DNA from: Rhodospirillaceae bacterium | GTDB taxonomy: Bacteria > Pseudomonadota > Alphaproteobacteria > Rhodospirillales > UBA2165 | Assembly (NCBI GenBank): GCA_947467145.1 | Contig: CANIGJ010000001.1 | Location: 248,001 to 312,000 of the forward strand | Direction of reading: 5' to 3' | DNA: 64,000 nt | Part shown: positions 1 to 64,000 of the stretch, piece by piece | Numbering within the stretch: the stretch's first letter is position 1 | Layout: each line of letters begins with the position of its first letter | Notes under the pieces: generated by a model | Databases searched by the model: none | What the model was told of the DNA's origin: nothing | The model's input: only the letters and a program-made list of their open reading frames with translations | Made by a program: the position numbers and the translations under genes

Positions 1-2
1 TC

Positions 3-311
3 GCCCACATGGACGATGTGCGCTACGGCGCCCTCACCGCCGCCGCCCTGCTGTTCTTCGTCCCCACCGTGATTTCGGGCATGGTGTCGCCCTACGCCGT
101 GCGCCTGCTGGTAACCGATGTGCGTGAAAGCGGGCGCTATGCCGGCAAGCTCTTGTTCGTCTCGACCTTCGGCAGTGCCGCCGGCACCATCGTCACATCG
201 TTCTATCTGGTGCTGTGGTTCGAGGTGAACGAGATCATCTACGGGCTGACCGCGATTTCCATCGCCGTCGGCCTCGCCGCCATGACCAAAAAACCGGCGC
301 TCGCGGTATGA
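3..311 (+). CDS. Spermidine synthase-like membrane protein, C-terminal part (partial at window edge)
   Basis: The reading frame is open to the left edge, so the start lies outside the window and only about 100 C-terminal residues are visible. They form three hydrophobic segments with the loop SGMVSPYAVRLL. This resembles the last membrane segments of the transporter-like half found in front of bacterial spermidine-synthase-like proteins. Its stop overlaps the start of the next gene (ATGA at 308-311), so the two are translationally coupled and probably form one split membrane-plus-enzyme unit. The substrate is unknown. The family call rests on the loop motif and the neighbour. Confidence 0.7.
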   Translation, partial: AHMDDVRYGALTAAALLFFVPTVISGMVSPYAVRLLVTDVRESGRYAGKLLFVSTFGSAAGTIVTSFYLVLWFEVNEIIYGLTAISIAVGLAAMTKKPALAV

Positions 312-1195
312 AACGCCTTGCCCTGCTCTGCGCGGCACTCTGGCTTGGGTTCACCAGCATCGCGAACGCGCGCACCGACATCCACAGCGAACGTTCGCTC
401 TATCGCAACATCGTCGTCTACGAAGAAGACGGCCTGCGCTGCATGATCTTCAACAAGCGTTCGCGCAGCAACGCGCGCCAGACCTGTATGAAGTTGTCGG
501 CGCCCGACGAGCTGGTGTTCAACTTCACCAAGATGATGATGGCGTCGCTGTATCTCGACCCCAACCCCAAGGACATCCTGATCGTCGGACTGGGCGGCGG
601 CACGCTCGCCCAGACCCTGCTGAAGATCCTGCCCGAGGCGCGCATCGATGCTGTCGAGGTCGATCGCGCGGTGATCAACGTCGCCGACAAGTTCTTCGAT
701 GTGCGCCCAGGCGAGCGGCTGGCCATTCACGAGGCCGACGGGCGTACCTTCGTCAAACGCCAGATCGGCAAAAAGACCTACGATCTCGTCATGCTCGATG
801 CGTTCGACGAGGATTATATCCCCGAACATATGCTGACCCGCGACTTCCTGGCCGAGCTCAAGCAGGTGATGAAGCCCAACGCCGTGCTGGCCGCCAATAC
901 CTTCACCACATCCGAACTGTACGACCACGAATCGGTGACCTACGCGGCGGCGTTCGGCGAGTTCTATAACCTGAAAACCAACAACCGCATTATTCTCACG
1001 CGTCTCGCCGGTCGTCCGCCCATGAACGAGATCGAGAAGAACGCGGCAAAGTTCGAGGCCGCCTTCAAGCCACTCGGCGTCGGCAAGGATTGGCTGCTGC
1101 CAATGTTCTCGACCCAGATCGATTGGAAGCGCGACGCGCGAATCCTGACCGATCAATATTCGCCGTCGAACCTGCTGAACAGCCGCAGCCGGTAA
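308..1195 (+). CDS. Spermidine synthase-like (class I SAM-fold) protein with signal peptide
   Basis: 295 residues. An N-terminal hydrophobic segment (1-21, ending SIANA) looks like a signal peptide. The nucleotide-binding loop LIVGLGGGT is at 91-99, the acidic end of strand 2 (EVD) at 117-119, and the DAFDED motif at 164-169, where polyamine synthases keep catalytic acidic residues. The ATG at 308 overlaps the stop of the upstream membrane gene. Spermidine synthases transfer an aminopropyl group from decarboxylated SAM to putrescine. With a signal peptide and a membrane partner, this copy may instead be an envelope-associated relative of unknown substrate. Family is fairly sure; reaction is not. 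Confidence 0.8.
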   Translation: MKRLALLCAALWLGFTSIANARTDIHSERSLYRNIVVYEEDGLRCMIFNKRSRSNARQTCMKLSAPDELVFNFTKMMMASLYLDPNPKDILIVGLGGGTLAQTLLKILPEARIDAVEVDRAVINVADKFFDVRPGERLAIHEADGRTFVKRQIGKKTYDLVMLDAFDEDYIPEHMLTRDFLAELKQVMKPNAVLAANTFTTSELYDHESVTYAAAFGEFYNLKTNNRIILTRLAGRPPMNEIEKNAAKFEAAFKPLGVGKDWLLPMFSTQIDWKRDARILTDQYSPSNLLNSRSR

Positions 1196-1201
1196 ACCCC
1201 G

Positions 1202-2839
1202 CTAGACGTTCACCGTCACGTCCATGGGCGGCAGACGCCGGCCACGTAGCAAGTCGGCGCACTTCTCGCCCACCATGATGGCCGGCGCGTTGATATTGCC
1301 GCCGGGCTGGCTCGGGAAGACCGACGCATCGGCGACACGCAGACCATCGACACCGCGCACCTTGAGGTCCTGATCGAGCACCGCATTGGTGCCGGTGCCC
1401 ATGACGCAGGTACCGGACGGATGCTGCATGGTGACGGCGACCGACTTGATGAACTTGGTCAGGTCTTCCTTCGACTGCACATGCGCCCCCGGCAGGTTCT
1501 CCTGTTTGATCAGGCTCTTCTGCGGCTCCTGCGCATAGACCTCGCGCGTGCGGCGGATGCCTTCGATGGCGAGGTCGATGTCGGCCTGTTCCTTGAAGAT
1601 GCCGAGATGGATTTTCGGCTTGTCCATCGGATTGGCCGAACGGAGCGTGACGTTGCCGCGACTTTGCGGATGCAGCACGCAAACGATGCAGCTGAAGGAA
1701 TATTTCTGCGCTGCGGCTTCCCACGGCCACCACGGACGATCGTTGCGATGCACCGTGTTGAAGGTGAGCTGCAGGTCGGGACGATCCACGCTCGGATTGG
1801 AGCGCACGAAGATACCCGCCGTGTTGCCGTTGATGGCGAACGGCCCGTCGCCCATGACGAACCAACGCAACGCCCACATGGCGGCGCGGTCGTAACGCAG
1901 CTGCGACAGGAAGGTGACCGGCCCGTTGGCGCCCATGATGACGGGGCACGATGCGTGCTCCATAAGGTTGCGCCCGACGCCAGGGACATCGGCCACCACA
2001 TTGATGCCGTGTTCGCGGATTTCGTCCGCCGGCCCGATGCCCGACAGCAGCAGAAGCTGCGGCGAGTTATAGGCACCCGCCGACAAGATGACCTCGCGCT
2101 CGGCGCGCGCAATCACGCTCTGGCCGTCCTTGATATATTCGACGCCGACGGCGCGTCCGTTCTCGATGACGACGCGCTTGGTGGTCGCGCGCGTGACGAC
2201 GGTCAGGTTGGCGCGATGCATGGCCGGGCGGAGAAACGCGCGCGCCGTCGAATGGCGGCGACCGCGTTTATCGATGGTCAGCTCGGTGATGAAGATGCCT
2301 TCCGGATCCGGCCCGCTGATATCGTTGGTGATCTTGTAGCCGGCCTTTTGGGCAGCTTCGGCGATCTGCGGATAGAGCAACTGCGGCGCCCCACCCTTGC
2401 GCACGCTGAGCGGCCCGGACGTGCTGTGATATTCGTTGTCGCCGTGCCAGCTCGATTCCGAGCGCATGAAATAGGGCAGCACATCGGCATAACCCCAGCC
2501 TTCGAGGCCCATCTGGCGCCACTGATCGAAGTCGCGCGGATGGCCGCGTTTGTAACCCATGCCGTTGATGGCTGATGAGCCGCCCAGCACCTTACCGCGC
2601 GGCAGTTCGATCTTACGTCCGCCCAACTGCGGCTCGGGCTCGGTCTCGTAACCCCAATTCACGCTCGGCGCGCGGCTGACAAGCGGCCAGGCGATCGGCA
2701 TGCGCAGCTTCGGATTGCTGTCGCCGCCACCGGCCTCGAGTACCAGGACCTTCACGTGCGATTCTTCGCTCAGTCGCGCCGCGACAACGCAACCTGCCGA
2801 ACCCGCGCCGACCACGATGTAATCGAAGGTTTCAGCCAT
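1202..2839 (-). CDS. GMC-family FAD-dependent oxidoreductase (choline dehydrogenase-like)
   Basis: 545 residues, normal for the family. The Rossmann FAD motif GAGSAG is at 11-16 and the first GMC signature around 80-99 (RGKVLGGSSAINGM). The C-terminal active site has His473 in HPSGTCVMG and Asn517 in GGNINAPAIM, the His/Asn pair that abstracts the hydroxyl proton in alcohol oxidases and dehydrogenases. No signal peptide is seen, so it is probably cytoplasmic. It is convergent with the spermidine-synthase-like gene (6 bp gap) and divergent from the TTT binding protein. The alcohol oxidised cannot be told from sequence; the choline, polyethylene glycol and aryl-alcohol branches are all possible. 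Confidence 0.9.
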   Translation of the reverse strand: MAETFDYIVVGAGSAGCVVAARLSEESHVKVLVLEAGGGDSNPKLRMPIAWPLVSRAPSVNWGYETEPEPQLGGRKIELPRGKVLGGSSAINGMGYKRGHPRDFDQWRQMGLEGWGYADVLPYFMRSESSWHGDNEYHSTSGPLSVRKGGAPQLLYPQIAEAAQKAGYKITNDISGPDPEGIFITELTIDKRGRRHSTARAFLRPAMHRANLTVVTRATTKRVVIENGRAVGVEYIKDGQSVIARAEREVILSAGAYNSPQLLLLSGIGPADEIREHGINVVADVPGVGRNLMEHASCPVIMGANGPVTFLSQLRYDRAAMWALRWFVMGDGPFAINGNTAGIFVRSNPSVDRPDLQLTFNTVHRNDRPWWPWEAAAQKYSFSCIVCVLHPQSRGNVTLRSANPMDKPKIHLGIFKEQADIDLAIEGIRRTREVYAQEPQKSLIKQENLPGAHVQSKEDLTKFIKSVAVTMQHPSGTCVMGTGTNAVLDQDLKVRGVDGLRVADASVFPSQPGGNINAPAIMVGEKCADLLRGRRLPPMDVTVNV

Positions 2840-2943
2840 CCCGTGCTCCCGTTTTTCACTTTATTGCCTAGTTCAACGAACACTCGAATATCGGGCAATT
2901 CTGCTTATTAGACAAGGCGGTACGCGGCCTCATGAAACCGGAC

Positions 2944-2986
2944 GGGCCTATGGCACGAGCGGATTCGTTCTGCCATACTCCGGCCC
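2944..2986. promoter_or_regulatory. Inverted repeat in the divergent GMC / TTT-SBP promoter region
   Basis: TATGGCA (2949-2955) is repeated inverted as TGCCATA (2971-2977), and further out GGGCC (2944-2948) pairs with GGCCC (2982-2986). The half-site centres are about 22 bp apart, on one DNA face, as expected for a dimeric regulator. It lies about 50-90 bp before the start of the TTT-type binding protein, in a 195-bp divergent intergenic region. The regulator is unknown. Confidence 0.4.
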
Positions 2987-3034
2987 ACGAAAAGCAATAA
3001 GACGCGCGTAATTTCTAAACAGGAGACTTCAGTT

Positions 3035-4126
3035 ATGCGGATCGGTTTGAAATCCGTGCTGGCGGGTGCTGCGGCCCTCGCAGCGCTTCTCGGTGCGGCT
3101 CCCGCCTCGGCCCAACAATCCGTCGCCGATTTCTATAAAGGCAAAGCCATCGACCTGTGGGTCGGCTATTCGCCAGGCGGCGGCTATGACATCTATGCCC
3201 GCACCATCGCGCGCCACCTTGGCCGCCACATTCCGGGCAATCCTGATGTCGTGGTGAAGAACCGTCCGGGCGCCGGCTCGCTGCTGCTGATGAACGAGAT
3301 CTACAACACCCTGCCCAAGGACGGCTTGGCCATCGCCACGGTCGGGCGCGGCATCCCGCAGGCCGGCCTGCTCGGCAACGATCAAGCGAAGTTCGATCCG
3401 GCCAAATTCACCTGGATCGGCAGCGCCAACAACGAAGTCAGCATCTGCGTCGCCTGGCACACCACCGGCATCACCAAGTTTGAAGAATTGCTGACCAAGC
3501 AGTTGATCGTCGGCGGCACCGGCCCCGATGCCGATACCGACGCCTTCCCGAAGGTGTTGAACAACCTGCTCGGCACCAAGCTACGCCTGATCACCGGCTA
3601 TCCCGGCGGCAACGACGTGATGCTGGCCATGGAGCGCGGCGAAGTGAACGGCCGTTGCGGTTATTCCTGGTCGAGCGCCACCGTCGCCAAAGGCGAATGG
3701 CTCAAGGAAAAGAAGATGATCGTGCTGGCGCAGATGTCGACCGCGAAGCATCCTGACATTCCGGATATTCCGCTGGTCACCGATCTCGCCAAGGACGAGA
3801 AGACCAAGGAAGCCTTGAAGTTCATCTTCGCCCGCCAGGCTTGGGGCCGGCCCTATGTCGCACCTCCGGGCGTGCCGGCGGATCGCGCCAAGGCCTTGCA
3901 GGACGGCTTCATGGCCATGTTCAAGGATCCGAAGTTCATCGAAGACGCCAACAAGCAGGGCGATCTGGAAATCAATCCGGTCTCCGGACCTGAGATCGCC
4001 AAATTGATCGAGGCCTCCGCAAAAGCGCCCAAGGACGTCATCGCGATGGCGAAGGACGCGCTGGAACGCGAAGACAAGACCGAGATCAAATCGATCGCCC
4101 CGGCCGACAAGGGCGAGAAGAAATAA
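3035..4126 (+). CDS. Tripartite tricarboxylate transporter-type substrate-binding protein (TctC/Bug family), orphan
   Basis: 363 residues. Signal peptide 1-26 (cleavage after APASA), then the mature start QQSVADFYKGK and the family landmarks SPGGGYDIYAR, HIPGNPDVVVKNRPGAGS and YNTLPKDG. These proteins capture carboxylates in the periplasm and hand them to TctA/TctB membrane proteins. No TctA or TctB gene is present here, so it is an orphan. An AGGAGA ribosome binding site precedes the ATG. A second, related gene lies at 61144-62175 (both have VADFYKGK and RHIPGNP). The mature C-terminal tail is lysine-rich (KGEKK). Confidence 0.9.
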   Translation: MRIGLKSVLAGAAALAALLGAAPASAQQSVADFYKGKAIDLWVGYSPGGGYDIYARTIARHLGRHIPGNPDVVVKNRPGAGSLLLMNEIYNTLPKDGLAIATVGRGIPQAGLLGNDQAKFDPAKFTWIGSANNEVSICVAWHTTGITKFEELLTKQLIVGGTGPDADTDAFPKVLNNLLGTKLRLITGYPGGNDVMLAMERGEVNGRCGYSWSSATVAKGEWLKEKKMIVLAQMSTAKHPDIPDIPLVTDLAKDEKTKEALKFIFARQAWGRPYVAPPGVPADRAKALQDGFMAMFKDPKFIEDANKQGDLEINPVSGPEIAKLIEASAKAPKDVIAMAKDALEREDKTEIKSIAPADKGEKK

Positions 4127-4137
4127 GTCCGCGAACG

Positions 4138-4173
4138 ACGGCCGCACCGTCCCGGTGCGGCCGTTTTCCTTTT
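4138..4173 (+). terminator. Rho-independent terminator after the TTT-type SBP
   Basis: An 11-bp GC-rich stem (4138-4148 with 4154-4164) with a 5-nt loop is followed by a T-rich stretch (4164-4173). It begins 12 bp after the stop codon of the SBP gene. Confidence 0.85.
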
Positions 4174-4221
4174 CCGAGTCATCATGACCGCGACCACCAA
4201 GCAGGCGGAATAATACCCAGC

Positions 4222-4647
4222 GTGCCCCTCAAGACCTATACCTGCGCGGAGGTTTCCATTCCGCATCCCGATATGCTGGCCTTACAGAAGGCGGGAACGC
4301 TGACCTTAGGGATCGGCAACGCGACGGCCGAGGCCATATCGCGGACGCCGGACCTGCAACCCAAATACATCACCTTCAAGCCCGCGTCGGGCATCCGCAA
4401 TTGGATCGCGATCGCCGTGTTCGCGCTGTCGGTCTATCTCGCGATCACCGAGGAATGGTGGCACATCGCCTACGGCCTCGCGTTCATGCTGATCCTCGGC
4501 AAGAACTACAAGAAGCTGAATATCGAGAAGATCCTGGCGGCGGCCGAGATCGACGCCGCGTTCTACGAGCAGCATCGATCGCTGGGCAATTGGCTCTACC
4601 GCATCGAGGAAGAGAAGGCAGCGCCGTTCGTTGTCGAAGCTAAATAA
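4222..4647 (+). CDS. Hypothetical protein with two membrane segments
   Basis: 141 residues, not recognised. Two hydrophobic stretches (about 60-76 and 79-93) form a tight hairpin, which is followed by an amphipathic, charged tail (KKLNIEKILAAAEID...). The first 50 residues are soluble and without a signal peptide, so both ends probably face the cytoplasm. It starts downstream of a strong terminator and ends just before a composite palindromic repeat, so it looks like a single-gene unit. Codon use is like that of its neighbours, which supports real coding. Confidence 0.6.
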   Translation: MPLKTYTCAEVSIPHPDMLALQKAGTLTLGIGNATAEAISRTPDLQPKYITFKPASGIRNWIAIAVFALSVYLAITEEWWHIAYGLAFMLILGKNYKKLNIEKILAAAEIDAAFYEQHRSLGNWLYRIEEEKAAPFVVEAK

Positions 4648-4649
4648 GC

Positions 4650-4760
4650 CGTCATGCTCGGGTTTGACCCGAGCATCCACGAAAGCGCGATAGCGCGAAA
4701 AGACTCATATCAGCGCAGACGCGCCTACCGTGGATGGCCGGATCAAGTCCGGCCATGACG
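4650..4760. repeat. Composite palindromic intergenic repeat, copy 1
   Basis: A 111-bp element bounded by CGTCATG and CATGACG. It contains two hairpin arms (TGCTCGGGT/ACCCGAGCA at 4655-4675; ATGGCCGGA/TCCGGCCAT near 4735-4757), an enclosing ATCCACG/CGTGGAT pair and a short GCGCGATAGCGCG palindrome. A second copy lies at 62204-62317 with an almost identical core but different arm sequences that still pair. It sits right after a stop codon, typical of extragenic palindromic repeats. No transposase is linked. Confidence 0.8.
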
Positions 4761-4804
4761 CTCCGGCACGGGGGCCCTCCCAAATGGGAGAGCCCGCCGG
4801 AACG

Positions 4805-6364
4805 TCACTTCTTCCAGCTCAACTCGCCCATCGTGACGCCGTAGCCAAAGAACGGCTGGTTGTTCGGATCGATGACGATGTCGGCCGAATGCGCGAAGAT
4901 GGTCGGCGAGGTCGACAACATGGTCATGTAACCCTGCTCGGTTACTTCGTCCGAGAGCTGTTTCACGATGGCGCGGCGCTTGGCGTCGTCCATTTCCTTG
5001 GATGCAGCCTGGGCGAGATCGAACCATTTCTGGTTGCCGTGATAGTCGCGCCCGCCCGGTTCGAACAGGAAGGCGAGTGAGGACGATACGTCCGGCACAT
5101 TGCCGCCGCCCCAGCCGCTGACGAGCGCCTGCTGCTTGCCGTCTTCCTGGATCTTACGATAGGCGGCGAAGGACACGATGTTCGCCGAGGCGCGGATACC
5201 GACCGCGCGCAGCTGGCCGGTCATGGCCTTGGCGAGCGTTTCGCCGCCGCCCGGGCGCGCGACGATTTCCATATCGAAGCCGTCGGCATAACCCGCCTCG
5301 GCCAACAATTTCTTGGCCAGCGCCGGGTCGTATTTCGGCTGCGCCACCGAGAAGCCGCAACCGCGCTGCTGTTGTACGCAGAACGCGGCCGGCCGTTTGA
5401 GATCGAGGATCTTGCCGCCGGTCAATTGCAACAGCGGCGTCGTATCGATGGCGTGATTGATCGCCTGGCGCACGCGCACGTCGGTCAGCGCCTTGTTGCC
5501 GGTGCGGCCTTTCATATCGAGTAGGAAATAGGTGATCGCCGCCGGATCGGTGCCGGTCGCGGCGAAGCGTTTGTCCTTTTTCAAGTCTTCCGCCTGATCG
5601 ACCGAAACGTTGCGGATCAGATCGATATTGCCGGTGAGGAACTCAGCGACCTGCGTGCCGGTATCGCCGACGCCACGCACCTCGAAGCGGCCGATGGTCG
5701 GCTTGCGCTTCACTGAGCTGCCATGCGGATAATCGGGGCGCAGTTCGCCCACCACGCCGCGATTCTTATCGACCTGGGTGATGCGGTAGGGGCCGGTGCC
5801 GACCGGCTTGGCGCCGAACAGTTCGAAGTTATCCAGCTTCGAATGGACGTGCTGCGGCAGGATGCTGCTCTGCGCGGTCAATTGCGCCAGCGCATGCGGC
5901 GTCGGCTCCTTGGTGACGATGCGCACAATGTGCGGACCGATCTTTTCAGCGCGCGCGATGAAATCCCAATTGGCCTTGAAGCGCAGCTTCACCTTGGGAT
6001 CGATCCACCAATTCACCGTATAGACGACATCGTCGGCGGTGAAGGGCGCGCCGTCGCTCCACTTGATATCGTCGCGCAGCACGAATTCGTAGGTGGTGTC
6101 GTTGATCGTCTTCCACGATTTGGCCAGCGACGGCGCGAAATCGTTCTTGTTGAAATCGAAAATGATCAGGTTGTCGTACGCAGCCTCGGTGAGGAACTGC
6201 ACTTCCGGGCGCGGGTCGTAATAATTGTCGACCGTGGCGACCGGCAGGTCCTGCAGGTGGCGCAACGTGTCTTTCGCTTTCTGCGCAGCCACGGGGGTCG
6301 CGGTCATGAGCGCAGCCAAGCTGACGGCCGAACCGGCCAGGAACAGAGAACGAGATAGGGTCAT
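4805..6364 (-). CDS. SBP_bac_5 (DppA/OppA-type) periplasmic substrate-binding protein 1, orphan
   Basis: 519 residues. Signal peptide 1-27 ending PVAA, then mature QKAKDTLR. Family features are LAKSWKTI, the WSDGAPFTADDVVY segment, TGNIDLIRNVS and the conserved AKKLLAEAGYADGFD. It has the C-x6-C pair (CVQQQRGC) found in all its paralogues here. It is the most divergent member: where the others have PTxxxPD it has GWGGGNVPD. I chose the ATG at 6364 because GGGAGG lies just upstream and the signal peptide starts there; a longer open frame upstream overlaps the MarR gene. It probably depends on the MarR protein encoded upstream. No permease or ATPase genes are linked. Confidence 0.92.
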   Translation of the reverse strand: MTLSRSLFLAGSAVSLAALMTATPVAAQKAKDTLRHLQDLPVATVDNYYDPRPEVQFLTEAAYDNLIIFDFNKNDFAPSLAKSWKTINDTTYEFVLRDDIKWSDGAPFTADDVVYTVNWWIDPKVKLRFKANWDFIARAEKIGPHIVRIVTKEPTPHALAQLTAQSSILPQHVHSKLDNFELFGAKPVGTGPYRITQVDKNRGVVGELRPDYPHGSSVKRKPTIGRFEVRGVGDTGTQVAEFLTGNIDLIRNVSVDQAEDLKKDKRFAATGTDPAAITYFLLDMKGRTGNKALTDVRVRQAINHAIDTTPLLQLTGGKILDLKRPAAFCVQQQRGCGFSVAQPKYDPALAKKLLAEAGYADGFDMEIVARPGGGETLAKAMTGQLRAVGIRASANIVSFAAYRKIQEDGKQQALVSGWGGGNVPDVSSSLAFLFEPGGRDYHGNQKWFDLAQAASKEMDDAKRRAIVKQLSDEVTEQGYMTMLSTSPTIFAHSADIVIDPNNQPFFGYGVTMGELSWKK

Positions 6365-6382
6365 AGTGCCTCCCAAGGCGTG

Positions 6383-6429
6383 CTTATTTGCGGCCAATCT
6401 AATAAATCGGCCGAAAAACAGCAAATAAG
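6383..6429. promoter_or_regulatory. Candidate MarR operator: nested dyad upstream of SBP 1
   Basis: A 23-bp imperfect palindrome (6391-6413) with perfect outer arms CGGCC/GGCCG and an AT-rich centre AATCTAATAAATC lies inside a second 9-bp inverted repeat (CTTATTTGC 6383-6391, GCAAATAAG 6421-6429). It fills the 80-bp space between the MarR gene and the SBP it precedes. The half-site TTAGATT+GGC recurs as TTAG-N6-CTAA at 7036-7049, upstream of the MarR start, which suggests autoregulation. Confidence 0.5.
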
Positions 6430-6444
6430 GCAAAACCGAAAAGG

Positions 6445-6972
6445 TTATTCGTCCTCGGGATCGCGGGCCTTGGGCTGGGTCGTCTTGGCGAAGGTGAGCA
6501 GGACGTCGATGGCATCCATCAAGACCCAGCAATCCTCCGGCTTGAGCAGATTGAGGAAGCGGTTCTGGCCGACCCGGGCATTGCTCATGATCGTCGAGGC
6601 GAGCTTGCGGCCCTCCACGGTCAGGTTGAAGACGGCGCTGCGCCCGTCGGCCGGATCGGCCTCGCGCGTCAGCATGCCTTTCTCGACCAGGCGGCTGGCT
6701 GAGCGGCTGATCGGCGCCTTGTCCATCACCATATCCTCGGCGAGATCGCGCACCGTGCGCGGCGACTTCGCCAGCAAATGGCCGAGCAAGCGGCAATCGG
6801 TGAGCCAGAGTTCATACCGGCGCGCGAGTTGCGCCTCGCTGCCGCGCTCGAACAGGCGGCTGAGGATCGCCAGCTTGTAGGACAGCAGATCGTTCTGGTT
6901 CCAGGTCGAGGGATCGGGGCGTTCCCCAGTCCGCGCGGCGGTCGTTACGATCTTGTTCTTGTCACCGTCCAT
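6445..6972 (-). CDS. MarR-family transcriptional regulator
   Basis: 175 residues with the usual MarR layout: an N-terminal dimerisation helix (LLSYKLAILSRLFERG), then a winged helix with RTVRDLAEDMVMDKAPISRSASRLVEKGML as the DNA-reading part and DPADGRSAVFNLT as the wing, and a C-terminal helix. MarR proteins bind palindromic operators as dimers and usually release on binding aromatic or phenolic ligands. It lies 80 bp upstream of SBP 1 on the same strand, with a dyad in the gap, so the SBP gene is its most likely target. It is a clear paralogue of the MarR gene at 49891-50454. Confidence 0.9.
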   Translation of the reverse strand: MDGDKNKIVTTAARTGERPDPSTWNQNDLLSYKLAILSRLFERGSEAQLARRYELWLTDCRLLGHLLAKSPRTVRDLAEDMVMDKAPISRSASRLVEKGMLTREADPADGRSAVFNLTVEGRKLASTIMSNARVGQNRFLNLLKPEDCWVLMDAIDVLLTFAKTTQPKARDPEDE

Positions 6973-7045
6973 ACAATCTCCCGCGCCCCGCTATCGGTGG
7001 AGTCTTGCCCAATCCGCGCGGCGATACCAGCGATATTAGCCGAAT

Positions 7046-7888
7046 CTAACGGGCCAGGAATTCCTTAACCGTCGCAACGAGCGCATCGGGCGCCTGGCCC
7101 GGCAGATCGTGCTCCGAATCGACCTCGGTCATGGTCAGGTTCTTATAGGTCTTGAGCCGTTCGATGGCCTCGGGCGTGTAACGGTCGGAGCGCAGGCCGC
7201 GCACCACGCGGATCGGGCAAGTGATGCGGGCCAGTGCATCCCAGATCTCGACATCGTTGAGCTTCGGCGTACGGATGCCGGGCCATTGCGGCACGGTACT
7301 GCCCATGTCGGGATCGCGCGTGAGAATATAGCCGCCCTCCACTTTACGCGCTGCCGCTTCGGCGCGTTCGCGATCGTTCGCGATGCGCGGCGACTGCGAT
7401 TTGCGCACGAAGCTTTTCATCAGATCCTCGATGGACGCGAAGATCGGCGGCGCGGCGTTGAGCCCGCCGCCTTCACCGGCGCCGCGATTGCTGCCCGTGG
7501 CACTGTCGCACACGACCAACCGTTCGACCACATCAGGGTACGCGTCGGTGAAGATGATGCCGATACGCCCGGTCATCGAATGCACCATCGGCACGATCTT
7601 TTTCCAACCCCGATCGGCCATGATGGCGCGCATATCGTCGAGCTTGGCGTCGGTCGAATAATCCTTGGACGGGCTCCAGGTGGATTTGCCGAAGCCGCGC
7701 ATATCCATGGCGACGACTTCGCGGTCGGATGCCAGTTTGGAAGCGACATAGGCCCAGTCGTAGGAATCGAAATAGGCCGCGCCATGCAGCACGATCATCG
7801 GCGTGGCACCAGGCTTGCCGAACAGACGATAGTGAATCGTCACATCGCCGGAATTCACGTAATGCGACGTATGCGCGGGAAGAGCCAT
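7046..7888 (-). CDS. Alpha/beta hydrolase
   Basis: 280 residues with an alpha/beta-hydrolase fold: oxyanion-hole HG at 35-36, nucleophile Ser104 in MVHSMTG, likely acid Asp235 and base His260 (SEHDLPG). The nucleophile elbow is VHSMTG rather than the usual G-x-S-x-G, so the small residues flanking the elbow are changed, but the Ser-Asp-His set appears intact. It is the last gene of the FAH / ThDP-enzyme operon (18-bp gap), which suggests hydrolysis of a C-C bond or ester in the same degradation route. Substrate unknown. Confidence 0.82.
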   Translation of the reverse strand: MALPAHTSHYVNSGDVTIHYRLFGKPGATPMIVLHGAAYFDSYDWAYVASKLASDREVVAMDMRGFGKSTWSPSKDYSTDAKLDDMRAIMADRGWKKIVPMVHSMTGRIGIIFTDAYPDVVERLVVCDSATGSNRGAGEGGGLNAAPPIFASIEDLMKSFVRKSQSPRIANDRERAEAAARKVEGGYILTRDPDMGSTVPQWPGIRTPKLNDVEIWDALARITCPIRVVRGLRSDRYTPEAIERLKTYKNLTMTEVDSEHDLPGQAPDALVATVKEFLAR

Positions 7889-7906
7889 CGTTGTTGTCCT
7901 TTAAAC

Positions 7907-9535
7907 CTAGCCACGCACCTTGCGGCGCGGAATGAAACTCTGCCACGACGGGAACGCGCCGACGCTGACTTCGACCAACGCCGGTTTATCCAGTTCGATC
8001 GCGGCGCGGAGCGCCTTGGTCAGCTCAATCGGCGACGTGGCCGAAAAGGCTTCCAGCCCGAACAGACGCGCCAGATCGACGAATGGCGGGTTCTTCAAAT
8101 CGCTGGCGATGCGTTCGCCCTTATAGATGTCGTCCTGGTAGCGCCGCACATTCCCGTAGGCGTTATCGTTCATCACGACAGAGACGAGCGCGATCTTTTC
8201 CTGCACGGCGGTCGCCAATTCCTGCTGCGCGAACATGAAGCCGCCGTCGCCCGAAACTGACACGACCGCCTTGTCGGGCTGACCGACCTTGGCGCCGAGC
8301 GCGGTCGGGAACGCATAACCGAGCGTGCCCTGATAGCTCTGGCGGATCAGGGTGCGCGGCTCGTACGCGGGGTACCCCCACCAAGCGTGATAACCGGTTT
8401 GGGTAATGTCGAAACAGACGAAGCCGTCGTCGGGAATGCCGGCACGGATGGCGCGCGTATAGGCATCGGTTGCCGCGACGTCACGGCCCATACGCATCTC
8501 GGCATCGGCTTTCAGATGCGATAGTTCCGCCGCGTTCCACGCCCCCGACAGTGTCGCGCCATTCAAAGCGCGCGTGAGTGTCGGCAGCGCCAGCTGCGCG
8601 ATGGTTTGCAGATGCACATCGGGCACCCACGGGCGGACCGATTGTTTGGGATCGGGATCGATGCGGATCAACTTGATCTTGTCGTCATAACCCCAGGCGT
8701 TCATCGGCGTCGAAAAGCGCGTACCGACCGCGATGGCGAGATCGGCCTTGGCCCACAGATCGATGCCGCTGATCAATGTATGCGCCAGCGGATGACGATA
8801 ATCGATGGCGCCCGCGCCATATTGCGACATCACCACAGGGGCGCCGATGGCTTCGGCAAAGGCGGTGAGTTCGGCGGACGCCTCGATGGCGCCGGAGCCG
8901 ACGCAAATGACGGGATGTTTGGCGGCCGCAATCATCTCGGCAGCGCGCGCGATCAGATCCATATCGGGCGAAGCATCGATGGGCGCCGGATTGAAATTGC
9001 CGAAATCGATGTTGGCCTTGGCCTGCAAGGTATCGGGCGGGATTTCGATGACGACCGGCTGGTTGCGCCCGCTCGTCGCGGCCGAGATCGCTTGCGCCAT
9101 GATGCCCGGCACCTCTTCGGGCTTCTGGATCGAGCCTTGGAATTTCGTGATGCCGGAAACCGCGTTCAACTGATCCTTGATCTCGTGCAGCTGCCCCGTG
9201 CCCTTGCCGATGAAGCGCTGCGGGATCTGGCCGGTGACGACGAGGACCGGCGCATTCTGCGCGTAGCCGGTCGAGATCGCCGCACTCGCATTCAACAGGC
9301 CCGGACCCGGCACGACGCAGGCCACACCCAGCTTGCCGGTCGCCAGCGCGTAACCGTTCGCCATATAGGCGGTCGATTGTTCATGGCGCGGATGAACGAG
9401 ACGGATCTTATTCTTCGCATGATAGAAGGCGTTGAACAACTCGTCGAGCTGTTGGCCCGGCAGGGCAAATACCGTGTCGACACCGGCCCGGATCAGGCCT
9501 TCGACAATCGCCTGCGCACCAGTTAATTCCGTCAT
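7907..9535 (-). CDS. ThDP-dependent enzyme (acetolactate synthase / benzoylformate decarboxylase family)
   Basis: 542 residues with all three domains of the family. Catalytic Glu52 lies in RHEQSTAYMANGYA. The ThDP/Mg motif starts with GDGGF at 429 and ends with NDN at 458-460. I used the ATG at 9535 (MTELTGAQAI), where homology begins; the frame continues upstream into the FAH gene but that part looks non-coding. Only 1 bp separates it from the FAH-family gene, so they are co-transcribed. Acetolactate synthase itself is unlikely, as there is no regulatory subunit gene nearby; a 2-oxoacid decarboxylase or lyase is more likely in this catabolic setting. Confidence 0.88.
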   Translation of the reverse strand: MTELTGAQAIVEGLIRAGVDTVFALPGQQLDELFNAFYHAKNKIRLVHPRHEQSTAYMANGYALATGKLGVACVVPGPGLLNASAAISTGYAQNAPVLVVTGQIPQRFIGKGTGQLHEIKDQLNAVSGITKFQGSIQKPEEVPGIMAQAISAATSGRNQPVVIEIPPDTLQAKANIDFGNFNPAPIDASPDMDLIARAAEMIAAAKHPVICVGSGAIEASAELTAFAEAIGAPVVMSQYGAGAIDYRHPLAHTLISGIDLWAKADLAIAVGTRFSTPMNAWGYDDKIKLIRIDPDPKQSVRPWVPDVHLQTIAQLALPTLTRALNGATLSGAWNAAELSHLKADAEMRMGRDVAATDAYTRAIRAGIPDDGFVCFDITQTGYHAWWGYPAYEPRTLIRQSYQGTLGYAFPTALGAKVGQPDKAVVSVSGDGGFMFAQQELATAVQEKIALVSVVMNDNAYGNVRRYQDDIYKGERIASDLKNPPFVDLARLFGLEAFSATSPIELTKALRAAIELDKPALVEVSVGAFPSWQSFIPRRKVRG

Positions 9536-9536
9536 A

Positions 9537-10418
9537 TCAATCCGCCGCGATGACTTTATTCGACAGGGTGCCGAGGCCGGTGATCTCGACCTCGCACACA
9601 TCGCCGACATTCATCAACTTGGTTGTGCCGGGGATCGAGCCCGGCGTGCCGATCGCGCAGACATCACCCGGACGGATCTCGTATCCGGTCGAGAGGTAAC
9701 TCACGATATTCTCGAGCGAGTTCAGCATCTCGGACAATTGCGTGTCCTGCTTGAGCGCGCCGTTCACCCGCGTCTTGATGTATTGCTTATATGGATCGCC
9801 GAATTCGTCGGCTGTCATCATCCACGGGCCGAAGCTGCCCGACTTTTCGAAATTTTTACCCAGGCCGAACTGGCGATTGTGCAACTGGAATTCGCGCACG
9901 GAGCCCTCGTTATAGGGCGCGTAGCCGGCGATGTGGGCGAACGCATCCTTCTCGCTCACATAACGGCCGCGCTTGCCGACGATGAAGGCAAGCTCGCCTT
10001 CAAAATCGTAGCGCTTGCACAATTCCGCGCGCGGCCGCACCAGCGGCTGGTTATGGCCGACGATTGTGCTCGGCATGCGCTGGAACAGTTCGGGATATTG
10101 GCTGCGCTCCAAACCCGTCTCGTCCTTGTGAAGCTGGAAATTGAGCGCCAGGCACCAGGTCGCCTGCGGATTGGGAATGACCGGATCGAGCGCCACGTTA
10201 TCGATGGAATTGTCGGCCGACTTGCCCTTCACCGCCTTCTCGACGCGTGATTGCCAGTCGGTTCCGCTCTCCAGAATGCCGCGCAAGGTCTTCGGCAAAT
10301 TCGGTGCATGCTTGGCAAGATCGATGAACTGCTTGTCGTCGACCATCACGCCGACGCCGGTGCCGTCCGTATAACCTTCACCGGCAACGCCACTTGTACG
10401 ATAAGTGATCAAACGCAT
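9537..10418 (-). CDS. Fumarylacetoacetate hydrolase (FAH)-family protein
   Basis: 293 residues with the FAH fold. Metal ligands Glu140 and Glu142 are in YDFEGELAFIVG. The third ligand, normally Asp in a 'NDGSVRD' motif, is Glu171 in YNEGSVREFQ, a conservative but unusual change. The family cleaves C-C bonds next to carbonyls or acts as decarboxylases or hydratases on aromatic-degradation intermediates. I chose the ATG at 10418 (MRLITYRTSG); the longer open frame upstream runs into the divergent gene. It is first in the operon FAH - ThDP enzyme - hydrolase and shares a promoter region with the MaoC-like operon. Confidence 0.88.
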   Translation of the reverse strand: MRLITYRTSGVAGEGYTDGTGVGVMVDDKQFIDLAKHAPNLPKTLRGILESGTDWQSRVEKAVKGKSADNSIDNVALDPVIPNPQATWCLALNFQLHKDETGLERSQYPELFQRMPSTIVGHNQPLVRPRAELCKRYDFEGELAFIVGKRGRYVSEKDAFAHIAGYAPYNEGSVREFQLHNRQFGLGKNFEKSGSFGPWMMTADEFGDPYKQYIKTRVNGALKQDTQLSEMLNSLENIVSYLSTGYEIRPGDVCAIGTPGSIPGTTKLMNVGDVCEVEITGLGTLSNKVIAAD

Positions 10419-10464
10419 GTCGGTTTCCCCCGTTTTCTGCGGGCGTTTAAGGCTGCCCGGCTCG

Positions 10465-10494
10465 TTGCCCCGATCAATAGTTTCCCCATATACT
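10465..10494 (+). promoter_or_regulatory. Candidate sigma70-type promoter for the MaoC-like operon
   Basis: TTGCCC (10465-10470) and TATACT (10489-10494) are 18 bp apart and lie 36 bp before the ATG of the MaoC-like gene, in the 111-bp divergent region shared with the FAH operon. This is a motif match only. Confidence 0.35.
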
Positions 10495-10529
10495 CGCGCG
10501 GTCAACACATAATAGGACAGGGAAAACGT

Positions 10530-11405
10530 ATGGCCGTGCTGGCGAAAGAGACCGCCCAACTCGAAGCGATCATCGGCGTCAAAGCCGTGACGGAAGACGT
10601 CATCAGCGCGACGCAGATGCATCGTCTGACAATCACATTGAACCGCCGCGATCCGATTCCGAAGATCGGCGATCCGGTTCCCTGGGGATGGCACTCCATC
10701 TTTTTCCCGCGGATGATGCCGACCAACAAGCTATCGAAGGACGGCATGGCGGCCGAGTTCGAGGATTCGCCCGACAGCCCGCTGCCGCGCCGCATGTATG
10801 CCGGCAACGATCTGAAATTCTACGAGCCGTTGCGCATCGGCGACGCCGCCAAGAAAGAGATCTTCGTCAAATCGGTGACGCCGAAGGAAGGCCGCACCGG
10901 CCAGATGATTTTCGTCACCTACGGCGTCAACATCACCGGACCGCGCGGCCTCGTGATGGAAGACAACCAGAACATCGTCTTCCGCGAAGAACCGCCGGCT
11001 GGGGCCAAGAACACCGCCCCCCCAGGCGAGCCCGCCAAGATGGATGCGCCATGGAAGCGCACCATGACGGTCGACGAGATCATGCTGTTCCGCTTCTCCG
11101 CCGTCACCTGGAACCCGCACCGCATCCATTACGACCGCGATTATGTGACCAAGACCGAAGGTTATCCCGACCTGATCGTGCACGGCCCGTTCACGGCCGT
11201 GCTGTTGCTCGAACTGGTGCGCGAGCATATGGGCGACAAGGCAATCGAGATGAGCGGCTTTTCCATGCGCGCCAAGGCGCCGCTCTATGCCAACCGCCCG
11301 ATGACCTTGTTGGGCGAGCCGGGTGCGGATGGCAAATCGTGCAAGCTCTGGGCCGCCGACGACAAGGGCGTGCTGGCCATGGAGATCAATGCGACGTTTC
11401 GCTAA
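10530..11405 (+). CDS. MaoC/HTD2-type acyl-CoA dehydratase (mesaconyl-C4-CoA hydratase-like)
   Basis: 291 residues with two hot-dog halves: an N-terminal FAS1-like dehydratase domain (about 1-150) and a C-terminal MaoC-like part carrying TWNPHRIHYD (Asn195, His197, His200) and IVHGP at 216-220. This matches the hydratases that act on mesaconyl-C4-CoA or itaconyl-CoA and the HTD2 3-hydroxyacyl dehydratases. The ATG at 10530 follows ACAGGGAAA. It is followed closely by an enoyl-CoA hydratase and an acyl-CoA ligase, so the substrate is probably a branched or dicarboxylic acyl-CoA. Confidence 0.85.
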   Translation: MAVLAKETAQLEAIIGVKAVTEDVISATQMHRLTITLNRRDPIPKIGDPVPWGWHSIFFPRMMPTNKLSKDGMAAEFEDSPDSPLPRRMYAGNDLKFYEPLRIGDAAKKEIFVKSVTPKEGRTGQMIFVTYGVNITGPRGLVMEDNQNIVFREEPPAGAKNTAPPGEPAKMDAPWKRTMTVDEIMLFRFSAVTWNPHRIHYDRDYVTKTEGYPDLIVHGPFTAVLLLELVREHMGDKAIEMSGFSMRAKAPLYANRPMTLLGEPGADGKSCKLWAADDKGVLAMEINATFR

Positions 11406-11418
11406 AGGAGCACGATAA

Positions 11419-12318
11419 GTGTCCGACTATAAATTCATTCTGTACGACGTCGCCGACAAACTGGCGACCATCACCTTCAATCGCCCCGATCGGCGCAATG
11501 CGATCAACTGGCCGATGTCGGCCGAGATCAGCGACGCGCTGAAGAAAGCCGAACTCGATCCCAATGTCACCGTCATCCTGCTCAAGGGTGCCGGCCCCTG
11601 CTTCTCGTCGGGCTACGATATGGGCCCGACCATGGGCACGCCGCCGCAACAGGTCGGCAACCTGACGGCCGAAACCGAAACCGGTGAGGAAACGGTCAGC
11701 GTGTGGGACAACCGCGCGCGCGTCCAAGGCCACATCGAATATATGCTGCAGATCTGGAACAACTGGAAACCGGTCATCGCGCAAGTGCATGGCGAAGCGC
11801 TCGGTGGTGCATCGGCCCTGGCGCTGGCGTGCGATCTGCTGATCGCGGGCGATGATGCCCGCATCGGCCATCCCGGCGTGCGCGCGTTGGCGCCCGGCGA
11901 AGAAACCGCGATCTTCGCCTGGCATGTTGGCATGAAGAAAGCCAAGGAAATGGTGCTGACCGGCGATGCGCTGACCGCGCAAGAGATGCTGGATTACGGC
12001 ATGGCCAATTACGTCTTCCCGGTCGATCAGCTCGAGCATGAAACACGCACCATCGCGCGCCGTATCGCCAATATCGATCCGCAGCTCCTGTCCTTGTCCA
12101 AGCGCATGATCAATCGCGTGTTCGATCAGGCGGGCTTCACGTTTTCCATGCAGTCGTCGGGCGAATTCGTCACCCTCGCTGGCCGCCTGCCGTCCAACCA
12201 GACCTTCAAGAAGATCAGCCGCGAAAAAGGCCTGCGCGAAGCGCTCAAATGGCGCGACGGCCCGTTCGGCGGCGCGTTGGGCCGCTATCCCGAACCGAAA
12301 GATCTGAAAAAGAAATGA
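11419..12318 (+). CDS. Enoyl-CoA hydratase/isomerase family protein (GTG start)
   Basis: 299 residues of the crotonase fold. The oxyanion-hole segments are CFSSGYDM (61-68) and HGEALGGASALALACDLLIA (124-143). The start is GTG at 11419, set by the strong AAAGGAG site at 11404-11410; no ATG lies nearby. The gene starts 13 bp after the MaoC-like gene and its stop overlaps the next start (ATGA at 12315-12318). A 20-residue acidic insert after residue 75 (ETETGEETVS) lengthens the active-site loop. It probably hydrates or isomerises the CoA ester made by the ligase encoded next. Confidence 0.88.
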   Translation: MSDYKFILYDVADKLATITFNRPDRRNAINWPMSAEISDALKKAELDPNVTVILLKGAGPCFSSGYDMGPTMGTPPQQVGNLTAETETGEETVSVWDNRARVQGHIEYMLQIWNNWKPVIAQVHGEALGGASALALACDLLIAGDDARIGHPGVRALAPGEETAIFAWHVGMKKAKEMVLTGDALTAQEMLDYGMANYVFPVDQLEHETRTIARRIANIDPQLLSLSKRMINRVFDQAGFTFSMQSSGEFVTLAGRLPSNQTFKKISREKGLREALKWRDGPFGGALGRYPEPKDLKKK

Positions 12319-14153
12319 CCGAGCCCGTTGTCCGCACCATCGCGGACGTCATCGAGATCGAGAAAGTTCCGCTCGAACAACGCGCCACCGAATGGACCCT
12401 GTACGACGTCGCCAGCAAGGGTGCGGCCTACAATCCCAGCGCGGCGATGCTGCATTATCTGCTGGACGGCGATCCCCAGGAAACGCCCTACACCGTCTCG
12501 TTCGCGCAATATATCGAACGCATCCATCAGACCGCGAACCTGCTGCGTCGCCTCTATGGCGGGCGCGACGGCGTGTGCGGCGTGATGCTGCCGATGGTGC
12601 CGGAGAATTTCTACTGCCTCGTCGCGGGCCCCTCGGCCGGCATCCTGTCGCCGGTCAATTGGGCGCTGAAGGCGCCGGTGATCGCCGCCATCTTGCAGAA
12701 GGCGAAGGCAGAGGTACTGGTCGCGCTCGGCCCCACTCCGGGTTTCGACATCTGGGAAACCGCGCAAGAGGTTCTTAAGCTCTGCCCCGGCATCAAACAT
12801 GTCATCCAGGTCAAAGGCCCGAACGGCACGACCGATGCGGACAAGGATTTCACCACCCTCATTGCCAAGGAACGCGCTGACGGCTTTTCCTTCGAGCGCA
12901 CGTATTCGCCGAATGACACCGCGATCTATTGCCCGACCGGTGGCACCACCGGCACGCCGAAGCTCGCCGAACTCAGCCATCGCGGCATCGCCTATAAGTG
13001 CCACGCCTTCAAATGGGTACTGGGCCACGGCCCGGGCGATGTGATCTTCGCCGGCATTCCGCTGTTCCATTCCGGCGGCATCGTCAGCCGTTCCATGAGC
13101 CCGATCTCGTGCGGCATCACCAACGTGATCGTCAGCCCGCACGGGTTTCGGTCGCAAAACACGCGCGACAATTTTTGGAAGCTGGTCGAACGCTATAAGG
13201 TGACCGAGGTCGTCGCCCCACCCACCATGTTGGCGGCCATGATCAGCCAACCGGTCGGCGATGCGGATATTTCGACGCTCAAACCCTACGCCAATACCGG
13301 ATCAAGCGGCCTGCCCGCCGCAACCGCCAAGGCGTTTCACGACAAGTTCGGCATCACCTTGCTGGCCAATTACGGCCTGACCGAGAATTGCGCCTCAGCT
13401 GCACTCAGCCCCCGCGAAGTCGAGCCGCGTTACGGCGCATCCGGCATCCGCATCCCCTATACCCAGATCAAGACGGTGATCGTGGACGGCGCCGGCAATT
13501 ACGTGCGCGACACCAAGGCGGGCGAAAGCGGCATCATCGCCATCAAGGGCCCAGCGGTCACCACCGGCTATGTCGGCGGCGGCGAATTGAACGCCCGGCT
13601 GTTCTTCTCCGAGGGATCGCTCAATACCGGCGATCTGGGGCGCATCGATGACGACGGCTATATCTGGGTGACGGGGCGCGTGAAGGACTTGATCATCCGC
13701 GGCGGCAACAATATCGACGCCAGTGCGATCGACGACACGCTTCTCAAGCACGACGCCGTCGAACTGGCGGCCGCCGTCGGCAAGCCGGATGCATACGCCG
13801 GTGAAATGCCGATCGCCTATGTGCAGCTCAAGCCCGGTGCCACGGCAACCGCCGAGGAAATCAAAACCTTCGCCCGCACCAATATCCCCGAGCGCGGCGC
13901 CGCGCCCGCCGAGGTGATCGTGATCGACAAGATCCCGCTGACCGACGTCGGCAAGATCTACAAACCGCCGCTGCGCCGCGATGCCGCCGAACGCGCCTTT
14001 ATCGAGGCCTTGGCCGATCTGCCCGCCCAGGTCACCGTCAGCGACGATCCCGCGCGCGGGCTCAAAGCCCATATCACGCTCACCGACCGCGCCCGCGAAC
14101 CGGACGTCCGCGCGGTGATGGAGAAGTACACCATTCCGTTTGAGGTCGCCTGA
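12315..14153 (+). CDS. Acyl-CoA synthetase (AMP-forming)
   Basis: 612 residues of the ANL superfamily. The AMP-binding loop is YCPTGGTTGTPK at 205-216, followed by the A5-type motif NYGLTENC, A7 NTGDLGRIDDDG, A8 GRVKDLIIRGGNNID, and the A10 lysine near TDVGKIYKPPLRRD. The P-loop has Cys-Pro in place of the common Thr-Ser. The C-terminus is longer than usual by about 60 residues and ends in an ASH-like stretch that looks like a small alpha/beta tail (AHITLTDRAREPDVRAVMEKY). The start overlaps the stop of the hydratase gene. It likely activates the acid processed by the two preceding enzymes. Confidence 0.88.
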   Translation: MTEPVVRTIADVIEIEKVPLEQRATEWTLYDVASKGAAYNPSAAMLHYLLDGDPQETPYTVSFAQYIERIHQTANLLRRLYGGRDGVCGVMLPMVPENFYCLVAGPSAGILSPVNWALKAPVIAAILQKAKAEVLVALGPTPGFDIWETAQEVLKLCPGIKHVIQVKGPNGTTDADKDFTTLIAKERADGFSFERTYSPNDTAIYCPTGGTTGTPKLAELSHRGIAYKCHAFKWVLGHGPGDVIFAGIPLFHSGGIVSRSMSPISCGITNVIVSPHGFRSQNTRDNFWKLVERYKVTEVVAPPTMLAAMISQPVGDADISTLKPYANTGSSGLPAATAKAFHDKFGITLLANYGLTENCASAALSPREVEPRYGASGIRIPYTQIKTVIVDGAGNYVRDTKAGESGIIAIKGPAVTTGYVGGGELNARLFFSEGSLNTGDLGRIDDDGYIWVTGRVKDLIIRGGNNIDASAIDDTLLKHDAVELAAAVGKPDAYAGEMPIAYVQLKPGATATAEEIKTFARTNIPERGAAPAEVIVIDKIPLTDVGKIYKPPLRRDAAERAFIEALADLPAQVTVSDDPARGLKAHITLTDRAREPDVRAVMEKYTIPFEVA

Positions 14154-14222
14154 GCGCCCGATTCGACTCCGTCGCCCATCTGCCCCTAAACTCAATCCAA
14201 CGGGGTTAAAAGGCGATCAACA

Positions 14223-15203
14223 ATGAAATTCGGACTTTTCGGCGGCGCCATCCGGCGCGGCGAGTCGGCGGACAGCGCGTCCTACAACGAATTCATGGAT
14301 TACGTGATCGAGGCCGACCGCTTGGGCTTCGAAAGCGTGTTCATCGTCGAGCATCATTTTTCCGGCATCGGGCAGGTCGGCGCGTCGCTCGCCATGCTCA
14401 CTTATTTGGCTGCGAAAACAGAGCGCATACGACTCGGCACCGGCGTGACAGTCGTGCCCTGGCACAATCCGGTGCTGCTCTGCGAACAGGTCAACACGCT
14501 CGACCTGCTATCCAACGGCCGGTTCGATTTCGGCGTCGGCAAGGGTTATCGCGATCTCGAATTCAAAGGCTTTTGCATTCCCAAGGAAGAAGCCCAGGAA
14601 CGTTACGAGGAATGCATCACCATCATGCGCAAGGCCTGGACAACAAACGGCCGCTGGTCGCATCACGGAAAATATTGGCAGTTCGAAGATATCGTCGTCG
14701 AACCAGGGCCGACGCAATTGCCCCATCCGCCGCTGTGGACCGGCGCGGGCACGATGGAATCGATCGCACGCGTCGCGGGTACCGGGTTTAACCTACTGCT
14801 CGATCAATTCGGCTCGATCGAACTGACCGGCAAACGCCTCGCCGCCTTCAAGGACGCCTGCACCGCCGCCGGGCGTCCTTATAAGCCCCACGAGGTCGGC
14901 CTGACGCGGCCGGTGATCGTGACGACCTCGCCCGCGCATACGACGGAAACGAAAGAACGCCGCGCCAAACAAGGCAGCGCCATCGAAAAATTCGGCAAGT
15001 TGCCGGGCCTCACCGAAGATGTCGGCGATCCCGCCATCATCGGCGAGCCGCACGAGGTCATCGCCAAGCTGAAGGAGCTGCAGGCGATGGGCGTCGAATA
15101 TGTGATGATGACGGCGGCCGGCGGGCTGGATGCGATCCGCCTGTTCGCCCGCGAAGTCATGCCCGAATTCCGGACCGGTTCAGCGCGCAAGGCGGCGGAA
15201 TAG
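14223..15203 (+). CDS. LLM-class flavin-dependent oxidoreductase (bacterial luciferase-like)
   Basis: 326 residues of the luciferase-like monooxygenase fold: MKFGLFGG at the first strand, IEADRLGFESVFIVEHHFS, TERIRLGTGVTVVPWHNP, and DFGVGKGYRDLEFKGF, which matches the flavin-binding region. The C-terminal MMTAAGGLDAIRLFAREVMP is typical. Such enzymes use FMNH2 and O2 to oxygenate or cleave organic substrates. It follows the acyl-CoA ligase by 69 bp on the same strand and may be the first oxidative step of the same route. No partner flavin reductase gene lies in the window. Confidence 0.88.
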   Translation: MKFGLFGGAIRRGESADSASYNEFMDYVIEADRLGFESVFIVEHHFSGIGQVGASLAMLTYLAAKTERIRLGTGVTVVPWHNPVLLCEQVNTLDLLSNGRFDFGVGKGYRDLEFKGFCIPKEEAQERYEECITIMRKAWTTNGRWSHHGKYWQFEDIVVEPGPTQLPHPPLWTGAGTMESIARVAGTGFNLLLDQFGSIELTGKRLAAFKDACTAAGRPYKPHEVGLTRPVIVTTSPAHTTETKERRAKQGSAIEKFGKLPGLTEDVGDPAIIGEPHEVIAKLKELQAMGVEYVMMTAAGGLDAIRLFAREVMPEFRTGSARKAAE

Positions 15204-15238
15204 CCACCGGCGGGCGATTCGCCGGAGAGCATAGGTTG

Positions 15239-15266
15239 CGCATCTGAGTATATATACTCAGATGCG
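15239..15266. promoter_or_regulatory. 28-bp perfect palindrome upstream of the PAS histidine kinase
   Basis: Positions 15239-15252 (CGCATCTGAGTATA) are followed at once by their exact reverse complement to 15266, with no spacer. A perfect 28-bp dyad is very unlikely by chance and suits a dimeric regulator's operator. It lies 116 bp upstream of the kinase ATG and 36 bp after the preceding stop, in a 178-bp non-coding gap. Confidence 0.65.
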
Positions 15267-15291
15267 GGCGCGCGTCACTTTGGTCTGCGAC

Positions 15292-15326
15292 ATCTCTTGT
15301 CCAGTGTGTATTATAGGACAAGAGAT
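15292..15326 (+). promoter_or_regulatory. Inverted repeat (11-bp arms) in the kinase leader
   Basis: ATCTCTTGTCC (15292-15302) pairs exactly with GGACAAGAGAT (15316-15326) across a 13-nt spacer containing TGTATTATA. As DNA it could be an operator around a -10-like element (TATTAT); as RNA it would be a strong hairpin 55 nt before the ATG of the kinase. There is no T-run, so a terminator is unlikely. Confidence 0.5.
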
Positions 15327-15381
15327 CTAGCGCGCGCCTCCTTTCGGAAGCGCCTCAGCGGTTTTAGATTCGGATCACACG

Positions 15382-16452
15382 ATGTTCGACTTCCAGAAGG
15401 TACGCGATGCGCAAATCCTTGCGCAGGCGATCGTCAATACGATCCCCGAACCGTTTCTGGTGCTCGACGACCGCCTGCGCGTTCTCACCGCGAGCCGCTC
15501 GTTCTATCGCATCTTCGGCGTCGACGAAGAGAATACGATTGGTCACCTGTTGTATTCCTTGGGCGACAATCAGTGGGATATCCCGGCACTTCGCATCCTG
15601 CTGGAGACGATCATCCCCGAGCGCACCGCGATGGAAGGCTTCGAGGTCGAGCACGATTTTCCCAATCTCGGCCAGCGCACGATGCTGCTGAATGCCCGCG
15701 AGGTCGTGTACGAGAACAGCACGAAACGGACGATCCTGCTCGCCTTCATGGACATCACGGATCGGCGCGTAATCGAGCGTGCGAAAGAGCATCTGCATCA
15801 AGAAACCGGCGACATGCTGATCGAGAAAGGTGTGCTGCTTCAGGAAATGCAGCACCGCGTCGCCAATAGCCTGCAGATCATCGCCAGCATCTTGCTGCTC
15901 AAGGCGCGCGGTGTGGCCTCGGAAGAGACGCGCCAACACCTGAAAGAAGCGCATCAGCGCGTGATGTCGGTCGCCGAAATCCAACGTCATCTCTACCTGA
16001 CCCAGGGCACCGATCAGATCGATGTCGGCCTGTATCTGTCGAAGCTCTGCGAGAGCTTGGCCTCGTCGATGGTCGGCGAAGCCCAACCGATCACCGTCAA
16101 GGTGACCTGCGACGACGGCATGATCGATTCCGACAAGGCGGTCAGCCTCGGCCTGATCGTGACGGAACTCATCATCAACGCGGTCAAATATGCGTTTCCT
16201 GTTTTCAAGGATGATGCGGCGATCCACATCACCTATGAAATCAGCGGCACGGATTGGCACCTGAGCGTCACCGACAACGGCGTAGGCAAAGCGCTCGGCG
16301 AAGCCGGCAAGGGCAGTGGATTGGGGACCGCCATCGTCGACGCGCTTGTGAAGAAATTGGGCGCCGTCATGGAAATCGTCTGCGATGCCGACGGCATGAA
16401 AATCGCGGTTTCGCGCTCGACCTTCGTGTCGCGGATGACCCAGCCGGCCTGA
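15382..16452 (+). CDS. PAS-domain sensor histidine kinase, HisKA_2 family
   Basis: 356 residues, no membrane segment, so cytoplasmic. A PAS domain spans about 10-125, followed by a linker helix. The HisKA_2 phosphoacceptor is His158 in LLQEMQHRVANSLQII. The ATPase domain has the N-box ELIINAVKYAF (Asn266), DNGVG (298-302) and GSGLG (311-315). HisKA_2 and HWE kinases are enriched in Alphaproteobacteria and often feed the PhyR/EcfG general stress response or light and redox sensing. No response regulator gene is adjacent, so it is an orphan kinase. Its promoter region carries two strong dyads. Confidence 0.9.
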   Translation: MFDFQKVRDAQILAQAIVNTIPEPFLVLDDRLRVLTASRSFYRIFGVDEENTIGHLLYSLGDNQWDIPALRILLETIIPERTAMEGFEVEHDFPNLGQRTMLLNAREVVYENSTKRTILLAFMDITDRRVIERAKEHLHQETGDMLIEKGVLLQEMQHRVANSLQIIASILLLKARGVASEETRQHLKEAHQRVMSVAEIQRHLYLTQGTDQIDVGLYLSKLCESLASSMVGEAQPITVKVTCDDGMIDSDKAVSLGLIVTELIINAVKYAFPVFKDDAAIHITYEISGTDWHLSVTDNGVGKALGEAGKGSGLGTAIVDALVKKLGAVMEIVCDADGMKIAVSRSTFVSRMTQPA

Positions 16453-16541
16453 TCGTATCCGCACGGGTAACCAAACCTTATCCTTTGCCCGCTAAGGTCG
16501 CAGGTCTCGGTATTTAGCCGGGGGCGTTGGGGGACGCGACG

Positions 16542-17690
16542 GTGTTGCGAGGACTTTTCGGCGGATTGGCGATCGTTGCGCTGGCGGGCGGCACCTTGGC
16601 CGTGCTCGCGGTACAAAGCCCGAACCTATCGGCGCAATCGGGTGGCCCCATGATCGCCCGCACCACCACGACGGGCGATGCCGACCTACAGCGCGAACCC
16701 ACCGCCAAAACCGAATCCTTCCGCTGGCGTCTGGCCAGCCAATTCCCTATTACCTTGCCGGAAACCGGCACCCTGCTCGCCGAGACCGCCGGCCGCATCG
16801 AAGCCATGAGCCACGGCGCGATGCGGCTCGACATCACCGAACCCAAGGATATCGCTCAGCCGCTCGAGCTGTTCAACGCGGTAGCCGGCGGCGCCTTCGA
16901 TGCCGCCTTTATCTGGCCCGCCACCATCAAGGCCCGCACCGCCGCCTTCGAGATTTACGGCGGCATCCCGTTTGGACCCAAAGCGGGCGAGTTCCTAGCC
17001 TGGCATGAAAAGACCGGCCGTGGGTTACGCGACGAGCTGTATCACGCGCATAACGTCCACGGCATCCTGTGCGGCATGGTCGCCTCGGGCGGCACCTGGT
17101 TTCGCGGCGATGTGAAGAGTGCGGCCGATATCGACCGCATGCCGGTCGCGGCCTTCGGCCTGGCGGCGCGCACCCTGACGCAATTCGGCGCCCACCCGGT
17201 CGCCATCGCACCGGCCGCCATCGGCAAGGCCTATAAGGATCACAAGATCGTCGGCGCCGCCCTGCTGAGCCCGGTGGTCGATCGCCAGATCATGCGCGGC
17301 AGCGATGCAAAACGTTACGCCTTCCCGAGTTGGTCACAGCATTGGGCCGGCCTCGATCTGATCGTCAATCTGGATAGCTGGCAGGCCCTGCCCGCGCGCC
17401 GCCGCCAGGCCGTAGAAAGCGTGTGCGCCGCCAATCTGGCCAGCTCCTTCGCCGCCAGCGAAGCCGCGCAATACGACGTGCTGAAGGACATGATCAAGGA
17501 CGGCATCGATGTGCGCCGCCTGCCGACAGCGATGGTCACTGCGCTCGGCACCGCGTGGGGCGAGGTCAATGACAGCCTGCAGCGCGACGATCCGGAGTTC
17601 CGCCGCGTCTGGATCTCGCTCGCCAACTTTCGCGAGACGCACGCGCTGTGGCGCGAATTGACGGACGCCAGCCCCGTCCTCAAACCCTAA
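16542..17690 (+). CDS. TRAP transporter DctP-type substrate-binding protein, orphan (GTG start)
   Basis: 382 residues. An N-terminal hydrophobic stretch (about 4-26) is an uncleaved anchor or signal peptide. The DctP fold is visible in WRLASQFP, ETAGRIEAMSHGAMRLDI, GAFDAAFIWP, the GGTWFRGDVKSAADIDRM region and a SWQALPARRRQAVE helix. GTG at 16542 is preferred because GGGGGA lies 7 nt upstream; a TTG at 16527 is the alternative. TRAP SBPs deliver carboxylates to DctQ/DctM membrane proteins, but no such genes occur here, making it another orphan binding protein. Confidence 0.8.
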   Translation: MLRGLFGGLAIVALAGGTLAVLAVQSPNLSAQSGGPMIARTTTTGDADLQREPTAKTESFRWRLASQFPITLPETGTLLAETAGRIEAMSHGAMRLDITEPKDIAQPLELFNAVAGGAFDAAFIWPATIKARTAAFEIYGGIPFGPKAGEFLAWHEKTGRGLRDELYHAHNVHGILCGMVASGGTWFRGDVKSAADIDRMPVAAFGLAARTLTQFGAHPVAIAPAAIGKAYKDHKIVGAALLSPVVDRQIMRGSDAKRYAFPSWSQHWAGLDLIVNLDSWQALPARRRQAVESVCAANLASSFAASEAAQYDVLKDMIKDGIDVRRLPTAMVTALGTAWGEVNDSLQRDDPEFRRVWISLANFRETHALWRELTDASPVLKP

Positions 17691-17771
17691 GCTTCAAAGT
17701 CTGGCCTCTGGCTCCGAATCAAAACAGAGCCCTATCTTGAGATTCCACGCCGCCCCGATATAGTCGTGGGC

Positions 17772-18161
17772 ATGGCAAAAGCATCCTTCTTCGCAGCCCT
17801 TCTTGCGACCGTCCTCCTGCTCTCACATGCTGCCCAGGCGGCAGGCGACGTTGCCAAGGGCGAAGCGGCCTTCAAGAAACATTGCGTCATCTGCCACGAT
17901 ACGGCCGCCGACAAACATAAGGTCGGCCCGTCGCTGCATGCGGTGGCGGGGCGCAAAGCCGGCACGGCGGACGGCTACAAGCTCTATCGCGGTCTTAAGG
18001 ATGCAACATGGACATGGGACGATAAGGCGCTCGACGCCTATCTGTCCGACCCGCCGGCCTTCATCAAAGGCAAGAACGGCCAAAGCGGGTCTATGATCTT
18101 CAAATTGAGCGTTCAGCAGGAACGTGACGATGTCATCGCGTATCTCAAGACTTTGAAGTAA
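17772..18161 (+). CDS. Class I cytochrome c (c2/c550-like), periplasmic
   Basis: 129 residues. Signal peptide 1-23 (cleaved after AAQA). Heme is attached at Cys38 and Cys41 with axial His42 (CVICH), followed by KVGPSLHAVAGRKAGT, the usual c2-type loop. Met108 in SGSMIF is the probable sixth ligand. A GTG two codons upstream (17766) is a possible alternative start. It is a small soluble electron carrier; the C-terminal helix DDVIAYLKTLK is typical. It sits between a TRAP SBP and apt, giving no specific partner. Confidence 0.92.
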   Translation: MAKASFFAALLATVLLLSHAAQAAGDVAKGEAAFKKHCVICHDTAADKHKVGPSLHAVAGRKAGTADGYKLYRGLKDATWTWDDKALDAYLSDPPAFIKGKNGQSGSMIFKLSVQQERDDVIAYLKTLK

Positions 18162-18203
18162 TCTGCCCCTCTTCGTAACGACCGTCAGCGAGCCACTGTC
18201 CCC

Positions 18204-18722
18204 ATGATCGATATCAAGAACCACATCCGCGGCATTCCCGATTTCCCAAAGCCGGGCATCCTGTTTTACGACATTTCCACCCTGCTCGCCGATGCCGATG
18301 CCTGGCAGGTGACCAACGGCCGCCTCGCCAAGGTCGTCGCCCCCTTCAAGCCCGACATCCTGGCCGGCATCGAGAGCCGCGGCTTCCTGGTGGCAGCGCC
18401 GCTCGCGCTGAAACTCGGCTGCGGCTTCGTCATGGTGCGTAAAAAGGGCAAACTGCCCGGCCCGACCATCGCGCATGAATACGCGCTCGAATACGGCACG
18501 GATGTGATCCAGATCCAGGCCGACGCCGTGCAGCCGGGCCAACGCGTCGTCATCCTCGACGATCTGCTGGCGACCGGCGGGACTTTGAACGCGGCGGTGC
18601 AGCTATTCCGCAAGGTCGGCGCCGAGGTCGTGGGCGCAGCCTGCATCATCGAGCTGAACTTCCTGAACGGACGCAAGAACCTCGACATCCCGGTAGAAAC
18701 GCTCGTCAATTACGATGAGTAA
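18204..18722 (+). CDS. apt: Adenine phosphoribosyltransferase
   Basis: 172 residues, the normal length. The PRPP-binding motif [13 protein letters not shown] is present, as are [12 protein letters not shown] near the N-terminus and [15 protein letters not shown]. The enzyme salvages adenine to AMP with PRPP in the cytoplasm. The ATG at 18204 is supported by homology, as the family begins just before the [11 protein letters not shown] segment. It is followed by a shared bidirectional terminator and faces the SBP array. This is the one clear housekeeping gene in the window. Confidence 0.97.
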
Positions 18723-18768
18723 GCGCGCGGCAACGTGCGACGAATAAGCGCGCGTCCTACGCAAAATA

Positions 18769-18802
18769 AAAGGGCGCCGAATCACTCCGGCGCCCTTTTT
18801 CG
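18769..18802. terminator. Bidirectional terminator between apt and SBP 2
   Basis: AAGGGCGCCG (18771-18780) pairs with CGGCGCCCTT (18789-18798) across an 8-nt loop, with T-runs on the plus strand (18797-18801) and an A-rich stretch upstream that serves the minus strand. It separates the converging apt and SBP 2 genes. Confidence 0.85.
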
Positions 18803-18813
18803 TGCCTGAAAAC

Positions 18814-20352
18814 TTAGTTCCAGTTGTAGTCGTAGACCGAGCGTTCGCCGGAATAGAGCTTCGACGGCTCGATCCGCACATCCTTGCTGTGCACATAGAC
18901 CGTCGGCACCGAGGTGATCGGCAGGTAATAGACTTCCTCGTTCACGCGATTGAAGATCTTTTCATAGATATTCTCGCGCTTCGCCAGATCGAACTCGGAC
19001 GTGCCTTCCTTCATCCATTTCGCGATCGTATCGTCGTTGAAGTAGGGGCCGGCCGGGCCGTCGAAATAGACGCCCAAGATATTGTCGGCCTCCGGATGGC
19101 TGCCGGTCGGGAACAGGATCGACCACATCTGCAGCTTGCCGTCCGTCTGCTTGCGGCGATAGACGCTGATGGCGTCGGACGAGATCTGGGCGCGAATGCC
19201 GATCTTGAGCAGATCGCCCGCGATCGCCTCGCCCAACGGCTTGTTGGGCGCGAACACCACGTATTCGATATCGAAGCCGTTGGGATAACCGGATTCGGCG
19301 AGCAGCTTCTTGGCGGCTTCCTGATTGTATTCCGGCGGGTTCTTGGAGAACTTGCAGCCGATCGTGTCCTTAAAGCACAGCGCCTGCAGTTTCTCGGCGA
19401 CACCTTCCGGACCGCCCGGCACCAGATATTTGATGATCGAATCGCGATCGATCGCCATCGCCATGGCGCGGCGCACGCGCACGTCCGTCGTCGCCTTGTT
19501 GCCGGCGCGGCCCGTTGCATCAAACCCGACATAGAATTCGGCAGCGGTCGGCACGTTGGTGACACGCAGGTTCGGATTGGCCGACAGATCCTTCGCCTGA
19601 TCAGGCGTCGCATTGCGGATCATCTCGACACCGCCGGTGATGAGCTGGGCGACGCGCGTCTGCGGATCGGGCATGGTCATGCCGTGGATCTTCTTGATCG
19701 GGGCCGGGTAATAATTCTTGTCGCCCTTAAAGCCATCCCAACGTTCGACCATCACGCCCTTGTTCTTGTCCAGCAACGACACCTTGTATTGGCCGGTGCC
19801 GACGGGATTGAGGCGGCCGTAATCGGCCTTATCCTCGATCTTGTCCCAGCTTTCCGCGTCCCAGATGACGAAGCGGTAGGCGAGGAAGCCGAGATCGACG
19901 GAGTTGGGTTCGGTCGCGGTGATGCGCACCTTGTAGGGGCCGAGCTTCTCGATCTTCTCGATCCAGGTGTAACGCGATTTGAAGGTCAAGGTGACCTTGG
20001 GGTCCTTCACGTAATTGACCGTATAGATCACGTCGTCGGCGTCGAACTTGTTACCGTTATGGAACGTGATGTCGTCGCGCAGTTCGAAATCGATGACGGT
20101 CGGGCTGACGCGGGTCCAGGATTTGGCCAGCACGGGGACATATTTCTTGTTCATCTCGTCATAAGCGAGCAGCGGCTGATAGACGGCACGCGAGAAGTTG
20201 GACGCCTCGTCGGCCGGCACGTGATAGCTCGACAGCACGAACACCGGATCGTTGATCGCAAGGCGCAGAAAATCCTGCGATTTTTGAGCCGCCGCGGGCC
20301 CTGCCATCAAGGCGGCCACGCCGGCAACGAGTATAGATAATGACTTTTTCAT
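18814..20352 (-). CDS. SBP_bac_5 periplasmic substrate-binding protein 2, orphan (last of the five-gene minus array)
   Basis: 512 residues. Signal peptide ending GPAAA, then mature QKSQDFLR. It shows the family blocks LAKSWTRVSP, DDITFHNGNKFDADDVIYTV, TGGVEMIRNATPDQAKD, the Cys pair CFKDTIGC and KKLLAESGYPNGFD. The ligand loop reads LFPTGSHPEADN, with Glu at the usually conserved Asp after Pro. The ATG at 20352 has GGAGGG 6 nt upstream; a TTG further upstream is less likely. It lies 71 bp downstream of SBP 3 on the same strand, with a GC hairpin in the gap, so it may be expressed separately or at a lower level. Confidence 0.94.
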   Translation of the reverse strand: MKKSLSILVAGVAALMAGPAAAQKSQDFLRLAINDPVFVLSSYHVPADEASNFSRAVYQPLLAYDEMNKKYVPVLAKSWTRVSPTVIDFELRDDITFHNGNKFDADDVIYTVNYVKDPKVTLTFKSRYTWIEKIEKLGPYKVRITATEPNSVDLGFLAYRFVIWDAESWDKIEDKADYGRLNPVGTGQYKVSLLDKNKGVMVERWDGFKGDKNYYPAPIKKIHGMTMPDPQTRVAQLITGGVEMIRNATPDQAKDLSANPNLRVTNVPTAAEFYVGFDATGRAGNKATTDVRVRRAMAMAIDRDSIIKYLVPGGPEGVAEKLQALCFKDTIGCKFSKNPPEYNQEAAKKLLAESGYPNGFDIEYVVFAPNKPLGEAIAGDLLKIGIRAQISSDAISVYRRKQTDGKLQMWSILFPTGSHPEADNILGVYFDGPAGPYFNDDTIAKWMKEGTSEFDLAKRENIYEKIFNRVNEEVYYLPITSVPTVYVHSKDVRIEPSKLYSGERSVYDYNWN

Positions 20353-20375
20353 GAATGCCCTCCGCTGCAATACAA

Positions 20376-20401
20376 AGGGGCGGCCCTAACGGACCGCCCC
20401 C
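20376..20401 (-). terminator. Intercistronic GC hairpin between SBP 3 and SBP 2
   Basis: GGGGCGG (20377-20383) pairs with CCGCCCC (20394-20400) across a 10-nt loop. Read on the minus strand it is followed by a weak T-containing stretch (TTTGTATTG). It may be a partial terminator or an mRNA-stabilising hairpin inside the SBP array. Confidence 0.5.
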
Positions 20402-20423
20402 ATAGTTCGCACAGAATATAAAC

Positions 20424-21959
20424 TTACTTCCAGACGTAATCGAGGATGTAATTCTCACCCGCCGACAGGCTGTTCTGCTTTATTTGCATATCTTTGGAAT
20501 GGACATACACGGTCGGCACCGACGAGATCGGCAGATGGTAATTCATCTCGTTGATACGGTTATAGGCCGTCTGATAGATGGCCGTGCGCTTGTCCGCGTC
20601 GAACTCGGCTTCGCCCTTGTCCATGGCATCCAAAATAGTCTTGTCGTTGTAGTATTTCATGGCCGGCGGCCCAAAGAGCACCTGGAATATGTTGCCCGAG
20701 TCCGGATAGCTGCCGGTCGGGAACAGGCTCGTCCAAGCCTCGAGCTTGTTGTCACCCTGCAGGCGGCGATAGAGCGAGATATCGACCGCCTGAATGTTCA
20801 TACGCACGCCGATCTTGAGCAGATCGCCCGCGACCGCCTCACCGATCGCCTTATAAGGCGCGAACACCACATAATTGATGTCGAGCCCATTGGGATAACC
20901 GGCTTCGGCCAGCAGCTTCTTGGCGCCCGCCGGATCGTATTTCGGCGGCATGACGGTATAGCTGCACGCGATCGTCGCCTTGAAACAATCGTTCTGCACA
21001 TGCTCGGCAACATGGCCGCCCGGCACGATGTGCTTGATGATGGTTTCGCGATCGACGCCCATCGTGATCGCCTTGCGCACGCGCGGATCGGACAGCGCCT
21101 TGTTCGGCCCATTGCCGACCGAATCCATCGCCAGATAGACGAGGTTCGGCGACGGGATATAGGTCGCCAGCACGTCCTTGCTGCCCTCGGTCAACGCCTT
21201 GGCGGTGTCGGGCGGCACGGCGCGTAAAAGCTCGACGCCACCCACCATCATCTGCGCGGCCTGGGTCTGCTTATCGGGCATCGGAATGCCCGCGTACTTC
21301 TTAGCGCCCGGCTTCTTGTATTCGGGCAGCGTATTATAGGCCTCGTTGCGCTCGACCAGGATGCCCTTATTGGTATCGATATGGACAACCTTATAGATGC
21401 CCGTGCCGACGGGATTGAGACGACCGTAATCCTGCTTATCGGCCATCTTGTCCATCAGCTTTCCATTGAAGATCTGAATGCGATAGGCATAGATCATCAA
21501 GTCCGTCGCCACTGGTTCGGAGCCATGGATGCGAATCTTGGTCGGACTCAGAACCTCGATATTCTTGATATAACTAAAGCGGCTGCCGTACGTGATCTTG
21601 GATTTCGGATCGGTGATGTAATCGATCGTCGATTTGATATCGCTCGCCTCGAACTTGTCGCCGTTGTGGAACTTGATGTCGTCGCGTAGTTCCATTTCCA
21701 TGGTCATGTTGTCGATGCGCTTCCACGACTTGGCCAGGTTCGGCACGTACTTCTTGTTGTGCTCGTCGTACATGATCAGATAGTCGTAGACTTCGCGGCT
21801 GAAGATGGCTGCCTCATCGACCGGCAGATCGTAGGGCGACAGGACCGCAAACGGGTTGTTGATCGCGATACGCAGCGTGTCCTGAGATTTCTGTGCGAGT
21901 GTGGGTGTGGCCAAAAGCGCGGCCGTCGCCCCGAGTACAAAAGACCAAGTCGTACGCAT
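20424..21959 (-). CDS. SBP_bac_5 periplasmic substrate-binding protein 3, orphan
   Basis: 511 residues. Signal peptide ending ATPTLA, mature QKSQDTLRIAINNPFAVLS. The last string is nearly the same in SBP 4, so these two look like recent duplicates. Family blocks are DDIKFHNGDKFEASDIKSTI, VGGVELLRAVPPDTAKAL, CFKATIAC and KKLLAEAGYPNGLD. The ligand loop is LFPTGSYPDSGN. It differs from the others in having Met-rich MTMEMELRDD before the beta block. Upstream AGGGAC serves as ribosome binding site. It is the third gene of the minus array, 78 bp after SBP 4, with a 7-bp hairpin (22002-22020) between them. Confidence 0.94.
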   Translation of the reverse strand: MRTTWSFVLGATAALLATPTLAQKSQDTLRIAINNPFAVLSPYDLPVDEAAIFSREVYDYLIMYDEHNKKYVPNLAKSWKRIDNMTMEMELRDDIKFHNGDKFEASDIKSTIDYITDPKSKITYGSRFSYIKNIEVLSPTKIRIHGSEPVATDLMIYAYRIQIFNGKLMDKMADKQDYGRLNPVGTGIYKVVHIDTNKGILVERNEAYNTLPEYKKPGAKKYAGIPMPDKQTQAAQMMVGGVELLRAVPPDTAKALTEGSKDVLATYIPSPNLVYLAMDSVGNGPNKALSDPRVRKAITMGVDRETIIKHIVPGGHVAEHVQNDCFKATIACSYTVMPPKYDPAGAKKLLAEAGYPNGLDINYVVFAPYKAIGEAVAGDLLKIGVRMNIQAVDISLYRRLQGDNKLEAWTSLFPTGSYPDSGNIFQVLFGPPAMKYYNDKTILDAMDKGEAEFDADKRTAIYQTAYNRINEMNYHLPISSVPTVYVHSKDMQIKQNSLSAGENYILDYVWK

Positions 21960-22037
21960 CGAGTCCCTACGTTAGTACATATTCAGTTCCGCAATTAGTA
22001 AGCGGCGAGAGCGTCGCCGCCGATGGTTTTCGAATCG

Positions 22038-23570
22038 CTATTTCCAGACGTAATCGCTGACGAAAGTTTGCCCCGCGCTGAACGGGTCCTCCTTGATCTT
22101 TACGTCCTTGCTGTGGACATAGACCGTCGGAATCGACGACAGCGGGAAGTGATAGGCTTGCTCGTTGATCCGATCGAAGGCCTTGGCGTAGATATCCGCG
22201 CGCTTGGCCGGATCGAATTCCCGCACGCCGTCCTCGGTCGCTTTCGCGATGACCTCGTCGTTGTAGTATTTCATCGCCGGGCCGGTGAAGAGCACGTTCA
22301 TGATGCCGGATGCATCGGGGAACGTTCCCGTCGGATACAGAATCGACCAGGCTTGCAGCTTGCCGTCGCTCAACATGCGGCGATACAGCGTGATGTCGGT
22401 CGCCTGCACCGTGACGCGCACGCCGATCTTGTAAAGCTCACCCGCGACGGCTTCGCCGATGCTCTTGTTGGCGGCATAAACGACGTAATGCAGATCAAGA
22501 CCGTCGGGATAACCGGCTTCCGCCAACAACTTCTTCGCACCAGCCGGATCGTAGCCGACCGGCTTCACATTGTATTTGCACGCAATCGTCGCCTTGAAGC
22601 AGTCGGCGTAAAGCTTCTCGGCAACATGGCCGCCCGGCACGATATGCTTGATGATCTCGTCCGCATTGATCCCCATGTGGATCGCCTTGCGCACACGGAT
22701 ATCGGACAGCGCCTTATTGCCCGACAGATTCTGCGCATCGAGGGCGAAGTAGAACAGATTGAGCTCGGCAACGTATGACGTTTCCATATTCGGGTTCGCC
22801 GCCAACGCCTTTGCCAGATCGGGCTCGACGTTGCGCAGGATATCGATGCCGCCAACCATCATCTGGGCCGCTTGGGTCTGCTTATCCGGCATCGGAATGC
22901 CGTGGATGCGCTTGATCGATGCTTTCTTGACGTCCGGCGTCGTGTTGTAACCGTCGTAGCGCTCGACGATGATGCCCTTGTTGGGATCAATCTGCGTCAC
23001 CTTATAGACGCCGCTGCCAACCGGATTGAGGCGGCCGTAATCGGCTTTGTCGGCCATCTTGTTCAAAAGCTTGCCGTCGAAGATCTGGAAGCGATAGGCC
23101 ATGTGGGCGAGATCGGTGCTCTGCACCTCGTGCGAGCGAATGCGCAGCTTGTTGGCGCCGAGCAGTTCGGCCTCCTTCACCCAATTATAATTGGCAACGA
23201 ACGTGATCTTGGATTTGGGATCGATGGCGTAATCGATGGTCGCCTTGATATCGCTGGCGTCCAGCGCGTCGCCGTTATGGAATTTGATGTCGGACCGGAT
23301 CTCGTACTCGATGGTCTTGTCGTCGATGCGCGTCCACGACTTGGCGAGACCGGGCACGAACTTCTTCGCCCGCTCATCGTAATAGAGCAGGTGATCGTAG
23401 ACATCGCGGGTGAAGTTGGTGCTCTCGTCGACCGGGAGGTCGTAGTTGGACAACACCGCAAACGGGTTGTTGATGGCAATGCGCAGCGTATCTTGCGATT
23501 TCTGAGCGAAGCCGGGCGTCACGTACAGGACCGCCGCAGCCGCCAGTAAAGCGACCTTGGTCGTCGACAT
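22038..23570 (-). CDS. SBP_bac_5 periplasmic substrate-binding protein 4, orphan
   Basis: 510 residues. Signal peptide ending TPGFA, mature QKSQDTLRIAINNPFAVLS, shared with SBP 3. Blocks are DIKFHNGDALDASDIKATI, VGGIDILRNVEPDLAKAL, CFKATIAC and KKLLAEAGYPDGLD. The ligand loop is LYPTGTFPDASG. I used the ATG at 23570, which has GGGAG upstream and begins the signal peptide; 21 further in-frame codons upstream look non-coding. The 221-bp gap before it holds the terminator of SBP 5, so a separate promoter for SBP 4 is likely. Confidence 0.94.
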   Translation of the reverse strand: MSTTKVALLAAAAVLYVTPGFAQKSQDTLRIAINNPFAVLSNYDLPVDESTNFTRDVYDHLLYYDERAKKFVPGLAKSWTRIDDKTIEYEIRSDIKFHNGDALDASDIKATIDYAIDPKSKITFVANYNWVKEAELLGANKLRIRSHEVQSTDLAHMAYRFQIFDGKLLNKMADKADYGRLNPVGSGVYKVTQIDPNKGIIVERYDGYNTTPDVKKASIKRIHGIPMPDKQTQAAQMMVGGIDILRNVEPDLAKALAANPNMETSYVAELNLFYFALDAQNLSGNKALSDIRVRKAIHMGINADEIIKHIVPGGHVAEKLYADCFKATIACKYNVKPVGYDPAGAKKLLAEAGYPDGLDLHYVVYAANKSIGEAVAGELYKIGVRVTVQATDITLYRRMLSDGKLQAWSILYPTGTFPDASGIMNVLFTGPAMKYYNDEVIAKATEDGVREFDPAKRADIYAKAFDRINEQAYHFPLSSIPTVYVHSKDVKIKEDPFSAGQTFVSDYVWK

Positions 23571-23720
23571 GAAGAATCTCCCTGCGCCCCACTTTAGTTC
23601 CGCGACGCCTATCCTCGAATTGCGAGGACGCAATAACGTCGCTTTGCCCGGGAGCGCTTAGGGAAATCTTCCTCCAAATAACATCAGGAATCCAGAGATT
23701 CCGGCGTTAACCCTTTGCCC

Positions 23721-23762
23721 AAAAAGAAATGGGCAGCCCCGGATCATTCCCAAGGCTGCCCA
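23721..23762 (-). terminator. Rho-independent terminator after SBP 5
   Basis: On the minus strand, TGGGCAGCC (23762-23754) pairs with GGCTGCCCA (23738-23730) and is followed by a T-rich tract (complement of AAAAAGAAA at 23721-23729). It lies 30 bp after the stop of SBP 5. A similar TGGGCAG hairpin follows SBP 6, so the terminators were copied along with the genes. Confidence 0.8.
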
Positions 23763-23791
23763 CCGTCATGTCGGGCGTCGGTGGGATTAAA

Positions 23792-25327
23792 TCACTTAAC
23801 CCACTCGAAGTCGGCGGCGTAGGTCTCGCCGGCGCTGAACACGTTGGTATTGACCTTGGCATCCTTGGAATGGACGTGCAGGACCGGCACCGACGAGATC
23901 GGCAGGATGTAGTTCATCTCGTTGATCCGGTTGAGCGCCTTGCCGTAGATCTGAGCACGCTTGGCCGAATCGAACTCCGCCTCGCCCTTGTCCATGGCTT
24001 CCTGGATGATCGGGTCGTTGTAATATTTGAACGCCGGCCCGGTGAAGAAGACCGAGAAGATATTGCCGATATCGGGATAGCTGCCGGTCGGGAACAGGAT
24101 CGACCAGGCTTCCAGTTTGCCGTCGCCCTGCTTACGGCGATAGAGGCTGAGATCGACGACGTTCATCGCCGCGCGCACATTGATCTTACGCAGATCGCCC
24201 GCGATGGCTTCGCCGATCGCCTTGGCCGGCGCGAACACATCGTATTGTAGATCGAAGCCGTTGGGATAGCCCGCTTCGGCCATCAGCTTTTTGGCGCCCT
24301 CGACGTCCAGCTTTTCGGCCTGGACCTGATATTCGCAATCGATGGTCGCCTTGAAGCACAGGCCTTGGACGTGCTCGGCCACTTCGCCGCCCGGCACCAG
24401 ATATTTGATGATCGTTTCACGATCGATCACCTTGTGGATCGCCTTGCGCACGCGCGGATCGCTGAGCGCCTTGTTGCCCGACAGATTCTGCGAATCGAGT
24501 GCGATATAAACGAAGGTCGGCGAGGCGACGTAGCTCGCTTTGATATTAGGGTTGGCGGTCAAGGCCTTCGCCGTATCGGGCGTGGCGCCGCGGATCCAGT
24601 CGATGCCGCCGGTCAGAAGCTGGGCGGCCTGGGTCTCGCGATCCGGGATGAAAACACCCTGGATGCGCTTGATCGGCGCCTTCTTGATGTTCGTGGTGTT
24701 GTAGCCCTCGTAGCGTTCGACAGTGACGCCCTTATTGCGATCGAATGACACCATTTTATAGATGCCGGTGCCCATGACTTGGGTGCGGCTATAATCGCCC
24801 TTATCGGCCATCGCATTCAAGGTTTCCGCGTCCCACATCTGGAAGCGGTAGGCCAAGGTATTGAGATCGGTCGCGGTCGGCTCAACGGCATGGACGCGGA
24901 ATTTGTAGGGGCCAAGGATCTCAAGTTCCCTCACCCAATTATAACGGCCCTGATAGGTGATCTTGGATTTCGGATCGAGCAGATAGTCGAGCGTCGCCTT
25001 CACGTCGGCAGAATCGAATTTATTGCCGTTATGGAATTTGACATCGTCGCGCAGTTCGAATTCGAGGGTCTTGTCATCGATGCGCTTCCACGACTTGGCC
25101 AGGCCCGGCACGAACTTCTTGTTATGCTCGTCGTAGGTCAGCAGGAAGTCATAGATCTCCCGGCTAAACACCGCGGCTTCCTCGTGCGGCAAATCGTAGG
25201 TCGACAGCGCCGCGAACGGACTGATCACAGCCAGCCGCAGAGTATCGGCGGATTTCTGCGCCAGCGCGGGGCCAGCCAGCAACATGGTCGCGGACGCAGC
25301 AATGACTGCGAGTTTGGGCAAATGCAT
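23792..25327 (-). CDS. SBP_bac_5 periplasmic substrate-binding protein 5, orphan
   Basis: 511 residues. Signal peptide ending GPALA, mature QKSADTLRLAVISPFAALS, then TYDLPHEEA, shared with SBP 6. Blocks are DDVKFHNGNKFDSADVKATL, TGGIDWIRGATPDTAKAL, CFKATIDC and KKLMAEAGYPNGFD. The ligand loop is LFPTGSYPDIGN, identical in SBP 6. The C-terminus ends FEWVK. The ATG at 25327 has GGGAG 8 nt upstream. SBP 5 and SBP 6 share gene, 5' leader (CTCCCGTT...CGAAGCCTCGCC) and terminator similarity, so they arose by tandem duplication of a complete transcription unit. Confidence 0.94.
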   Translation of the reverse strand: MHLPKLAVIAASATMLLAGPALAQKSADTLRLAVISPFAALSTYDLPHEEAAVFSREIYDFLLTYDEHNKKFVPGLAKSWKRIDDKTLEFELRDDVKFHNGNKFDSADVKATLDYLLDPKSKITYQGRYNWVRELEILGPYKFRVHAVEPTATDLNTLAYRFQMWDAETLNAMADKGDYSRTQVMGTGIYKMVSFDRNKGVTVERYEGYNTTNIKKAPIKRIQGVFIPDRETQAAQLLTGGIDWIRGATPDTAKALTANPNIKASYVASPTFVYIALDSQNLSGNKALSDPRVRKAIHKVIDRETIIKYLVPGGEVAEHVQGLCFKATIDCEYQVQAEKLDVEGAKKLMAEAGYPNGFDLQYDVFAPAKAIGEAIAGDLRKINVRAAMNVVDLSLYRRKQGDGKLEAWSILFPTGSYPDIGNIFSVFFTGPAFKYYNDPIIQEAMDKGEAEFDSAKRAQIYGKALNRINEMNYILPISSVPVLHVHSKDAKVNTNVFSAGETYAADFEWVK

Positions 25328-25489
25328 GTTCGAACTCCCGTTATCGTCGAAGCCTCGCCGGTGGGCATGCGCCCCGGCTTTTTATCAGGTTGCCTGATGA
25401 TAGGCTGGCCTGCCCATCGGTTTCAAGATGGAGCTTTCGCTGATAACCGCCCCGACGGCGCCATGATCGGACATGACGACCCAGCCTAT

Positions 25490-25521
25490 ATGAAAATGGG
25501 CAGCCCCGAAGGACTGCCCAT
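25490..25521 (-). terminator. Rho-independent terminator after SBP 6
   Basis: On the minus strand, ATGGGCAG (25521-25514) pairs with CTGCCCAT (25503-25496) across a 10-nt loop, with TTTT following. It starts 30 bp after the stop of SBP 6, the same distance as the related terminator of SBP 5. Confidence 0.75.
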
Positions 25522-25551
25522 TGAAGCGCTGGATCGTTCAAGGCCGGAACG

Positions 25552-27084
25552 TCAGTTCCATTCGAAATCCGAGATATAGGTCTCGCCCGCGCTCGTAATG
25601 TTCGTGCCGAGCTTGGCGTCCTTGGTGTGGACGTGCAGGACCGGAACCGACGAGATCGGTAGGATATAGTTCATCTCGTTGATCCGATTGAGGGCCTTCT
25701 TATAGATGGCGGTGCGCTTGACCGGGTCGAACTCGGCCTCGCCCTTCTGCATCGCCTCCGAGATGATCGGATCGTCGTAGTAGTGGAAGGCGGTTTCGCT
25801 GAAGAACACGCCGAAGATATTACCTATGTCGGGGTAGCTGCCGGTCGGGAATAAAATCGACCAGGCCTGAAGCTCGCCGGCGCCCTGCTTATTGCGGTAA
25901 AGACCGAGGTTCGCGACCGAGATCTTGGCCTTCACGCCGATCTTGAGCAGATCTCCGGCAACCGCCTCCGCAATCGCGCGCGCCGGTTGGAAGACGAGAT
26001 AGTCGAGTTCGAACCCATTGGGATAGCCTGCTTCCGCAAGCAATTTCTTGGCGGCCGCGGGATCGTGTTTCGGCAGCTTGACGTCGTAGTCGCAGCCGAT
26101 CGTCTTGGCGAAGCACAGCCCCTGGACATGCTCGGCCACATCGCCGCCGGGAACGATGTATTTGATGATATTCTCGCGGTCGATCGCCATAAACATCGCC
26201 TTGCGGACGCGCGGATCGGCGAGCGCCTTATTGCCCGATTTGTTCTGCGAATCGAGCGCCATGTAGATGAACCTTGGCGTATCGACGTAGCTGACCTTCA
26301 GGTTCGGCTTCTCGGCCAAGGCCTTCGCGGTATCGGGCGTCGTATCGCGAATCCAATCGATGCCGCCGGTGATCAGCTCCGCCGACTGCGTATCGCGATC
26401 CGGCATGAAAATGCCCTTGATGCGCTTGATCGGCGCCTTCGCCCCTTTGATCGTGTTGTAGCCTTCGTAGCGCTCAAGGGTGATACCTTGACGGTCGTAG
26501 TTCGTAACCTTGTACAGGCCGGTCCCCACCGGAGAAACGCGACCGTAATCGGCCTTGTCGCTGAGCTTGTTCAACACTTCGCCGTCCCAGATCTGGAAGC
26601 GATAGGCCAGCGTATTGAGATCGGTCGCGACAGGCTCATTCGAATGAACGCGCATCTTGTGCGGACCGAGCACCTCGATCTGCTTCACCCAATTATACCG
26701 ACTGGCATATGTGATCTTCGATTTGGGATCGGTGATGTAATCGACCGTCGCCTTGACGTCGTCGGCATCGAATTTGTTGCCGTTATGGAACTTGATGTCG
26801 TCGCGCAGTTCGAATTCCAAAGTCGTATCGTTGATGCGCGTCCACGATTTGGCCAGGGCCGGAATGAATTTCTTATTATGTTCGTCGTACCGCATGAGAT
26901 AATCGTAGACGTCGCGATGGATCATTCCCGACTCTTCGTGCGGCAGGTCGTAAGTCGATAAAACGGCGAACGGGCTGACGATCGCGATGCGCAAGGTGTC
27001 TTGCGATTTTTGCGCGAGTGCCGGTGTCGCCACCGACGCCAATGCCGCCGCCAGCGCGGCGAACCTCAATTTCGAAATATGCAT
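25552..27084 (-). CDS. SBP_bac_5 periplasmic substrate-binding protein 6, orphan (first of the minus array)
   Basis: 510 residues. Signal peptide ending TPALA, mature QKSQDTLRIAIVSPFAVLS, then TYDLPHEES. Blocks are DDIKFHNGNKFDADDVKATV, TGGIDWIRDTTPDTAKAL, CFAKTIGC and KKLLAEAGYPNGFE. The ligand loop is LFPTGSYPDIGN and the C-terminus is FEWN. The ATG at 27084 (MHISKL) has GGGAG 9 nt upstream; a longer open frame upstream lacks homology. It heads the minus array and shares a 200-bp divergent promoter region with SBP 7, so the two may be co-regulated. Confidence 0.94.
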   Translation of the reverse strand: MHISKLRFAALAAALASVATPALAQKSQDTLRIAIVSPFAVLSTYDLPHEESGMIHRDVYDYLMRYDEHNKKFIPALAKSWTRINDTTLEFELRDDIKFHNGNKFDADDVKATVDYITDPKSKITYASRYNWVKQIEVLGPHKMRVHSNEPVATDLNTLAYRFQIWDGEVLNKLSDKADYGRVSPVGTGLYKVTNYDRQGITLERYEGYNTIKGAKAPIKRIKGIFMPDRDTQSAELITGGIDWIRDTTPDTAKALAEKPNLKVSYVDTPRFIYMALDSQNKSGNKALADPRVRKAMFMAIDRENIIKYIVPGGDVAEHVQGLCFAKTIGCDYDVKLPKHDPAAAKKLLAEAGYPNGFELDYLVFQPARAIAEAVAGDLLKIGVKAKISVANLGLYRNKQGAGELQAWSILFPTGSYPDIGNIFGVFFSETAFHYYDDPIISEAMQKGEAEFDPVKRTAIYKKALNRINEMNYILPISSVPVLHVHTKDAKLGTNITSAGETYISDFEWN

Positions 27085-27284
27085 AGTCGTACTCCCGTTG
27101 ATCTTGCTCGAAGCCTCGCCAGCAGGTGCCGCCCCGCCGGTCATTTACCGGAACGCCCAACAATAACTCGGGCGGCCTGGACGTTGAAGATGGAGCCTAC
27201 ACTAAATATGGGCGGAAATGTGGCTAGCTTCATGACATACCCGCCGGCTTGGGGCAGTATGGCGGCCCTTAAGGGAGGCATGTA

Positions 27285-28811
27285 ATGAAATTACGTCTAT
27301 TGAGCACGCTGGCCGCGCTGGCGCTCGGCGCCGCGCCGGCTATGGCCCAAAAAGCGGATGATACGATTCGGCTCGCCATCAACGATCCGTTCAACACGAT
27401 CGACAGCTATACGATCGGGCATGAAGAATCGAACACCTTCATCCGCGTGCTCTATCAGCACCTGATCAGCTACGACGAATACAAAAAAACCTGGGTGCCG
27501 GTTCTGGCGAAATCCTTCCGCCGCGTCGATTCCAAAACGCTGGAATTCGATCTGCGCGAAGGCATCAAGTTCCATAACGGCAATCCGTTCAACGCGGACG
27601 ACGTCAAATACCTGATCGAATACCTGATCGCGCCGGACTCCAAGGTGATGTTCAAGGATCGCTATTCCTGGATCAAGGGCGTGGAGATCCTGAGCCCGTA
27701 CAAGATCCGCATCCACCAGAACAATTCATTCTCGACCGATCTCGGCACCCTGGCCTACCGCATCCGCATTTATGATAAGGAAACGCATGAGGCGTTGGCC
27801 GAAAAATCCGATTACGGCCGCACCGCCATCGGCACCGGCCCCTACAGGCTGGTGACGCTCGACCGCAACAAGGGGGCTTTGGTCGAACGCACCGAAAACC
27901 AGTTCCCCGATCTGCCTTATTTCAATTCGCCAGTGAAGCGCGTGCAGGGCGTCTTCCTGCCCGATAAGCAAACCCGCATCGCCCAGCTCATGACCGGCGG
28001 CATCGACCTGATGCGCAATATCGGGCCGGACGAAGCCCAGGCCCTGGCCAACAACCCGAACCTCGGCGTCACCGCGACATCGAGTGCGACGATCCTGTAT
28101 GCCACCTTGGATGCGGTCGGCCGGTCGTCCAACAAGATCATGACCGACGAACGCGTGCGCAAAGCCTTCATCATGGCGATCGATCGCGAGAAGATCGTCC
28201 GCGCCCTCGTGCCCGGTGGCGACAAGGCCTACATGATGAAGAGCATCTGTCTGCCGACCATGCTGGGTTGTTCGCCGACCACCGACCCGATCAAATACGA
28301 TCCGGAAGGCGCGAAGAAGCTGCTCGCCGAAGCCGGCTATCCGAACGGTTTCGATCTGCAGGTCGATGCGTTCGAGCCGGTGAAATACGTCGCCGAGGCC
28401 ATCACCGGGGATTTGCGTAAGGTCGGCATCCGTGCGTCGGTCCAGCCGCTCAATTCAACCGTTTATGTCAAAAAACGCGGCGACGGCGAATTCACGGCCT
28501 TCGTCGGCAACTATCCGACTGGCACGCACCCCGACATGGCGACCATGTGGGACTTCTTCTTCGCCGGCAACCGCGACTATTGGAAGGATTCCTTCATCGA
28601 CAAGGTTTATGCCGACGGCAACCAGGAATTCGACGACGCCAAGCGCGCCGCGCTCTATACCCCGGCGCTCAACCGTGTGAACGAGAAGGCCTACATCCTG
28701 CCGATTTCGGAAATGCCGATGCTGTGGGCGCACAGCAAGGATGTGACGGTGTCGGAGAATACCTTGAGCGCATCGTCGCCGGTGCTCGGCGATTTTGCCT
28801 TCAAGAAATAG
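27285..28811 (+). CDS. SBP_bac_5 periplasmic substrate-binding protein 7, orphan
   Basis: 508 residues. Signal peptide ending APAMA, mature QKADDTIRLAINDPFNTID. Blocks are EGIKFHNGNPFNADDVKYLI, TGGIDLMRNIGPDEAQAL, CLPTMLGC and KKLLAEAGYPNGFD. The ligand loop is NYPTGTHPDMATMWDFFF and the end is GDFAFKK. It is transcribed away from the five-gene minus array, with GGGAGG before its ATG, and converges on a MetE-like gene. In sequence it lies between the minus array and the plus array (it shares VKKRGDGEF and FF-rich loops with SBPs 8-10), so it may be a link between the two groups. Confidence 0.94.
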   Translation: MKLRLLSTLAALALGAAPAMAQKADDTIRLAINDPFNTIDSYTIGHEESNTFIRVLYQHLISYDEYKKTWVPVLAKSFRRVDSKTLEFDLREGIKFHNGNPFNADDVKYLIEYLIAPDSKVMFKDRYSWIKGVEILSPYKIRIHQNNSFSTDLGTLAYRIRIYDKETHEALAEKSDYGRTAIGTGPYRLVTLDRNKGALVERTENQFPDLPYFNSPVKRVQGVFLPDKQTRIAQLMTGGIDLMRNIGPDEAQALANNPNLGVTATSSATILYATLDAVGRSSNKIMTDERVRKAFIMAIDREKIVRALVPGGDKAYMMKSICLPTMLGCSPTTDPIKYDPEGAKKLLAEAGYPNGFDLQVDAFEPVKYVAEAITGDLRKVGIRASVQPLNSTVYVKKRGDGEFTAFVGNYPTGTHPDMATMWDFFFAGNRDYWKDSFIDKVYADGNQEFDDAKRAALYTPALNRVNEKAYILPISEMPMLWAHSKDVTVSENTLSASSPVLGDFAFKK

Positions 28812-28833
28812 CCAGCCCGCACGAACATTAAAA

Positions 28834-28870
28834 AAGCTCCCGCCGGTCGCCCGGCGGGGGCTTTGCTTTT
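28834..28870. terminator. Bidirectional terminator between SBP 7 and MetE-like 1
   Basis: A 12-bp stem (28835-28846 with 28851-28862, one G-T pair) with a TCGC loop, an A-run before it and T-runs after it. It serves the two converging genes. Confidence 0.8.
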
Positions 28871-28889
28871 TGGCGCTGGACGAAGCGAT

Positions 28890-30044
28890 TTAGCGGTCGC
28901 CCCATACCTCGCGCGCGACTTCGTGCACGAGGTCGAGCTTGCGACGCGTATCCTCGACCGTGATCGGGTTGCCGCGCGCACCCGACGAGAAGCCGCACTG
29001 GGGGCTCAGGCAGATGTTGTCGATCGGCATGTACTTCGCCGCATCCTCGATCCGGCGCAGCAAGGTATCGCGGTCGTCGTTTTCCGGCGTCTTGGTGGTG
29101 ACCAGACCGAGCACCGCGATCTTATCCTTCGGCATGAAACGCAGCGGCTGGAAGTCGCCGGCGCGTTCGCTGTCGTATTCGAGGAAGAAGGCATCGACAT
29201 CGAATTCGTTGAACAGCTTCTCGGCGATATACTCGTAACCGCCTTCGGCGAGCCAGGCGCCCTGGCCGTTGCCACGGCACAGATGCATGCTGACCGTGAC
29301 GTTATCGGGGCGTTTCGCCACCGCGCCGCTGATGAGGCGGCCGTGCAGCGACAGTTGATCCTGCGGATCCATCCCGTTGCGGCGCGACGCTTCCTGGAAC
29401 TTCGGATCGCACAACAGCGCCGAATCGGTATTGTCGATCTGCACATAAGTGCAGCCGTTGGCGGCGAGTTCGGCCACTTCGTCCTGATAGACCTTCATCA
29501 GGTCCTGGAAATATTCCTCGATATCCGGATAGACGTCCTTGGACACCGCCGCGCGGCCGCCGCGCACATAGGCCAAGGTCGGGGTCGGCATGGTGACCTT
29601 CACCGTGCGGTCGGTCAGCGTCTTGGTATAGAGGTAATCCTTGAGCACGATACCGCCCTCGGGCCGGCCGAGCTTGCCCACTGCATGCGCGATCGGCGGC
29701 TTGGCACCGCTGCTAAAGGTGAAGCCGTCGCCCTCGGTCTGGGCGCGCAGTTCGACACCGACAATGCGGTTGATCAGATCGTAAGCCCAAGAGCCGCGGC
29801 GCATCTCGCCATCGGTGATAACCTGCAGGCCGCAATCTTCCTCGAACTTCACAACGTCACGGATCGCGTCGTCTTCCATCTTTTTGAGCTCGGCCGCGTC
29901 TTTGTCGCTGAGCACCTTGGTGACCGACAATGAGCCGCCGGTGAGGCCCAGCTTTTCGCGATGCGAAATCAGACGCTGCGGACGAAGGAAGCTGCCGACG
30001 ATATCGGCGCGGAATGGAGGGTTGAGTTTGCGGTCGCGGGCCAA
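28890..30044 (-). CDS. Core MetE-like zinc methyltransferase 1 (cobalamin-independent methionine synthase C-terminal domain)
   Basis: 384 residues, covering only the catalytic barrel of MetE (full MetE is about 750). The zinc ligands are all present: His254 and Cys256 (HLCRGN), Glu289 (FFLEYD) and Cys350 (SPQCGF). The N-terminal PFRADIVGSFLRP and ITDGEMRR are typical of the stand-alone family. Full-length MetE moves a methyl group from methyl-folate polyglutamate to homocysteine; stand-alone core forms may use other methyl donors. It is separate from the other copies, converges on SBP 7 and is the most divergent of the four close paralogues. Confidence 0.88.
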   Translation of the reverse strand: MARDRKLNPPFRADIVGSFLRPQRLISHREKLGLTGGSLSVTKVLSDKDAAELKKMEDDAIRDVVKFEEDCGLQVITDGEMRRGSWAYDLINRIVGVELRAQTEGDGFTFSSGAKPPIAHAVGKLGRPEGGIVLKDYLYTKTLTDRTVKVTMPTPTLAYVRGGRAAVSKDVYPDIEEYFQDLMKVYQDEVAELAANGCTYVQIDNTDSALLCDPKFQEASRRNGMDPQDQLSLHGRLISGAVAKRPDNVTVSMHLCRGNGQGAWLAEGGYEYIAEKLFNEFDVDAFFLEYDSERAGDFQPLRFMPKDKIAVLGLVTTKTPENDDRDTLLRRIEDAAKYMPIDNICLSPQCGFSSGARGNPITVEDTRRKLDLVHEVAREVWGDR

Positions 30045-30080
30045 GGTTCATCTCCCGTGGATGGAATGGATCGTGGCCGC

Positions 30081-30108
30081 ACTATACGGGCTACGGCCCG
30101 TGCGGCAA
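30081..30108 (-). promoter_or_regulatory. Candidate sigma70-type promoter for MetE-like 1
   Basis: On the minus strand, TTGCCG (30108-30103) and TATAGT (30086-30081) are 16 bp apart and lie 37 nt before the ATG. The region also contains a GCCGCAC/GTGCGGC inverted repeat (30076-30082, 30100-30106) overlapping both elements. Motif match only. Confidence 0.35.
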
Positions 30109-30152
30109 CCCATGGGGAATGTCCCACCCCCGCGCCTATGGCGCTTGCGGAT

Positions 30153-31736
30153 TTATGCGCCGACAGCGCCGGCGCGGCCGTTCTCGATGACGAAGGTTTC
30201 CAAGGTCGCCACCGTGGCGTTCGGATCGTGCACGTCCGAAACCGCCTGATAGCGCGTCGTCATGCGCTCGGGCGTAAGATCGACGCTGGCATAGCCGCGC
30301 TTCTGGCTCTCCATGAAACGGACATGCGGGTTATGTTGCAGGTGGCGTTCGTAATAATCCGGCGCGCAGCCCGACGTAATCGAGGACGTGATGAACTCGG
30401 TCGCAATGACCGGCGCGGCCGGATCCAGTTTCAGATCGTTCGTCCAGAATGAGTGCATATCGCCCGACAGAACCACCGGGTTCGCCACGCGGCTTTTTTC
30501 GATTTGGCGGAGCAGGCGCGCGCGGCTTTCGGGATAGCCGTTCCAATCGTCCGTCGAGAACCTCAGATCACCCCCTTTCTGCTCTTCGGCGAATTCCGCC
30601 ATCATCATGTTCTGCGCAATGACGTTCCACCGCGTCTTCGATTGCGCTAACCCTTTGTAGAGCCAGGCTTCCTGCGGCATGCCGAGCATGGTGCGCGTGC
30701 GGTCCCGCCGCTCCGGGCAGCTCTCGTCGTTTTCCATGTGGAAGCCGCCACCGTCCGGCGGGATGTAGCAGGCCGCGCGCGAGCGGTACTGCCGCCCGTC
30801 GATCAGCGAAAATTCGGCGAGGTCGCCATAGGCGAAGCGATCGTAGATACGCATGCGCTCGCCCTTGGGACGCGACAGACTGGGGCGCAGCGGCATATGT
30901 TCGTAAAAGGCGCGATACCCAGCTGAGCGACGTTCGAGGAACACGTCGGGTTCGTCGAAGTTTTCCGACCATTCGCCGCCATAATCGTTCTGGATCTCGT
31001 GATCGTCCCAGGTGACGAGCGACGGCGCCACCGCATGCAACCGTTGCAGGTCGGCATCGAGGCGATATTGCGCATAACGATTGCGATAGGTCGGCAAGGT
31101 GCGGGCCTCGACCTCGTCGCTATGCGCGCGCACCCGATCGTACGGGTTCACATATTCATAGATGTAGTCGCCGAGAAAAAACACCAGATCGGGATTTTCA
31201 TCCGCCAGATGGCGATAGGCCGAAAAATAACCTTCTTCGTAATTCGAACACGACACGAAGCCGAAGCGCAGTTGATCGAGCGGTGCGCCGGCCGCCGGCG
31301 CGGTCCGCGCGCAACCGATGCGGCTCGAGGCTTCGCCCGAGGTGAAGCGGTACCAATAGGGCCGGTTGGAAGCGAGGCCGCCGACTTCAAGATGGACGGA
31401 ATGGGCGAAGGCCGCTTCGGCAGTCGCCGTGCCGCGCCGCACGATCTCGCGCATCGCCGGATCGGTCGCGATTTCGTAAATAATATCGATATCGCCGCGC
31501 GCCATCTCGATGCCGCCGGGAAGATCGGGATCGGCCGACAGCGGATCGGGCGCCAGCCGCGTCCACAGCACGAACCCGTCGGAGGCCGGACTGCCCGATG
31601 CGACACCAAGGCTGAAAGGATCGCGCCCGGCCCAGCGCGAATGCGCGCCGGCTCCAAGACCAACGAGAGCGGGAGCAGCAACAAGAAGACCGGCGCTGCC
31701 CCCTACCATACGAAGAAAGGAGCGGCGGGCCAGCAT
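30153..31736 (-). CDS. phoD: PhoD-family alkaline phosphatase/phosphodiesterase, Tat-exported
   Basis: 527 residues. The N-terminus has a twin-arginine signal (ARRSFLRMVGGSAG), so it is exported folded. A PhoD N-terminal domain (GVASGSPASDGFVLWTRL) is followed by the metallophosphatase core with LGDYIYEYVNPYDRVR, VTWDDHEIQNDYGG and VVLSGDMHSFWTNDL, which carry the metal-binding Asp, Asn and His residues. PhoD hydrolyses phosphate mono- and diesters to release phosphate in the periplasm. It stands between SBP groups and is divergent from SBP 8; no Pho box was recognised upstream. Confidence 0.92.
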   Translation of the reverse strand: MLARRSFLRMVGGSAGLLVAAPALVGLGAGAHSRWAGRDPFSLGVASGSPASDGFVLWTRLAPDPLSADPDLPGGIEMARGDIDIIYEIATDPAMREIVRRGTATAEAAFAHSVHLEVGGLASNRPYWYRFTSGEASSRIGCARTAPAAGAPLDQLRFGFVSCSNYEEGYFSAYRHLADENPDLVFFLGDYIYEYVNPYDRVRAHSDEVEARTLPTYRNRYAQYRLDADLQRLHAVAPSLVTWDDHEIQNDYGGEWSENFDEPDVFLERRSAGYRAFYEHMPLRPSLSRPKGERMRIYDRFAYGDLAEFSLIDGRQYRSRAACYIPPDGGGFHMENDESCPERRDRTRTMLGMPQEAWLYKGLAQSKTRWNVIAQNMMMAEFAEEQKGGDLRFSTDDWNGYPESRARLLRQIEKSRVANPVVLSGDMHSFWTNDLKLDPAAPVIATEFITSSITSGCAPDYYERHLQHNPHVRFMESQKRGYASVDLTPERMTTRYQAVSDVHDPNATVATLETFVIENGRAGAVGA

Positions 31737-32067
31737 CAGCGCGGTCGATCTTGGATGAGGTACATCATCATGCGAGGCGGAACGTATCCGCGCTGTGTGT
31801 CAGTTCCGTGAATCTAGGGCTATGGCTTTGTGAAACGTGTGCCCGCTAGCCGTTGATTAACAAACGGTTAAACCGGGTTTTGAGCGGCTTCGCACCTCGG
31901 CTATACTCGGCTCAGCCACGCGTCAAAAGGTGCGGGCATATAATTGGGAGCCGCTCACGTAAACAATAAGACATTCGGCCGCCGCCCGCGCGTGCCCAGC
32001 CTTCGTATGCGTAGCTCGTAACGGGCGTCGTATCGATGCACCTCCCGCCATAAGCAAGGAGGTCACC
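31737..32067. other. 331-bp divergent intergenic region (phoD / SBP 8) with candidate promoter
   Basis: No coding sequence is evident. TTGAGC (31880-31885) and TATACT (31902-31907) are 16 bp apart and could drive SBP 8 with a leader of about 150 nt. A perfect TATAAT lies at 31939-31944 without an obvious -35. The stretch around 31850-31880 is AT-rich (TTGATTAACAAACGGTTAAACC). AAGGAGG at 32057-32063 is the ribosome binding site of SBP 8. No conserved RNA element was recognised. Confidence 0.4.
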
Positions 32068-33618
32068 ATGTCTCGTAGCGTTTCACGTATCGTATTCGGT
32101 CTCGCTGTTTCGTCACTCATCTGGAGCGGCTCCGCGCTCGCGCAGAAGTCCAAGGACGAACTGCGCTTCGCCATCAACGACATGTTCCCGGTCGCCGACC
32201 CTTATGTCTTTCCGCTCGACGAGGCCGGCGTGGTCACGCGTACGATCTTCTCGCCGCTGTTCGCGTTCCAGGAAAAGGAAAAGAAGTTCATCGGCCTGGT
32301 CGCCAAATCCTGGCGCATCCTCGATCCCGGCGTCTACGAGTTTGATATCCGAGAGGACATCACCTTTCATTCCGGCAACAAGCTGACCGCCGACGACGTG
32401 GTCTATACCTTGAATTTCTTCGCCGACCCGCAGGCCAAGATCCGCTTCAAGCAGCGTTACGATTGGTTCCATCCGGTCGAAAAGCTTGGGCCACACAAGA
32501 TCCGCATCCGCGCGAAGATTCCCCAGGCCGACGATTTCGCAAAGCTCGCCTACCGCTCGCGCATTTTCGACAAGAAGATCCATGAACCGCTGGGCTACGA
32601 GAAATACGGCGATTACGGCCGCGTGTCGGGATCCGGGTCGGGACCGTACAAGATGGTGAGCATCGACAAGCAAAAAATCGTGCTTGAGAAATTCAAGGAC
32701 GTGAAGGACGACGTGCAGCGTCAGGCGGTCGGCCGGTATGTCGGCATCCATATGCCGGACGAACAATCGCAGATCGCCCAGCTCCTGACCGGCGGCATCG
32801 ATGCGATCCGCAATGTCTCGCCCGACAACGCGAAATCGCTCGGGCAGAATCCGGACTTGAAGGTCAAGAACGTCTCGTCCGCCGACATCGTCTACATCAC
32901 GCTCGATGCGGCCGGCCGATCCAAGAACAAGGCCCTGACCGACCAGCGCGTGCGCAAGGCCCTGATGATGGCGATCGACCGCGACGCGCTGATCAAGAAC
33001 ATCGTGCCGGGCGCCGGCACGGCGGAGAAGCTGAAATATATCTGCTTCGATTGGACGATCGATTGCACCGCGACGACGCAAACGCAATCGTATGATCCCA
33101 GCACCGCCAAGCGCCTGCTCGCCGAAGCCGGTTATCCCAACGGCTTCGACCTGCAGCTCGACGTTCATGAGCCGGTGCGCGAGATTGCTGAGGCCGTGTC
33201 CGGCGAATTGCGCAAGATCGGCATCCGCGCCTCGGTCCAGCCGATGCCCTTGGCGGTTTACGTGAAGAAGCGCGGCGACGGGGAATTCACCGCCTTCATG
33301 GGCTTCTATCCGACGAGCGCGCAGCCCGATACCGCCAATATCCTCGACTTTTTCTTGGGCCAGGATCGCGACTACTACAAAGACGACATCTTGCTGAAGG
33401 CCATGAGCGAAGGCCCGGCGGAACTAGAGGATAAAAAGCGCCAGGCCATGTTCCGCACGGCGATCGATCGGATCAACGAGATGAACTACATCTTACCCTT
33501 CTCGTCCCTGCCGACCGCCTATGCCATGAGCAAGGATGTCGATATCGCGCCCGATGCGTTCAGCTTCAGCGCGGTCTATCTCAACGACCTAGTCTGGGCC
33601 GGATATAAGGGAAAGTAG
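32068..33618 (+). CDS. SBP_bac_5 periplasmic substrate-binding protein 8, orphan (first of the plus array)
   Basis: 516 residues. Signal peptide ending GSALA, mature QKSKDELRFAINDMFPVAD. Blocks are EDITFHSGNKLTADDVVYTL (HSG instead of the HNG seen in the minus array), TGGIDAIRNVSPDNAKSL, C326-x6-C333 (CFDWTIDC) and KRLLAEAGYPNGFD. The ligand loop is FYPTSAQPDTAN (Thr416). The C-terminus ends LVWAGYKGK, as in SBP 9. A strong AAGGAGG site precedes the ATG. SBPs 8, 9 and 10 are tandem, about 100 bp apart, and much more alike than any is to the minus array. Confidence 0.94.
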   Translation: MSRSVSRIVFGLAVSSLIWSGSALAQKSKDELRFAINDMFPVADPYVFPLDEAGVVTRTIFSPLFAFQEKEKKFIGLVAKSWRILDPGVYEFDIREDITFHSGNKLTADDVVYTLNFFADPQAKIRFKQRYDWFHPVEKLGPHKIRIRAKIPQADDFAKLAYRSRIFDKKIHEPLGYEKYGDYGRVSGSGSGPYKMVSIDKQKIVLEKFKDVKDDVQRQAVGRYVGIHMPDEQSQIAQLLTGGIDAIRNVSPDNAKSLGQNPDLKVKNVSSADIVYITLDAAGRSKNKALTDQRVRKALMMAIDRDALIKNIVPGAGTAEKLKYICFDWTIDCTATTQTQSYDPSTAKRLLAEAGYPNGFDLQLDVHEPVREIAEAVSGELRKIGIRASVQPMPLAVYVKKRGDGEFTAFMGFYPTSAQPDTANILDFFLGQDRDYYKDDILLKAMSEGPAELEDKKRQAMFRTAIDRINEMNYILPFSSLPTAYAMSKDVDIAPDAFSFSAVYLNDLVWAGYKGK

Positions 33619-33662
33619 GTCGCCGCAGCCGCTGCTTCGTAGACTCCCTTCCTTTACCGGGG

Positions 33663-33690
33663 CGGGCGCGAACGCTAAGGTTCGCGCCCG
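33663..33690 (+). repeat. Intercistronic hairpin between SBP 8 and SBP 9
   Basis: CGGGCGCGAAC (33663-33673) pairs exactly with GTTCGCGCCCG (33680-33690) across GCTAAG. There is no T-run. A homologous hairpin with a compensatory base-pair change lies at 35310-35333, between SBP 9 and SBP 10. Confidence 0.7.
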
Positions 33691-33725
33691 TTACTATATA
33701 AAAAACGTATCCAGGGGAGTGTTTC

Positions 33726-35273
33726 ATGTCTCGTATCGCAGTGGCCGCACTCGGCCTCGCGGCGGCCTCGCTGGCCGCCATCGCGCCGGCGCATGCACAA
33801 AAAGCCAAAGACGAACTTCGCTTCGCCATCAACGACATGTTTCCCGTCGTCGATCAGTATGTCTTTGCGCAGGACGAAGCGGGCCTGATCTCGCGCGCCA
33901 TGTATTCGCCGTTGGTCGGCTATCAGGAAAAGGAAAAACGGTTCGTCGGCCTGATCGCCAAATCCTGGCGCACCGTCGAACCCGGCGTCTACGAATTCGA
34001 AATCCGCGATGACATCACCTTCCATTCGGGCAACAAGCTGACCGCCGACGATGTCATCTACACGATGAACTTCTTCGCCGATCCGGCGGTGAAGATCAGG
34101 TTCAAACAACGTTACGATTGGTTCCACCCTGTCGAGAAGTTGGGCGAATACAAGCTGCGCGTCCGCGCCAAGGTCCCGCAGGCCGACGATTTCGCCAAAC
34201 TCGCCTACCGTTCGCGCGTGTACGACAAGAAAATCCACGAAGCGCTCGGCATGGAGAAATACGGCGATTACGGCCGCATCTCCGGATCGGGGGCGGGGCC
34301 GTACAAGCTGGTGAGCATCGATAAACAAAAGATCGTGCTCGAGAAATTCGCGAACCTGAAAGACGATTACCAGCGCCAGCCGGTCAACCGCTATGTCGGC
34401 ATCCATATGCCGGACGAACAATCGCAGATCGCGCAATTGCTGACCGGCGGTATCGACGCCATTCGCAGCGTGTCGCCGGATAACGCCAAAGCGCTGGCGC
34501 AGAACCCGGCACTGAAGGTTAAGAACGTCGCATCGAGCGATGTCGTCTACGTCACACTCGATGCGGCCGGACGATCGAAGAACAAGGCGATGACCGATCA
34601 GCGGGTGCGCAAGGCCTTCATGATGGCGCTCGATCGCGATGCCATCATCAAAAACATCGTCCCGGGCGACGGCACGGCGGAAAAGCTGCGCATGATCTGC
34701 TTCGATTGGACGATCGATTGCTCGGCGACCGTGCCGGTGCAAGGCTACGATCCGAGCACCGCCAAACGCCTGCTGGCCGAGGCGGGTTTCCCCAACGGCT
34801 TCGATCTGCAATTCGACGTGCATGAACCGGTGCGCGAGATCGCCGAGGCGATCGCCGGCGATTTGCGCAAGGTCGGCATCCGCGCCTCGATCCAGCCGCT
34901 GCCGAACAGCGTCTATGTCAAGAAACGCGGCGACGGCGAGTTCACCGCCTTCATGGGATATTATCCGACAACCGCGCAGCCCGATTCCGGCAATGTGCTG
35001 GACTTCTTCATGGGTCAGGATCGCGATTATTACAAAGATGAGATCCTGCAGAAAATAAACAACGAAGGCGTAACCGAACTGGACGATACGAAACGCCGCG
35101 CGATGTATCGCACGGCGTTCAATCGGGTCAACGAGATGAACTATATCGTGCCCTTCTCGTCACTGCCGACCGCCTATGCCATGAGCAAGGACGTCGACAT
35201 CGCGCCCGACGTCTTCAGCTATACGGCCGTCTACATGAACGATCTGGTCTGGGCGGGCTACAAGGGCAAATAA
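33726..35273 (+). CDS. SBP_bac_5 periplasmic substrate-binding protein 9, orphan
   Basis: 515 residues. Signal peptide ending APAHA, mature QKAKDELRFAINDMFPVVD. Blocks are DDITFHSGNKLTADDVIYTM, TGGIDAIRSVSPDNAKAL, CFDWTIDC and KRLLAEAGFPNGFD. The ligand loop is YYPTTAQPDSGN; the C-terminus is LVWAGYKGK. It is almost a duplicate of SBP 8, differing by substitutions scattered along the protein. AGGGGAG lies 7 nt before the ATG. The 107-bp spacer before it and the 97-bp spacer after it are themselves similar, showing that gene-plus-spacer units were duplicated. Confidence 0.94.
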   Translation: MSRIAVAALGLAAASLAAIAPAHAQKAKDELRFAINDMFPVVDQYVFAQDEAGLISRAMYSPLVGYQEKEKRFVGLIAKSWRTVEPGVYEFEIRDDITFHSGNKLTADDVIYTMNFFADPAVKIRFKQRYDWFHPVEKLGEYKLRVRAKVPQADDFAKLAYRSRVYDKKIHEALGMEKYGDYGRISGSGAGPYKLVSIDKQKIVLEKFANLKDDYQRQPVNRYVGIHMPDEQSQIAQLLTGGIDAIRSVSPDNAKALAQNPALKVKNVASSDVVYVTLDAAGRSKNKAMTDQRVRKAFMMALDRDAIIKNIVPGDGTAEKLRMICFDWTIDCSATVPVQGYDPSTAKRLLAEAGFPNGFDLQFDVHEPVREIAEAIAGDLRKVGIRASIQPLPNSVYVKKRGDGEFTAFMGYYPTTAQPDSGNVLDFFMGQDRDYYKDEILQKINNEGVTELDDTKRRAMYRTAFNRVNEMNYIVPFSSLPTAYAMSKDVDIAPDVFSYTAVYMNDLVWAGYKGK

Positions 35274-35309
35274 GCCCCGTTCGTAGACTCCGTTACTTTA
35301 CCCCAGCGG

Positions 35310-35333
35310 GCGCGGACGCTACAGTCCGCGCCT
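35310..35333 (+). repeat. Intercistronic hairpin between SBP 9 and SBP 10
   Basis: GGCGCGGAC (35310-35318) pairs with GTCCGCGCC (35325-35333) across GCTACA. It matches the hairpin at 33663-33690 with one A-T pair changed to G-C on both arms, so pairing is kept. The flanking GTAGACTCC...CTTTACC text is also shared. Confidence 0.7.
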
Positions 35334-35370
35334 GATACTTTTATATATAATAATATTAATGGAGAGCTTC

Positions 35371-36912
35371 ATGTCCCGTATTGCAGCGGCCGTATTCAGC
35401 CTTGCGGCAGCTTCGCTGTTCGCCCTTTCCCCGGCGCAGGCGCAAAAATCGAAGAACGAGATGCGCGTCGTCATCAACGACATGTTTCCGGTTCTCGATC
35501 CCATCGTCTTCCCGCAGGACGAAGCGGGCACGTTCCACCATGCCGTCTATCAGTCGCTGCTCGCCTATGAAGAGCATCAGAAAAAATACATGCCGCTGCT
35601 GGCCAAGTCGTGGACCATCGTGCAGCCGGGCGTCTACGATTTCGAACTGCGCGACGATGTGACGTTCCATTCCGGCAATAAGATGACCGCCGACGACGTC
35701 GTCTGGACGATGATGTATTTCGCCGATCCGAAACTGAAAGTCCGCTTCAAGGCGCGTTACGACTGGGTGAAGTCGGTCGAGAAATTGAGCGACTATAAAG
35801 TCCGCATCACGTCCAACCAGCCGCTGGCCAGCGATCTGTTCATGCTCGCGTATCGTTCGCGCATCTACGACACCAAAATCCTGAGCAAGATGGACAATCC
35901 GAACGATTACGGGCGCGTGTCGGCGTCCGCGACCGGCCCCTACAAAATGGTCAGCATCGACAAGTCGAAGATCATCCTGGAGAAGTTCGCCGACAGTAAG
36001 GACACCTACGACCGCCAGGGCGTGAACCGCTATATCGGCTTCGGCATTCCCGACGAGCAGACCCAGATCGCCCAGATGATGACGGGCAACCTGGACGCCA
36101 TCCGCAACATCTCGTCCGATAACGCGACCTCCATCGCCAAGACGCCGAACATGAAGATGGTCGACACCCCAGGTGGCGACATCGTTTATGTGACGCTCGA
36201 CGCGGCCGGCCGCTCCAAGAACAAGGTCATGACCGACCAGCGCGTGCGCAAGGCGGTCATGATGGCGATCAACCGCGACGAACTGATCAAGCATATCGTC
36301 CCGGGCCATGGCACGGCGGTGAAGCTGAAGGGCATCTGCCTCGAATCGACCTACGACTGCACCTACGGCGTGCTGCCGACCGACTTCAATCCGACCGAGG
36401 CCAAAAAGCTATTGGCCGAAGCCGGCTTCCCGAACGGGTTCGAACTGCAACTCGACGTTCATGAACCGGTCCGCGAGATCGGCGAGGCGATCGCCGGGGA
36501 GCTGCGCAAGATCGGCATCAAGGCGGCCGTTCAGCCGATGCCGCTCAACGTCTATGTGAAGCGCCGCGGCGAAGGCGAATTCACCATGTTCGCCGGCTTC
36601 TACCCCACGTCCTCGCAGCCCGACACAATGAACCTGTTCGATTTCTTCTTCGGCCAGGATCGCGATTATTACAAAGACGACCTCATCTTGAAGGCGCAAC
36701 AGGAAGCGAATCTCGAATTCGACGATGCCAAACGCCGCAAGTTGTATCTCGACGGCATCAATCGCGTGAACGAGATGAACTACATCATCCCCTTCTCGAC
36801 CTTGCCCGCGGCCTACGCCATGACCAAGGAAGTGAAGATCATGAAGAACCGCTACAGCGCCACGGCGGTCTATATCAACGATCTCGTGTGGGACGATTAT
36901 AAGGGCCAGTAA
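35371..36912 (+). CDS. SBP_bac_5 periplasmic substrate-binding protein 10, orphan (last of the plus array)
   Basis: 513 residues from the ATG at 35371. An ATG at 35359 is in frame, but the ribosome binding site GGAGAG lies between the two and the signal peptide (MSRIAAAVFSLAAAS, as in SBP 9) starts at 35371. Mature start QKSKNEMRVVINDMFPVLD. Blocks are DDVTFHSGNKMTADDVVWTM, TGNLDAIRNISSDNATSI, CLESTYDC and KKLLAEAGFPNGFE. The ligand loop is FYPTSSQPDTMN. It is the most diverged of the three plus-array genes and is followed by a terminator and then three MetE-like genes on the same strand. Confidence 0.94.
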   Translation: MSRIAAAVFSLAAASLFALSPAQAQKSKNEMRVVINDMFPVLDPIVFPQDEAGTFHHAVYQSLLAYEEHQKKYMPLLAKSWTIVQPGVYDFELRDDVTFHSGNKMTADDVVWTMMYFADPKLKVRFKARYDWVKSVEKLSDYKVRITSNQPLASDLFMLAYRSRIYDTKILSKMDNPNDYGRVSASATGPYKMVSIDKSKIILEKFADSKDTYDRQGVNRYIGFGIPDEQTQIAQMMTGNLDAIRNISSDNATSIAKTPNMKMVDTPGGDIVYVTLDAAGRSKNKVMTDQRVRKAVMMAINRDELIKHIVPGHGTAVKLKGICLESTYDCTYGVLPTDFNPTEAKKLLAEAGFPNGFELQLDVHEPVREIGEAIAGELRKIGIKAAVQPMPLNVYVKRRGEGEFTMFAGFYPTSSQPDTMNLFDFFFGQDRDYYKDDLILKAQQEANLEFDDAKRRKLYLDGINRVNEMNYIIPFSTLPAAYAMTKEVKIMKNRYSATAVYINDLVWDDYKGQ

Positions 36913-36935
36913 ACCGGCCTTTTTACCGGACAACG

Positions 36936-36983
36936 GGCCCACCTTCGGCGGCGCAAAAACGCGCATCGGATGTGGGCCTTTTT
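36936..36983 (+). terminator. Terminator after SBP 10
   Basis: GGCCCAC (36936-36942) pairs with GTGGGCC (36972-36978), followed by TTTTTCTT. The loop is long (29 nt) and may fold further. It separates the SBP array from the MetE-like array on the same strand. Confidence 0.65.
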
Positions 36984-37063
36984 CTTGGCCTGTTTTCATT
37001 GACAGGCGCAATGATGTGAGTCATGCGTACTGGCATAAAAATGCCAGGAGAGGACTCAACCAA

Positions 37064-38185
37064 ATGGCCACCCGCAAAGGACCGTTTCGCGCCGATCATG
37101 TCGGCAGCCTGATCCGTCCCGATCACCTGCTCGACGCGCGCGCCAAACGCAAAGCGGGCGAGCTCAGCCAGGAGGCACTGACCAAGCTCGAAGACGAATT
37201 GATCCGCGACGTGATCGGCTTGCAGGAAGCGGCCGGCATGAAAGTCGTGACCGATGGCGAGTTCCGCCGCCAGACTTGGCATGTGGATTTTCTGACCGGC
37301 TTCGACAATGTGTCTGAAGCGCCCGGCAAGCTCGATGTTTTCTTCAAGCAGGCCGACGGCACCGTCACGAGCACGAAGCCCAACGGCATGTATGTGTCGG
37401 GCAAGCTGAAACGTTCCAAATCGATCCAGGGCTCGGACTTCGAATTCATCAAGGCGGCGACCAAGGTCACGCCTAAGGTCTGCATCCCGTCGCCGTCGCT
37501 GATGCATTTCCGTGGCGGACGCGAGGCGATCGACGCCAAGGCCTATCCCCATATGGACGATTTCTGGGCCGATCTTGCCCGCGTCTATAATGAGGAGATC
37601 CAGGATCTCGTCAAACGCGGCCTCAAATACCTGCAGATCGACGATACCAACCTCGCCTATCTGTGCGACGAGAATTTCCGCAGCGCCGTCAAAGCGCTGG
37701 GCGAGGATCCGGACAAGCTGCCCGGCACCTACGTCAAACTGATCAACGATTGCATCAAGGGCCTGCCCGACGATGTGACCACCGCGATCCATCTGTGCCG
37801 CGGCAATGCCTCGACCGGCGGCGTCGCCAAGGGCGGTTACGAACCGGTGGCCGAAGCGCTGCTCGGCGGCCTCAATGTCGACGGCTTCTTCCTCGAATAT
37901 GACGACGAACGCTCGGGCGACTTCAAGCCGCTGCGCTTCCTGCCCAAGGGCAAGACCGTCGTGCTCGGTCTGGTCACCACCAAGAACCCGCGCCTCGAAA
38001 GCAGCGACGAATTGAAGCGCCGCATCGACGAGGCGACCAAAGTCGTGTCGCTCGACCAACTGGCACTCAGCCCGCAATGCGGGTTCTCATCGGGCGCCGG
38101 CAAACGACCCATCACCATCGCCGACGAAAAGAAGAAGCTCGCCCGCATTGTCGAGACCGCGGATGCGGTCTGGGGGCGCGCCTAG
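37064..38185 (+). CDS. Core MetE-like zinc methyltransferase 2
   Basis: 373 residues, catalytic barrel only. Zinc ligands: His243, Cys245 (HLCRGN), Glu278 (FFLEYDDERSGDF) and Cys339 (SPQCGFSSG). PFRADHVGSLIRP at the N-terminus and YLQIDDTNLAYLCD in the middle are shared with copies 3 and 4. The ATG at 37064 is preferred over an upstream in-frame ATG because homology begins there and AGGAGAGGA precedes it. It is the first of three tandem paralogues (spacings 45 and 69 bp) directly downstream of the SBP 8-10 array. It has the SSG variant of the Cys loop, unlike copies 3 and 4 (GTG). Confidence 0.9.
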   Translation: MATRKGPFRADHVGSLIRPDHLLDARAKRKAGELSQEALTKLEDELIRDVIGLQEAAGMKVVTDGEFRRQTWHVDFLTGFDNVSEAPGKLDVFFKQADGTVTSTKPNGMYVSGKLKRSKSIQGSDFEFIKAATKVTPKVCIPSPSLMHFRGGREAIDAKAYPHMDDFWADLARVYNEEIQDLVKRGLKYLQIDDTNLAYLCDENFRSAVKALGEDPDKLPGTYVKLINDCIKGLPDDVTTAIHLCRGNASTGGVAKGGYEPVAEALLGGLNVDGFFLEYDDERSGDFKPLRFLPKGKTVVLGLVTTKNPRLESSDELKRRIDEATKVVSLDQLALSPQCGFSSGAGKRPITIADEKKKLARIVETADAVWGRA

Positions 38186-38230
38186 AACAAGAAACCATCA
38201 CCAAACGACCCTGTAACAAAAGGAACTCGC

Positions 38231-39376
38231 ATGTCACGTAACACCAACATTCCCTTCCGCGCCGACCATGTCGGCAGCCTGCCGCGCCCCGAATATGTGC
38301 TCGACGCGCGCGACGCCAAGGCCGAAGGCAAGATCAGCGCCGCTGAACTGCGCGCCGTCGAAGACAAGGCGATCGCCGAAGTCGCCGGCTGGCAGCAGGA
38401 CCTCGGCCTCAAAGGCATCACCGACGGCGAATATCGCCGCGCCCTGTGGCACATGGATTTCCTGTCGCAGATCGGCAACGTGAAGCAGGGCGAAGGCCGT
38501 TTCGTCATCGGTTCGGACAAGGCCGACCAAAACGGCTTCCGTCCGCAATGCATGGTCACCACCGGCAAGCTTGGCCGCCCGAAGGGCATCCAGACCGAAG
38601 ACTTCAAGTACCTGAAAAGCGTCGTCAAGGAGACGCCGAAGGTCTGCGTGCCGTCGCCGACCCTGATGCATTTCCGTGGCGGTCGCGATGCGGTGGACCA
38701 GGCCGCTTACCCGACGATGGATATGTTCTTCGCCGACGTCGCCAAGGTCTATAACGAGGAATTCAAGGAACTCGCGAGCCTCGGCCTCAAATACCTGCAG
38801 ATCGACGACACCAACCTCGCCTATCTGTGCGACAGCAACATTCGCGGCGAACTCGAAGGCGTCGGCGAGAAGCCGGACGCCCTGCTCGACACCTATATCA
38901 AGCTGATCAACGACTCGGTCGCCGGCCTGCCCGACGACATGACCGTTTGCCTGCATATGTGCCGCGGCAATTTCGGTCGTATCTCCAAGGGCAGCTACGA
39001 GCCGGTCGCCGACAAGCTGTTCAACACCCTCGACGTCGACGGCTTCTTCCTGGAATACGACGACGAACGTTCGGGCGATTTCGCGCCGATCCGTTTCGTG
39101 CCGAAGGGCAAGCGCGTTGTGCTCGGCCTGTTGACCACGAAGGACCCGCAGGTCGAAGACGCCGAGCCGGTGAAGAAGCGTATCGATCAGGCGGCGAAGT
39201 ATCTGCCGCTCGACAATCTGGCGATCAGCGCCCAGTGCGGTTTCGGCACCGGCGCCGGGCGTCAGCCGAACCGCCGCCGCATGGATGCGACGCGCAAGTT
39301 CTGCTCGATCGACGACACCAAGGCGAAACTCGGCCGCATCGTGGGGATCGCCCGCGACGTCTGGGGTACCGTCTAA
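38231..39376 (+). CDS. Core MetE-like zinc methyltransferase 3
   Basis: 381 residues. Zinc ligands: His242, Cys244 (HMCRGN), Glu275 and Cys336 (SAQCGFGTG). Like copy 4, and unlike copies 1 and 2, it has an extra C-terminal segment with a further Cys (TRKFCSIDD), and an RRR-rich loop after the Cys motif. MSRNTNIPFRADHVGSLPRPEYVLDARDAK closely matches copy 4. AAAAGGA precedes the ATG. Its position within a three-gene tandem suggests gene amplification followed by specialisation on related methyl donors or acceptors. Confidence 0.9.
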   Translation: MSRNTNIPFRADHVGSLPRPEYVLDARDAKAEGKISAAELRAVEDKAIAEVAGWQQDLGLKGITDGEYRRALWHMDFLSQIGNVKQGEGRFVIGSDKADQNGFRPQCMVTTGKLGRPKGIQTEDFKYLKSVVKETPKVCVPSPTLMHFRGGRDAVDQAAYPTMDMFFADVAKVYNEEFKELASLGLKYLQIDDTNLAYLCDSNIRGELEGVGEKPDALLDTYIKLINDSVAGLPDDMTVCLHMCRGNFGRISKGSYEPVADKLFNTLDVDGFFLEYDDERSGDFAPIRFVPKGKRVVLGLLTTKDPQVEDAEPVKKRIDQAAKYLPLDNLAISAQCGFGTGAGRQPNRRRMDATRKFCSIDDTKAKLGRIVGIARDVWGTV

Positions 39377-39386
39377 CTTTAGATAT

Positions 39387-39413
39387 CCGGGCCCGGTACC
39401 GCGCCGGGCCCGG
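39387..39413 (+). repeat. Intercistronic GC hairpin made of two self-complementary decamers
   Basis: CCGGGCCCGG occurs at 39387-39396 and again at 39404-39413, separated by TACCGCG. Each copy is its own reverse complement, so they form a very stable 10-bp stem (7-nt loop) or cruciform. There is no T-run. It sits in the 69-bp gap between MetE-like 3 and 4. Confidence 0.6.
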
Positions 39414-39445
39414 CACTAACGACAACGTACAGAGGAGGAATCACC

Positions 39446-40588
39446 ATGGCTGACAAGAAAAAGGGACCGTTCCGCGCCGATCATGTGGGCAGCCTACCCC
39501 GCCCGGATTACGTGCTCGATGCCCGCGACGACAAGGCCGCCGGTAAGATCACGCCGGCCGAACTGCGCAAGATCGAAGACCGCGCCATCGCCGACGTCGC
39601 CAAGGCGCAGGAAAATCTCGGCCTGAAGGGTATCACCGACGGCGAATACCGCCGTTTCCTCTGGCATCTCGATTTCCTGTCGTCGTTCGACAATGTCGCC
39701 GAAAAGCCCGGCCGCTTCCTGCTCGGCGTCGACAAGACCGAGGATATCTCGAAAGGCTTCCGCCCGAACTGCATGGCGACGACCGGCAAGTTCACGCGCT
39801 CCAAGCCGATCCAGCTCGAGGACTTCAAGTTCCTGAAGCAGCAGACCAGCCAGACCGCCAAGGTCTGCGTGCCGTCACCGACGCTCATGCATTTCCGTGG
39901 CGGCCGCGATGCGGTGGACGCCAAGACCTATCCGAACCTCGATCAGTTCTACACGGACGTCGCCAAGGCCTATAACGACGAATTCCAGGACCTGGCCAAG
40001 GCGGGCTGCAAATACATCCAGATCGACGACACCAACTTCACCTATTTGTGCGATCCGAAGATCCGCAACTCGGTGGCGGAAATGGGCGAGGATCCGGATG
40101 AATTGACCGACACCTACATCAAGCTGGTCAATGATTCGATCAAAGGCCTGCCGTCCGACGTCACCGTGAACTTCCACATGTGCCGCGGCAATTTCGGCAA
40201 GCTCGCCTCGGGCAGCTACGACCACATCGCCGACAAGCTGTTCAATGGCCTGAAGGTCGACGGCTACCTGCTCGAATACGATGACGAACGTTCGGGCGGC
40301 TTTGAGCCGCTGCGCATGATGCCGCGCGACAAGCGCGTCATGCTGGGCCTGCTCACCACCAAGAGCCCGGTCTTGGAAGATAAAAGCATGCTCAAGAAGC
40401 GCATCGACGAAGCGGCGAAGTTCCTGCCGCTCGAGAACTTGGCGCTGGGCGCACAATGCGGTTTCGGCACCGGCGCCATCCGGGTGGCCCGCACAGACGG
40501 CCCGCGCCACTTCTGCACCTGGGACGAGACCCAGGCGAAGCTCGGCCATATCGTGCAGACTGCCCGCGAGGTCTGGGGCGAAGTCTAA
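39446..40588 (+). CDS. Core MetE-like zinc methyltransferase 4
   Basis: 380 residues. Zinc ligands: His244, Cys246 (HMCRGN), Glu277 (LLEYDDERSGGF) and Cys338 (GAQCGFGTG), plus Cys357 near the end (RHFCTWDE), also found in copy 3. AGAGGAGG lies just before the ATG, the strongest ribosome binding site of the three tandem copies. It ends the tandem and is followed by a strong terminator. Copies 3 and 4 are the closest pair. No full-length MetE or MetH gene lies in the window, so a role in methionine synthesis cannot be excluded for any of the copies. Confidence 0.9.
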   Translation: MADKKKGPFRADHVGSLPRPDYVLDARDDKAAGKITPAELRKIEDRAIADVAKAQENLGLKGITDGEYRRFLWHLDFLSSFDNVAEKPGRFLLGVDKTEDISKGFRPNCMATTGKFTRSKPIQLEDFKFLKQQTSQTAKVCVPSPTLMHFRGGRDAVDAKTYPNLDQFYTDVAKAYNDEFQDLAKAGCKYIQIDDTNFTYLCDPKIRNSVAEMGEDPDELTDTYIKLVNDSIKGLPSDVTVNFHMCRGNFGKLASGSYDHIADKLFNGLKVDGYLLEYDDERSGGFEPLRMMPRDKRVMLGLLTTKSPVLEDKSMLKKRIDEAAKFLPLENLALGAQCGFGTGAIRVARTDGPRHFCTWDETQAKLGHIVQTAREVWGEV

Positions 40589-40609
40589 AACTTCACTCCA
40601 TCGAAATAG

Positions 40610-40650
40610 AAAAGGCCCGGCCACTGGTAAATCATGGCCGGGCCTTTTTT
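40610..40650 (+). terminator. Rho-independent terminator after the MetE-like tandem
   Basis: AAAAGGCCCGGCCA (40610-40623) pairs with TGGCCGGGCCTTTT (40635-40648) across an 11-nt loop, with a 7-T run. It is the strongest terminator in the window. Confidence 0.92.
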
Positions 40651-40667
40651 TATGCTAAAATCGCATC

Positions 40668-40790
40668 ATGAAATTCATCATTCTCATCCTGGCAACTTGC
40701 CTGCTGGCCGCTTGCACGGCCGACCAGATGGGTGCCGCCAGTAAAAGCTGGTGTCGCAACAGCCCGGATATCTGTACGGTGAACGAATAG
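40668..40790 (+). CDS. Small predicted lipoprotein (40 residues)
   Basis: A short gene coding 40 residues. MKFIILILATCLLAAC is a compact lipoprotein signal with lipobox LAAC and lipidation at Cys16. The mature part is only 25 residues and has two more cysteines (SWC at 29 and DIC at 36) that could form a disulfide. TATGCTAAAAT just upstream could be a -10 element; no clear ribosome binding site is seen. It follows the terminator of the MetE-like tandem and precedes a DUF2798 gene. I do not recognise a named family; it is believable as a small envelope protein because of the textbook lipobox and in-frame stop. Confidence 0.65.
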   Translation: MKFIILILATCLLAACTADQMGAASKSWCRNSPDICTVNE

Positions 40791-40828
40791 CGTCAGGGCG
40801 TGGCACCCCGGTTCGTTCAGCAGGCCCT

Positions 40829-41059
40829 ATGTTAGGCATCCCACGGCGTTACGCCCATTTCGTCTTCGGCATCATCCAGTCCGGCCTGACCTCCGCCGTC
40901 GCGGCCGCGATCGCCAGCTATCCATTCATCGAAACCGGCGGCTTTCTCGCGCACTGGCTTAGTGCCTGGGTGATCTCCTGGCTGCTCATGCTGCCGGTCG
41001 TGATCTTCGCCGCCCCCGGCATCCGCCGGCTGGCCAACGCGCTCACACGCGAAGCTTAG
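40829..41059 (+). CDS. DUF2798-like small membrane protein
   Basis: 76 residues with two membrane helices (about 8-30 and 38-60) and the pattern GIPRRYAHFVFGIIQSG...SWLLMLPVVIFAAPGIRRL, typical of the DUF2798 family found in many proteobacteria. The ATG at 40829 gives the normal family length; a longer in-frame version from about 40751 would overlap the lipoprotein gene and adds residues without homology. The function of the family is unknown. Its 3' end overlaps the 3' end of the convergent MetE-like gene by 4 bp. Confidence 0.78.
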   Translation: MLGIPRRYAHFVFGIIQSGLTSAVAAAIASYPFIETGGFLAHWLSAWVISWLLMLPVVIFAAPGIRRLANALTREA

Positions 41060-42183
41060 TATCCCAGCGCCTTGCTGGCGAGTGCGGCGCCCTCGGTCAG
41101 GGATTTCAGCTTCGCCCAGGCGATCTGCGGATGTGAGCGCCCACCGAAGCCGCAATCGGCCCCAGCAATCACATTCTCGCGCCCAACCAGCTTGGCGAAG
41201 CGCTGGATGCGCTGCGACACAAGCTCCGGATGTTCGATGCCGTCGGTGGCATGGCTGATCACGCCGGGGATCAGGATTTTGCCCTTCGGCAGTTTCACAT
41301 TCTCCCACACGGCATATTCGTGTTCGTGGCGCGCATTGGCGGCCTCGATGAGGTACCCCTCCGCCTTCACGTTCAGCATGATGTCGACGATATGAACCAT
41401 TTCCAGATCATAGGCATGCGGACCGTGCCAGCTGCCCCAGCACAGGTGATAGCGGATTTGCTCGGCGGGGATATTGCGGAAGGCATGATTGAGCGCCTCG
41501 ACCCGCACGGCGCAGCGCTTACGAAACGCGTCGAGCCCCATCTTGATGCCGATGCGGTCCCACAACGCCGGCAGCCAGGCATCATCGACCTGAAGGATAA
41601 GCCCCGCCTTGGCGATCATCTCGTATTCGACGCGTAAGGCTTCGGCGAAGGCGAAGAGATATTCCTCCTCGCTCTTATAGAATTCGTTTTCGCGATAGAC
41701 CTCGAGACTGGCCGGCGCGGTCGAGGTGAGGAACACCTCGTTGCCGTTGGTATTGGCCTTCAGGGTATCGATCTCGTGCTGGACCTCTTTCTGCGCCTGA
41801 TAGGTGACCGGGCCGGTGCAGACCCAATTCGGGCGCGAATGACGGATCTGGCTGTTGTTGTTGACCGCATAGAACAGGGTACCCGCCTTGCTCGCATAAT
41901 CGTAGAACTCGGCGAATTCCTCGCGGTCCTTACCCTGCAGGATCAGCGGTTTGCCGTCCTTGCGCGGGCGTTCGGAAAAGCCGCCGAAGCGATGATCGAC
42001 ATAGGACAGCCAATCGCCGCCCTTGGTGTATTCGCCCTCGTTGATGATATCGAGGCCGATGGCGCGCTGCTGCTTCACCACATCGACGACAGCGGCTTTG
42101 ACCTTCGCCTCGCTATCCAGGCCGTCCGGCTCCGGCAGGCTGCCGACGTGGGTCGTGAGGATCTTTTTGGTGCTGCGTTGCAT
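41056..42183 (-). CDS. MetE/epoxyalkane:CoM transferase-like zinc alkyltransferase
   Basis: 375 residues, zinc methyltransferase barrel. Ligands: His246 and Cys248 (YHLCWGSWHGPH), Glu280 (YLIEAANARHEHE) and Cys344 (GADCGFGG). The loops after the ligands differ clearly from the four MetE-like copies and resemble epoxyalkane:coenzyme M transferase-type proteins, which activate a thiol on zinc and alkylate it. It is the last gene of a five-gene minus operon behind a Rieske oxygenase (11-bp gap) and a complete ABC importer. Coenzyme M use cannot be inferred; the thiol could be another small thiol or homocysteine. Confidence 0.85.
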   Translation of the reverse strand: MQRSTKKILTTHVGSLPEPDGLDSEAKVKAAVVDVVKQQRAIGLDIINEGEYTKGGDWLSYVDHRFGGFSERPRKDGKPLILQGKDREEFAEFYDYASKAGTLFYAVNNNSQIRHSRPNWVCTGPVTYQAQKEVQHEIDTLKANTNGNEVFLTSTAPASLEVYRENEFYKSEEEYLFAFAEALRVEYEMIAKAGLILQVDDAWLPALWDRIGIKMGLDAFRKRCAVRVEALNHAFRNIPAEQIRYHLCWGSWHGPHAYDLEMVHIVDIMLNVKAEGYLIEAANARHEHEYAVWENVKLPKGKILIPGVISHATDGIEHPELVSQRIQRFAKLVGRENVIAGADCGFGGRSHPQIAWAKLKSLTEGAALASKALGY

Positions 42184-42194
42184 GTAACGTCTCC

Positions 42195-43496
42195 CTATTC
42201 AGCGATGGCGAGCGTGCCGCGGCTCGCCGGATCGAAGCCGCGCCACCAGCCGCCCAACAGATCGGTATCGGCGGCGACTTCCTGGCTGAGTACCACCATC
42301 TCGTTCAGCGCATCGGGCTGGCCGTCGCGTTCGACGAACATGGGATCGCGACCCGCCTGCATGTCCTCGATCGCTTTCAGCAATTGGCGGCGCATCATGA
42401 TGACGGCGCGATCGGTCGTGCCCAGATGTTCGACGGACCGATCCAGGATAGCGCCTTGCGCCTCCGTCGCCAGCTTGTCGTGCGATTGGAACGAACGACC
42501 CAGCCCGACGAAGCTCGTCTGCTTCATTTCCTCGCGGTTCTGCATGTAGCGGTTCTGACGAGTGCGCGGGCTGCGGAAATCCGCACCGATCTCGGCGAAC
42601 TGCGAATTGCGCTGAAACTCGGCATCGACCGGACCGTCGGATCGATAGGCGAGCGTATATTTCCAATGGCTGTAATCGTCGACCGGCACATGCCAATGGA
42701 CCTGATAGCCGACATTGTCGTTGACCGCGCCCTTGCGTGGATCGACCAGCGGCGAGCCGTGGAACGACGACGCATTGGGCATGATGAAATTGGTGATGCG
42801 GACGAAGCGTTTGCCCGGGCGGTTGGCGCGCGCGGCGAACAGACGCAGCCCATAGGCGGTTTCCTCGACCTCGATCTGCGGGGCGGGGTCGTTGGAGATC
42901 AGCTTGTTGAGTTCCGATTCGACCGCCTCGGCCTGCGACAGGAAGCGATGCAAATACGACAGATGCTGCGGATCGATATTGCCTTCGTTGGCTTGCAGGT
43001 AATTGCATTCCTGCAAGACCTTGATGACGAAGGTATGCTCGATGGGTTTGTTCATGAACGGAAAGTTCGGCAAGCGCGGCGCCTCGCCTTCACCCATATA
43101 TGCGAAGATCAATCCGCCGAGATCGCACGCCGGATAGGCAGTATGGCGGATCTTGGTCTTGAAGGCGCTGCCGTCCGGTTCGCCCGGCTGTTCCATGCAG
43201 CGCCCCTCACCCGACAGCAACCAGCCATGATAGATGCAGCGCAGTCCGCCGTTCTCGACCCGGCCGTAACTCAGATCGACCGCGCGATGCGGACAGGCCC
43301 GGCCGATCAATTGCGGTTGGCCCTTCGCGTCGCGGAACAGCACCAGTTCCTCACCCATGACATCGACGGGCAGCGGCGTGTCCTCCGATAGCTCGCTGGA
43401 CAGCGCCACCGGCTGCCAATAGCGCCGCAGCATCTCCCCGCCTGGCGTGCCCTTACTGGTCCGTGTGACCAATTCGTTCTGTTCGCGACTGAGCAT
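42195..43496 (-). CDS. Rieske [2Fe-2S] ring-hydroxylating/demethylating oxygenase, catalytic subunit
   Basis: 433 residues. Rieske cluster ligands are Cys68, His70, Cys87 and His90 (CPHRAVD, CIYHGW). The mononuclear iron site is Asp175, His178 and His183 in EGNIDPQHLSYLH. The layout fits the phthalate-dioxygenase / O-demethylase branch, which needs a separate reductase; no reductase gene is seen here. It is encoded between the ABC importer ATPase (18-bp gap) and the zinc alkyltransferase, which suggests that the imported compound is oxidised and then dealkylated. The related gene at the right edge (63220-64000) shares the iron motif layout. Confidence 0.9.
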   Translation of the reverse strand: MLSREQNELVTRTSKGTPGGEMLRRYWQPVALSSELSEDTPLPVDVMGEELVLFRDAKGQPQLIGRACPHRAVDLSYGRVENGGLRCIYHGWLLSGEGRCMEQPGEPDGSAFKTKIRHTAYPACDLGGLIFAYMGEGEAPRLPNFPFMNKPIEHTFVIKVLQECNYLQANEGNIDPQHLSYLHRFLSQAEAVESELNKLISNDPAPQIEVEETAYGLRLFAARANRPGKRFVRITNFIMPNASSFHGSPLVDPRKGAVNDNVGYQVHWHVPVDDYSHWKYTLAYRSDGPVDAEFQRNSQFAEIGADFRSPRTRQNRYMQNREEMKQTSFVGLGRSFQSHDKLATEAQGAILDRSVEHLGTTDRAVIMMRRQLLKAIEDMQAGRDPMFVERDGQPDALNEMVVLSQEVAADTDLLGGWWRGFDPASRGTLAIAE

Positions 43497-43514
43497 GACC
43501 TTGTCTCCTACTTT

Positions 43515-44606
43515 TCAGGCACAGACGACGCATTGCGCGCCGTCGATCTGAACGTGAACATTCATCCCGGTTTCGATTTTCAGCGACGGATGCAGCCGCG
43601 CTTGCAGCAACGCGCCGCCCAAACGCAATTCCACATCCTGATGGAAGCCCAGGAAATTGCGGGTTTCAATCACCGCCTGCCAGGATGGGCCGGCCGGTGC
43701 GTCGCGATGGACCTGGATATGTTCGGGCCGGGCCGAAAACAGCACCTCGTCGCCGATGCCGCCGCGATGGGCGAGATCGATGGTGCCGAAATCGGTCGCA
43801 ATGGCGCTCATGCCGTCGGCGTTGCCGACGCCGGCCACCTTGCCCTTGATGAAATTGGTCGTGCCGACGAAGTCGGCGACGAAACGATCCTTGGGACGTT
43901 CATAAATTTCGGTCGGCGGGCCGACCTGCACGATGACGCTGTGATTCATCACCGCGATATTGTGAGACAGGGCCAGCGCCTCGCTCTGGTCATGCGTCAC
44001 ATACAGCGTGGTAACGCCCAATTCGCGCTGCAGACGTTTGAGCTCAAACCGCATGCGCTCGCGCAGCTTGGCGTCGAGGTTCGACAACGGCTCATCGAGC
44101 AACAGCAAGGGCGGCTCAGTGATGATGGCGCGCGCCAAGGCGAGGCGTTGTTGCTGACCACCCGACAATTGCGTCGCCTTGCGGCCTTCGAAGCCGTCGA
44201 GCGCCACAACCGCGAGCACGCGGCGCACCTTTTCGTCGAGTGTCTTGCGGGTATATTTGCGTCGCTGCCCCGGGATGGTGAGCGGAAAGGCCGCATTATC
44301 GAACACCGTCATGTGCGGCCAGATGGCGTAAGATTGGAACACCATGCCGAAGCCACGCTTACTGGTCGGCACACGGATATTGCCCGACGACGAAAAGACG
44401 GTGACCCCATCAACCGTGATTTCGCCCGCGTCCGGCGTTTCCAGCCCGGCGACGGATCGAAGTGTTGTCGTCTTGCCGCAACCGCTTGGGCCCAGCAGGG
44501 TGAAGATCTCGCCTTTCGCCACCTCGAAGCCGATGCCGTTCACGGCCAGCGCTTCCTGGCCGTTGCTGGCGCGATAGGTTTTGGTCAATCCATGGACTTG
44601 CAGCAC
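43515..44606 (-). CDS. ABC transporter ATP-binding protein (Fbp/Pot type)
   Basis: 363 residues. Walker A GPSGCGKTT (39-47), signature LSGGQQQR, Walker B LLLLDEPLSNLDAKLR, and a C-terminal TOBE region (about 280-360) typical of importers for iron, polyamines or organic anions. The GTG at 44606 is preferred, with AAGGAG 7 nt upstream (a TTG one codon earlier is possible); the much longer open frame upstream overlaps the permease gene and is not coding. It powers the two-domain permease encoded 11 bp upstream. It is the only transporter ATPase gene in the window. Confidence 0.93.
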   Translation of the reverse strand: MLQVHGLTKTYRASNGQEALAVNGIGFEVAKGEIFTLLGPSGCGKTTTLRSVAGLETPDAGEITVDGVTVFSSSGNIRVPTSKRGFGMVFQSYAIWPHMTVFDNAAFPLTIPGQRRKYTRKTLDEKVRRVLAVVALDGFEGRKATQLSGGQQQRLALARAIITEPPLLLLDEPLSNLDAKLRERMRFELKRLQRELGVTTLYVTHDQSEALALSHNIAVMNHSVIVQVGPPTEIYERPKDRFVADFVGTTNFIKGKVAGVGNADGMSAIATDFGTIDLAHRGGIGDEVLFSARPEHIQVHRDAPAGPSWQAVIETRNFLGFHQDVELRLGGALLQARLHPSLKIETGMNVHVQIDGAQCVVCA

Positions 44607-44617
44607 CAACTTTCTCC

Positions 44618-46363
44618 TTACCGCCCTATGCCGACCTTCATGCCGAAGCGGAACGCGATCACCGTCATGACTAGCGAGATGGCGGCAACAATCACGCCCA
44701 GCACCGCGCCGGCCTCGAAGCGCCCGGAGGCCGCGTAATCGAACATGACCAACGACAGCGTACGCATGCCGGGTGCGGCGATCAGCACGATCGTGCTGAT
44801 GTCGCGGATGGTGGCGGCGAAGGTCAGCAGGAACACCGCGACCAGGCTCGGCGCGATCAAGGGCAAGGTAACGCGTACGAAAATCCGCATGAAGCCGGCG
44901 CCCGAAACCTCGGCGGCTTCTTCGAGCTGCCCCGAGACCTGGTTCAACGACGCGCGGATCAATTGCACGCCCACCGGCAGTTCCTTGAGCACCAACGCAA
45001 AGATCAGCGGAATCATCGAGCCGCTGAAGATATGGAACATCGGCACGGTGAGGATGAGGCTCAGAAGCGTGAGCCCCAGCACCAGGCCCGGGATTGCCCA
45101 GGGCAGCCAGATCAACAAGCTGATCAGCCCGCGCCCCCAGATGTCGGTGCGTACCAACACCCAGGCCAGCAGCGCAAAGATGACGATGCCGATCAGCCCG
45201 GCGGCGATGCCGAGCCAGACCGAGGTCAGCGCCGCATTGAAGAAGCGCTCGTCCTTCAACACCGTCGCCCAGTGATTCACCGTCCAGGGATTCTCCAGGA
45301 AGAAGAACCCGAACAGCCGCGTGAACGAACCCAGGATCAGCACCGCGAAAGGCAGGATGATGGTGCAGGTAACGTACAGGATGACCAGGGCGGAAACGGC
45401 ATAAACCCATTTGGGTTTGCTGCCCGATTGCAGGCGCACGCCGCGCCCGGCGATGGTCGCCTGATTGGCGGTGCGTAGCAGATACATATGATAGGGGATG
45501 GCGAGCGCGAACAGGATGATCAGGAACAGCGAACTGACCGCCATCGCCTGGGCGAAGCGCGGCGGATCGCTGAACACGAGATCATACACACGCGTCCCAT
45601 ATACATAGATGCCGCTGGGCGCGCCGATGATCTGCTCAATCTCGAAGGTTTCGAGACTGCGAATGAAGGACGCAACGAACGCGGTCAGCAGCGCGGGTGC
45701 GAGCAGCGGGATCGTGACGCGGCGCATGGTGCGGAAAATGCCGGAGCCCGACACCTCCGCCGCTTCCTCGAACGCGGAATCGAACTGGCGGAACGCGGGC
45801 GCCAGCAGGATCACCATCACCGGCACGGTGGTGAGCGCGATATGCACCCACATGATACCGGGCACCGAACTGATCGAGAAAATCGCATCGTCCGCGCCCA
45901 GTTTCTTGGCCGCCATATTGAGCAGGCCGTAATTGGAATCAAGCAGCAGGATCCAGCCCATAGTCATCGGGATGCCGGGCAGGAAAAAGCCGAACCAGAG
46001 CGTCATTTCGATGAAGCGGCGGCCCGGGATCTCGACGCGCACCAGCAGCCAGCACAACACAAACGCGATGACGATGGCGATGGGCACGCGCGCCGCCAGG
46101 ATGACGGTGACGAGGACCGAGCCCCAGGTCTTGCGATTGCTATAGACCTCGATCCAGCCGTCGAGGCTGAATTTATAGGGCAGATGCGGCGGGGCGATAT
46201 TGAAGCTGGAGACCAGCACGTAGAGCACCGGCAAGAAGGCAACGATGCCCACGACGATCAGCAGCAGCACGCCCCACACGACACGGCGGCTGATCCACGT
46301 ACGGCGCGGGCCAGCCGTAGCCGCCATCGCCGGCGGAGCGCTCGCTTGTACAGAAGCGGTCAT
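44618..46363 (-). CDS. ABC transporter permease, fused two-domain FbpB type
   Basis: 581 residues with about 12 membrane helices in two halves. Each half carries an EAA loop for docking the ATPase (EEAAEVSGSG and EEAAEVSGAG, about 270 residues apart). The N-terminus is soluble, and the first helix is VVWGVLLLIVVGIVAFLPVLYVL. Fused permeases of this kind serve iron(III), thiamine, or phosphonate-like and organic-anion importers. The gene is 27 bp from the binding protein and 11 bp from the ATPase, forming the one complete ABC importer in this region. Confidence 0.93.
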   Translation of the reverse strand: MTASVQASAPPAMAATAGPRRTWISRRVVWGVLLLIVVGIVAFLPVLYVLVSSFNIAPPHLPYKFSLDGWIEVYSNRKTWGSVLVTVILAARVPIAIVIAFVLCWLLVRVEIPGRRFIEMTLWFGFFLPGIPMTMGWILLLDSNYGLLNMAAKKLGADDAIFSISSVPGIMWVHIALTTVPVMVILLAPAFRQFDSAFEEAAEVSGSGIFRTMRRVTIPLLAPALLTAFVASFIRSLETFEIEQIIGAPSGIYVYGTRVYDLVFSDPPRFAQAMAVSSLFLIILFALAIPYHMYLLRTANQATIAGRGVRLQSGSKPKWVYAVSALVILYVTCTIILPFAVLILGSFTRLFGFFFLENPWTVNHWATVLKDERFFNAALTSVWLGIAAGLIGIVIFALLAWVLVRTDIWGRGLISLLIWLPWAIPGLVLGLTLLSLILTVPMFHIFSGSMIPLIFALVLKELPVGVQLIRASLNQVSGQLEEAAEVSGAGFMRIFVRVTLPLIAPSLVAVFLLTFAATIRDISTIVLIAAPGMRTLSLVMFDYAASGRFEAGAVLGVIVAAISLVMTVIAFRFGMKVGIGR

Positions 46364-46390
46364 GATGCGCCCCGGCGACGATAAGGCCGC

Positions 46391-47488
46391 TTAACGGTCG
46401 ATCAGTTTGGCGAGATCCTCGGAATATTTCGGACGGAAGGTCGTATACCATTCCTCGGTATACTGCTCGTTGTACTTCACGCCCATTTTCGGCACGACGT
46501 AATCGGGAATGCCGTCGACCTTCACATCGAGACGGCGGCTCGGCACTTTCCACACGTCGGAATAGACGAACTGGCCGGGCTGCGACATGTACCAATTCAC
46601 GAACACCTTGATCGCGTTCGGATGCGGCGGATTTTTCGCCACCTCAATGAGTGCGGAACCGCCAAGCAGGATGCCCGAGGCATCTTCCATCTGCGGCACG
46701 TAGAGGTTGGTCAGGCCTTCTTTCTTAAAGGCTTCGATATGTGTGGCTAGGGCCGCGAGCGCGATCGGATAGGTGCCGCGCGCCACCCATTCGACGAGCT
46801 GGCGCGGATTGCGCACCAGCTTCACGTCCTGGCCAACATAGAGCTGCTTCATGAAATCCATGCCGAAGCTGGACGCCAGGAACATGCCGACCGCCTGGCC
46901 CGGGCCCGGCACCGTCGGATCATAGGCGGCGATCTTGCCTTTGAATTCCGGCTTCAGCAGATCCTTCCACTTGGTCAGGCTGCCCGGCTTGATCTTGTTA
47001 GCATCGAACAGCGGCCAGCCATGGACATATTCGCTGGGGATGATGACGTGCTTCTTGGCATTGTCTTCGTATTTGATGAAGCCGCCGATCCAATTCTTAG
47101 TATCGGTGACGCCCGGCAGCATCAGCATGCTATCGAGCGGCTCGAGGATGCCTTCTTTCGCCTGCATGACGGCGGTGCCGCCGGCGAAATACATATCGAT
47201 GGTCGGTTTGCCGGCGCGCGCGCCCTGCTGGAAGCGCGCATCGAGCTCGTTATAGCCGCCAGCGATGTAATCGATCTTGAGGCCGGTATCGCGCTCGAAG
47301 GCTTTCGACAGCGGGTCCTGCAATTCGGGCTGGCCGGCAAGAACGACCGGGCCTTCCTTCTTGGCCGCCTCGAGAACGGCCTTCCATTCGGGCGAGGCGC
47401 CCGCCTGCCAATCGGCGGCTTGGGCGGCGAATGCGAGACTGAGGCCCGCACCCAAAATTGCGATGGGCAGAATACGGCTGATGAACAT
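46391..47488 (-). CDS. ABC transporter periplasmic substrate-binding protein (Fbp-like, SBP_bac_1/6 type)
   Basis: 365 residues. Signal peptide 1-24 (cleaved after FAAQA). Features are EWKAVLEAAKKEGPVVLAGQ, FERDTGLKIDYIAGG and GKPTIDMYFAGGTAVMQ, typical of the iron-binding-protein-like cluster of SBPs. I do not see the paired C-terminal tyrosines of ferric binding proteins, so an organic ligand is likelier than iron. It is the first gene of the operon SBP - permease - ATPase - Rieske oxygenase - zinc alkyltransferase; GGGAGG precedes the ATG. Confidence 0.9.
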   Translation of the reverse strand: MFISRILPIAILGAGLSLAFAAQAADWQAGASPEWKAVLEAAKKEGPVVLAGQPELQDPLSKAFERDTGLKIDYIAGGYNELDARFQQGARAGKPTIDMYFAGGTAVMQAKEGILEPLDSMLMLPGVTDTKNWIGGFIKYEDNAKKHVIIPSEYVHGWPLFDANKIKPGSLTKWKDLLKPEFKGKIAAYDPTVPGPGQAVGMFLASSFGMDFMKQLYVGQDVKLVRNPRQLVEWVARGTYPIALAALATHIEAFKKEGLTNLYVPQMEDASGILLGGSALIEVAKNPPHPNAIKVFVNWYMSQPGQFVYSDVWKVPSRRLDVKVDGIPDYVVPKMGVKYNEQYTEEWYTTFRPKYSEDLAKLIDR

Positions 47489-47615
47489 CTGAACCTCCCT
47501 TAACCCTTGTTCTTATTGGCCTATTGGTTAGGCCCACGATTGGGCAAAGTATGTGCCGCCGGGTGGGCAGAGACAAGACGTTGTGGGCCGCCGGATAGCG
47601 AAAATAGATATAAAT

Positions 47616-48326
47616 CTATCTTTTTGCAGCGCCCACCAACAGCGCCGTCAATTCGTCCGGCATCGTCACCATGGCGTCGTGCCCGGTGGCCAATTCATGG
47701 AACGTCCAATCGGCCAACGACTTCACGCGGGCGGCCGTCACACTGATGGCGCGCTCGCCGTTAACGCCCGTGCAGCGGATGAAGGTCTTGGCCAAGCCGT
47801 TTAGTTTAGCTTCGTCGTAAATAAGCGGTTCCAAAAAGGTGCGGGCCGGTTGCGGCGTCAGGCGCGGCTGGACCCAGGCGATATCGGCCGGATCGACGAC
47901 GCCCATCGCCTCCATGCTCGGCAGCGCCATGAAGCCATCCTTGATGCCGCCGACAAACATCTCGCGCACGCGCGGCGCCGCGATGTCGATCATGCTCTGG
48001 CCCGACAACGGCGAAGACCCATCGAGCACGACCATATGCTTGATGCGCGCATGAGCACGGCCCGCGCTCGTGCCGGTGACGATGAGCCCACCGTAGGAAT
48101 GACCGACCAGGATAACATCCTTCAGGTCGTGCCATTCGATGACGCGCGTCACATCCTCGATATGGTCGCCGTGCGTGATGTAGGCATGGACGCGATGACC
48201 ATGCTCGGCGAGACCCGACAGGCTCGGCGCGAAAACCTCGTGGCCCTGGGCGCGCAAAGGATCGACGACACGGGTCCAGCACCAGCCGCCGTGATAGGCG
48301 CCGTGCACCAAAACGAAGGTAGCCAT
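47616..48326 (-). CDS. Alpha/beta hydrolase (hydroxynitrile lyase / methyl esterase-like)
   Basis: 236 residues. The start MATFVLVHGAYHGGWCW is typical of the small esterase group related to plant methyl-salicylate esterases. Catalytic Ser77 lies in VGHSYGG and His216 in TGHDAM; the Asp is probably in the SVTAARVKSLADW region. The ATG at 48326 has CAGGAGAG upstream; its start lies 1 bp after the stop of the CoA ligase gene, so they are translationally coupled. It probably frees a carboxylate (or hydrolyses the CoA product) in the MarR-controlled pathway. Confidence 0.88.
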   Translation of the reverse strand: MATFVLVHGAYHGGWCWTRVVDPLRAQGHEVFAPSLSGLAEHGHRVHAYITHGDHIEDVTRVIEWHDLKDVILVGHSYGGLIVTGTSAGRAHARIKHMVVLDGSSPLSGQSMIDIAAPRVREMFVGGIKDGFMALPSMEAMGVVDPADIAWVQPRLTPQPARTFLEPLIYDEAKLNGLAKTFIRCTGVNGERAISVTAARVKSLADWTFHELATGHDAMVTMPDELTALLVGAAKR

Positions 48327-48327
48327 T

Positions 48328-49884
48328 TCACTCTCCTGTTTGAGCAAGCCGCTCGGCCACCAGGGCCGGCAGGTCTTTTTTGACGATCTTACCGACTTCG
48401 TTGGACGGCAGACTTTCGAAAAACAGCACATTCTTCGGCTTCTTGAAGCCGGCGAGATTATTGGTGGCGAGATCCATCACCTCGGCTTCGGTGCAGCCCG
48501 ACCGGCTGACCACGCAGGCGACGACCTTCTCGCCCCAGCGCTTGTCGGGCATGCCGATCACCGCGATCTGATCGATCTTCGGATGTTCGCCGAGCACTGC
48601 TTCGATCTCGGCCGGATAGACGTTGACCCCGCCGGTCTTGATCATGTCGCGCTTGCGGCCCGACAGCCAGATGAAGCCATCTTTGTCCTTGCGGATCAGA
48701 TCGCCGGTGACAAGCCAGCCGTCGCGGAAGGCCTTGGCGGTATCGTCCGGCCGGTTCCAATAGCCTTTGGTGATCGACGGGCCGCGCACCACCATCTCGC
48801 CGAACTCGCCCACCGGCACTTCGCGCATATCTTCGTCGACCGCGCTGACGCGAAACATCGGCGCTTCGGTGCCGAGCGAACTCATGCGGTCCGGCTTCGC
48901 AGCGCTCAACAACGCCGTGTCGGTTTCCGACGGCGTCATGTAGGTGACGTAGCCGCCCGTCTCGGTCGAGCCGTAGGAATTGGCGAAGCCGCCCTTGAAG
49001 GTCGGGTTCGCCTTGATGCGCAGCATGCCGGGCCGCGAATCCCCGGTGGCGCTCGTGCCGGTCAGGATACGCAACGACGTGAGGTCCGCATCCGCCAACG
49101 CGGGATGTTCGACGAACTGATCGAACAGCGACAACAAAGCGAAAGAAATCGACACACGTTCGCGCGCGATGGTGTCCAGCAGATCGGCCACATCGAATTT
49201 CGGCCGCAGCACGGTGGGTATTCCCGCCGTCACATGCGTCGTCAACATGTGGATGCCGAGCCCGGCCGACAGCGGCATGCCGATGCCGGCAATATCGGTG
49301 GCGAGATGCGGCACCTTAGCGAGATAGACCAGAACGTTGGTCAGATACCCCCGATGCGTCCGCATGCAGCCCTTGGGAAAGCCCGTCGTGCCGGTCGTGT
49401 ATTTGACCGCGAACACATCGTCGGAATCGATCGGCACGTTCGGCGCTTCGGCCGATGCCTGCGCCAGCAGCTTTTCATACGGCAGGAACGCATCACTGCC
49501 GATGCTGACGATCGCCTCGACGCTGCGCAACTGCCCCTGGATCTCGCCAACAACCGGTGCGGCCTCGGGCCCGACCACCAGGACCTTGGCTGCCAAGTCG
49601 TTGACGATATAGTCGATCTCGCGCCCGACGCTACGCGGCAGGATGCCGGCCGAGATGGCGCCGGTCTTGGCGATGCCGAAATAGAGCTCGACCAGCTCGA
49701 TGCTGTTGGCGACGATATAGGTGACGCGATCGCCGGGCCGTATGCCGAGTTTGATCAGCGCGTTGGCGACACGGTTGGAGCGTTCGTCGAGCCGGCGCCA
49801 ACTCGGGCGCTGATCTTCGAACACGAGCGCGGTGCTATCAGGAATGCGGCGAGCGTTATTGGTGACCAGATCGCCGATGAGCAT
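48328..49884 (-). CDS. Acyl-CoA synthetase (AMP-forming), fatty/aromatic acid type
   Basis: 518 residues of the ANL superfamily: AMP loop YTTGTTGFPKG, SYGSTETGG, GYWNRPDDTAKAFRDGWLVTGD, GRKRDMIKTGGVNVYPAEIE, and the catalytic Lys in PSNEVGKIVKKDL. Length and motifs are fully canonical, unlike the longer ligase at 12315-14153. It follows the MarR gene by 6 bp and overlaps closely with the hydrolase gene, forming the operon MarR - ligase - hydrolase. It likely activates a carboxylic acid whose CoA ester, or a relative of it, is the regulator's ligand, as in other MarR-controlled aromatic acid operons. Confidence 0.92.
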   Translation of the reverse strand: MLIGDLVTNNARRIPDSTALVFEDQRPSWRRLDERSNRVANALIKLGIRPGDRVTYIVANSIELVELYFGIAKTGAISAGILPRSVGREIDYIVNDLAAKVLVVGPEAAPVVGEIQGQLRSVEAIVSIGSDAFLPYEKLLAQASAEAPNVPIDSDDVFAVKYTTGTTGFPKGCMRTHRGYLTNVLVYLAKVPHLATDIAGIGMPLSAGLGIHMLTTHVTAGIPTVLRPKFDVADLLDTIARERVSISFALLSLFDQFVEHPALADADLTSLRILTGTSATGDSRPGMLRIKANPTFKGGFANSYGSTETGGYVTYMTPSETDTALLSAAKPDRMSSLGTEAPMFRVSAVDEDMREVPVGEFGEMVVRGPSITKGYWNRPDDTAKAFRDGWLVTGDLIRKDKDGFIWLSGRKRDMIKTGGVNVYPAEIEAVLGEHPKIDQIAVIGMPDKRWGEKVVACVVSRSGCTEAEVMDLATNNLAGFKKPKNVLFFESLPSNEVGKIVKKDLPALVAERLAQTGE

Positions 49885-49890
49885 TGCTGG

Positions 49891-50454
49891 TTATTCGGCT
49901 GGTGTGCCGATCGGACGCGCGGCACGCGCTTGCGTCGCCTGCAGCTCTTCTTCGAGTGCTTCGGCGCGTTCCTCGGCAAAGGTCATCAATTTCGAGATCG
50001 CGGTATCGAGCTTCGCCAATTCGTCGGCATCGAGATGCTTCAGCATGTCGACCTGCAAATCGCGCGCCTTGTGGATATGCGCGGTGTAATAGTCCTTGCC
50101 CTTATCGGTGATGCGAAATTCCGCCGAACGGCGATCGACCGGATCGATAGTGCGCCCGGCATAGGCGTGCTTCACCAGTTTGGTCATGGCGCGGCTGACC
50201 TGTGCCTTGTCCAGGCACATCTCCTTGGCGACCGCGCGCACCGTGGTGGCGGCGCCGTCATACAGCAGCCCGAGAATGCGGTTTTCGGTGAGCGCCAGGA
50301 CCGACGCCTTGATCATGCGCGCTTCGGTCGTGCGGTCGAGGACGCGCGACAGCACGCTCAGGCGATACGAGACGAAATCGCGGACCGAGCGAATGGGGGC
50401 TCCTGTGGCACGCCGATCCGATAAGGCGGCGGCGGTCGGCTTGGATATGGGCAC
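49891..50454 (-). CDS. MarR-family transcriptional regulator
   Basis: 187 residues. MarR layout with SYRLSVLSRVLDRTTEARMI, a winged helix reading RAVAKEMCLDKAQVSRAMTKLVKHAYAG, wing DPVDRRSAEFRIT and a long C-terminal helix ending in a coiled, Glu-rich stretch. It is the first gene of the operon with the CoA ligase and hydrolase, and divergent from the CoA transferase genes, with 110 bp between. An AT-rich imperfect dyad (AATATAGTCCAGTATT at about 50507-50522) in that gap is a possible operator. It is a paralogue of the MarR gene at 6445-6972. Confidence 0.9.
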   Translation of the reverse strand: MPISKPTAAALSDRRATGAPIRSVRDFVSYRLSVLSRVLDRTTEARMIKASVLALTENRILGLLYDGAATTVRAVAKEMCLDKAQVSRAMTKLVKHAYAGRTIDPVDRRSAEFRITDKGKDYYTAHIHKARDLQVDMLKHLDADELAKLDTAISKLMTFAEERAEALEEELQATQARAARPIGTPAE

Positions 50455-50564
50455 AGGGCTCTCCTTAAGCGGGGGGCGGATGGTACCCCGCGATCGTTGA
50501 TAAAGGCAATATAGTCCAGTATTTAGAGGCTAATCCAACGCTCATAAAAGGGAGGAAAACACGG

Positions 50565-51449
50565 ATGGCGGAGCCCCGCAGCAAAGTCGTCTCGCTCGAC
50601 GAGGCGGGCCGCATGATCGCCCAGCACAAGGTAATTTCCCTGGCCGGGTCGCATTCCGTGAATTCGCCGATGGCGCTGATCCGGGCCGCCATCCGCAACG
50701 GCGCCACGGGCCTGACCATCATCCCGCCGGTCACCACCGCCATCGCCGCCGATCTGATGATCGCCGCGGGCTGCGTCGATACCTTCTATCTGTCCTATAT
50801 CGGGTTCGAGACCCTGGGCTTCGCGCCCGGCTTCCGCGCCGCGGTCGAAAGCGGCAAGTTGAAGGTGATCGAGGGCGATGAGCCGTTCGTGCTGCTCGGC
50901 ACCCGCGCGGCCGCCGGCGGCTGGCCGTTCATCCCGGTGCCGGCCGGCGTCTATGACGGCACGGACTTGCCGCGCCTCAATCCGCTGCTGAAAAAGATCA
51001 AGGATCCGCACACAGGCGCAGACTGCTACGCGATCCCGGCACTGCATGCCGATTGCTGCATCCTGCATGCGCAGGAATGCGACGAACTCGGCAATGCGCA
51101 ATTCTGGGGCGGCAATAATCAGGAACCCGACAAGGCGGCCGCCGCCAAAACCGTGATCATCTCGACCGAACGCATCGTCAGCATCGATCACACGCGCAAG
51201 CATGTCGATCGCGTCACCTTGCCGGGGCACAAGGTCGCCGCCGTCGTGCATGCGCCATACGGTGCGCATCCGACCGCATCGCCCGGCGTCTATGGCGCGG
51301 ACGAGCCGCACCTCAAAATCTATTTCGATGCCGTGCGCAAAGGCGAAACCAAGTCCTATCTCGATCGCTTCGTGGCACCCAAGACCCAGGCCGAATATCT
51401 CGATCAGGTCGGGCTCGAGACCCTCTTCGCCCTGCAGGAGAACGCGTGA
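50565..51449 (+). CDS. CoA transferase family I, subunit A
   Basis: 294 residues. It has the family I CoA-transferase fold with SLDEAGRMIAQHKVISLAGSH, MALIRAAIRNGATGLTIIPP and a Gly-rich middle (GTRAAAGGWPFIPVPAG). It resembles the GctA/IpdA branch, whose subunits act on glutaconyl- or ring-opened acyl-CoA. It ends in a TGATG overlap with subunit B. AGGGAGG precedes the ATG. It is divergent from the MarR operon and probably co-regulated with it, so the CoA transferase and CoA ligase may act on the same family of acids. Confidence 0.86.
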   Translation: MAEPRSKVVSLDEAGRMIAQHKVISLAGSHSVNSPMALIRAAIRNGATGLTIIPPVTTAIAADLMIAAGCVDTFYLSYIGFETLGFAPGFRAAVESGKLKVIEGDEPFVLLGTRAAAGGWPFIPVPAGVYDGTDLPRLNPLLKKIKDPHTGADCYAIPALHADCCILHAQECDELGNAQFWGGNNQEPDKAAAAKTVIISTERIVSIDHTRKHVDRVTLPGHKVAAVVHAPYGAHPTASPGVYGADEPHLKIYFDAVRKGETKSYLDRFVAPKTQAEYLDQVGLETLFALQENA

Positions 51450-52273
51450 TGGCCGAAGCAGCGAAATCCGCCAGCAACGATTATTCGATTCCCGAACTGA
51501 TGACGGTTGCCATGGCGCGCGTGCTGGGCGAGCGCGAGGACGGCAAGCTGGGCGGCGTCGGCGCCGCTGCCGTGGTGCCGATGGCGGCCGCACGTCTGGC
51601 CGCGCTCACGACCGCGCCGAATCTGTGGTGGTTCTGCGGCGGCGCCTCGGGCCTCAACCCGACGTTCGATCGTTTGCCGAAATCGTCAGCCGATCCACGC
51701 GCCGCACTCGGCTCGACCGGCAAGAAGAACATGCTCGACGTCGTCGACATGGGCATCACCGGCGGCTGGGACTGGGGCTTCAACGGCGGCCTGCAGATCG
51801 ACATGTATGGCAACATCAACATGATCGGCATCGGCACCTATCCACAGCTCAAGGTGCGCGGCCCCGGTACCGTCGGCACGATCTGGACCGGCACCTTGCG
51901 CCGTCCATACCTTTACACCATGCATCACGCGAGCCGCGTGCTGGTCGAAAAATGCGACTACATCTCGGGTCCCGGCTATATCAGCGGCGGCACGTCACGC
52001 TGGGACAAAGTGCAGAACACCACCGACGGGCCGCAGCTGCTGTTCTCGCCGATGGCGATTTTGGATTTCGATCCCGACAGCAAGCGCATGCGCCTGAAAT
52101 CGGTGCATCCCGGCTATAGCGCGGACGATGTGCAGAAGAACACCGGCTTCGAGCTGGTCATGCCAGCGAGCGTGCCCATGACCGCAGCGCCGACGGCGGA
52201 GGAATTGTTCGTCTTGCGCCGTCATGTCGACCGCGACGGCGTGCTCAAGAACGTTCGCGCGACAATCGGCTGA
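51449..52273 (+). CDS. CoA transferase family I, subunit B
   Basis: 274 residues from the ATG at 51449; a GTG directly before it is also in frame. It shows IPELMTVAMARVLGERED, GAAAVVPMAAARLAALTTAPNLWWFCGG and DMGITGGWDWGFNGGLQIDMYGNINM, typical of the beta subunit of glutaconate-CoA-transferase-like enzymes. The catalytic Glu normally carried by one subunit is not obvious, as in IpdAB, which is a hydrolase rather than a transferase. The start overlaps the stop of subunit A, so the two are made together as a heteromer. Confidence 0.86.
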   Translation: MAEAAKSASNDYSIPELMTVAMARVLGEREDGKLGGVGAAAVVPMAAARLAALTTAPNLWWFCGGASGLNPTFDRLPKSSADPRAALGSTGKKNMLDVVDMGITGGWDWGFNGGLQIDMYGNINMIGIGTYPQLKVRGPGTVGTIWTGTLRRPYLYTMHHASRVLVEKCDYISGPGYISGGTSRWDKVQNTTDGPQLLFSPMAILDFDPDSKRMRLKSVHPGYSADDVQKNTGFELVMPASVPMTAAPTAEELFVLRRHVDRDGVLKNVRATIG

Positions 52274-52505
52274 TTGGCGGCTGAAGGCGCGCGGAAATCC
52301 GCCGAAAACGGGCGATTCCGCAGCCGACCCAAGATTTCCGCATCGGAAAAATTCTGCGGCGCAAAAATTACTAACAACGACTAAGCTACTGATTTAGCTT
52401 GGAAAAAACCTGATGCCGGGTGCTTGCGCCCTGGGCTATGACCCATTAATAACCATAACAACAATCTTGGGATAGCTACAGGAGGACGGCCAACAGGGGT
52501 CGGAA

Positions 52506-53912
52506 ATGAACATGAATGACATGAAGTCTATCCTCAGCGAAATCGAAGCCTTCTGCCGCAAGCACGACCTGGCCGAAACGACGTTCGGCAAGCAGGCCGT
52601 CAACGACGGCAAGTTCGTCGCCCGCTTGCGCGCGGGTAAAAGCGTAACCTTGCGCACACTCGAACGCGTGCGCGCCTATATGGAAAGTCAGGGGGGTGTT
52701 CCAAACGTGAAGGACGCGAAGCAACAACCGAAGGCCCAGGGGGCAAAAGTTCCGGCGAAGACCGATGCGCCGAAGGACGGCGAAGAACAGACCGCGTTCC
52801 GGTTCTACGACAACCGCCAGAAATATCTGATGTTCGTGAACACCTGCTCGGAGAAGTGGGTGGTCGCCGAACGCGTGGGCATGGAGCTCGCACATCTGAA
52901 GCCGACACCGCCGGCGCTGCGCGTGTTCGACGCCGGCATGGGCGACGGCAGCGTGCTGACCCGCGTGATGCGCGACATGCACAACCGCTTCCCGCACATT
53001 CCCTTCCTGATCACCGCGAAGGAAATCAGCCTCGAAGACGTGCGCCTCGGCCTCGAAAAGATGTCCGACCGTTTCTTCGAACATCCGGCGACGATCCTGA
53101 TCGTCACCAACCTGTATTACGCCGAAGCACCGAAGCTGATGCCGAAATCGATCTCGGCCGCCGCCTCGCTCAACTGGGCCGAGGTGCCGTTGAAGGGTTC
53201 GACGAGCCACGAATTCGACGAGCAGATCAAAGGCCTGCAGAACATCCTGGCCAACGGCTGGCAGGTGAAGTCGTCGGAAAAGACCGGCAACCCGCTGTAT
53301 GTCCGCCCGTCCGTCCTGGTGCTCTATCGTGAGGACCACAAGTTCATGCTGGATCAGATGATCCCGCGCCCCGGCCATTTCGACGGCCAGTACGATCTCG
53401 CCATCGCCTCGCAGCCGTATCGCGCCGCGATGAGCGCCAAGTTCAAGGCCGAGAAGGTTCTGGCACCGATCGCCAAATCGATCGCGCCGGGCGGCCGCAT
53501 GCTGGTGCTGCATTCCTACGGCAACGATCCGGGCCTCGAACTCGTCCAGAAGATCTGGCCGGGCCACGATCCGTTCAAGGTGACGCGCCACGACCTGATC
53601 AAGGAGCTGAAGGACCAGTTGGGCCGCAGCGACCGCGACATCCGCTATCAGGCCTATGCCGACAATCGCTCGCTGTTCCGCTATCAGATGCACACCCTGC
53701 CGGGTGAGGTCGAGCAGACCGCGAGCATCGGCACATCGACCCTGTTCGCCGCCTGGAACGCGGCGGTCTATGTCGCCCAGGTCGAAGATCAGTTGATCAC
53801 CGATGCGATGCAGAACGGCGATTACCTGGATGCGACGGCCGAAGTGCTGAAGCGTCACAAGGGCCTGTGGTTCTACGACGAATCCTTTGTCATCACGCGT
53901 ACCAAGCGGTAA
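52506..53912 (+). CDS. Predicted DNA-binding domain fused to a SAM-dependent methyltransferase
   Basis: 468 residues. The first 60 residues (FGKQAVNDGKFVARLRAGK, then SVTLRTLERVRAYM) look like a small helix-turn-helix domain of a kind seen as stand-alone proteins in Alphaproteobacteria. A Lys/Gln/Pro-rich linker follows (about 65-92), then a class I methyltransferase with motif I VFDAGMGDGSV (140-150) and APGGRMLVLHSYGNDPG as a later strand. The methylation target is unknown. An in-frame ATG at 52512 is an alternative start; AGGAGG lies further upstream at about 52481. It is 36 bp before the MetF-family gene on the same strand, so SAM chemistry and folate methyl supply may be linked. Confidence 0.75.
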   Translation: MNMNDMKSILSEIEAFCRKHDLAETTFGKQAVNDGKFVARLRAGKSVTLRTLERVRAYMESQGGVPNVKDAKQQPKAQGAKVPAKTDAPKDGEEQTAFRFYDNRQKYLMFVNTCSEKWVVAERVGMELAHLKPTPPALRVFDAGMGDGSVLTRVMRDMHNRFPHIPFLITAKEISLEDVRLGLEKMSDRFFEHPATILIVTNLYYAEAPKLMPKSISAAASLNWAEVPLKGSTSHEFDEQIKGLQNILANGWQVKSSEKTGNPLYVRPSVLVLYREDHKFMLDQMIPRPGHFDGQYDLAIASQPYRAAMSAKFKAEKVLAPIAKSIAPGGRMLVLHSYGNDPGLELVQKIWPGHDPFKVTRHDLIKELKDQLGRSDRDIRYQAYADNRSLFRYQMHTLPGEVEQTASIGTSTLFAAWNAAVYVAQVEDQLITDAMQNGDYLDATAEVLKRHKGLWFYDESFVITRTKR

Positions 53913-53948
53913 GCGTAGCCAGCAAAGCATACGTCCAGGGAGCCTACG

Positions 53949-54863
53949 ATGACCCAAAGCCGTCTCGCCCAGACCCTCGCCGCCGGCCACTTTGCCGTCA
54001 CGGCCGAAATCACGCCGCCGCTGTCCGTGAGCCCCGCCAAGGTACTCGCGGAGGCCGCGCCGCTGAAGGGTATGGTCGACGGGATCAACACCACCGACTC
54101 GGCATCGGCGCGCGTCGCCATGTCTAGCTTCACGGCGGCGGCGATCCTGGCAAAGGAAGGCTTCGATCCGATCGTGCAGATGACCTGCCGCGACCGCAAT
54201 CGCATCGCGCTGCAATCGGATCTGTTGGGCTTCAATCATTTCAACATCCGCAACGTTCTCGTGCTGACCGGCGACGATCCGAAGGTCGGCGACCAGCCCG
54301 AGACGAAAGCGGTGTTCGATCTGAAATCGAACGACCTGATCACCACCATCGTCGGCATCCGCGACAAGCATAAGCTGCCGTCGGACCGCGACGTCGACGG
54401 CGATCTCGACATGTTCATCGGCGCCGCCGATATGCCGATCGACCCGCCGGCCGATTGGAAACCCGCGAGCTTGATGAGCAAGATCGCGGTCGGCGCGCAA
54501 TTCGCGCAGACCCAGTTCTGCATGGATATCGATATCGCCAAACGCTACTTCAAGGTGCTGGCCGATCACGGCATCACCGAGAAGCTGAAGATCCTGCTGG
54601 GCGTCGTGCCGCCGGCGTCGGGCAAGTCCGCGCGCTGGATCAAGGAAAACCTGTACGGCGCGATCATCCCCGACGCCATGATCGCCCGCATCGAAGGTGC
54701 GGCCGACCAGCGCGCCGAAGGCCGCAAGGTCTGCGCCGAGTTCATCCAACAGCTCGCCGCCGAAGTGCCGGGCGTCGCAGGCGTGCACATCATGGCGCCG
54801 ATGAACGTCAAGAGCATCCCCGAGGTCATCGAGCTTTCGGGCGTCCTCAAGACGCGGAAATAG
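53949..54863 (+). CDS. metF: 5,10-Methylenetetrahydrofolate reductase family (MetF-like)
   Basis: 304 residues, the size of bacterial MetF. Glu20 in VTAEITPPL matches the catalytic acid position. DPIVQMTCRDRNRIALQSDLLG and NVLVLTGDDP are family hallmarks. LLGVVPPASGKSARWIKENLYG and IPDAMIARIEG resemble the MetF variants found next to methyl-transfer systems rather than the enteric form. It reduces methylene-H4folate to methyl-H4folate, or runs in reverse during demethylation. Follows the HTH-methyltransferase gene by 36 bp. Given five MetE-like methyltransferases in the region, it may handle methyl groups released from substrates. Confidence 0.85.
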   Translation: MTQSRLAQTLAAGHFAVTAEITPPLSVSPAKVLAEAAPLKGMVDGINTTDSASARVAMSSFTAAAILAKEGFDPIVQMTCRDRNRIALQSDLLGFNHFNIRNVLVLTGDDPKVGDQPETKAVFDLKSNDLITTIVGIRDKHKLPSDRDVDGDLDMFIGAADMPIDPPADWKPASLMSKIAVGAQFAQTQFCMDIDIAKRYFKVLADHGITEKLKILLGVVPPASGKSARWIKENLYGAIIPDAMIARIEGAADQRAEGRKVCAEFIQQLAAEVPGVAGVHIMAPMNVKSIPEVIELSGVLKTRK

Positions 54864-54888
54864 TCTCTCCTTCTCCATAAGTTTCCCT

Positions 54889-54959
54889 GTGCGCGCGGAT
54901 CGACAAGACGGTGAGCCAAAGATTTAGTTGTCTTGGCTCCGCAACGATCCGCGCGCCAC
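54889..54959 (+). other. Long structured element between metF and the quinone oxidoreductase gene
   Basis: GCGCGCGGATCG (54891-54902) pairs exactly with CGATCCGCGCGC (54945-54956), and inside it GAGCCAA (54913-54919) pairs with TTGGCTC (54933-54939). Together they predict a roughly 66-nt two-stem RNA or a large DNA dyad. There is no T-run, so it is not an ordinary terminator. It occupies much of the 157-bp gap. Confidence 0.6.
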
Positions 54960-55020
54960 TCTCCTCTTGCCCCATCCCGTGTGCCCCCTCATTCTTGGAT
55001 AAAGAAGTTCGGGGAGACAC

Positions 55021-56019
55021 ATGAAAGCCATACGCATCCATCAGAACGGCGGGCCCGAAGTCCTCAAATGGGAGGACCATCAACTGCCGCCGCTGAAAGC
55101 CGGCGAAGCGCGCATCAAGCATAGCGCGATCTCGCTCAACTTCTCCGACATCAATGTGCGGCGCGGCGGCTTCTACATCGCCAACCCGCTGCAGTTCCCG
55201 GTCGTCCTCGGCAACGAGGGCGCGGGCGTGGTGGCCGAGATCGCACCGGACGTCACCAACGTGAAAGTCGGTGATCGCGTCGCCTATGTCGGCTCGGGCG
55301 GGCCGTTTTACGAAAACACCGGCTCCTACGCCGAGGAACGCAATCTGCCGGCGCGCGTGCTGGTGAAATTGCCGGACGGCATTTCCGAACAGGTCGCCGC
55401 CGCCATCATGCTCAAGGGCCTGACCGCCAGCATGGTGATCAACCGCGTCTACAAGCCGAAGAAGGGCGACAAGGTGTTGATACATGCCGCTGCATCGGGC
55501 GTCGGCCTGTTGTTGGTCCAATGGTGCAAACATCTCGGCGCCACCGTGCTCGGCACCGTCGGCTCGCAGGACAAAGCCTGGCTCGTCGCCGCCAACGGCT
55601 GCGATCATCCGATCCTGTATCGCGAAACCGACTTCGTCGCCGAAGTGAAGAAGATCGTACCGGGCGGCGTGCATGCCGTGCTCGACGGCGTCGGCAAGGA
55701 TACGTTCCTGCCCTCACTCGACGTGATGCGGCCGTTCGCCACCATCTGCAATTACGGCAACGCGTCCGGCCACCCCGACCCGCTCGATCTGCTGCTGCTC
55801 GCCAAGAAAGGTTCGCTGCTGGTCAGCCGGCCGGCGTTTTCAACTCACATCGCCGATCCCACCGACTACAAGGTGGCGTGCGACGAGATGTTCCAGCTCG
55901 TCATCAGCGGCGCGATCAAGGTCGATCTGTCCAAGACCTACGCACTCAAAGATGTCGCCCAAGCGCATCGCGATCTGGAAGACCGCAAGACGATGGGCTC
56001 AGTCGTGCTGATTCCTTAG
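55021..56019 (+). CDS. Quinone oxidoreductase-like protein (MDR superfamily, zinc-free)
   Basis: 332 residues. GroES-like N-terminal half, then the nucleotide-binding motif HAAASGVGLLLVQWCK (155-170), near the AAAGGVG loop of zeta-crystallin-type quinone reductases. No structural zinc cysteine cluster is present, so it is the QOR branch, using NADPH. SLNFSDINVRRGGF near the N-terminus is typical. GGGGAGAC precedes the ATG. Its last codons overlap the convergent cyclase gene by 4 bp (56016-56019). The substrate is probably an enone or quinone. Confidence 0.9.
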   Translation: MKAIRIHQNGGPEVLKWEDHQLPPLKAGEARIKHSAISLNFSDINVRRGGFYIANPLQFPVVLGNEGAGVVAEIAPDVTNVKVGDRVAYVGSGGPFYENTGSYAEERNLPARVLVKLPDGISEQVAAAIMLKGLTASMVINRVYKPKKGDKVLIHAAASGVGLLLVQWCKHLGATVLGTVGSQDKAWLVAANGCDHPILYRETDFVAEVKKIVPGGVHAVLDGVGKDTFLPSLDVMRPFATICNYGNASGHPDPLDLLLLAKKGSLLVSRPAFSTHIADPTDYKVACDEMFQLVISGAIKVDLSKTYALKDVAQAHRDLEDRKTMGSVVLIP

Positions 56020-57665
56020 TCCTTGAACAACGCCTTGATGCGCGGATCGTTGTGCACCTTGGCGAGGCGGCGTTCTTCGGTGATGGCGATGCGGACCTCA
56101 TCGAGCAGGTTCGCGGCCACGACGATTTCGGCGATGCCCTTCTCGCATTCGGCTTCGTTGCCCCACATGGTCAGCTCGCGCCCGTAGGCCAGCCTGATCC
56201 AGGCGGCCCAACGCGCCGTTTCGGTCGAACGTTCGAGCAAGGCGCCTGCTTCGCGCAGTTTGTCGCGCAACGAACCGGGCGACAGCTTCGATCCCTTGCG
56301 CGGCACCAGCGCCTTGGCGTCGAGGGCCGCGATCTGCTTGTCGGTCATACGATCGCCATCGATCTCGTGCCAGACCTCGAGCGCCAGCGAGCGCGCGTGA
56401 TACCAATCGAGTACCGGCACGAAACGATCGAAATCCTTCGCTTCGAGATAGCAGCGTTGTTCTTCGTTGAATTCCATGCGCGAGCGATGCACATGCGCCT
56501 TAACAACGACGATGCCGGGATCGCGCTGATCGCCCTGCTCGAGATACGTGATGATTTCGAGCGGCACGCGATAGGCCTCGGCGAGGCGTTGCGGCTGCGT
56601 GCGCGCCGATTTCGCCAGACGCGCGAATTCAAACAGCAGCACCGAACGGATGCATTCCTCGGCCAGCCACACATTGGTGGGGTTCAGCCGGTGCGCATTG
56701 AGCAGAAGATCGATCTCGTCCGCTTCGGGGACCCGCAGCAGGAACGGCTGGCGCCCATGCGACACTTCCTGCGTCCAGTTCACGGGCAGGAAATGATGCT
56801 TCACCTCAAACGCGCGGATCGGGCGCGAGAAGCCCTTGGCCGACATCGAATGCGGCTCGCCGAAGATATAGGTCTTTTCGTCGGCGAGGCGATTGAGCAG
56901 GCCTTGGGCGGTTTCGGAGACGAAGATGTGCGTCGTCTCGCCGTCGCGCGATTGCGCCTCGACGCGCTTGGCGAGATTGATCGTGTAGCCCTCGGGCCGG
57001 CGACGCACTTCGCCGTCCTCCACCGAGTCGGCGAGATAGATCTGGCCGACATGGATGCCGATGGCGAGATCGACCGGCACGATGCCGTTGCGGATCGAGC
57101 GGCGGTTGATGTCGGAATAGAGCCAGCGGCGTTTCAGCTCGAGCGCGATCTGGATGTAATCGTCGATGAACAGCGCCATCTGCTCGACCGGCATCTTGGG
57201 ATAGATCATCAAGATGCCTTCGTCGCCGCGCGCCGAGAACAGACGATCCTCGGCAGCCACCGCCGACAGGGTGGTTTCGAAATGGTCGCGACAGATGCGC
57301 GCGAACAGGCGCTGGAATTCCAGCACGAAATCCTTGTAGGCGGCCGGGCTCAGATAGTTGGAGACCTCGGAGGCGCCGACGATGTCGACGAACATGATGA
57401 CGCTTTCGCGCAGATTGTCGTCCGACTCGAAGGCGAGGCCGCGCCGGTCGATGGGTGCCCTGCGGTCGAACCGGATACCGCGACGGTCCTGCGCCTTGGC
57501 GCGGCGATCGGCGGCGCGCTTGTCGCTGCCCCCGCCGTTCGCGTCTTTACGCGTGCTTTTGGATTTCGACGCTATAATACGATCAGTTCCCCCGAACCCG
57601 CTTGAGCGCGCACCATATAAACTGCCGCCCCGCCGGTACAGCCTGGGACATACCGTAAGACGCAT
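56016..57665 (-). CDS. Class III adenylate/guanylate cyclase-domain protein
   Basis: About 549 residues; the start is uncertain (ATG at 57665, no clear ribosome binding site; the first ~45 residues look non-coding-like). After a basic region rich in DRR repeats (50-76) comes a class III cyclase domain: metal Asp94 (MFVDIVGAS), metal Asp148 (ARGDEG), and Asn230 with transition-state Arg234 (YTINLAKR). The lysine that selects adenine is not at its usual place (FSARGD), so base specificity may differ or the enzyme may be weak. The 300-residue C-terminal half is helical and unrecognised. No membrane segment. It is preceded by an AT-rich region with a phased repeat array. Confidence 0.8.
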   Translation of the reverse strand: MRLTVCPRLYRRGGSLYGARSSGFGGTDRIIASKSKSTRKDANGGGSDKRAADRRAKAQDRRGIRFDRRAPIDRRGLAFESDDNLRESVIMFVDIVGASEVSNYLSPAAYKDFVLEFQRLFARICRDHFETTLSAVAAEDRLFSARGDEGILMIYPKMPVEQMALFIDDYIQIALELKRRWLYSDINRRSIRNGIVPVDLAIGIHVGQIYLADSVEDGEVRRRPEGYTINLAKRVEAQSRDGETTHIFVSETAQGLLNRLADEKTYIFGEPHSMSAKGFSRPIRAFEVKHHFLPVNWTQEVSHGRQPFLLRVPEADEIDLLLNAHRLNPTNVWLAEECIRSVLLFEFARLAKSARTQPQRLAEAYRVPLEIITYLEQGDQRDPGIVVVKAHVHRSRMEFNEEQRCYLEAKDFDRFVPVLDWYHARSLALEVWHEIDGDRMTDKQIAALDAKALVPRKGSKLSPGSLRDKLREAGALLERSTETARWAAWIRLAYGRELTMWGNEAECEKGIAEIVVAANLLDEVRIAITEERRLAKVHNDPRIKALFKD

Positions 57666-57730
57666 CGTAGCGATGCGGGGTGCTCGCGTTTGACGCGTGG
57701 CCGGAGGCCGAAAACATCGTCGCCGCGAGA

Positions 57731-57809
57731 TCGACATTTATCGACAAAAATAGGCTGAACTCGACATTTGATGTCGATTTCTGTCGAGCCCCTGTCGACC
57801 GGCTGTCGA
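57731..57809. promoter_or_regulatory. Helically phased array of seven TCGACA/TGTCGA hexamers
   Basis: TCGACA starts at 57731, 57741 and 57761, and its reverse complement TGTCGA at 57772, 57782, 57793 and 57804. Spacings are 10, 20, 11, 10, 11 and 11 bp, so all sites fall on nearly one face of the helix, with the orientation flipping once in the middle. This points to cooperative binding by an oligomeric protein upstream of the cyclase gene. Confidence 0.65.
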
Positions 57810-57880
57810 TTGCCGACCTATCGCCCGCCTCTTGCCGGATCGGCTTTGTCGCGGCCCGAGCCGGATTTGACTATTCTTAA

Positions 57881-57896
57881 GCCTACATATGTAGGC
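57881..57896. promoter_or_regulatory. 16-bp perfect palindrome
   Basis: GCCTACATATGTAGGC is its own reverse complement with no spacer. It lies 72 bp beyond the phased hexamer array in the same intergenic region. Its form suits a TetR/MarR-type dimeric repressor site. No regulator gene is adjacent. Confidence 0.5.
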
Positions 57897-58076
57897 GAAT
57901 TTAGCACCGATAAACTATAATGATAACAATATCTTATTTAGATATTCTGCACCATGACTACAATCGCAGGCGATTATCTTAACGCGCCACGTTAACTCCT
58001 CAGACCCGTTGAAGGCGCAACCACGATTGCAGTTATAGCAAAACAGCCGTCAGAAATCCAGAATTAAATTCTAATT

Positions 58077-58400
58077 CTAGAATCGCGGGCTGCGCCACCC
58101 GTTGCGCCCGCCGCCGCGCACGCCGTCCAGGGTGCAACGCTCGCAGATCGTCTGGCCGTTGCCGGTCGGCACGAATTCCTCGTGGCAGACGAAGCAGATC
58201 TGGCTTTCGCGGCGTTCGGCCGTACGCCGATCCGGTCCGCGCGAACGGAGCTGGGCGGGACCCGGTGCGGCCCCCCGCCCGACGCCCTTCTTTTCGATCA
58301 TGCGGTCGAGTTCGTCTTTGCGCGCCTCGCGGCGGCGTTCGAGGATGCGGCGGCGCGCCTGGCGCCGCTCGTCTCCGGACCAATCGTCGGATGGGGGCAT
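58077..58400 (-). CDS. Small Arg-rich zinc-ribbon protein (hypothetical)
   Basis: 107 residues. An N-terminal charged helix (GDERRQARRRILERRREARKDE... to about 36) is followed by a Gly/Pro linker and a second DRR...ERR patch. A four-cysteine zinc ribbon is formed by Cys69/Cys72 (CFVC) and Cys86/Cys89 (CERC). This looks like a nucleic-acid- or protein-binding adaptor. The DRR-type repeats resemble the basic region of the cyclase encoded next on the same strand. The ATG at 58400 has a weak GGAAG site. No named family is recognised. Confidence 0.65.
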   Translation of the reverse strand: MPPSDDWSGDERRQARRRILERRREARKDELDRMIEKKGVGRGAAPGPAQLRSRGPDRRTAERRESQICFVCHEEFVPTGNGQTICERCTLDGVRGGGRNGWRSPRF

Positions 58401-58554
58401 GATGACTTACTTCCAATCACTGTGGACGCACCGCGCCCACCCCAAGAACGACCCTTATAACGTGGCGGGCCTTGGGGAGAAATCTAGCGCGTCGAACGCG
58501 TCCGCGAAATGACCGGAATCACGCAACCAGTCCGCGAGGCTATATAAGGAGTTC

Positions 58555-60105
58555 CTATTCCTTGTAGTCGGTCCAGGCCCAGTCGCCGACGCGGATTTCA
58601 CCGGCGCTCAACGGGTTCTTCAGGATCTTCACATCCTGCGTATGCGCCCACACCATCGGCAGTTCGGTGAGCGGCAGCACATAGGCCTTGGTATTGATGA
58701 CATCCAAGGCCGGGGCATAGATCTTGGCGCGCTTGGCCAGGTCGAATTCGGTCAATGCACCCTTGAACGCATCGGCGATGATCTTGTCATCGGCATAATC
58801 GCGGCTGTCGTTGAAGAACCAGTTGAGCAGGTTCTTTACGTCCGGCTCGATGATGGTCGGGTAATAGTTGATGAAGGCAGTCAGCTCGCCGTCGTCGCGC
58901 TTCTTGGTATAGGTGACGGCCTGGAGCGGCTGCACGCTGGCGCGGATGCCGACCTTGCGCACCTCACCCGCGATCGCCTGGGCGATATAGGCGACCGGCT
59001 GGCTGGCATACAGCACGAGATCGACGCCGTCTGAATGACCGGCTTCGGCGACCAGGCGCTTGGCCTCGGCCGGGTTGTAGGCATAGACGTTGGTCGTGGG
59101 CGCGCAACCGGTCGTGTCCTTGAAGCAGATGGCCTTAGGCAGTTCGGCGATTTCGCCGCCCGGCACGATGTTGCGCACCAGGTTCTCGCGGTCGATCGCC
59201 ATGATGAAGGCCTTGCGCAGGCGTTCGTCCTTGAACGCCTTGTTCTCCGAACGCCCCGCCGCATCGAGCGTGACATACAAAAGGTTGGCGCTGACCGTCG
59301 GCGTCACCTTCAGGTTGGGCACCTTGGCCAGCTCGGCCGCGTCATCGCCGGTGATGTTACGCAACAGATCGATGCCGCCGGTCAGCAGCTGCGCCTGCTG
59401 GGTCTGGCGATCCGCGATGGGCAGGCCTTGGACGAATTTCACGGGGGCGCGGTAATAGCCCTTGCCAGCGACTAGGCCATCGAAACGCTCGACCTGGATG
59501 CCCTTGTTACGATCGACATAATTGATCTTGTAGGGCCCCGTGGCGACGGGGGCGACGCGGCCATAATCGGCCTTGGTTTCCAGCCCAGCCAGCACCTTGC
59601 CGTCGAGGATCTTGAAGCGATAGGCCAGCGCGGACAGATCGAAGGCGAACGGCTCTTTCGCATGGATGCGGATCTTGTAGGGGCCGATTTTTTCGGCGCG
59701 CGCCCAATCGTAGTTCTGCTTGGAGCGCAGCTGCGTCTTGGGATCGGTGATGTAATCCACCGTCGCGATCACGTCGTCGGCGGTGAACTTGTTACCGTTG
59801 TGGAAGGTGACGTCGTCGCGCAGTTCGAATTCGAGGGTCGTGTTGTCGATGCGCACCCACGATCTCGCCAAGGTCGGCACGAAGCGCTGCTTGTGCTCGT
59901 CGAAATCGATCAGCGGCTGATAGATGGTGCGGAAGAACTGCCCGTTCTCGTCGACCAGGAAATGATAAGGATCGACCACGCTGAACATATTGATGATCGA
60001 CATGCGGATCGTATCGGCGGATTTTTGCGCGTGCGCCGGTGCGATCATCGACACTGCGGCAAGCGACGCCCACAGGGCGGTGCGAATGATATGCATATTG
60101 GTCAT
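58555..60105 (-). CDS. SBP_bac_5 periplasmic substrate-binding protein 11, orphan
   Basis: 516 residues. Signal peptide ending APAHA, mature QKSADTIRMSIINMFSVVD. Blocks are DDVTFHNGNKFTADDVIATV, TGGIDLLRNITGDDAAEL, CFKDTTGC and KRLVAEAGHSDGVD, the last less conserved than in the other copies. The ligand loop is YYPTIIEPDVKN. An internal ATG at 60096 is a possible start. It lies alone, 22 kb from the main arrays, divergent from a class II aldolase gene, so it is either a separate recruitment or a relic of a once larger array. No permease genes are nearby. Confidence 0.93.
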   Translation of the reverse strand: MTNMHIIRTALWASLAAVSMIAPAHAQKSADTIRMSIINMFSVVDPYHFLVDENGQFFRTIYQPLIDFDEHKQRFVPTLARSWVRIDNTTLEFELRDDVTFHNGNKFTADDVIATVDYITDPKTQLRSKQNYDWARAEKIGPYKIRIHAKEPFAFDLSALAYRFKILDGKVLAGLETKADYGRVAPVATGPYKINYVDRNKGIQVERFDGLVAGKGYYRAPVKFVQGLPIADRQTQQAQLLTGGIDLLRNITGDDAAELAKVPNLKVTPTVSANLLYVTLDAAGRSENKAFKDERLRKAFIMAIDRENLVRNIVPGGEIAELPKAICFKDTTGCAPTTNVYAYNPAEAKRLVAEAGHSDGVDLVLYASQPVAYIAQAIAGEVRKVGIRASVQPLQAVTYTKKRDDGELTAFINYYPTIIEPDVKNLLNWFFNDSRDYADDKIIADAFKGALTEFDLAKRAKIYAPALDVINTKAYVLPLTELPMVWAHTQDVKILKNPLSAGEIRVGDWAWTDYKE

Positions 60106-60299
60106 CCCAAGTGAAAGCTCCGGCCGGCGGATCTTGGCGTCCGCGCGCGTGGTCGTTGGGGGTTAAGCGCGCCATCTTGGGGTGTCAATTGCCGCCGGGC
60201 TTCGGGGTACATTTCCGCCTATCCGGAAATCGTCGCCGCCCCTGGCGCAGGCTTGAAGGCAGGCGGCATGGTTGCCGACGCATAACATCGGGGGAAAAC

Positions 60300-61028
60300 A
60301 TGAGCGACGGCACGGACCTGTTACGCGACCTGGTCGCCGGCAATCGCATCCTAGCGCACGAGAACATCGTCGACTCGCTGGGCCATATCAGCGTGCGTCA
60401 TCCGAGCGATTCCACGCGCTATTACCTATCGTGCGCGCGCAGCCCGGCCCTGGTCGAGCCGGACGACATCATGGAATTCACCCTCGACAACGCGCCGGTG
60501 CGGGACGACGGGCGCGCGATGTATATCGAGCGGCCGATCCACGGCGCGATCTACGCTGCCAGGCCCGACGTGATGAGCATCGTGCATAATCATTGCCTGC
60601 AGATCATGCCCTTTGCCGTCACCAAGACGCCGCTGCGCCCGATCATGGCCGGGGCGCGCGCCATGGGCGGCGCGATCGGGGTGTGGGACATCCAGGATAA
60701 ATTCGGCGATACCGACTTGCTGGTGACCACCAACGATCAAGGCGCGGACCTCGCCGGGGGTCTTGGCGGCGCCAAGGCGATCATGATGCGTGGGCATGGC
60801 TGCGTCATGACCGGCGGCACGATCCAACAGGCGGTAAATGGGGCCATCGCCATGCGCGACACCGCAGCGACGATCCTGGCCGCCACGATGCTCGGCGGCA
60901 CCATCACGTATCTGACCGAGGGCGAGCTACAGCGCCCGGTTGGCAACCGTGGCGCAGGCCAAGGGGCGCGGCGCGGGCCCGACCGCACCTGGGAATATCT
61001 CTGCCATCGGGCCGGCGTCAGTATCTAA
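60300..61028 (+). CDS. Class II aldolase/adducin-family protein
   Basis: 242 residues with the zinc aldolase fold. Likely ligands and catalysts: Glu77 (IERPIHGAIYAARPD), His96 and His98 (IVHNHC) and His166 (MRGHGCV). The family includes fuculose- and ribulose-phosphate aldolases and many sugar-acid or hydroxy-acid aldolases and decarboxylases of unknown substrate. The ATG at 60300 has GGGGGA upstream; a longer open frame 5' lacks homology. It sits between an orphan SBP_bac_5 and an orphan TTT SBP, in a likely catabolic setting. Confidence 0.88.
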   Translation: MSDGTDLLRDLVAGNRILAHENIVDSLGHISVRHPSDSTRYYLSCARSPALVEPDDIMEFTLDNAPVRDDGRAMYIERPIHGAIYAARPDVMSIVHNHCLQIMPFAVTKTPLRPIMAGARAMGGAIGVWDIQDKFGDTDLLVTTNDQGADLAGGLGGAKAIMMRGHGCVMTGGTIQQAVNGAIAMRDTAATILAATMLGGTITYLTEGELQRPVGNRGAGQGARRGPDRTWEYLCHRAGVSI

Positions 61029-61143
61029 TTCTATAGCAAAAACTTATAGCGCGATCAGCAACGGCTAATAATCTGATTTAACACCACATCCCCCGCCCGA
61101 TACGGTGCCCCCAATTTCAAACGTGCCATTTATCAGAGGTCAC

Positions 61144-62175
61144 ATGACGCAGAAGCTATTTTCCGCCACCGCCGCGCTGCTCGCGGCCGGCATCGTATTC
61201 AACGCCGCGACGGCGCGCGCCGCCGATGCGGTCGCCGATTTCTATAAGGGCAAAACGGTCACCATCTATGTCGGCCTGGCGGCCGGTGGGCTCTATTCCA
61301 ACTTCGCGCAAATCCTGTCGCGCCATATCAACCGACATATCCCGGGCAATCCCAATGTGATCGTGCAGCATCAACCGGGTGCCGGCGGCATGATTGCAAC
61401 CAACGCCGTCTACAACACCTTGCCGAAAGACGGCACGGTGCTGATCGGCCTCAACGGCGGCATGACCAAACGCGTCGTGCTGGGCGAACCCTCCGCGCGC
61501 TTCGATCCGCGCCAGTGGAACTGGCTGGGCGGCTGGAACGAGACGGTCAACGATTGCACGGTGTGGAGCAACGCGCCGGCGACGACGCTCGAGCAGGCCA
61601 AGACGACCGAAGTGATCATCGGCGCCAACGATACCGGCAACGCGACCTACACGACGCCGATGACAATCAACTATTTCCTCGGCACGAAATTCAAGGTCGT
61701 GCCCGGCTATGGCGGCGGTGCGCAGGTGCGTCTCGCCATGGAGCGCGGCGAAGTGCACGGCTTCTGCGGCCAGTTCGAAGGCTGGAAAAGCGTGAAGCCG
61801 GAATGGCTCAAGGAAGGCCGCCTCGCGCATCTGGTGCAGCTCGCCTCCAAACGTTCGGCCGATATGCCGAACACGCCGCTGCTCAGCGAATTCGCGCGCA
61901 ACGACGAAGAAGCGCGCATCTTCGAATTCATTCAATCCGGTCTCGACGACCGCGCGATGGTGGTGGCACCCGGCGTACCGGCCGATCGCGTGGCGGCGCT
62001 GCGCAAGGCCTATATGGATACGCTCGCCGACAAGGAATTCCTGGCTGAAGCCAACGGTCAGCAATTCGAGATCAATCCGGTGACCGCGGACGAGCTTAAG
62101 GCCTTCGTCGAACGGATCTATACCCTGAGCCCCGACTCGATCGCCAAAATCCGCAAGGCGCAAGGGGTCGACTAA
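61144..62175 (+). CDS. Tripartite tricarboxylate transporter-type substrate-binding protein (TctC/Bug family), orphan
   Basis: 343 residues. Signal peptide 1-26 (cleaved after ATARA), then ADAVADFYKGKTVTIYVG, RHINRHIPGNPNVIVQHQPGAGG and YNTLPKDG. Related to the gene at 3035-4126, but the SPGGGYD loop is here AAGGLYSN, losing the Asp that in many family members contacts the carboxylate ligand's surroundings, so ligand choice may differ. I used the ATG at 61144, which begins the signal peptide (GAGG upstream). No TctA/TctB genes are present. A composite palindromic repeat follows its stop. Confidence 0.88.
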   Translation: MTQKLFSATAALLAAGIVFNAATARAADAVADFYKGKTVTIYVGLAAGGLYSNFAQILSRHINRHIPGNPNVIVQHQPGAGGMIATNAVYNTLPKDGTVLIGLNGGMTKRVVLGEPSARFDPRQWNWLGGWNETVNDCTVWSNAPATTLEQAKTTEVIIGANDTGNATYTTPMTINYFLGTKFKVVPGYGGGAQVRLAMERGEVHGFCGQFEGWKSVKPEWLKEGRLAHLVQLASKRSADMPNTPLLSEFARNDEEARIFEFIQSGLDDRAMVVAPGVPADRVAALRKAYMDTLADKEFLAEANGQQFEINPVTADELKAFVERIYTLSPDSIAKIRKAQGVD

Positions 62176-62203
62176 AAACAGTATCGGAAAATTTAGAACT
62201 TTG

Positions 62204-62317
62204 CCGTCATCGCCGGGCTTGACCCGGCGATCCACGAAAGCGCGATAGCGCGAAAAGACTCTTGTCGGCGCAGACGCGCCTACCGTGGATGCCCGGGTCT
62301 CCGCCCGGGCATGACGG
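62204..62317. repeat. Composite palindromic intergenic repeat, copy 2
   Basis: A 114-bp element bounded by CCGTCAT and ATGACGG. Its 60-bp core is nearly the same as that of copy 1 at 4650-4760 (one 32-bp and one 24-bp block identical), while both arms differ in sequence but still pair (TCGCCGGG/CCCGGCGA; GCCCGGG/CCCGGGC). It lies after a stop codon between converging genes. Confidence 0.8.
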
Positions 62318-62345
62318 CTCTACTAGAATTACCGCTGTGCCGAAA

Positions 62346-63206
62346 CTACGCGCTGGCGCGGAATGGGATCTTCTTGCGATTGGCGTTGAGCTGATCGGTC
62401 GCGATCTCGGCGACATCCCAATGCTCGATCTCGCCCTTGTTGCCGCCCCAGCCCGGATCGACCTTGGTCGTATATTCGATGCAGAGCCCATCGGGGCCGC
62501 AGAAATAAGCGTAGACGTCTTCGCCGTCGCCATGTTGGCTGACGCCCCAGCCCATGTGATAGCCATTGGCGTTCATGCGCGTCACGCCGCGCACCACCGA
62601 ATTCACTTCCGGCATCAGGAAGGCGACGTGATCCAAGGTCGAGCCGTCACCGCCGAAGAAGGCGATGTTGTGGTGATCGCTGTTGCAACGGATGAAGACG
62701 TTGCGCGGCGTCTGGTTGCGAACCTCGAAGCCCAGAACGTCGCAATAGAATTTGCCGATTGCCTTGAAGTCCGGCGAGATCAGCACGACATGGCCGATGC
62801 GCACCGGCTTATCGAGCTGCTCGGCGGTATCCCGGTGGCGCACATCTTCGGCGACGATCCGCACGCGGCGCCCGTCCGGATCGACAAAGGTGAAACCGTA
62901 CCCGCCGCCAACCTGATCGACCGAGCCTGGTTGCGTCGCCTCGCAACCCGCCCCCGTGACGGCGCGATGGGATTCATCCACACCGGCGCGATCGGGCGAG
63001 GATAGACTCAGCTCGATCATCTCCGTGGCCGGGCGTTGGTGCAGCGACACGATGTGGCTGTAACTGCCGGTGCCGCGCAGATAGATGTCGTCGCCGGATT
63101 GGCCGGCCACACCCAGGCCCCAGATTTCGGAAAAGAACTTCGCCGTTTTATGCGGATCGGCCACGCCGAAACTCACGCTGCGAATGCCATCGACCTTGCT
63201 GCTCAT
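62346..63206 (-). CDS. Two-domain VOC-family extradiol dioxygenase-like protein
   Basis: 286 residues in two VOC modules (about 5-125 and 135-260). The second module has all three iron ligands of type I extradiol dioxygenases: His139 (RIGHVVL), His193 (LDHVAFL) and Glu244 (LCIEYTT). It probably cleaves a catechol-type ring next to the hydroxyls using Fe(II) and O2. The ATG at 63206 has AGGGAGA upstream. It starts 13 bp after the stop of the Rieske oxygenase gene, so ring hydroxylation and ring cleavage are likely encoded in one operon. Confidence 0.9.
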   Translation of the reverse strand: MSSKVDGIRSVSFGVADPHKTAKFFSEIWGLGVAGQSGDDIYLRGTGSYSHIVSLHQRPATEMIELSLSSPDRAGVDESHRAVTGAGCEATQPGSVDQVGGGYGFTFVDPDGRRVRIVAEDVRHRDTAEQLDKPVRIGHVVLISPDFKAIGKFYCDVLGFEVRNQTPRNVFIRCNSDHHNIAFFGGDGSTLDHVAFLMPEVNSVVRGVTRMNANGYHMGWGVSQHGDGEDVYAYFCGPDGLCIEYTTKVDPGWGGNKGEIEHWDVAEIATDQLNANRKKIPFRASA

Positions 63207-63219
63207 CTTTTCTTCTCCC

Positions 63220-64000
63220 TTATGCGCTTTTTTTCTGTTCCGGATCTTCGGCCATCTGCGCATCGTAGGCGGCGCGCAACTTCAAGGCATCGGACGCCAG
63301 GAAATAACCGCCGCGCGCCCCGGCATAGACGGTACCGCTATTGGCGGGCGGTGTCTCGCCCTTCGCCAACCCGGTGGCGGCCGCGAACAGGCGGCGGCGC
63401 GTCATCGTGATCATGCGGTCGCTTGGGGCCAAATGTTCGAACTCGCGATCGGTGATCGCCCCCATGCTTTCGGTGACCGCCTGATCTTCCGGCGCAATGC
63501 CAGGCAGGCCGGAATAGCTGCCGTTGCGCTGCCACTGGCGATCGATCAGGTAATCGTTCTGCGCTGTCGTCATTGGCTTCCAGCGGCCGTACCAATCGGT
63601 GGTGCGCGGCTGCACTTGATCCAGGTTCTGCACCGCGCCGGTGCTGACCGGGCGGCCGGACTTGATCAGCACGCGCATCGCCATGGTGTGGGTGTCGTCC
63701 ATCGGGACCCATGCGCGCGCATAGTAGTGATTGCCGAACTTGCCAGACGGCGTGATCGTCCAGAACGGATAGAGGAAGTGCGCCACGCGCCAATAGATCT
63801 GGTTCGGCCCGCCCGGACGGTAAGCGCCGTACATCACGCCCCAATCGGTCTCGACGATTTCGTATTCGGGCGAGCGGTTGAGCGCGCCGTAACGACGCGG
63901 ATCGTCCGCGGCGAAGGCGCGTTCGGTGCGCGCGCCGCCATGCAGGAAGTCGGTGTGCGAGGTGTCGATGTCGCCTTCGAGCGCCTGTAGCCAATTGCAT
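63220..64000 (-). CDS. Rieske oxygenase catalytic subunit, C-terminal part (partial at window edge)
   Basis: About 259 C-terminal residues are visible; the frame stays open to the right edge, so the Rieske cluster domain lies outside. The catalytic domain starts with CNWLQALEGDIDTSHTDFLH, where Asp, His and His (D-x2-H-x4-H) bind the mononuclear iron, as in the Rieske protein at 42195-43496. EHLAPSDRMITMTRRRLFAAATG near the end also matches that protein's helix. It is encoded just ahead of the extradiol dioxygenase. A competing open frame over 63338-64000 is an out-of-frame shadow. Confidence 0.88.
   Translation of the reverse strand, partial: CNWLQALEGDIDTSHTDFLHGGARTERAFAADDPRRYGALNRSPEYEIVETDWGVMYGAYRPGGPNQIYWRVAHFLYPFWTITPSGKFGNHYYARAWVPMDDTHTMAMRVLIKSGRPVSTGAVQNLDQVQPRTTDWYGRWKPMTTAQNDYLIDRQWQRNGSYSGLPGIAPEDQAVTESMGAITDREFEHLAPSDRMITMTRRRLFAAATGLAKGETPPANSGTVYAGARGGYFLASDALKLRAAYDAQMAEDPEQKKSA

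Follow-up and report, generated by a model that had tools for sequence, protein, structure and literature searches.

The window, i.e. the whole 64,000-nucleotide stretch analysed here, carries five stand-alone paralogues of the methionine synthase MetE, referred to as copies 1 to 5, together with transport and catabolic genes (Table 1). Their products are 375–389 amino acids long as called; for copy 2, an ATG at position 37064 is the likelier start. All five match PF01717 alone, above its cut-off of 21 bits, and a Meth_synt_1 half was reported by the Pfam scan in none of them, which confirms the description given by a sequence-only reading of the locus, namely five single-barrel ORFs devoid of the N-terminal half of MetE. 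Copies 1–4 pass the curated cut-off of NF005085 (PRK06520), equal to 313, and score under that of PRK06233, while copy 5 remains far below the former. The ORFs are real genes rather than chance ones, since they display a codon-position G+C bias and their dN/dS values are low: copies 1, 3, 4, and 5 are under purifying selection, with dN/dS relative to the orthologues from a sister genome of 0.095, 0.100, 0.096, and 0.062, respectively (range 0.06–0.10). The tandem copies 2–4 are separated by 45 bp (copies 2 and 3) and 69 bp (copies 3 and 4), and share just 54–65% identity; past the last zinc cysteine, copies 3 and 4 are longer than copies 1 and 2. In the sister-genome locus (L044) the orthologue of copy 1 is 90.6% identical and copy 2 is missing; the nearest relative of the latter in the tree, its sister, is a copy from the same genome located at ca. 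208.5 kb of contig C1 (L042).

Table 1. Genes of the MetE-paralogue locus, positions as in the window
Feature	Position	Strand	Basis and remarks
SBP_bac_5 periplasmic binding protein	27285..28811	+	PF00496 row C1:275492-276571; convergent with copy 1 at a distance of 78 bp
Copy 1, stand-alone core MetE paralogue, YxjG/PRK06520 type	28890..30044	-	PF01717 57.0 bits; NF005085 351.3
Three tandem SBP_bac_5 genes	32068-33618, 33726-35273, 35359-36912	+	PF00496 rows C1:280287, 281942, 283584
Copy 2, YxjG/PRK06520 type	37016..38185	+	PF01717 57.5 bits; NF005085 398.0
Copy 3, YxjG/PRK06520 type	38231..39376	+	PF01717 60.1 bits; NF005085 354.4
Copy 4, YxjG/PRK06520 type	39446..40588	+	PF01717 58.5 bits; NF005085 346.5
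Copy 5, core MetE paralogue in a clade of its own (clade B)	41056..42183	-	PF01717 37.4 bits; NF005085 36.3
Rieske oxygenase, LigXa_C type	42195..43496	-	PF00355 69.5 bits; PF19301 102.7 bits; adjoins copy 5
Putative ABC ATPase	in ORF 43515-45410		ORF reading alone
ABC transporter	44618..47488	-	Permease 44618-46363 (ORF reading); SBP_bac_1-type binding protein 46391-47488 (Pfam)
Alpha/beta hydrolase	47616..48431	-	PF12697 69.8 bits; orthologue adjoins copy 5 in sister locus L044
AMP-binding acyl-CoA ligase	48328..49884	-	PF00501 234.4 bits
Two CoA-transferase-like genes	50565-51449, 51446-52273	+	PF01144 70.1 and 33.1 bits
Divergent methylenetetrahydrofolate reductase (MTHFR)-like gene	53949..54863	+	PF02219 111.7 bits

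The five copies are part of a much larger set. The metagenome-assembled genome (3.7 Mb, 90.7% complete) comprises 24 ORFs of the PF01717 family, 23 of them stand-alone and one a two-barrel MetE, so the earlier suggestion that the copy number exceeds the needs of methionine synthesis holds for the genome as a whole. Such an expansion is common to the family to which the organism belongs, although its extent varies. The two-barrel metE contains a single in-frame TGA, and the copy at ca. 104.1 kb of contig C5 has one in-frame TAA; the latter, a truncated ORF call, was excluded from the trees and the residue counts. MetH (PF02965) was not found in the genome by a search positive in 7 of 14 controls, and the B12-binding_2 domain (PF02607) gave no match in a search positive in 9 of 14 controls. 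No riboswitch at the gathering score was detected in the window or around the copies, and since none lies near any copy or the canonical metE, the scan does not tell the copies apart. The promoter scan gave four hits vs. 3.4 expected.

In a tree of 49 hand-chosen rows, built after trimming the upstream extensions of copy 2 and of the L043 ORF, copies 1–4 fall into clade A (24 rows, 16 copies of this genome belonging to the clade), together with a gene of Priestia megaterium annotated as methionine synthase-like, which we take to be yxjG and which is preceded by a SAM riboswitch (86.2 bits). Tree rows of the YxjG type come from Firmicutes, Actinomycetota, and Alphaproteobacteria. Copy 5 belongs to a separate clade B, supported at 100/100. 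The comparison with MetE and epoxyalkane:CoM transferases (EaCoMT) proposed in the sequence-only reading thus bears out the divergence of copy 5, but joins its clade to EaCoMT at 46/23 only. Copy 5 is 24–26% identical to XecA/EtnE (26% to EtnE), 22% to MesD, and 18% to the MetE of the same genome.

Relatives of copy 5 were found in 39 plasmid records, of which 13 were examined and 11 entered the tree, and those of copy 4 in 347, of which four were examined (one devoid of annotation) and three entered the tree. In sphingomonads, relatives 34–36% identical to copy 5 lie near genes for an aminomethyltransferase, MTHFR, and PurU in all five plasmids examined, out of six listed (the PP1Y and RL4 loci are included in this count and not in the tree). 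These groups of genes, presumably of the LigM/DesA type, look like clusters for tetrahydrofolate-dependent O-demethylation; the genome studied here differs from them in that its aminomethyltransferase match is weak (28% identity, E 1e-5). LigM/DesA is the naming of sphingomonad O-demethylation genes in the part of PMC9404685 consulted. The seven clade-B loci examined outside sphingomonads have other neighbours, e.g., in Rhodococcus PD04 the clade-B gene is located immediately downstream of a two-barrel metE. At the three annotated clade-A plasmid loci examined no demethylation genes were present. The hydrolase at 47616-48431 is not detectably related to those adjacent to clade-B genes in Roseobacters and the sphingomonad clusters, and a shared hydrolase partner was therefore rejected.

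The trio of SBP_bac_5 genes lies upstream of copies 2–4, on the same strand, and ends 151 bp before the ATG of copy 2. The Rieske–ABC block is absent from locus L044, in which no Rieske gene separates copy 5 from the hydrolase. Elsewhere in the genome, LigA-, LigB-, and Rieske-type genes come after one of the clade-A copies, and another clade-A copy is situated ca. 2 kb from a fused DUF5981–MTHFR gene; MTHFR matches number three in the genome, including the gene in the window. Neighbours were counted at 21 loci, after dropping two tandem copies and merging the Rieske matches from 46 to 44, with one of the 23 positions off by about 20–60 bases. An SBP_bac_5 gene lies within 500 bp at 4 of the 21 loci vs. 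1.2 expected (p 0.023, uncorrected, from a set of six tests), and the signal fades at 1.5 kb (p 0.098) and 3 kb (p 0.115), so the genome-wide proximity is weak. LigXa-type Rieske genes are not found near the stand-alone copies above chance (permutation, 21 loci). Duplication of SBP and MetE genes as a module was rejected, as the SBP tree (22 of the 95 SBP matches in the genome) does not match that of MetE.

The zinc ligands of E. coli MetE, H641, C643, E665, and C726, are kept in all five copies and in every row of clade A (24/24) and clade B (16/16), and the residues named earlier for copy 4 (H244, C246, E277, C338) are invariant in a nine-sequence alignment. The homocysteine-holding residues of MetE are likewise retained in the five copies: the equivalent of S433 is found in 24/24 rows of clade A and 15/16 of clade B, that of E484 in 22/24 (the other two have Asp) and 16/16, and that of D599 in 24/24 and 16/16. 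The copies thus look like active core enzymes, as supposed before. EaCoMT share with copies 1–5 the single PF01717 barrel and the zinc ligands, but the three sequences compared (XecA and two EtnE), whose acceptor is CoM, all have Asn at position 433 and Lys or Arg at 484, a rule derived here from these three sequences, where copies 1–5 have Ser and Glu. The idea of different acceptors therefore finds no support in any of the five copies, and the likeness of copy 5 to EaCoMT is rejected at the acceptor site, because EaCoMT replace two of the three residues that copy 5 keeps.

The methyl-donor side is changed. In MetE the folate is contacted by D489, M490, and V491 and its pterin stacks on W561, according to the part of PMC539065 consulted. 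In clade A the first three are each found in 0/24 rows and the tryptophan in 1/24; in clade B, Asp occurs in 2/16 (copy 5 and its orthologue), Met and Val in 0/16, and Trp in 1/16. An intact Asp-Met-Val triplet is found in no row of either clade (0/24 and 0/16), and in the five copies Met-Val and the pterin Trp are lost, with Asp alone surviving in copy 5. The position of the triplet is occupied by WH.DF in copies 2–4 and SWAYDL in copy 1, that of the pterin Trp by HFRGGR and YVRGGR, respectively, and copy 5 has different sequences again at both. Because these stretches are replaced, the donor is probably not methyl-folate held as in MetE. Clade A has near-invariant cationic residues (R10, R19, R69, R70, K139, R247, R282, K306, K365), which could hold folate polyglutamate in another pose. 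The proposal that the copies use different donors is plausible, their donor side being unlike that of MetE; among copies 1–4 it is no more than plausible, since the longer stretch of copies 3 and 4 speaks for it, yet many residues beyond the zinc and homocysteine set do not vary within clade A.

The copies resemble several known enzymes. Copies 1–4 are 33–41% identical to the Priestia gene and share the zinc and homocysteine residues of YxjG/YxjH (PRK06520, PRK06233), but differ in the absence of a riboswitch beside them, in their number per genome, and in the extra residues of copies 3 and 4. The best solved match of the copy 4 model (pLDDT 81.8) is 1ypx from Listeria monocytogenes (Z 34.7, rmsd 2.2, 313 residues aligned). 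The model also resembles the C-terminal barrel of canonical MetE (Thermotoga maritima 1xr2, Z 32.8), with which the zinc and homocysteine residues are shared; nevertheless, copies 1–5 have neither the two barrels nor the folate contacts of MetE and are 18–22% identical to the corresponding barrel of the genome's own enzyme. The copy 5 model (pLDDT 70.5) is used in support of no claim. The core synthases MesA–MesD (PMC7857596) are, like copies 1–5, single Meth_synt_2 barrels with the zinc and homocysteine residues and no folate barrel. The comparison with core synthases was made with the Acetobacter MesD that neighbours a DUF1852 gene, to which the copies are 20–24% identical, below the thresholds of ca. 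55% and 72% for close MesD identity (PMC7857596). YxjG/YxjH do not appear in the main text of that paper.

We consider it about an even chance (ca. 0.5) that copies 1–5 are homocysteine S-methyltransferases with a donor site other than that of MetE, whose likeliest donors would be methylated compounds or the products of their demethylation. Zinc, bound by the His-x-Cys, Glu, and Cys ligands, would activate the homocysteine thiolate, and the conserved Ser, Glu, and Asp, judging by their identity with the residues of solved MetE complexes, would hold the carboxylate and amino groups of homocysteine. The donor would occupy the mouth of the barrel, at a site rebuilt relative to MetE, to yield methionine, and is probably neither methyl-folate bound in the MetE manner nor a corrinoid protein with a B12-binding_2 domain. 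The likeliest donors would be methylated compounds that the products of neighbouring catabolic genes import and degrade, or else the products of demethylating them. In the case of copy 5, the analogy with the sphingomonad aromatic demethylation genes points to a methyl group from methoxylated aromatics. The conserved zinc and homocysteine residues and the lost folate contacts speak for this reading, as do the similar losses in the folate-independent MesD, the SAM riboswitch of the Priestia gene, the induction of yxjH in the absence of methionine (PMC6004538), the Rhodococcus arrangement, the lack of PF02607 and MetH matches, the sphingomonad clusters, and the two clade-A loci with Lig-type or MTHFR genes. 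Against it stand the cationic residues of clade A, the weak genome-wide proximity of SBP_bac_5 genes and the chance-level proximity of Rieske genes, the unlike SBP and MetE trees, the other neighbours of clade-A and clade-B relatives elsewhere, and the Rieske–ABC block missing from L044. The option that goes furthest, a putative one, is a methylated compound taken up from outside. In its fullest form, each copy would be a zinc–homocysteine demethylase taking the methyl directly from a different imported compound, e.g., a methoxylated aromatic, without a folate or corrinoid carrier, with up to 20-odd such enzymes acting beside Rieske oxygenases; this we regard as doubtful. Nothing on point was found in the literature searched for stand-alone MetE paralogues in catabolism or with LigM.

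A somewhat unlikely reading is that the copies are ordinary methionine synthases acting on 5-methyl-tetrahydrofolate bound otherwise than in two-barrel MetE, and serve as redundant back-ups tuned by regulation. It agrees with the near-invariant arginines and lysines of clade A, with the lack of a detected MetH and the in-frame TGA in metE, owing to which the stand-alone copies may be needed, and with the control of Firmicute YxjG/YxjH by methionine signals (the SAM riboswitch mentioned above; a T-box and induction, PMC6004538). In Lactobacillus paracasei the expression of yxjH rises without methionine, the donor being methyl-tetrahydrofolate as stated by the authors in the part of PMC6004538 consulted; a demonstration of the donor of a YxjG-type enzyme was not found in the portions of the literature covered. 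However, these proteins have lost the second barrel as well as most of the folate contacts of the C-barrel, and redundancy does not readily account for 23 stand-alone copies, which even within the tandem of copies 2–4 are just 54–65% identical and which are under purifying selection in the four tested.

A role as alkyl-thiol transferases of the EaCoMT sort, which would act on a different acceptor or electrophile in xenobiotic breakdown, would suit the common superfamily, the zinc site, and the catabolic neighbours, as well as the 46/23 join and the marginally greater closeness of copy 5 to EtnE than to MesD or MetE; the unaltered acceptor residues make this improbable. Transfer from a methylated corrinoid protein, as in MesA/B/C-like core synthases, recalls the use of methylcobalamin in vitro by characterised core synthases (PMC7857596, PMC7005905, in the parts consulted), but it is rendered very improbable by the absence of PF02607 matches, the domain by which carriers were sought, and of MetH from the 90.7% complete genome. 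MesD, shown by genetics to work without methyl-tetrahydrofolate, occurs in aerobes (PMC7857596), has also lost most of the same MetE folate contacts, and in Acetobacter adjoins DUF1852 near a Rieske gene. Nonetheless, MesD-like synthases requiring oxygen and a MesX partner are the least probable reading, given the low identity and separate clades; the search for MesX (DUF1852) gave no match in the genome, nor in any of 14 controls and 76 genomes of the class, so its negative outcome carries little weight.

With its 23 stand-alone copies set among catabolic genes, the genome provides natural experiments on the methyl donor of YxjG-type enzymes. If enzymes of the copy 5 type serve aromatic O-demethylation, the sphingomonad lignin pathways would gain a methyl-transfer step, of which no description was found in the literature searched, PMC8091115 included. 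Finally, the residues at S433 and E484 suggest a simple test for distinguishing homocysteine from CoM enzymes in a family whose members are annotated alike.

The five single-barrel MetE-like proteins of the window (copies 1 to 5, numbered by coordinate) are 375-389 residues long as called, and Meth_synt_2 is the sole Pfam domain of each (37 to 60 bits). Pairwise identity is 43-65% within copies 1-4 and 20-23% between copy 5 and these. Copies 2, 3, and 4 lie in tandem, with gaps of 45 and 69 bp and three same-strand SBP_bac_5 genes, coding for periplasmic binding proteins (SBPs), upstream, while copy 1 is convergent with a separate SBP gene 78 bp apart. The dN/dS values against the orthologues in L044, the sister locus of this region, are 0.095 (copy 1), 0.100 (copy 3), 0.096 (copy 4), and 0.062 (copy 5). 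Judged from their sequences, the five copies are predicted to be homocysteine-type core methionine synthases with a rebuilt donor side, in two families distinct from the MesD (core methionine synthase), epoxyalkane:CoM transferase (EaCoMT), and MetE sequences compared.

Coordinates of the genes and gene blocks discussed (cut-offs: NF005085/PRK06520 of NCBIfam, 313 bits; PF01717 of Pfam, 21 bits)
Feature	Location	Strand	Evidence or remark
Copy 1	window 28890-30044	-	ORF call + PF01717; NF005085/PRK06520 351 bits
Copy 2	window 37016-38185	+	ORF call + PF01717; NF005085/PRK06520 398 bits
Copy 3	window 38231-39376	+	ORF call + PF01717; NF005085/PRK06520 354 bits
Copy 4	window 39446-40588	+	ORF call + PF01717; NF005085/PRK06520 347 bits
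Copy 5	window 41056-42183	-	ORF call + PF01717; NF005085/PRK06520 only 36 bits
SBP_bac_5 tandem arrays (two, nine rows together)	window 18814-28811 and 32068-36912		PF00496 rows
Rieske-ABC block	window 42195-47488
MTHFR-like gene	window 53949-54863		one of two besides MetF
MTHFR fused to N-terminal DUF5981	L033:12115-13608 (contig C26)		stand-alone MetE-like gene ~2 kb away
Two-barrel metE	L028:8265-10559 (contig C7)		one in-frame TGA in N-terminal half, error or mutation

In E. coli MetE, whose numbering is used throughout, zinc is bound by H641, C643, E665, and C726, and homocysteine is contacted by S433, E484, and D599 (PMC7857596, available text). All seven are retained in the alignment of each of the five copies, and the proposal of the sequence-only reading that these are stand-alone core MetE paralogues with complete zinc sites is borne out in 5/5. 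The control comprised three EaCoMTs: the Xanthobacter Py2 protein annotated as 2-hydroxypropyl-CoM lyase, which we take to be XecA, and those of Nocardioides JS614 and Mycolicibacterium NBB4, presumably EtnE, whose genes are annotated as methionine synthase family and adjoin alkene monooxygenase genes. The zinc ligands and D599 are common to the copies and to 3/3 EaCoMTs, but in the latter residue 433 is Asn and 484 is Lys or Arg. Since the copies keep the acceptor residues replaced at these two positions in the three EaCoMT sequences from which the rule is drawn, they should bind homocysteine or another thiol that shares its amino and carboxyl groups. The earlier suggestions of an EaCoMT-like copy 5 and of different acceptors among the copies run against these residues. 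A second EtnE-like copy (NC_008697.1 176152-177185, pNOCA01), apparently broken and partly annotated as a hypothetical protein, sits amid a mirrored set of pathway genes.

In the IQ-TREE phylogeny of 49 rows, copies 1-4 belong to a YxjG/PRK06520-type clade (clade A; 24 rows, support 100/100) together with a Priestia megaterium gene, and copy 5 to a separate clade B (16 rows, 100/100); MesD groups with two relatives (97/87). The same tree sets the EaCoMTs apart in their own clade (100/99); deeper joins are weakly supported, that of clade B with EaCoMT at 46/23. Two observations fit homocysteine methylation in clade A: the Priestia gene is preceded by a SAM riboswitch, and expression of L. paracasei yxjH rises when methionine is absent (PMC6004538, available text). 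YxjG/YxjH do not occur in the main text of PMC7857596. The part of PMC12366255 available describes low growth, possibly owing to a related gene (clade A or B), which warns that genes of this kind need not sustain methionine synthesis in ordinary conditions; this result is compatible with a special donor and equally with inactivity. A 39.8% relative of copy 5 is found in a 'Bacteriophage sp.' record from human faeces (MT835538.1 3996-5201), which may contain bacterial rather than phage DNA.

The donor side was compared with T. maritima MetE, in which Trp539 stacks the pterin, Glu583 holds it, and the Asp467-Met-Val stretch connects both substrates (PMC539065, available text); a constant shift of 22 gives W561, E605, and D489-V491. 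D489, M490, and V491 are each kept in 0/24 clade A rows and W561 in 1/24, while in clade B D489 is kept in 2/16 (copy 5 and its orthologue), M490 and V491 in 0/16, and W561 in 1/16. E605, where the alignment is gapped, is kept in 5/24 clade A rows, copy 1 included, and in 0/16 of clade B. MesD, folate-independent by genetics (PMC7857596, available text), has lost D489, M490, and W561 and kept V491. As the MetE folate contacts are mostly lost in both clades, the donor side of the copies is rebuilt relative to MetE. Copies 3 and 4 carry a longer segment beyond the last zinc Cys than do copies 1 and 2. Many clade A residues hardly vary, ten of these being Arg, Lys, or His, which speaks against a wide donor range.

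The genome (a MAG of 37 contigs totalling 3,735,433 bases, with 90.7% completeness and 0.29% contamination; the window is C1:248001-312000) has 27 PF01717 rows, which, read as ORFs, give 24 family genes, one of them added by a profile built from the five copies. These are one two-barrel MetE and 23 stand-alone genes; thus, the five copies noticed at the outset are real in the window and understate the number genome-wide. The tree, from which one truncated copy was omitted, places 16 stand-alone copies in clade A (copies 1-4 included), five in clade B (copy 5 included), and the L027 copy beside MesD. Among the 60 genomes of the order searched, own included, PF01717 matches occur in 24/24 of the same family (1 to 26 rows each) and in 11/36 of other families (at most 6 rows). 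With 25 rows in G001, a genome of the same genus, the expansion cannot be put down to an artefact of one assembly. L044 appears to belong to G001, with G060 giving identical match coordinates. Three stand-alone MetE-like genes, one a very divergent long branch, lie within 5 kb at L045:4505-9137, in a MAG that is apparently G015, of the same family.

Neither MetH (PF02965; 7/14 controls positive) nor a B12-binding_2 row (9/14 controls positive) was found in this genome; MesX had no match there, and likewise none in the controls of that search or in 76 genomes of the class. The two-barrel metE, the only one found in the genome (PF01717 E 6.9e-157), adjoins canonical MetF; the best PF01717 match in 23 same-family relatives is far weaker (E 2.9e-39). 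Directly upstream of the MTHFR-like gene of the window, a 468-aa protein is encoded (52506-53912) with no Pfam or NCBIfam match.

L044 keeps the window order of copies 1, 3, 4, and 5, a PhoD-like gene, two SBPs, a hydrolase, a CoA ligase, a MarR-like gene, and two CoA-transferases; it is without copy 2, one SBP, and the Rieske-ABC block, and has one extra ORF between hydrolase and ligase. The genome has 95 SBP_bac_5 rows, 11 of them inside the window, where no permease ORF was recognised between these genes on reading the ORFs, and 46 LigXa_C rows (42 over cut-off). At 21 independent stand-alone loci (six tests, p values uncorrected), SBP_bac_5 genes lie within 500 bp of 4 against 1.2 expected (p 0.023), within 1.5 kb of 4 (p 0.098), and within 3 kb of 5 (p 0.115); Rieske genes show no enrichment, with 0, 1, and 1 of the 21 loci at these distances. 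LigA-, LigB-, and Rieske-type genes come after the clade A copy at locus L037. On contigs C33 (17-31 kb) and C8 (85-93 kb), SBP_bac_5 and LigXa-type Rieske oxygenase genes alternate singly, forming arrays of repeated binding-protein and oxygenase pairs.

No demethylation genes were present at the three annotated clade A plasmid loci examined. For plasmid relatives of copy 5, five sphingomonad records were examined among six listed, three annotated and two by tblastn. Genes for an aminomethyltransferase, MTHFR, and PurU lie within ~10 kb of the relative in 5/5, with LigA-LigB inside the same stretch in 4/5; these would be LigM/DesA-type demethylation clusters. In Croceicoccus the copy 5 relative overlaps the neighbouring dihydroneopterin-aldolase gene. 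In Rhodococcus PD04 a two-barrel metE is directly followed by the relative, and in Marinovum a gene annotated as DMSP demethylase lies ~5 kb from it; the remaining relatives examined, those of Pantoea, two further Roseobacters, another Rhodococcus, and a haloarchaeon, show neither of these neighbours.
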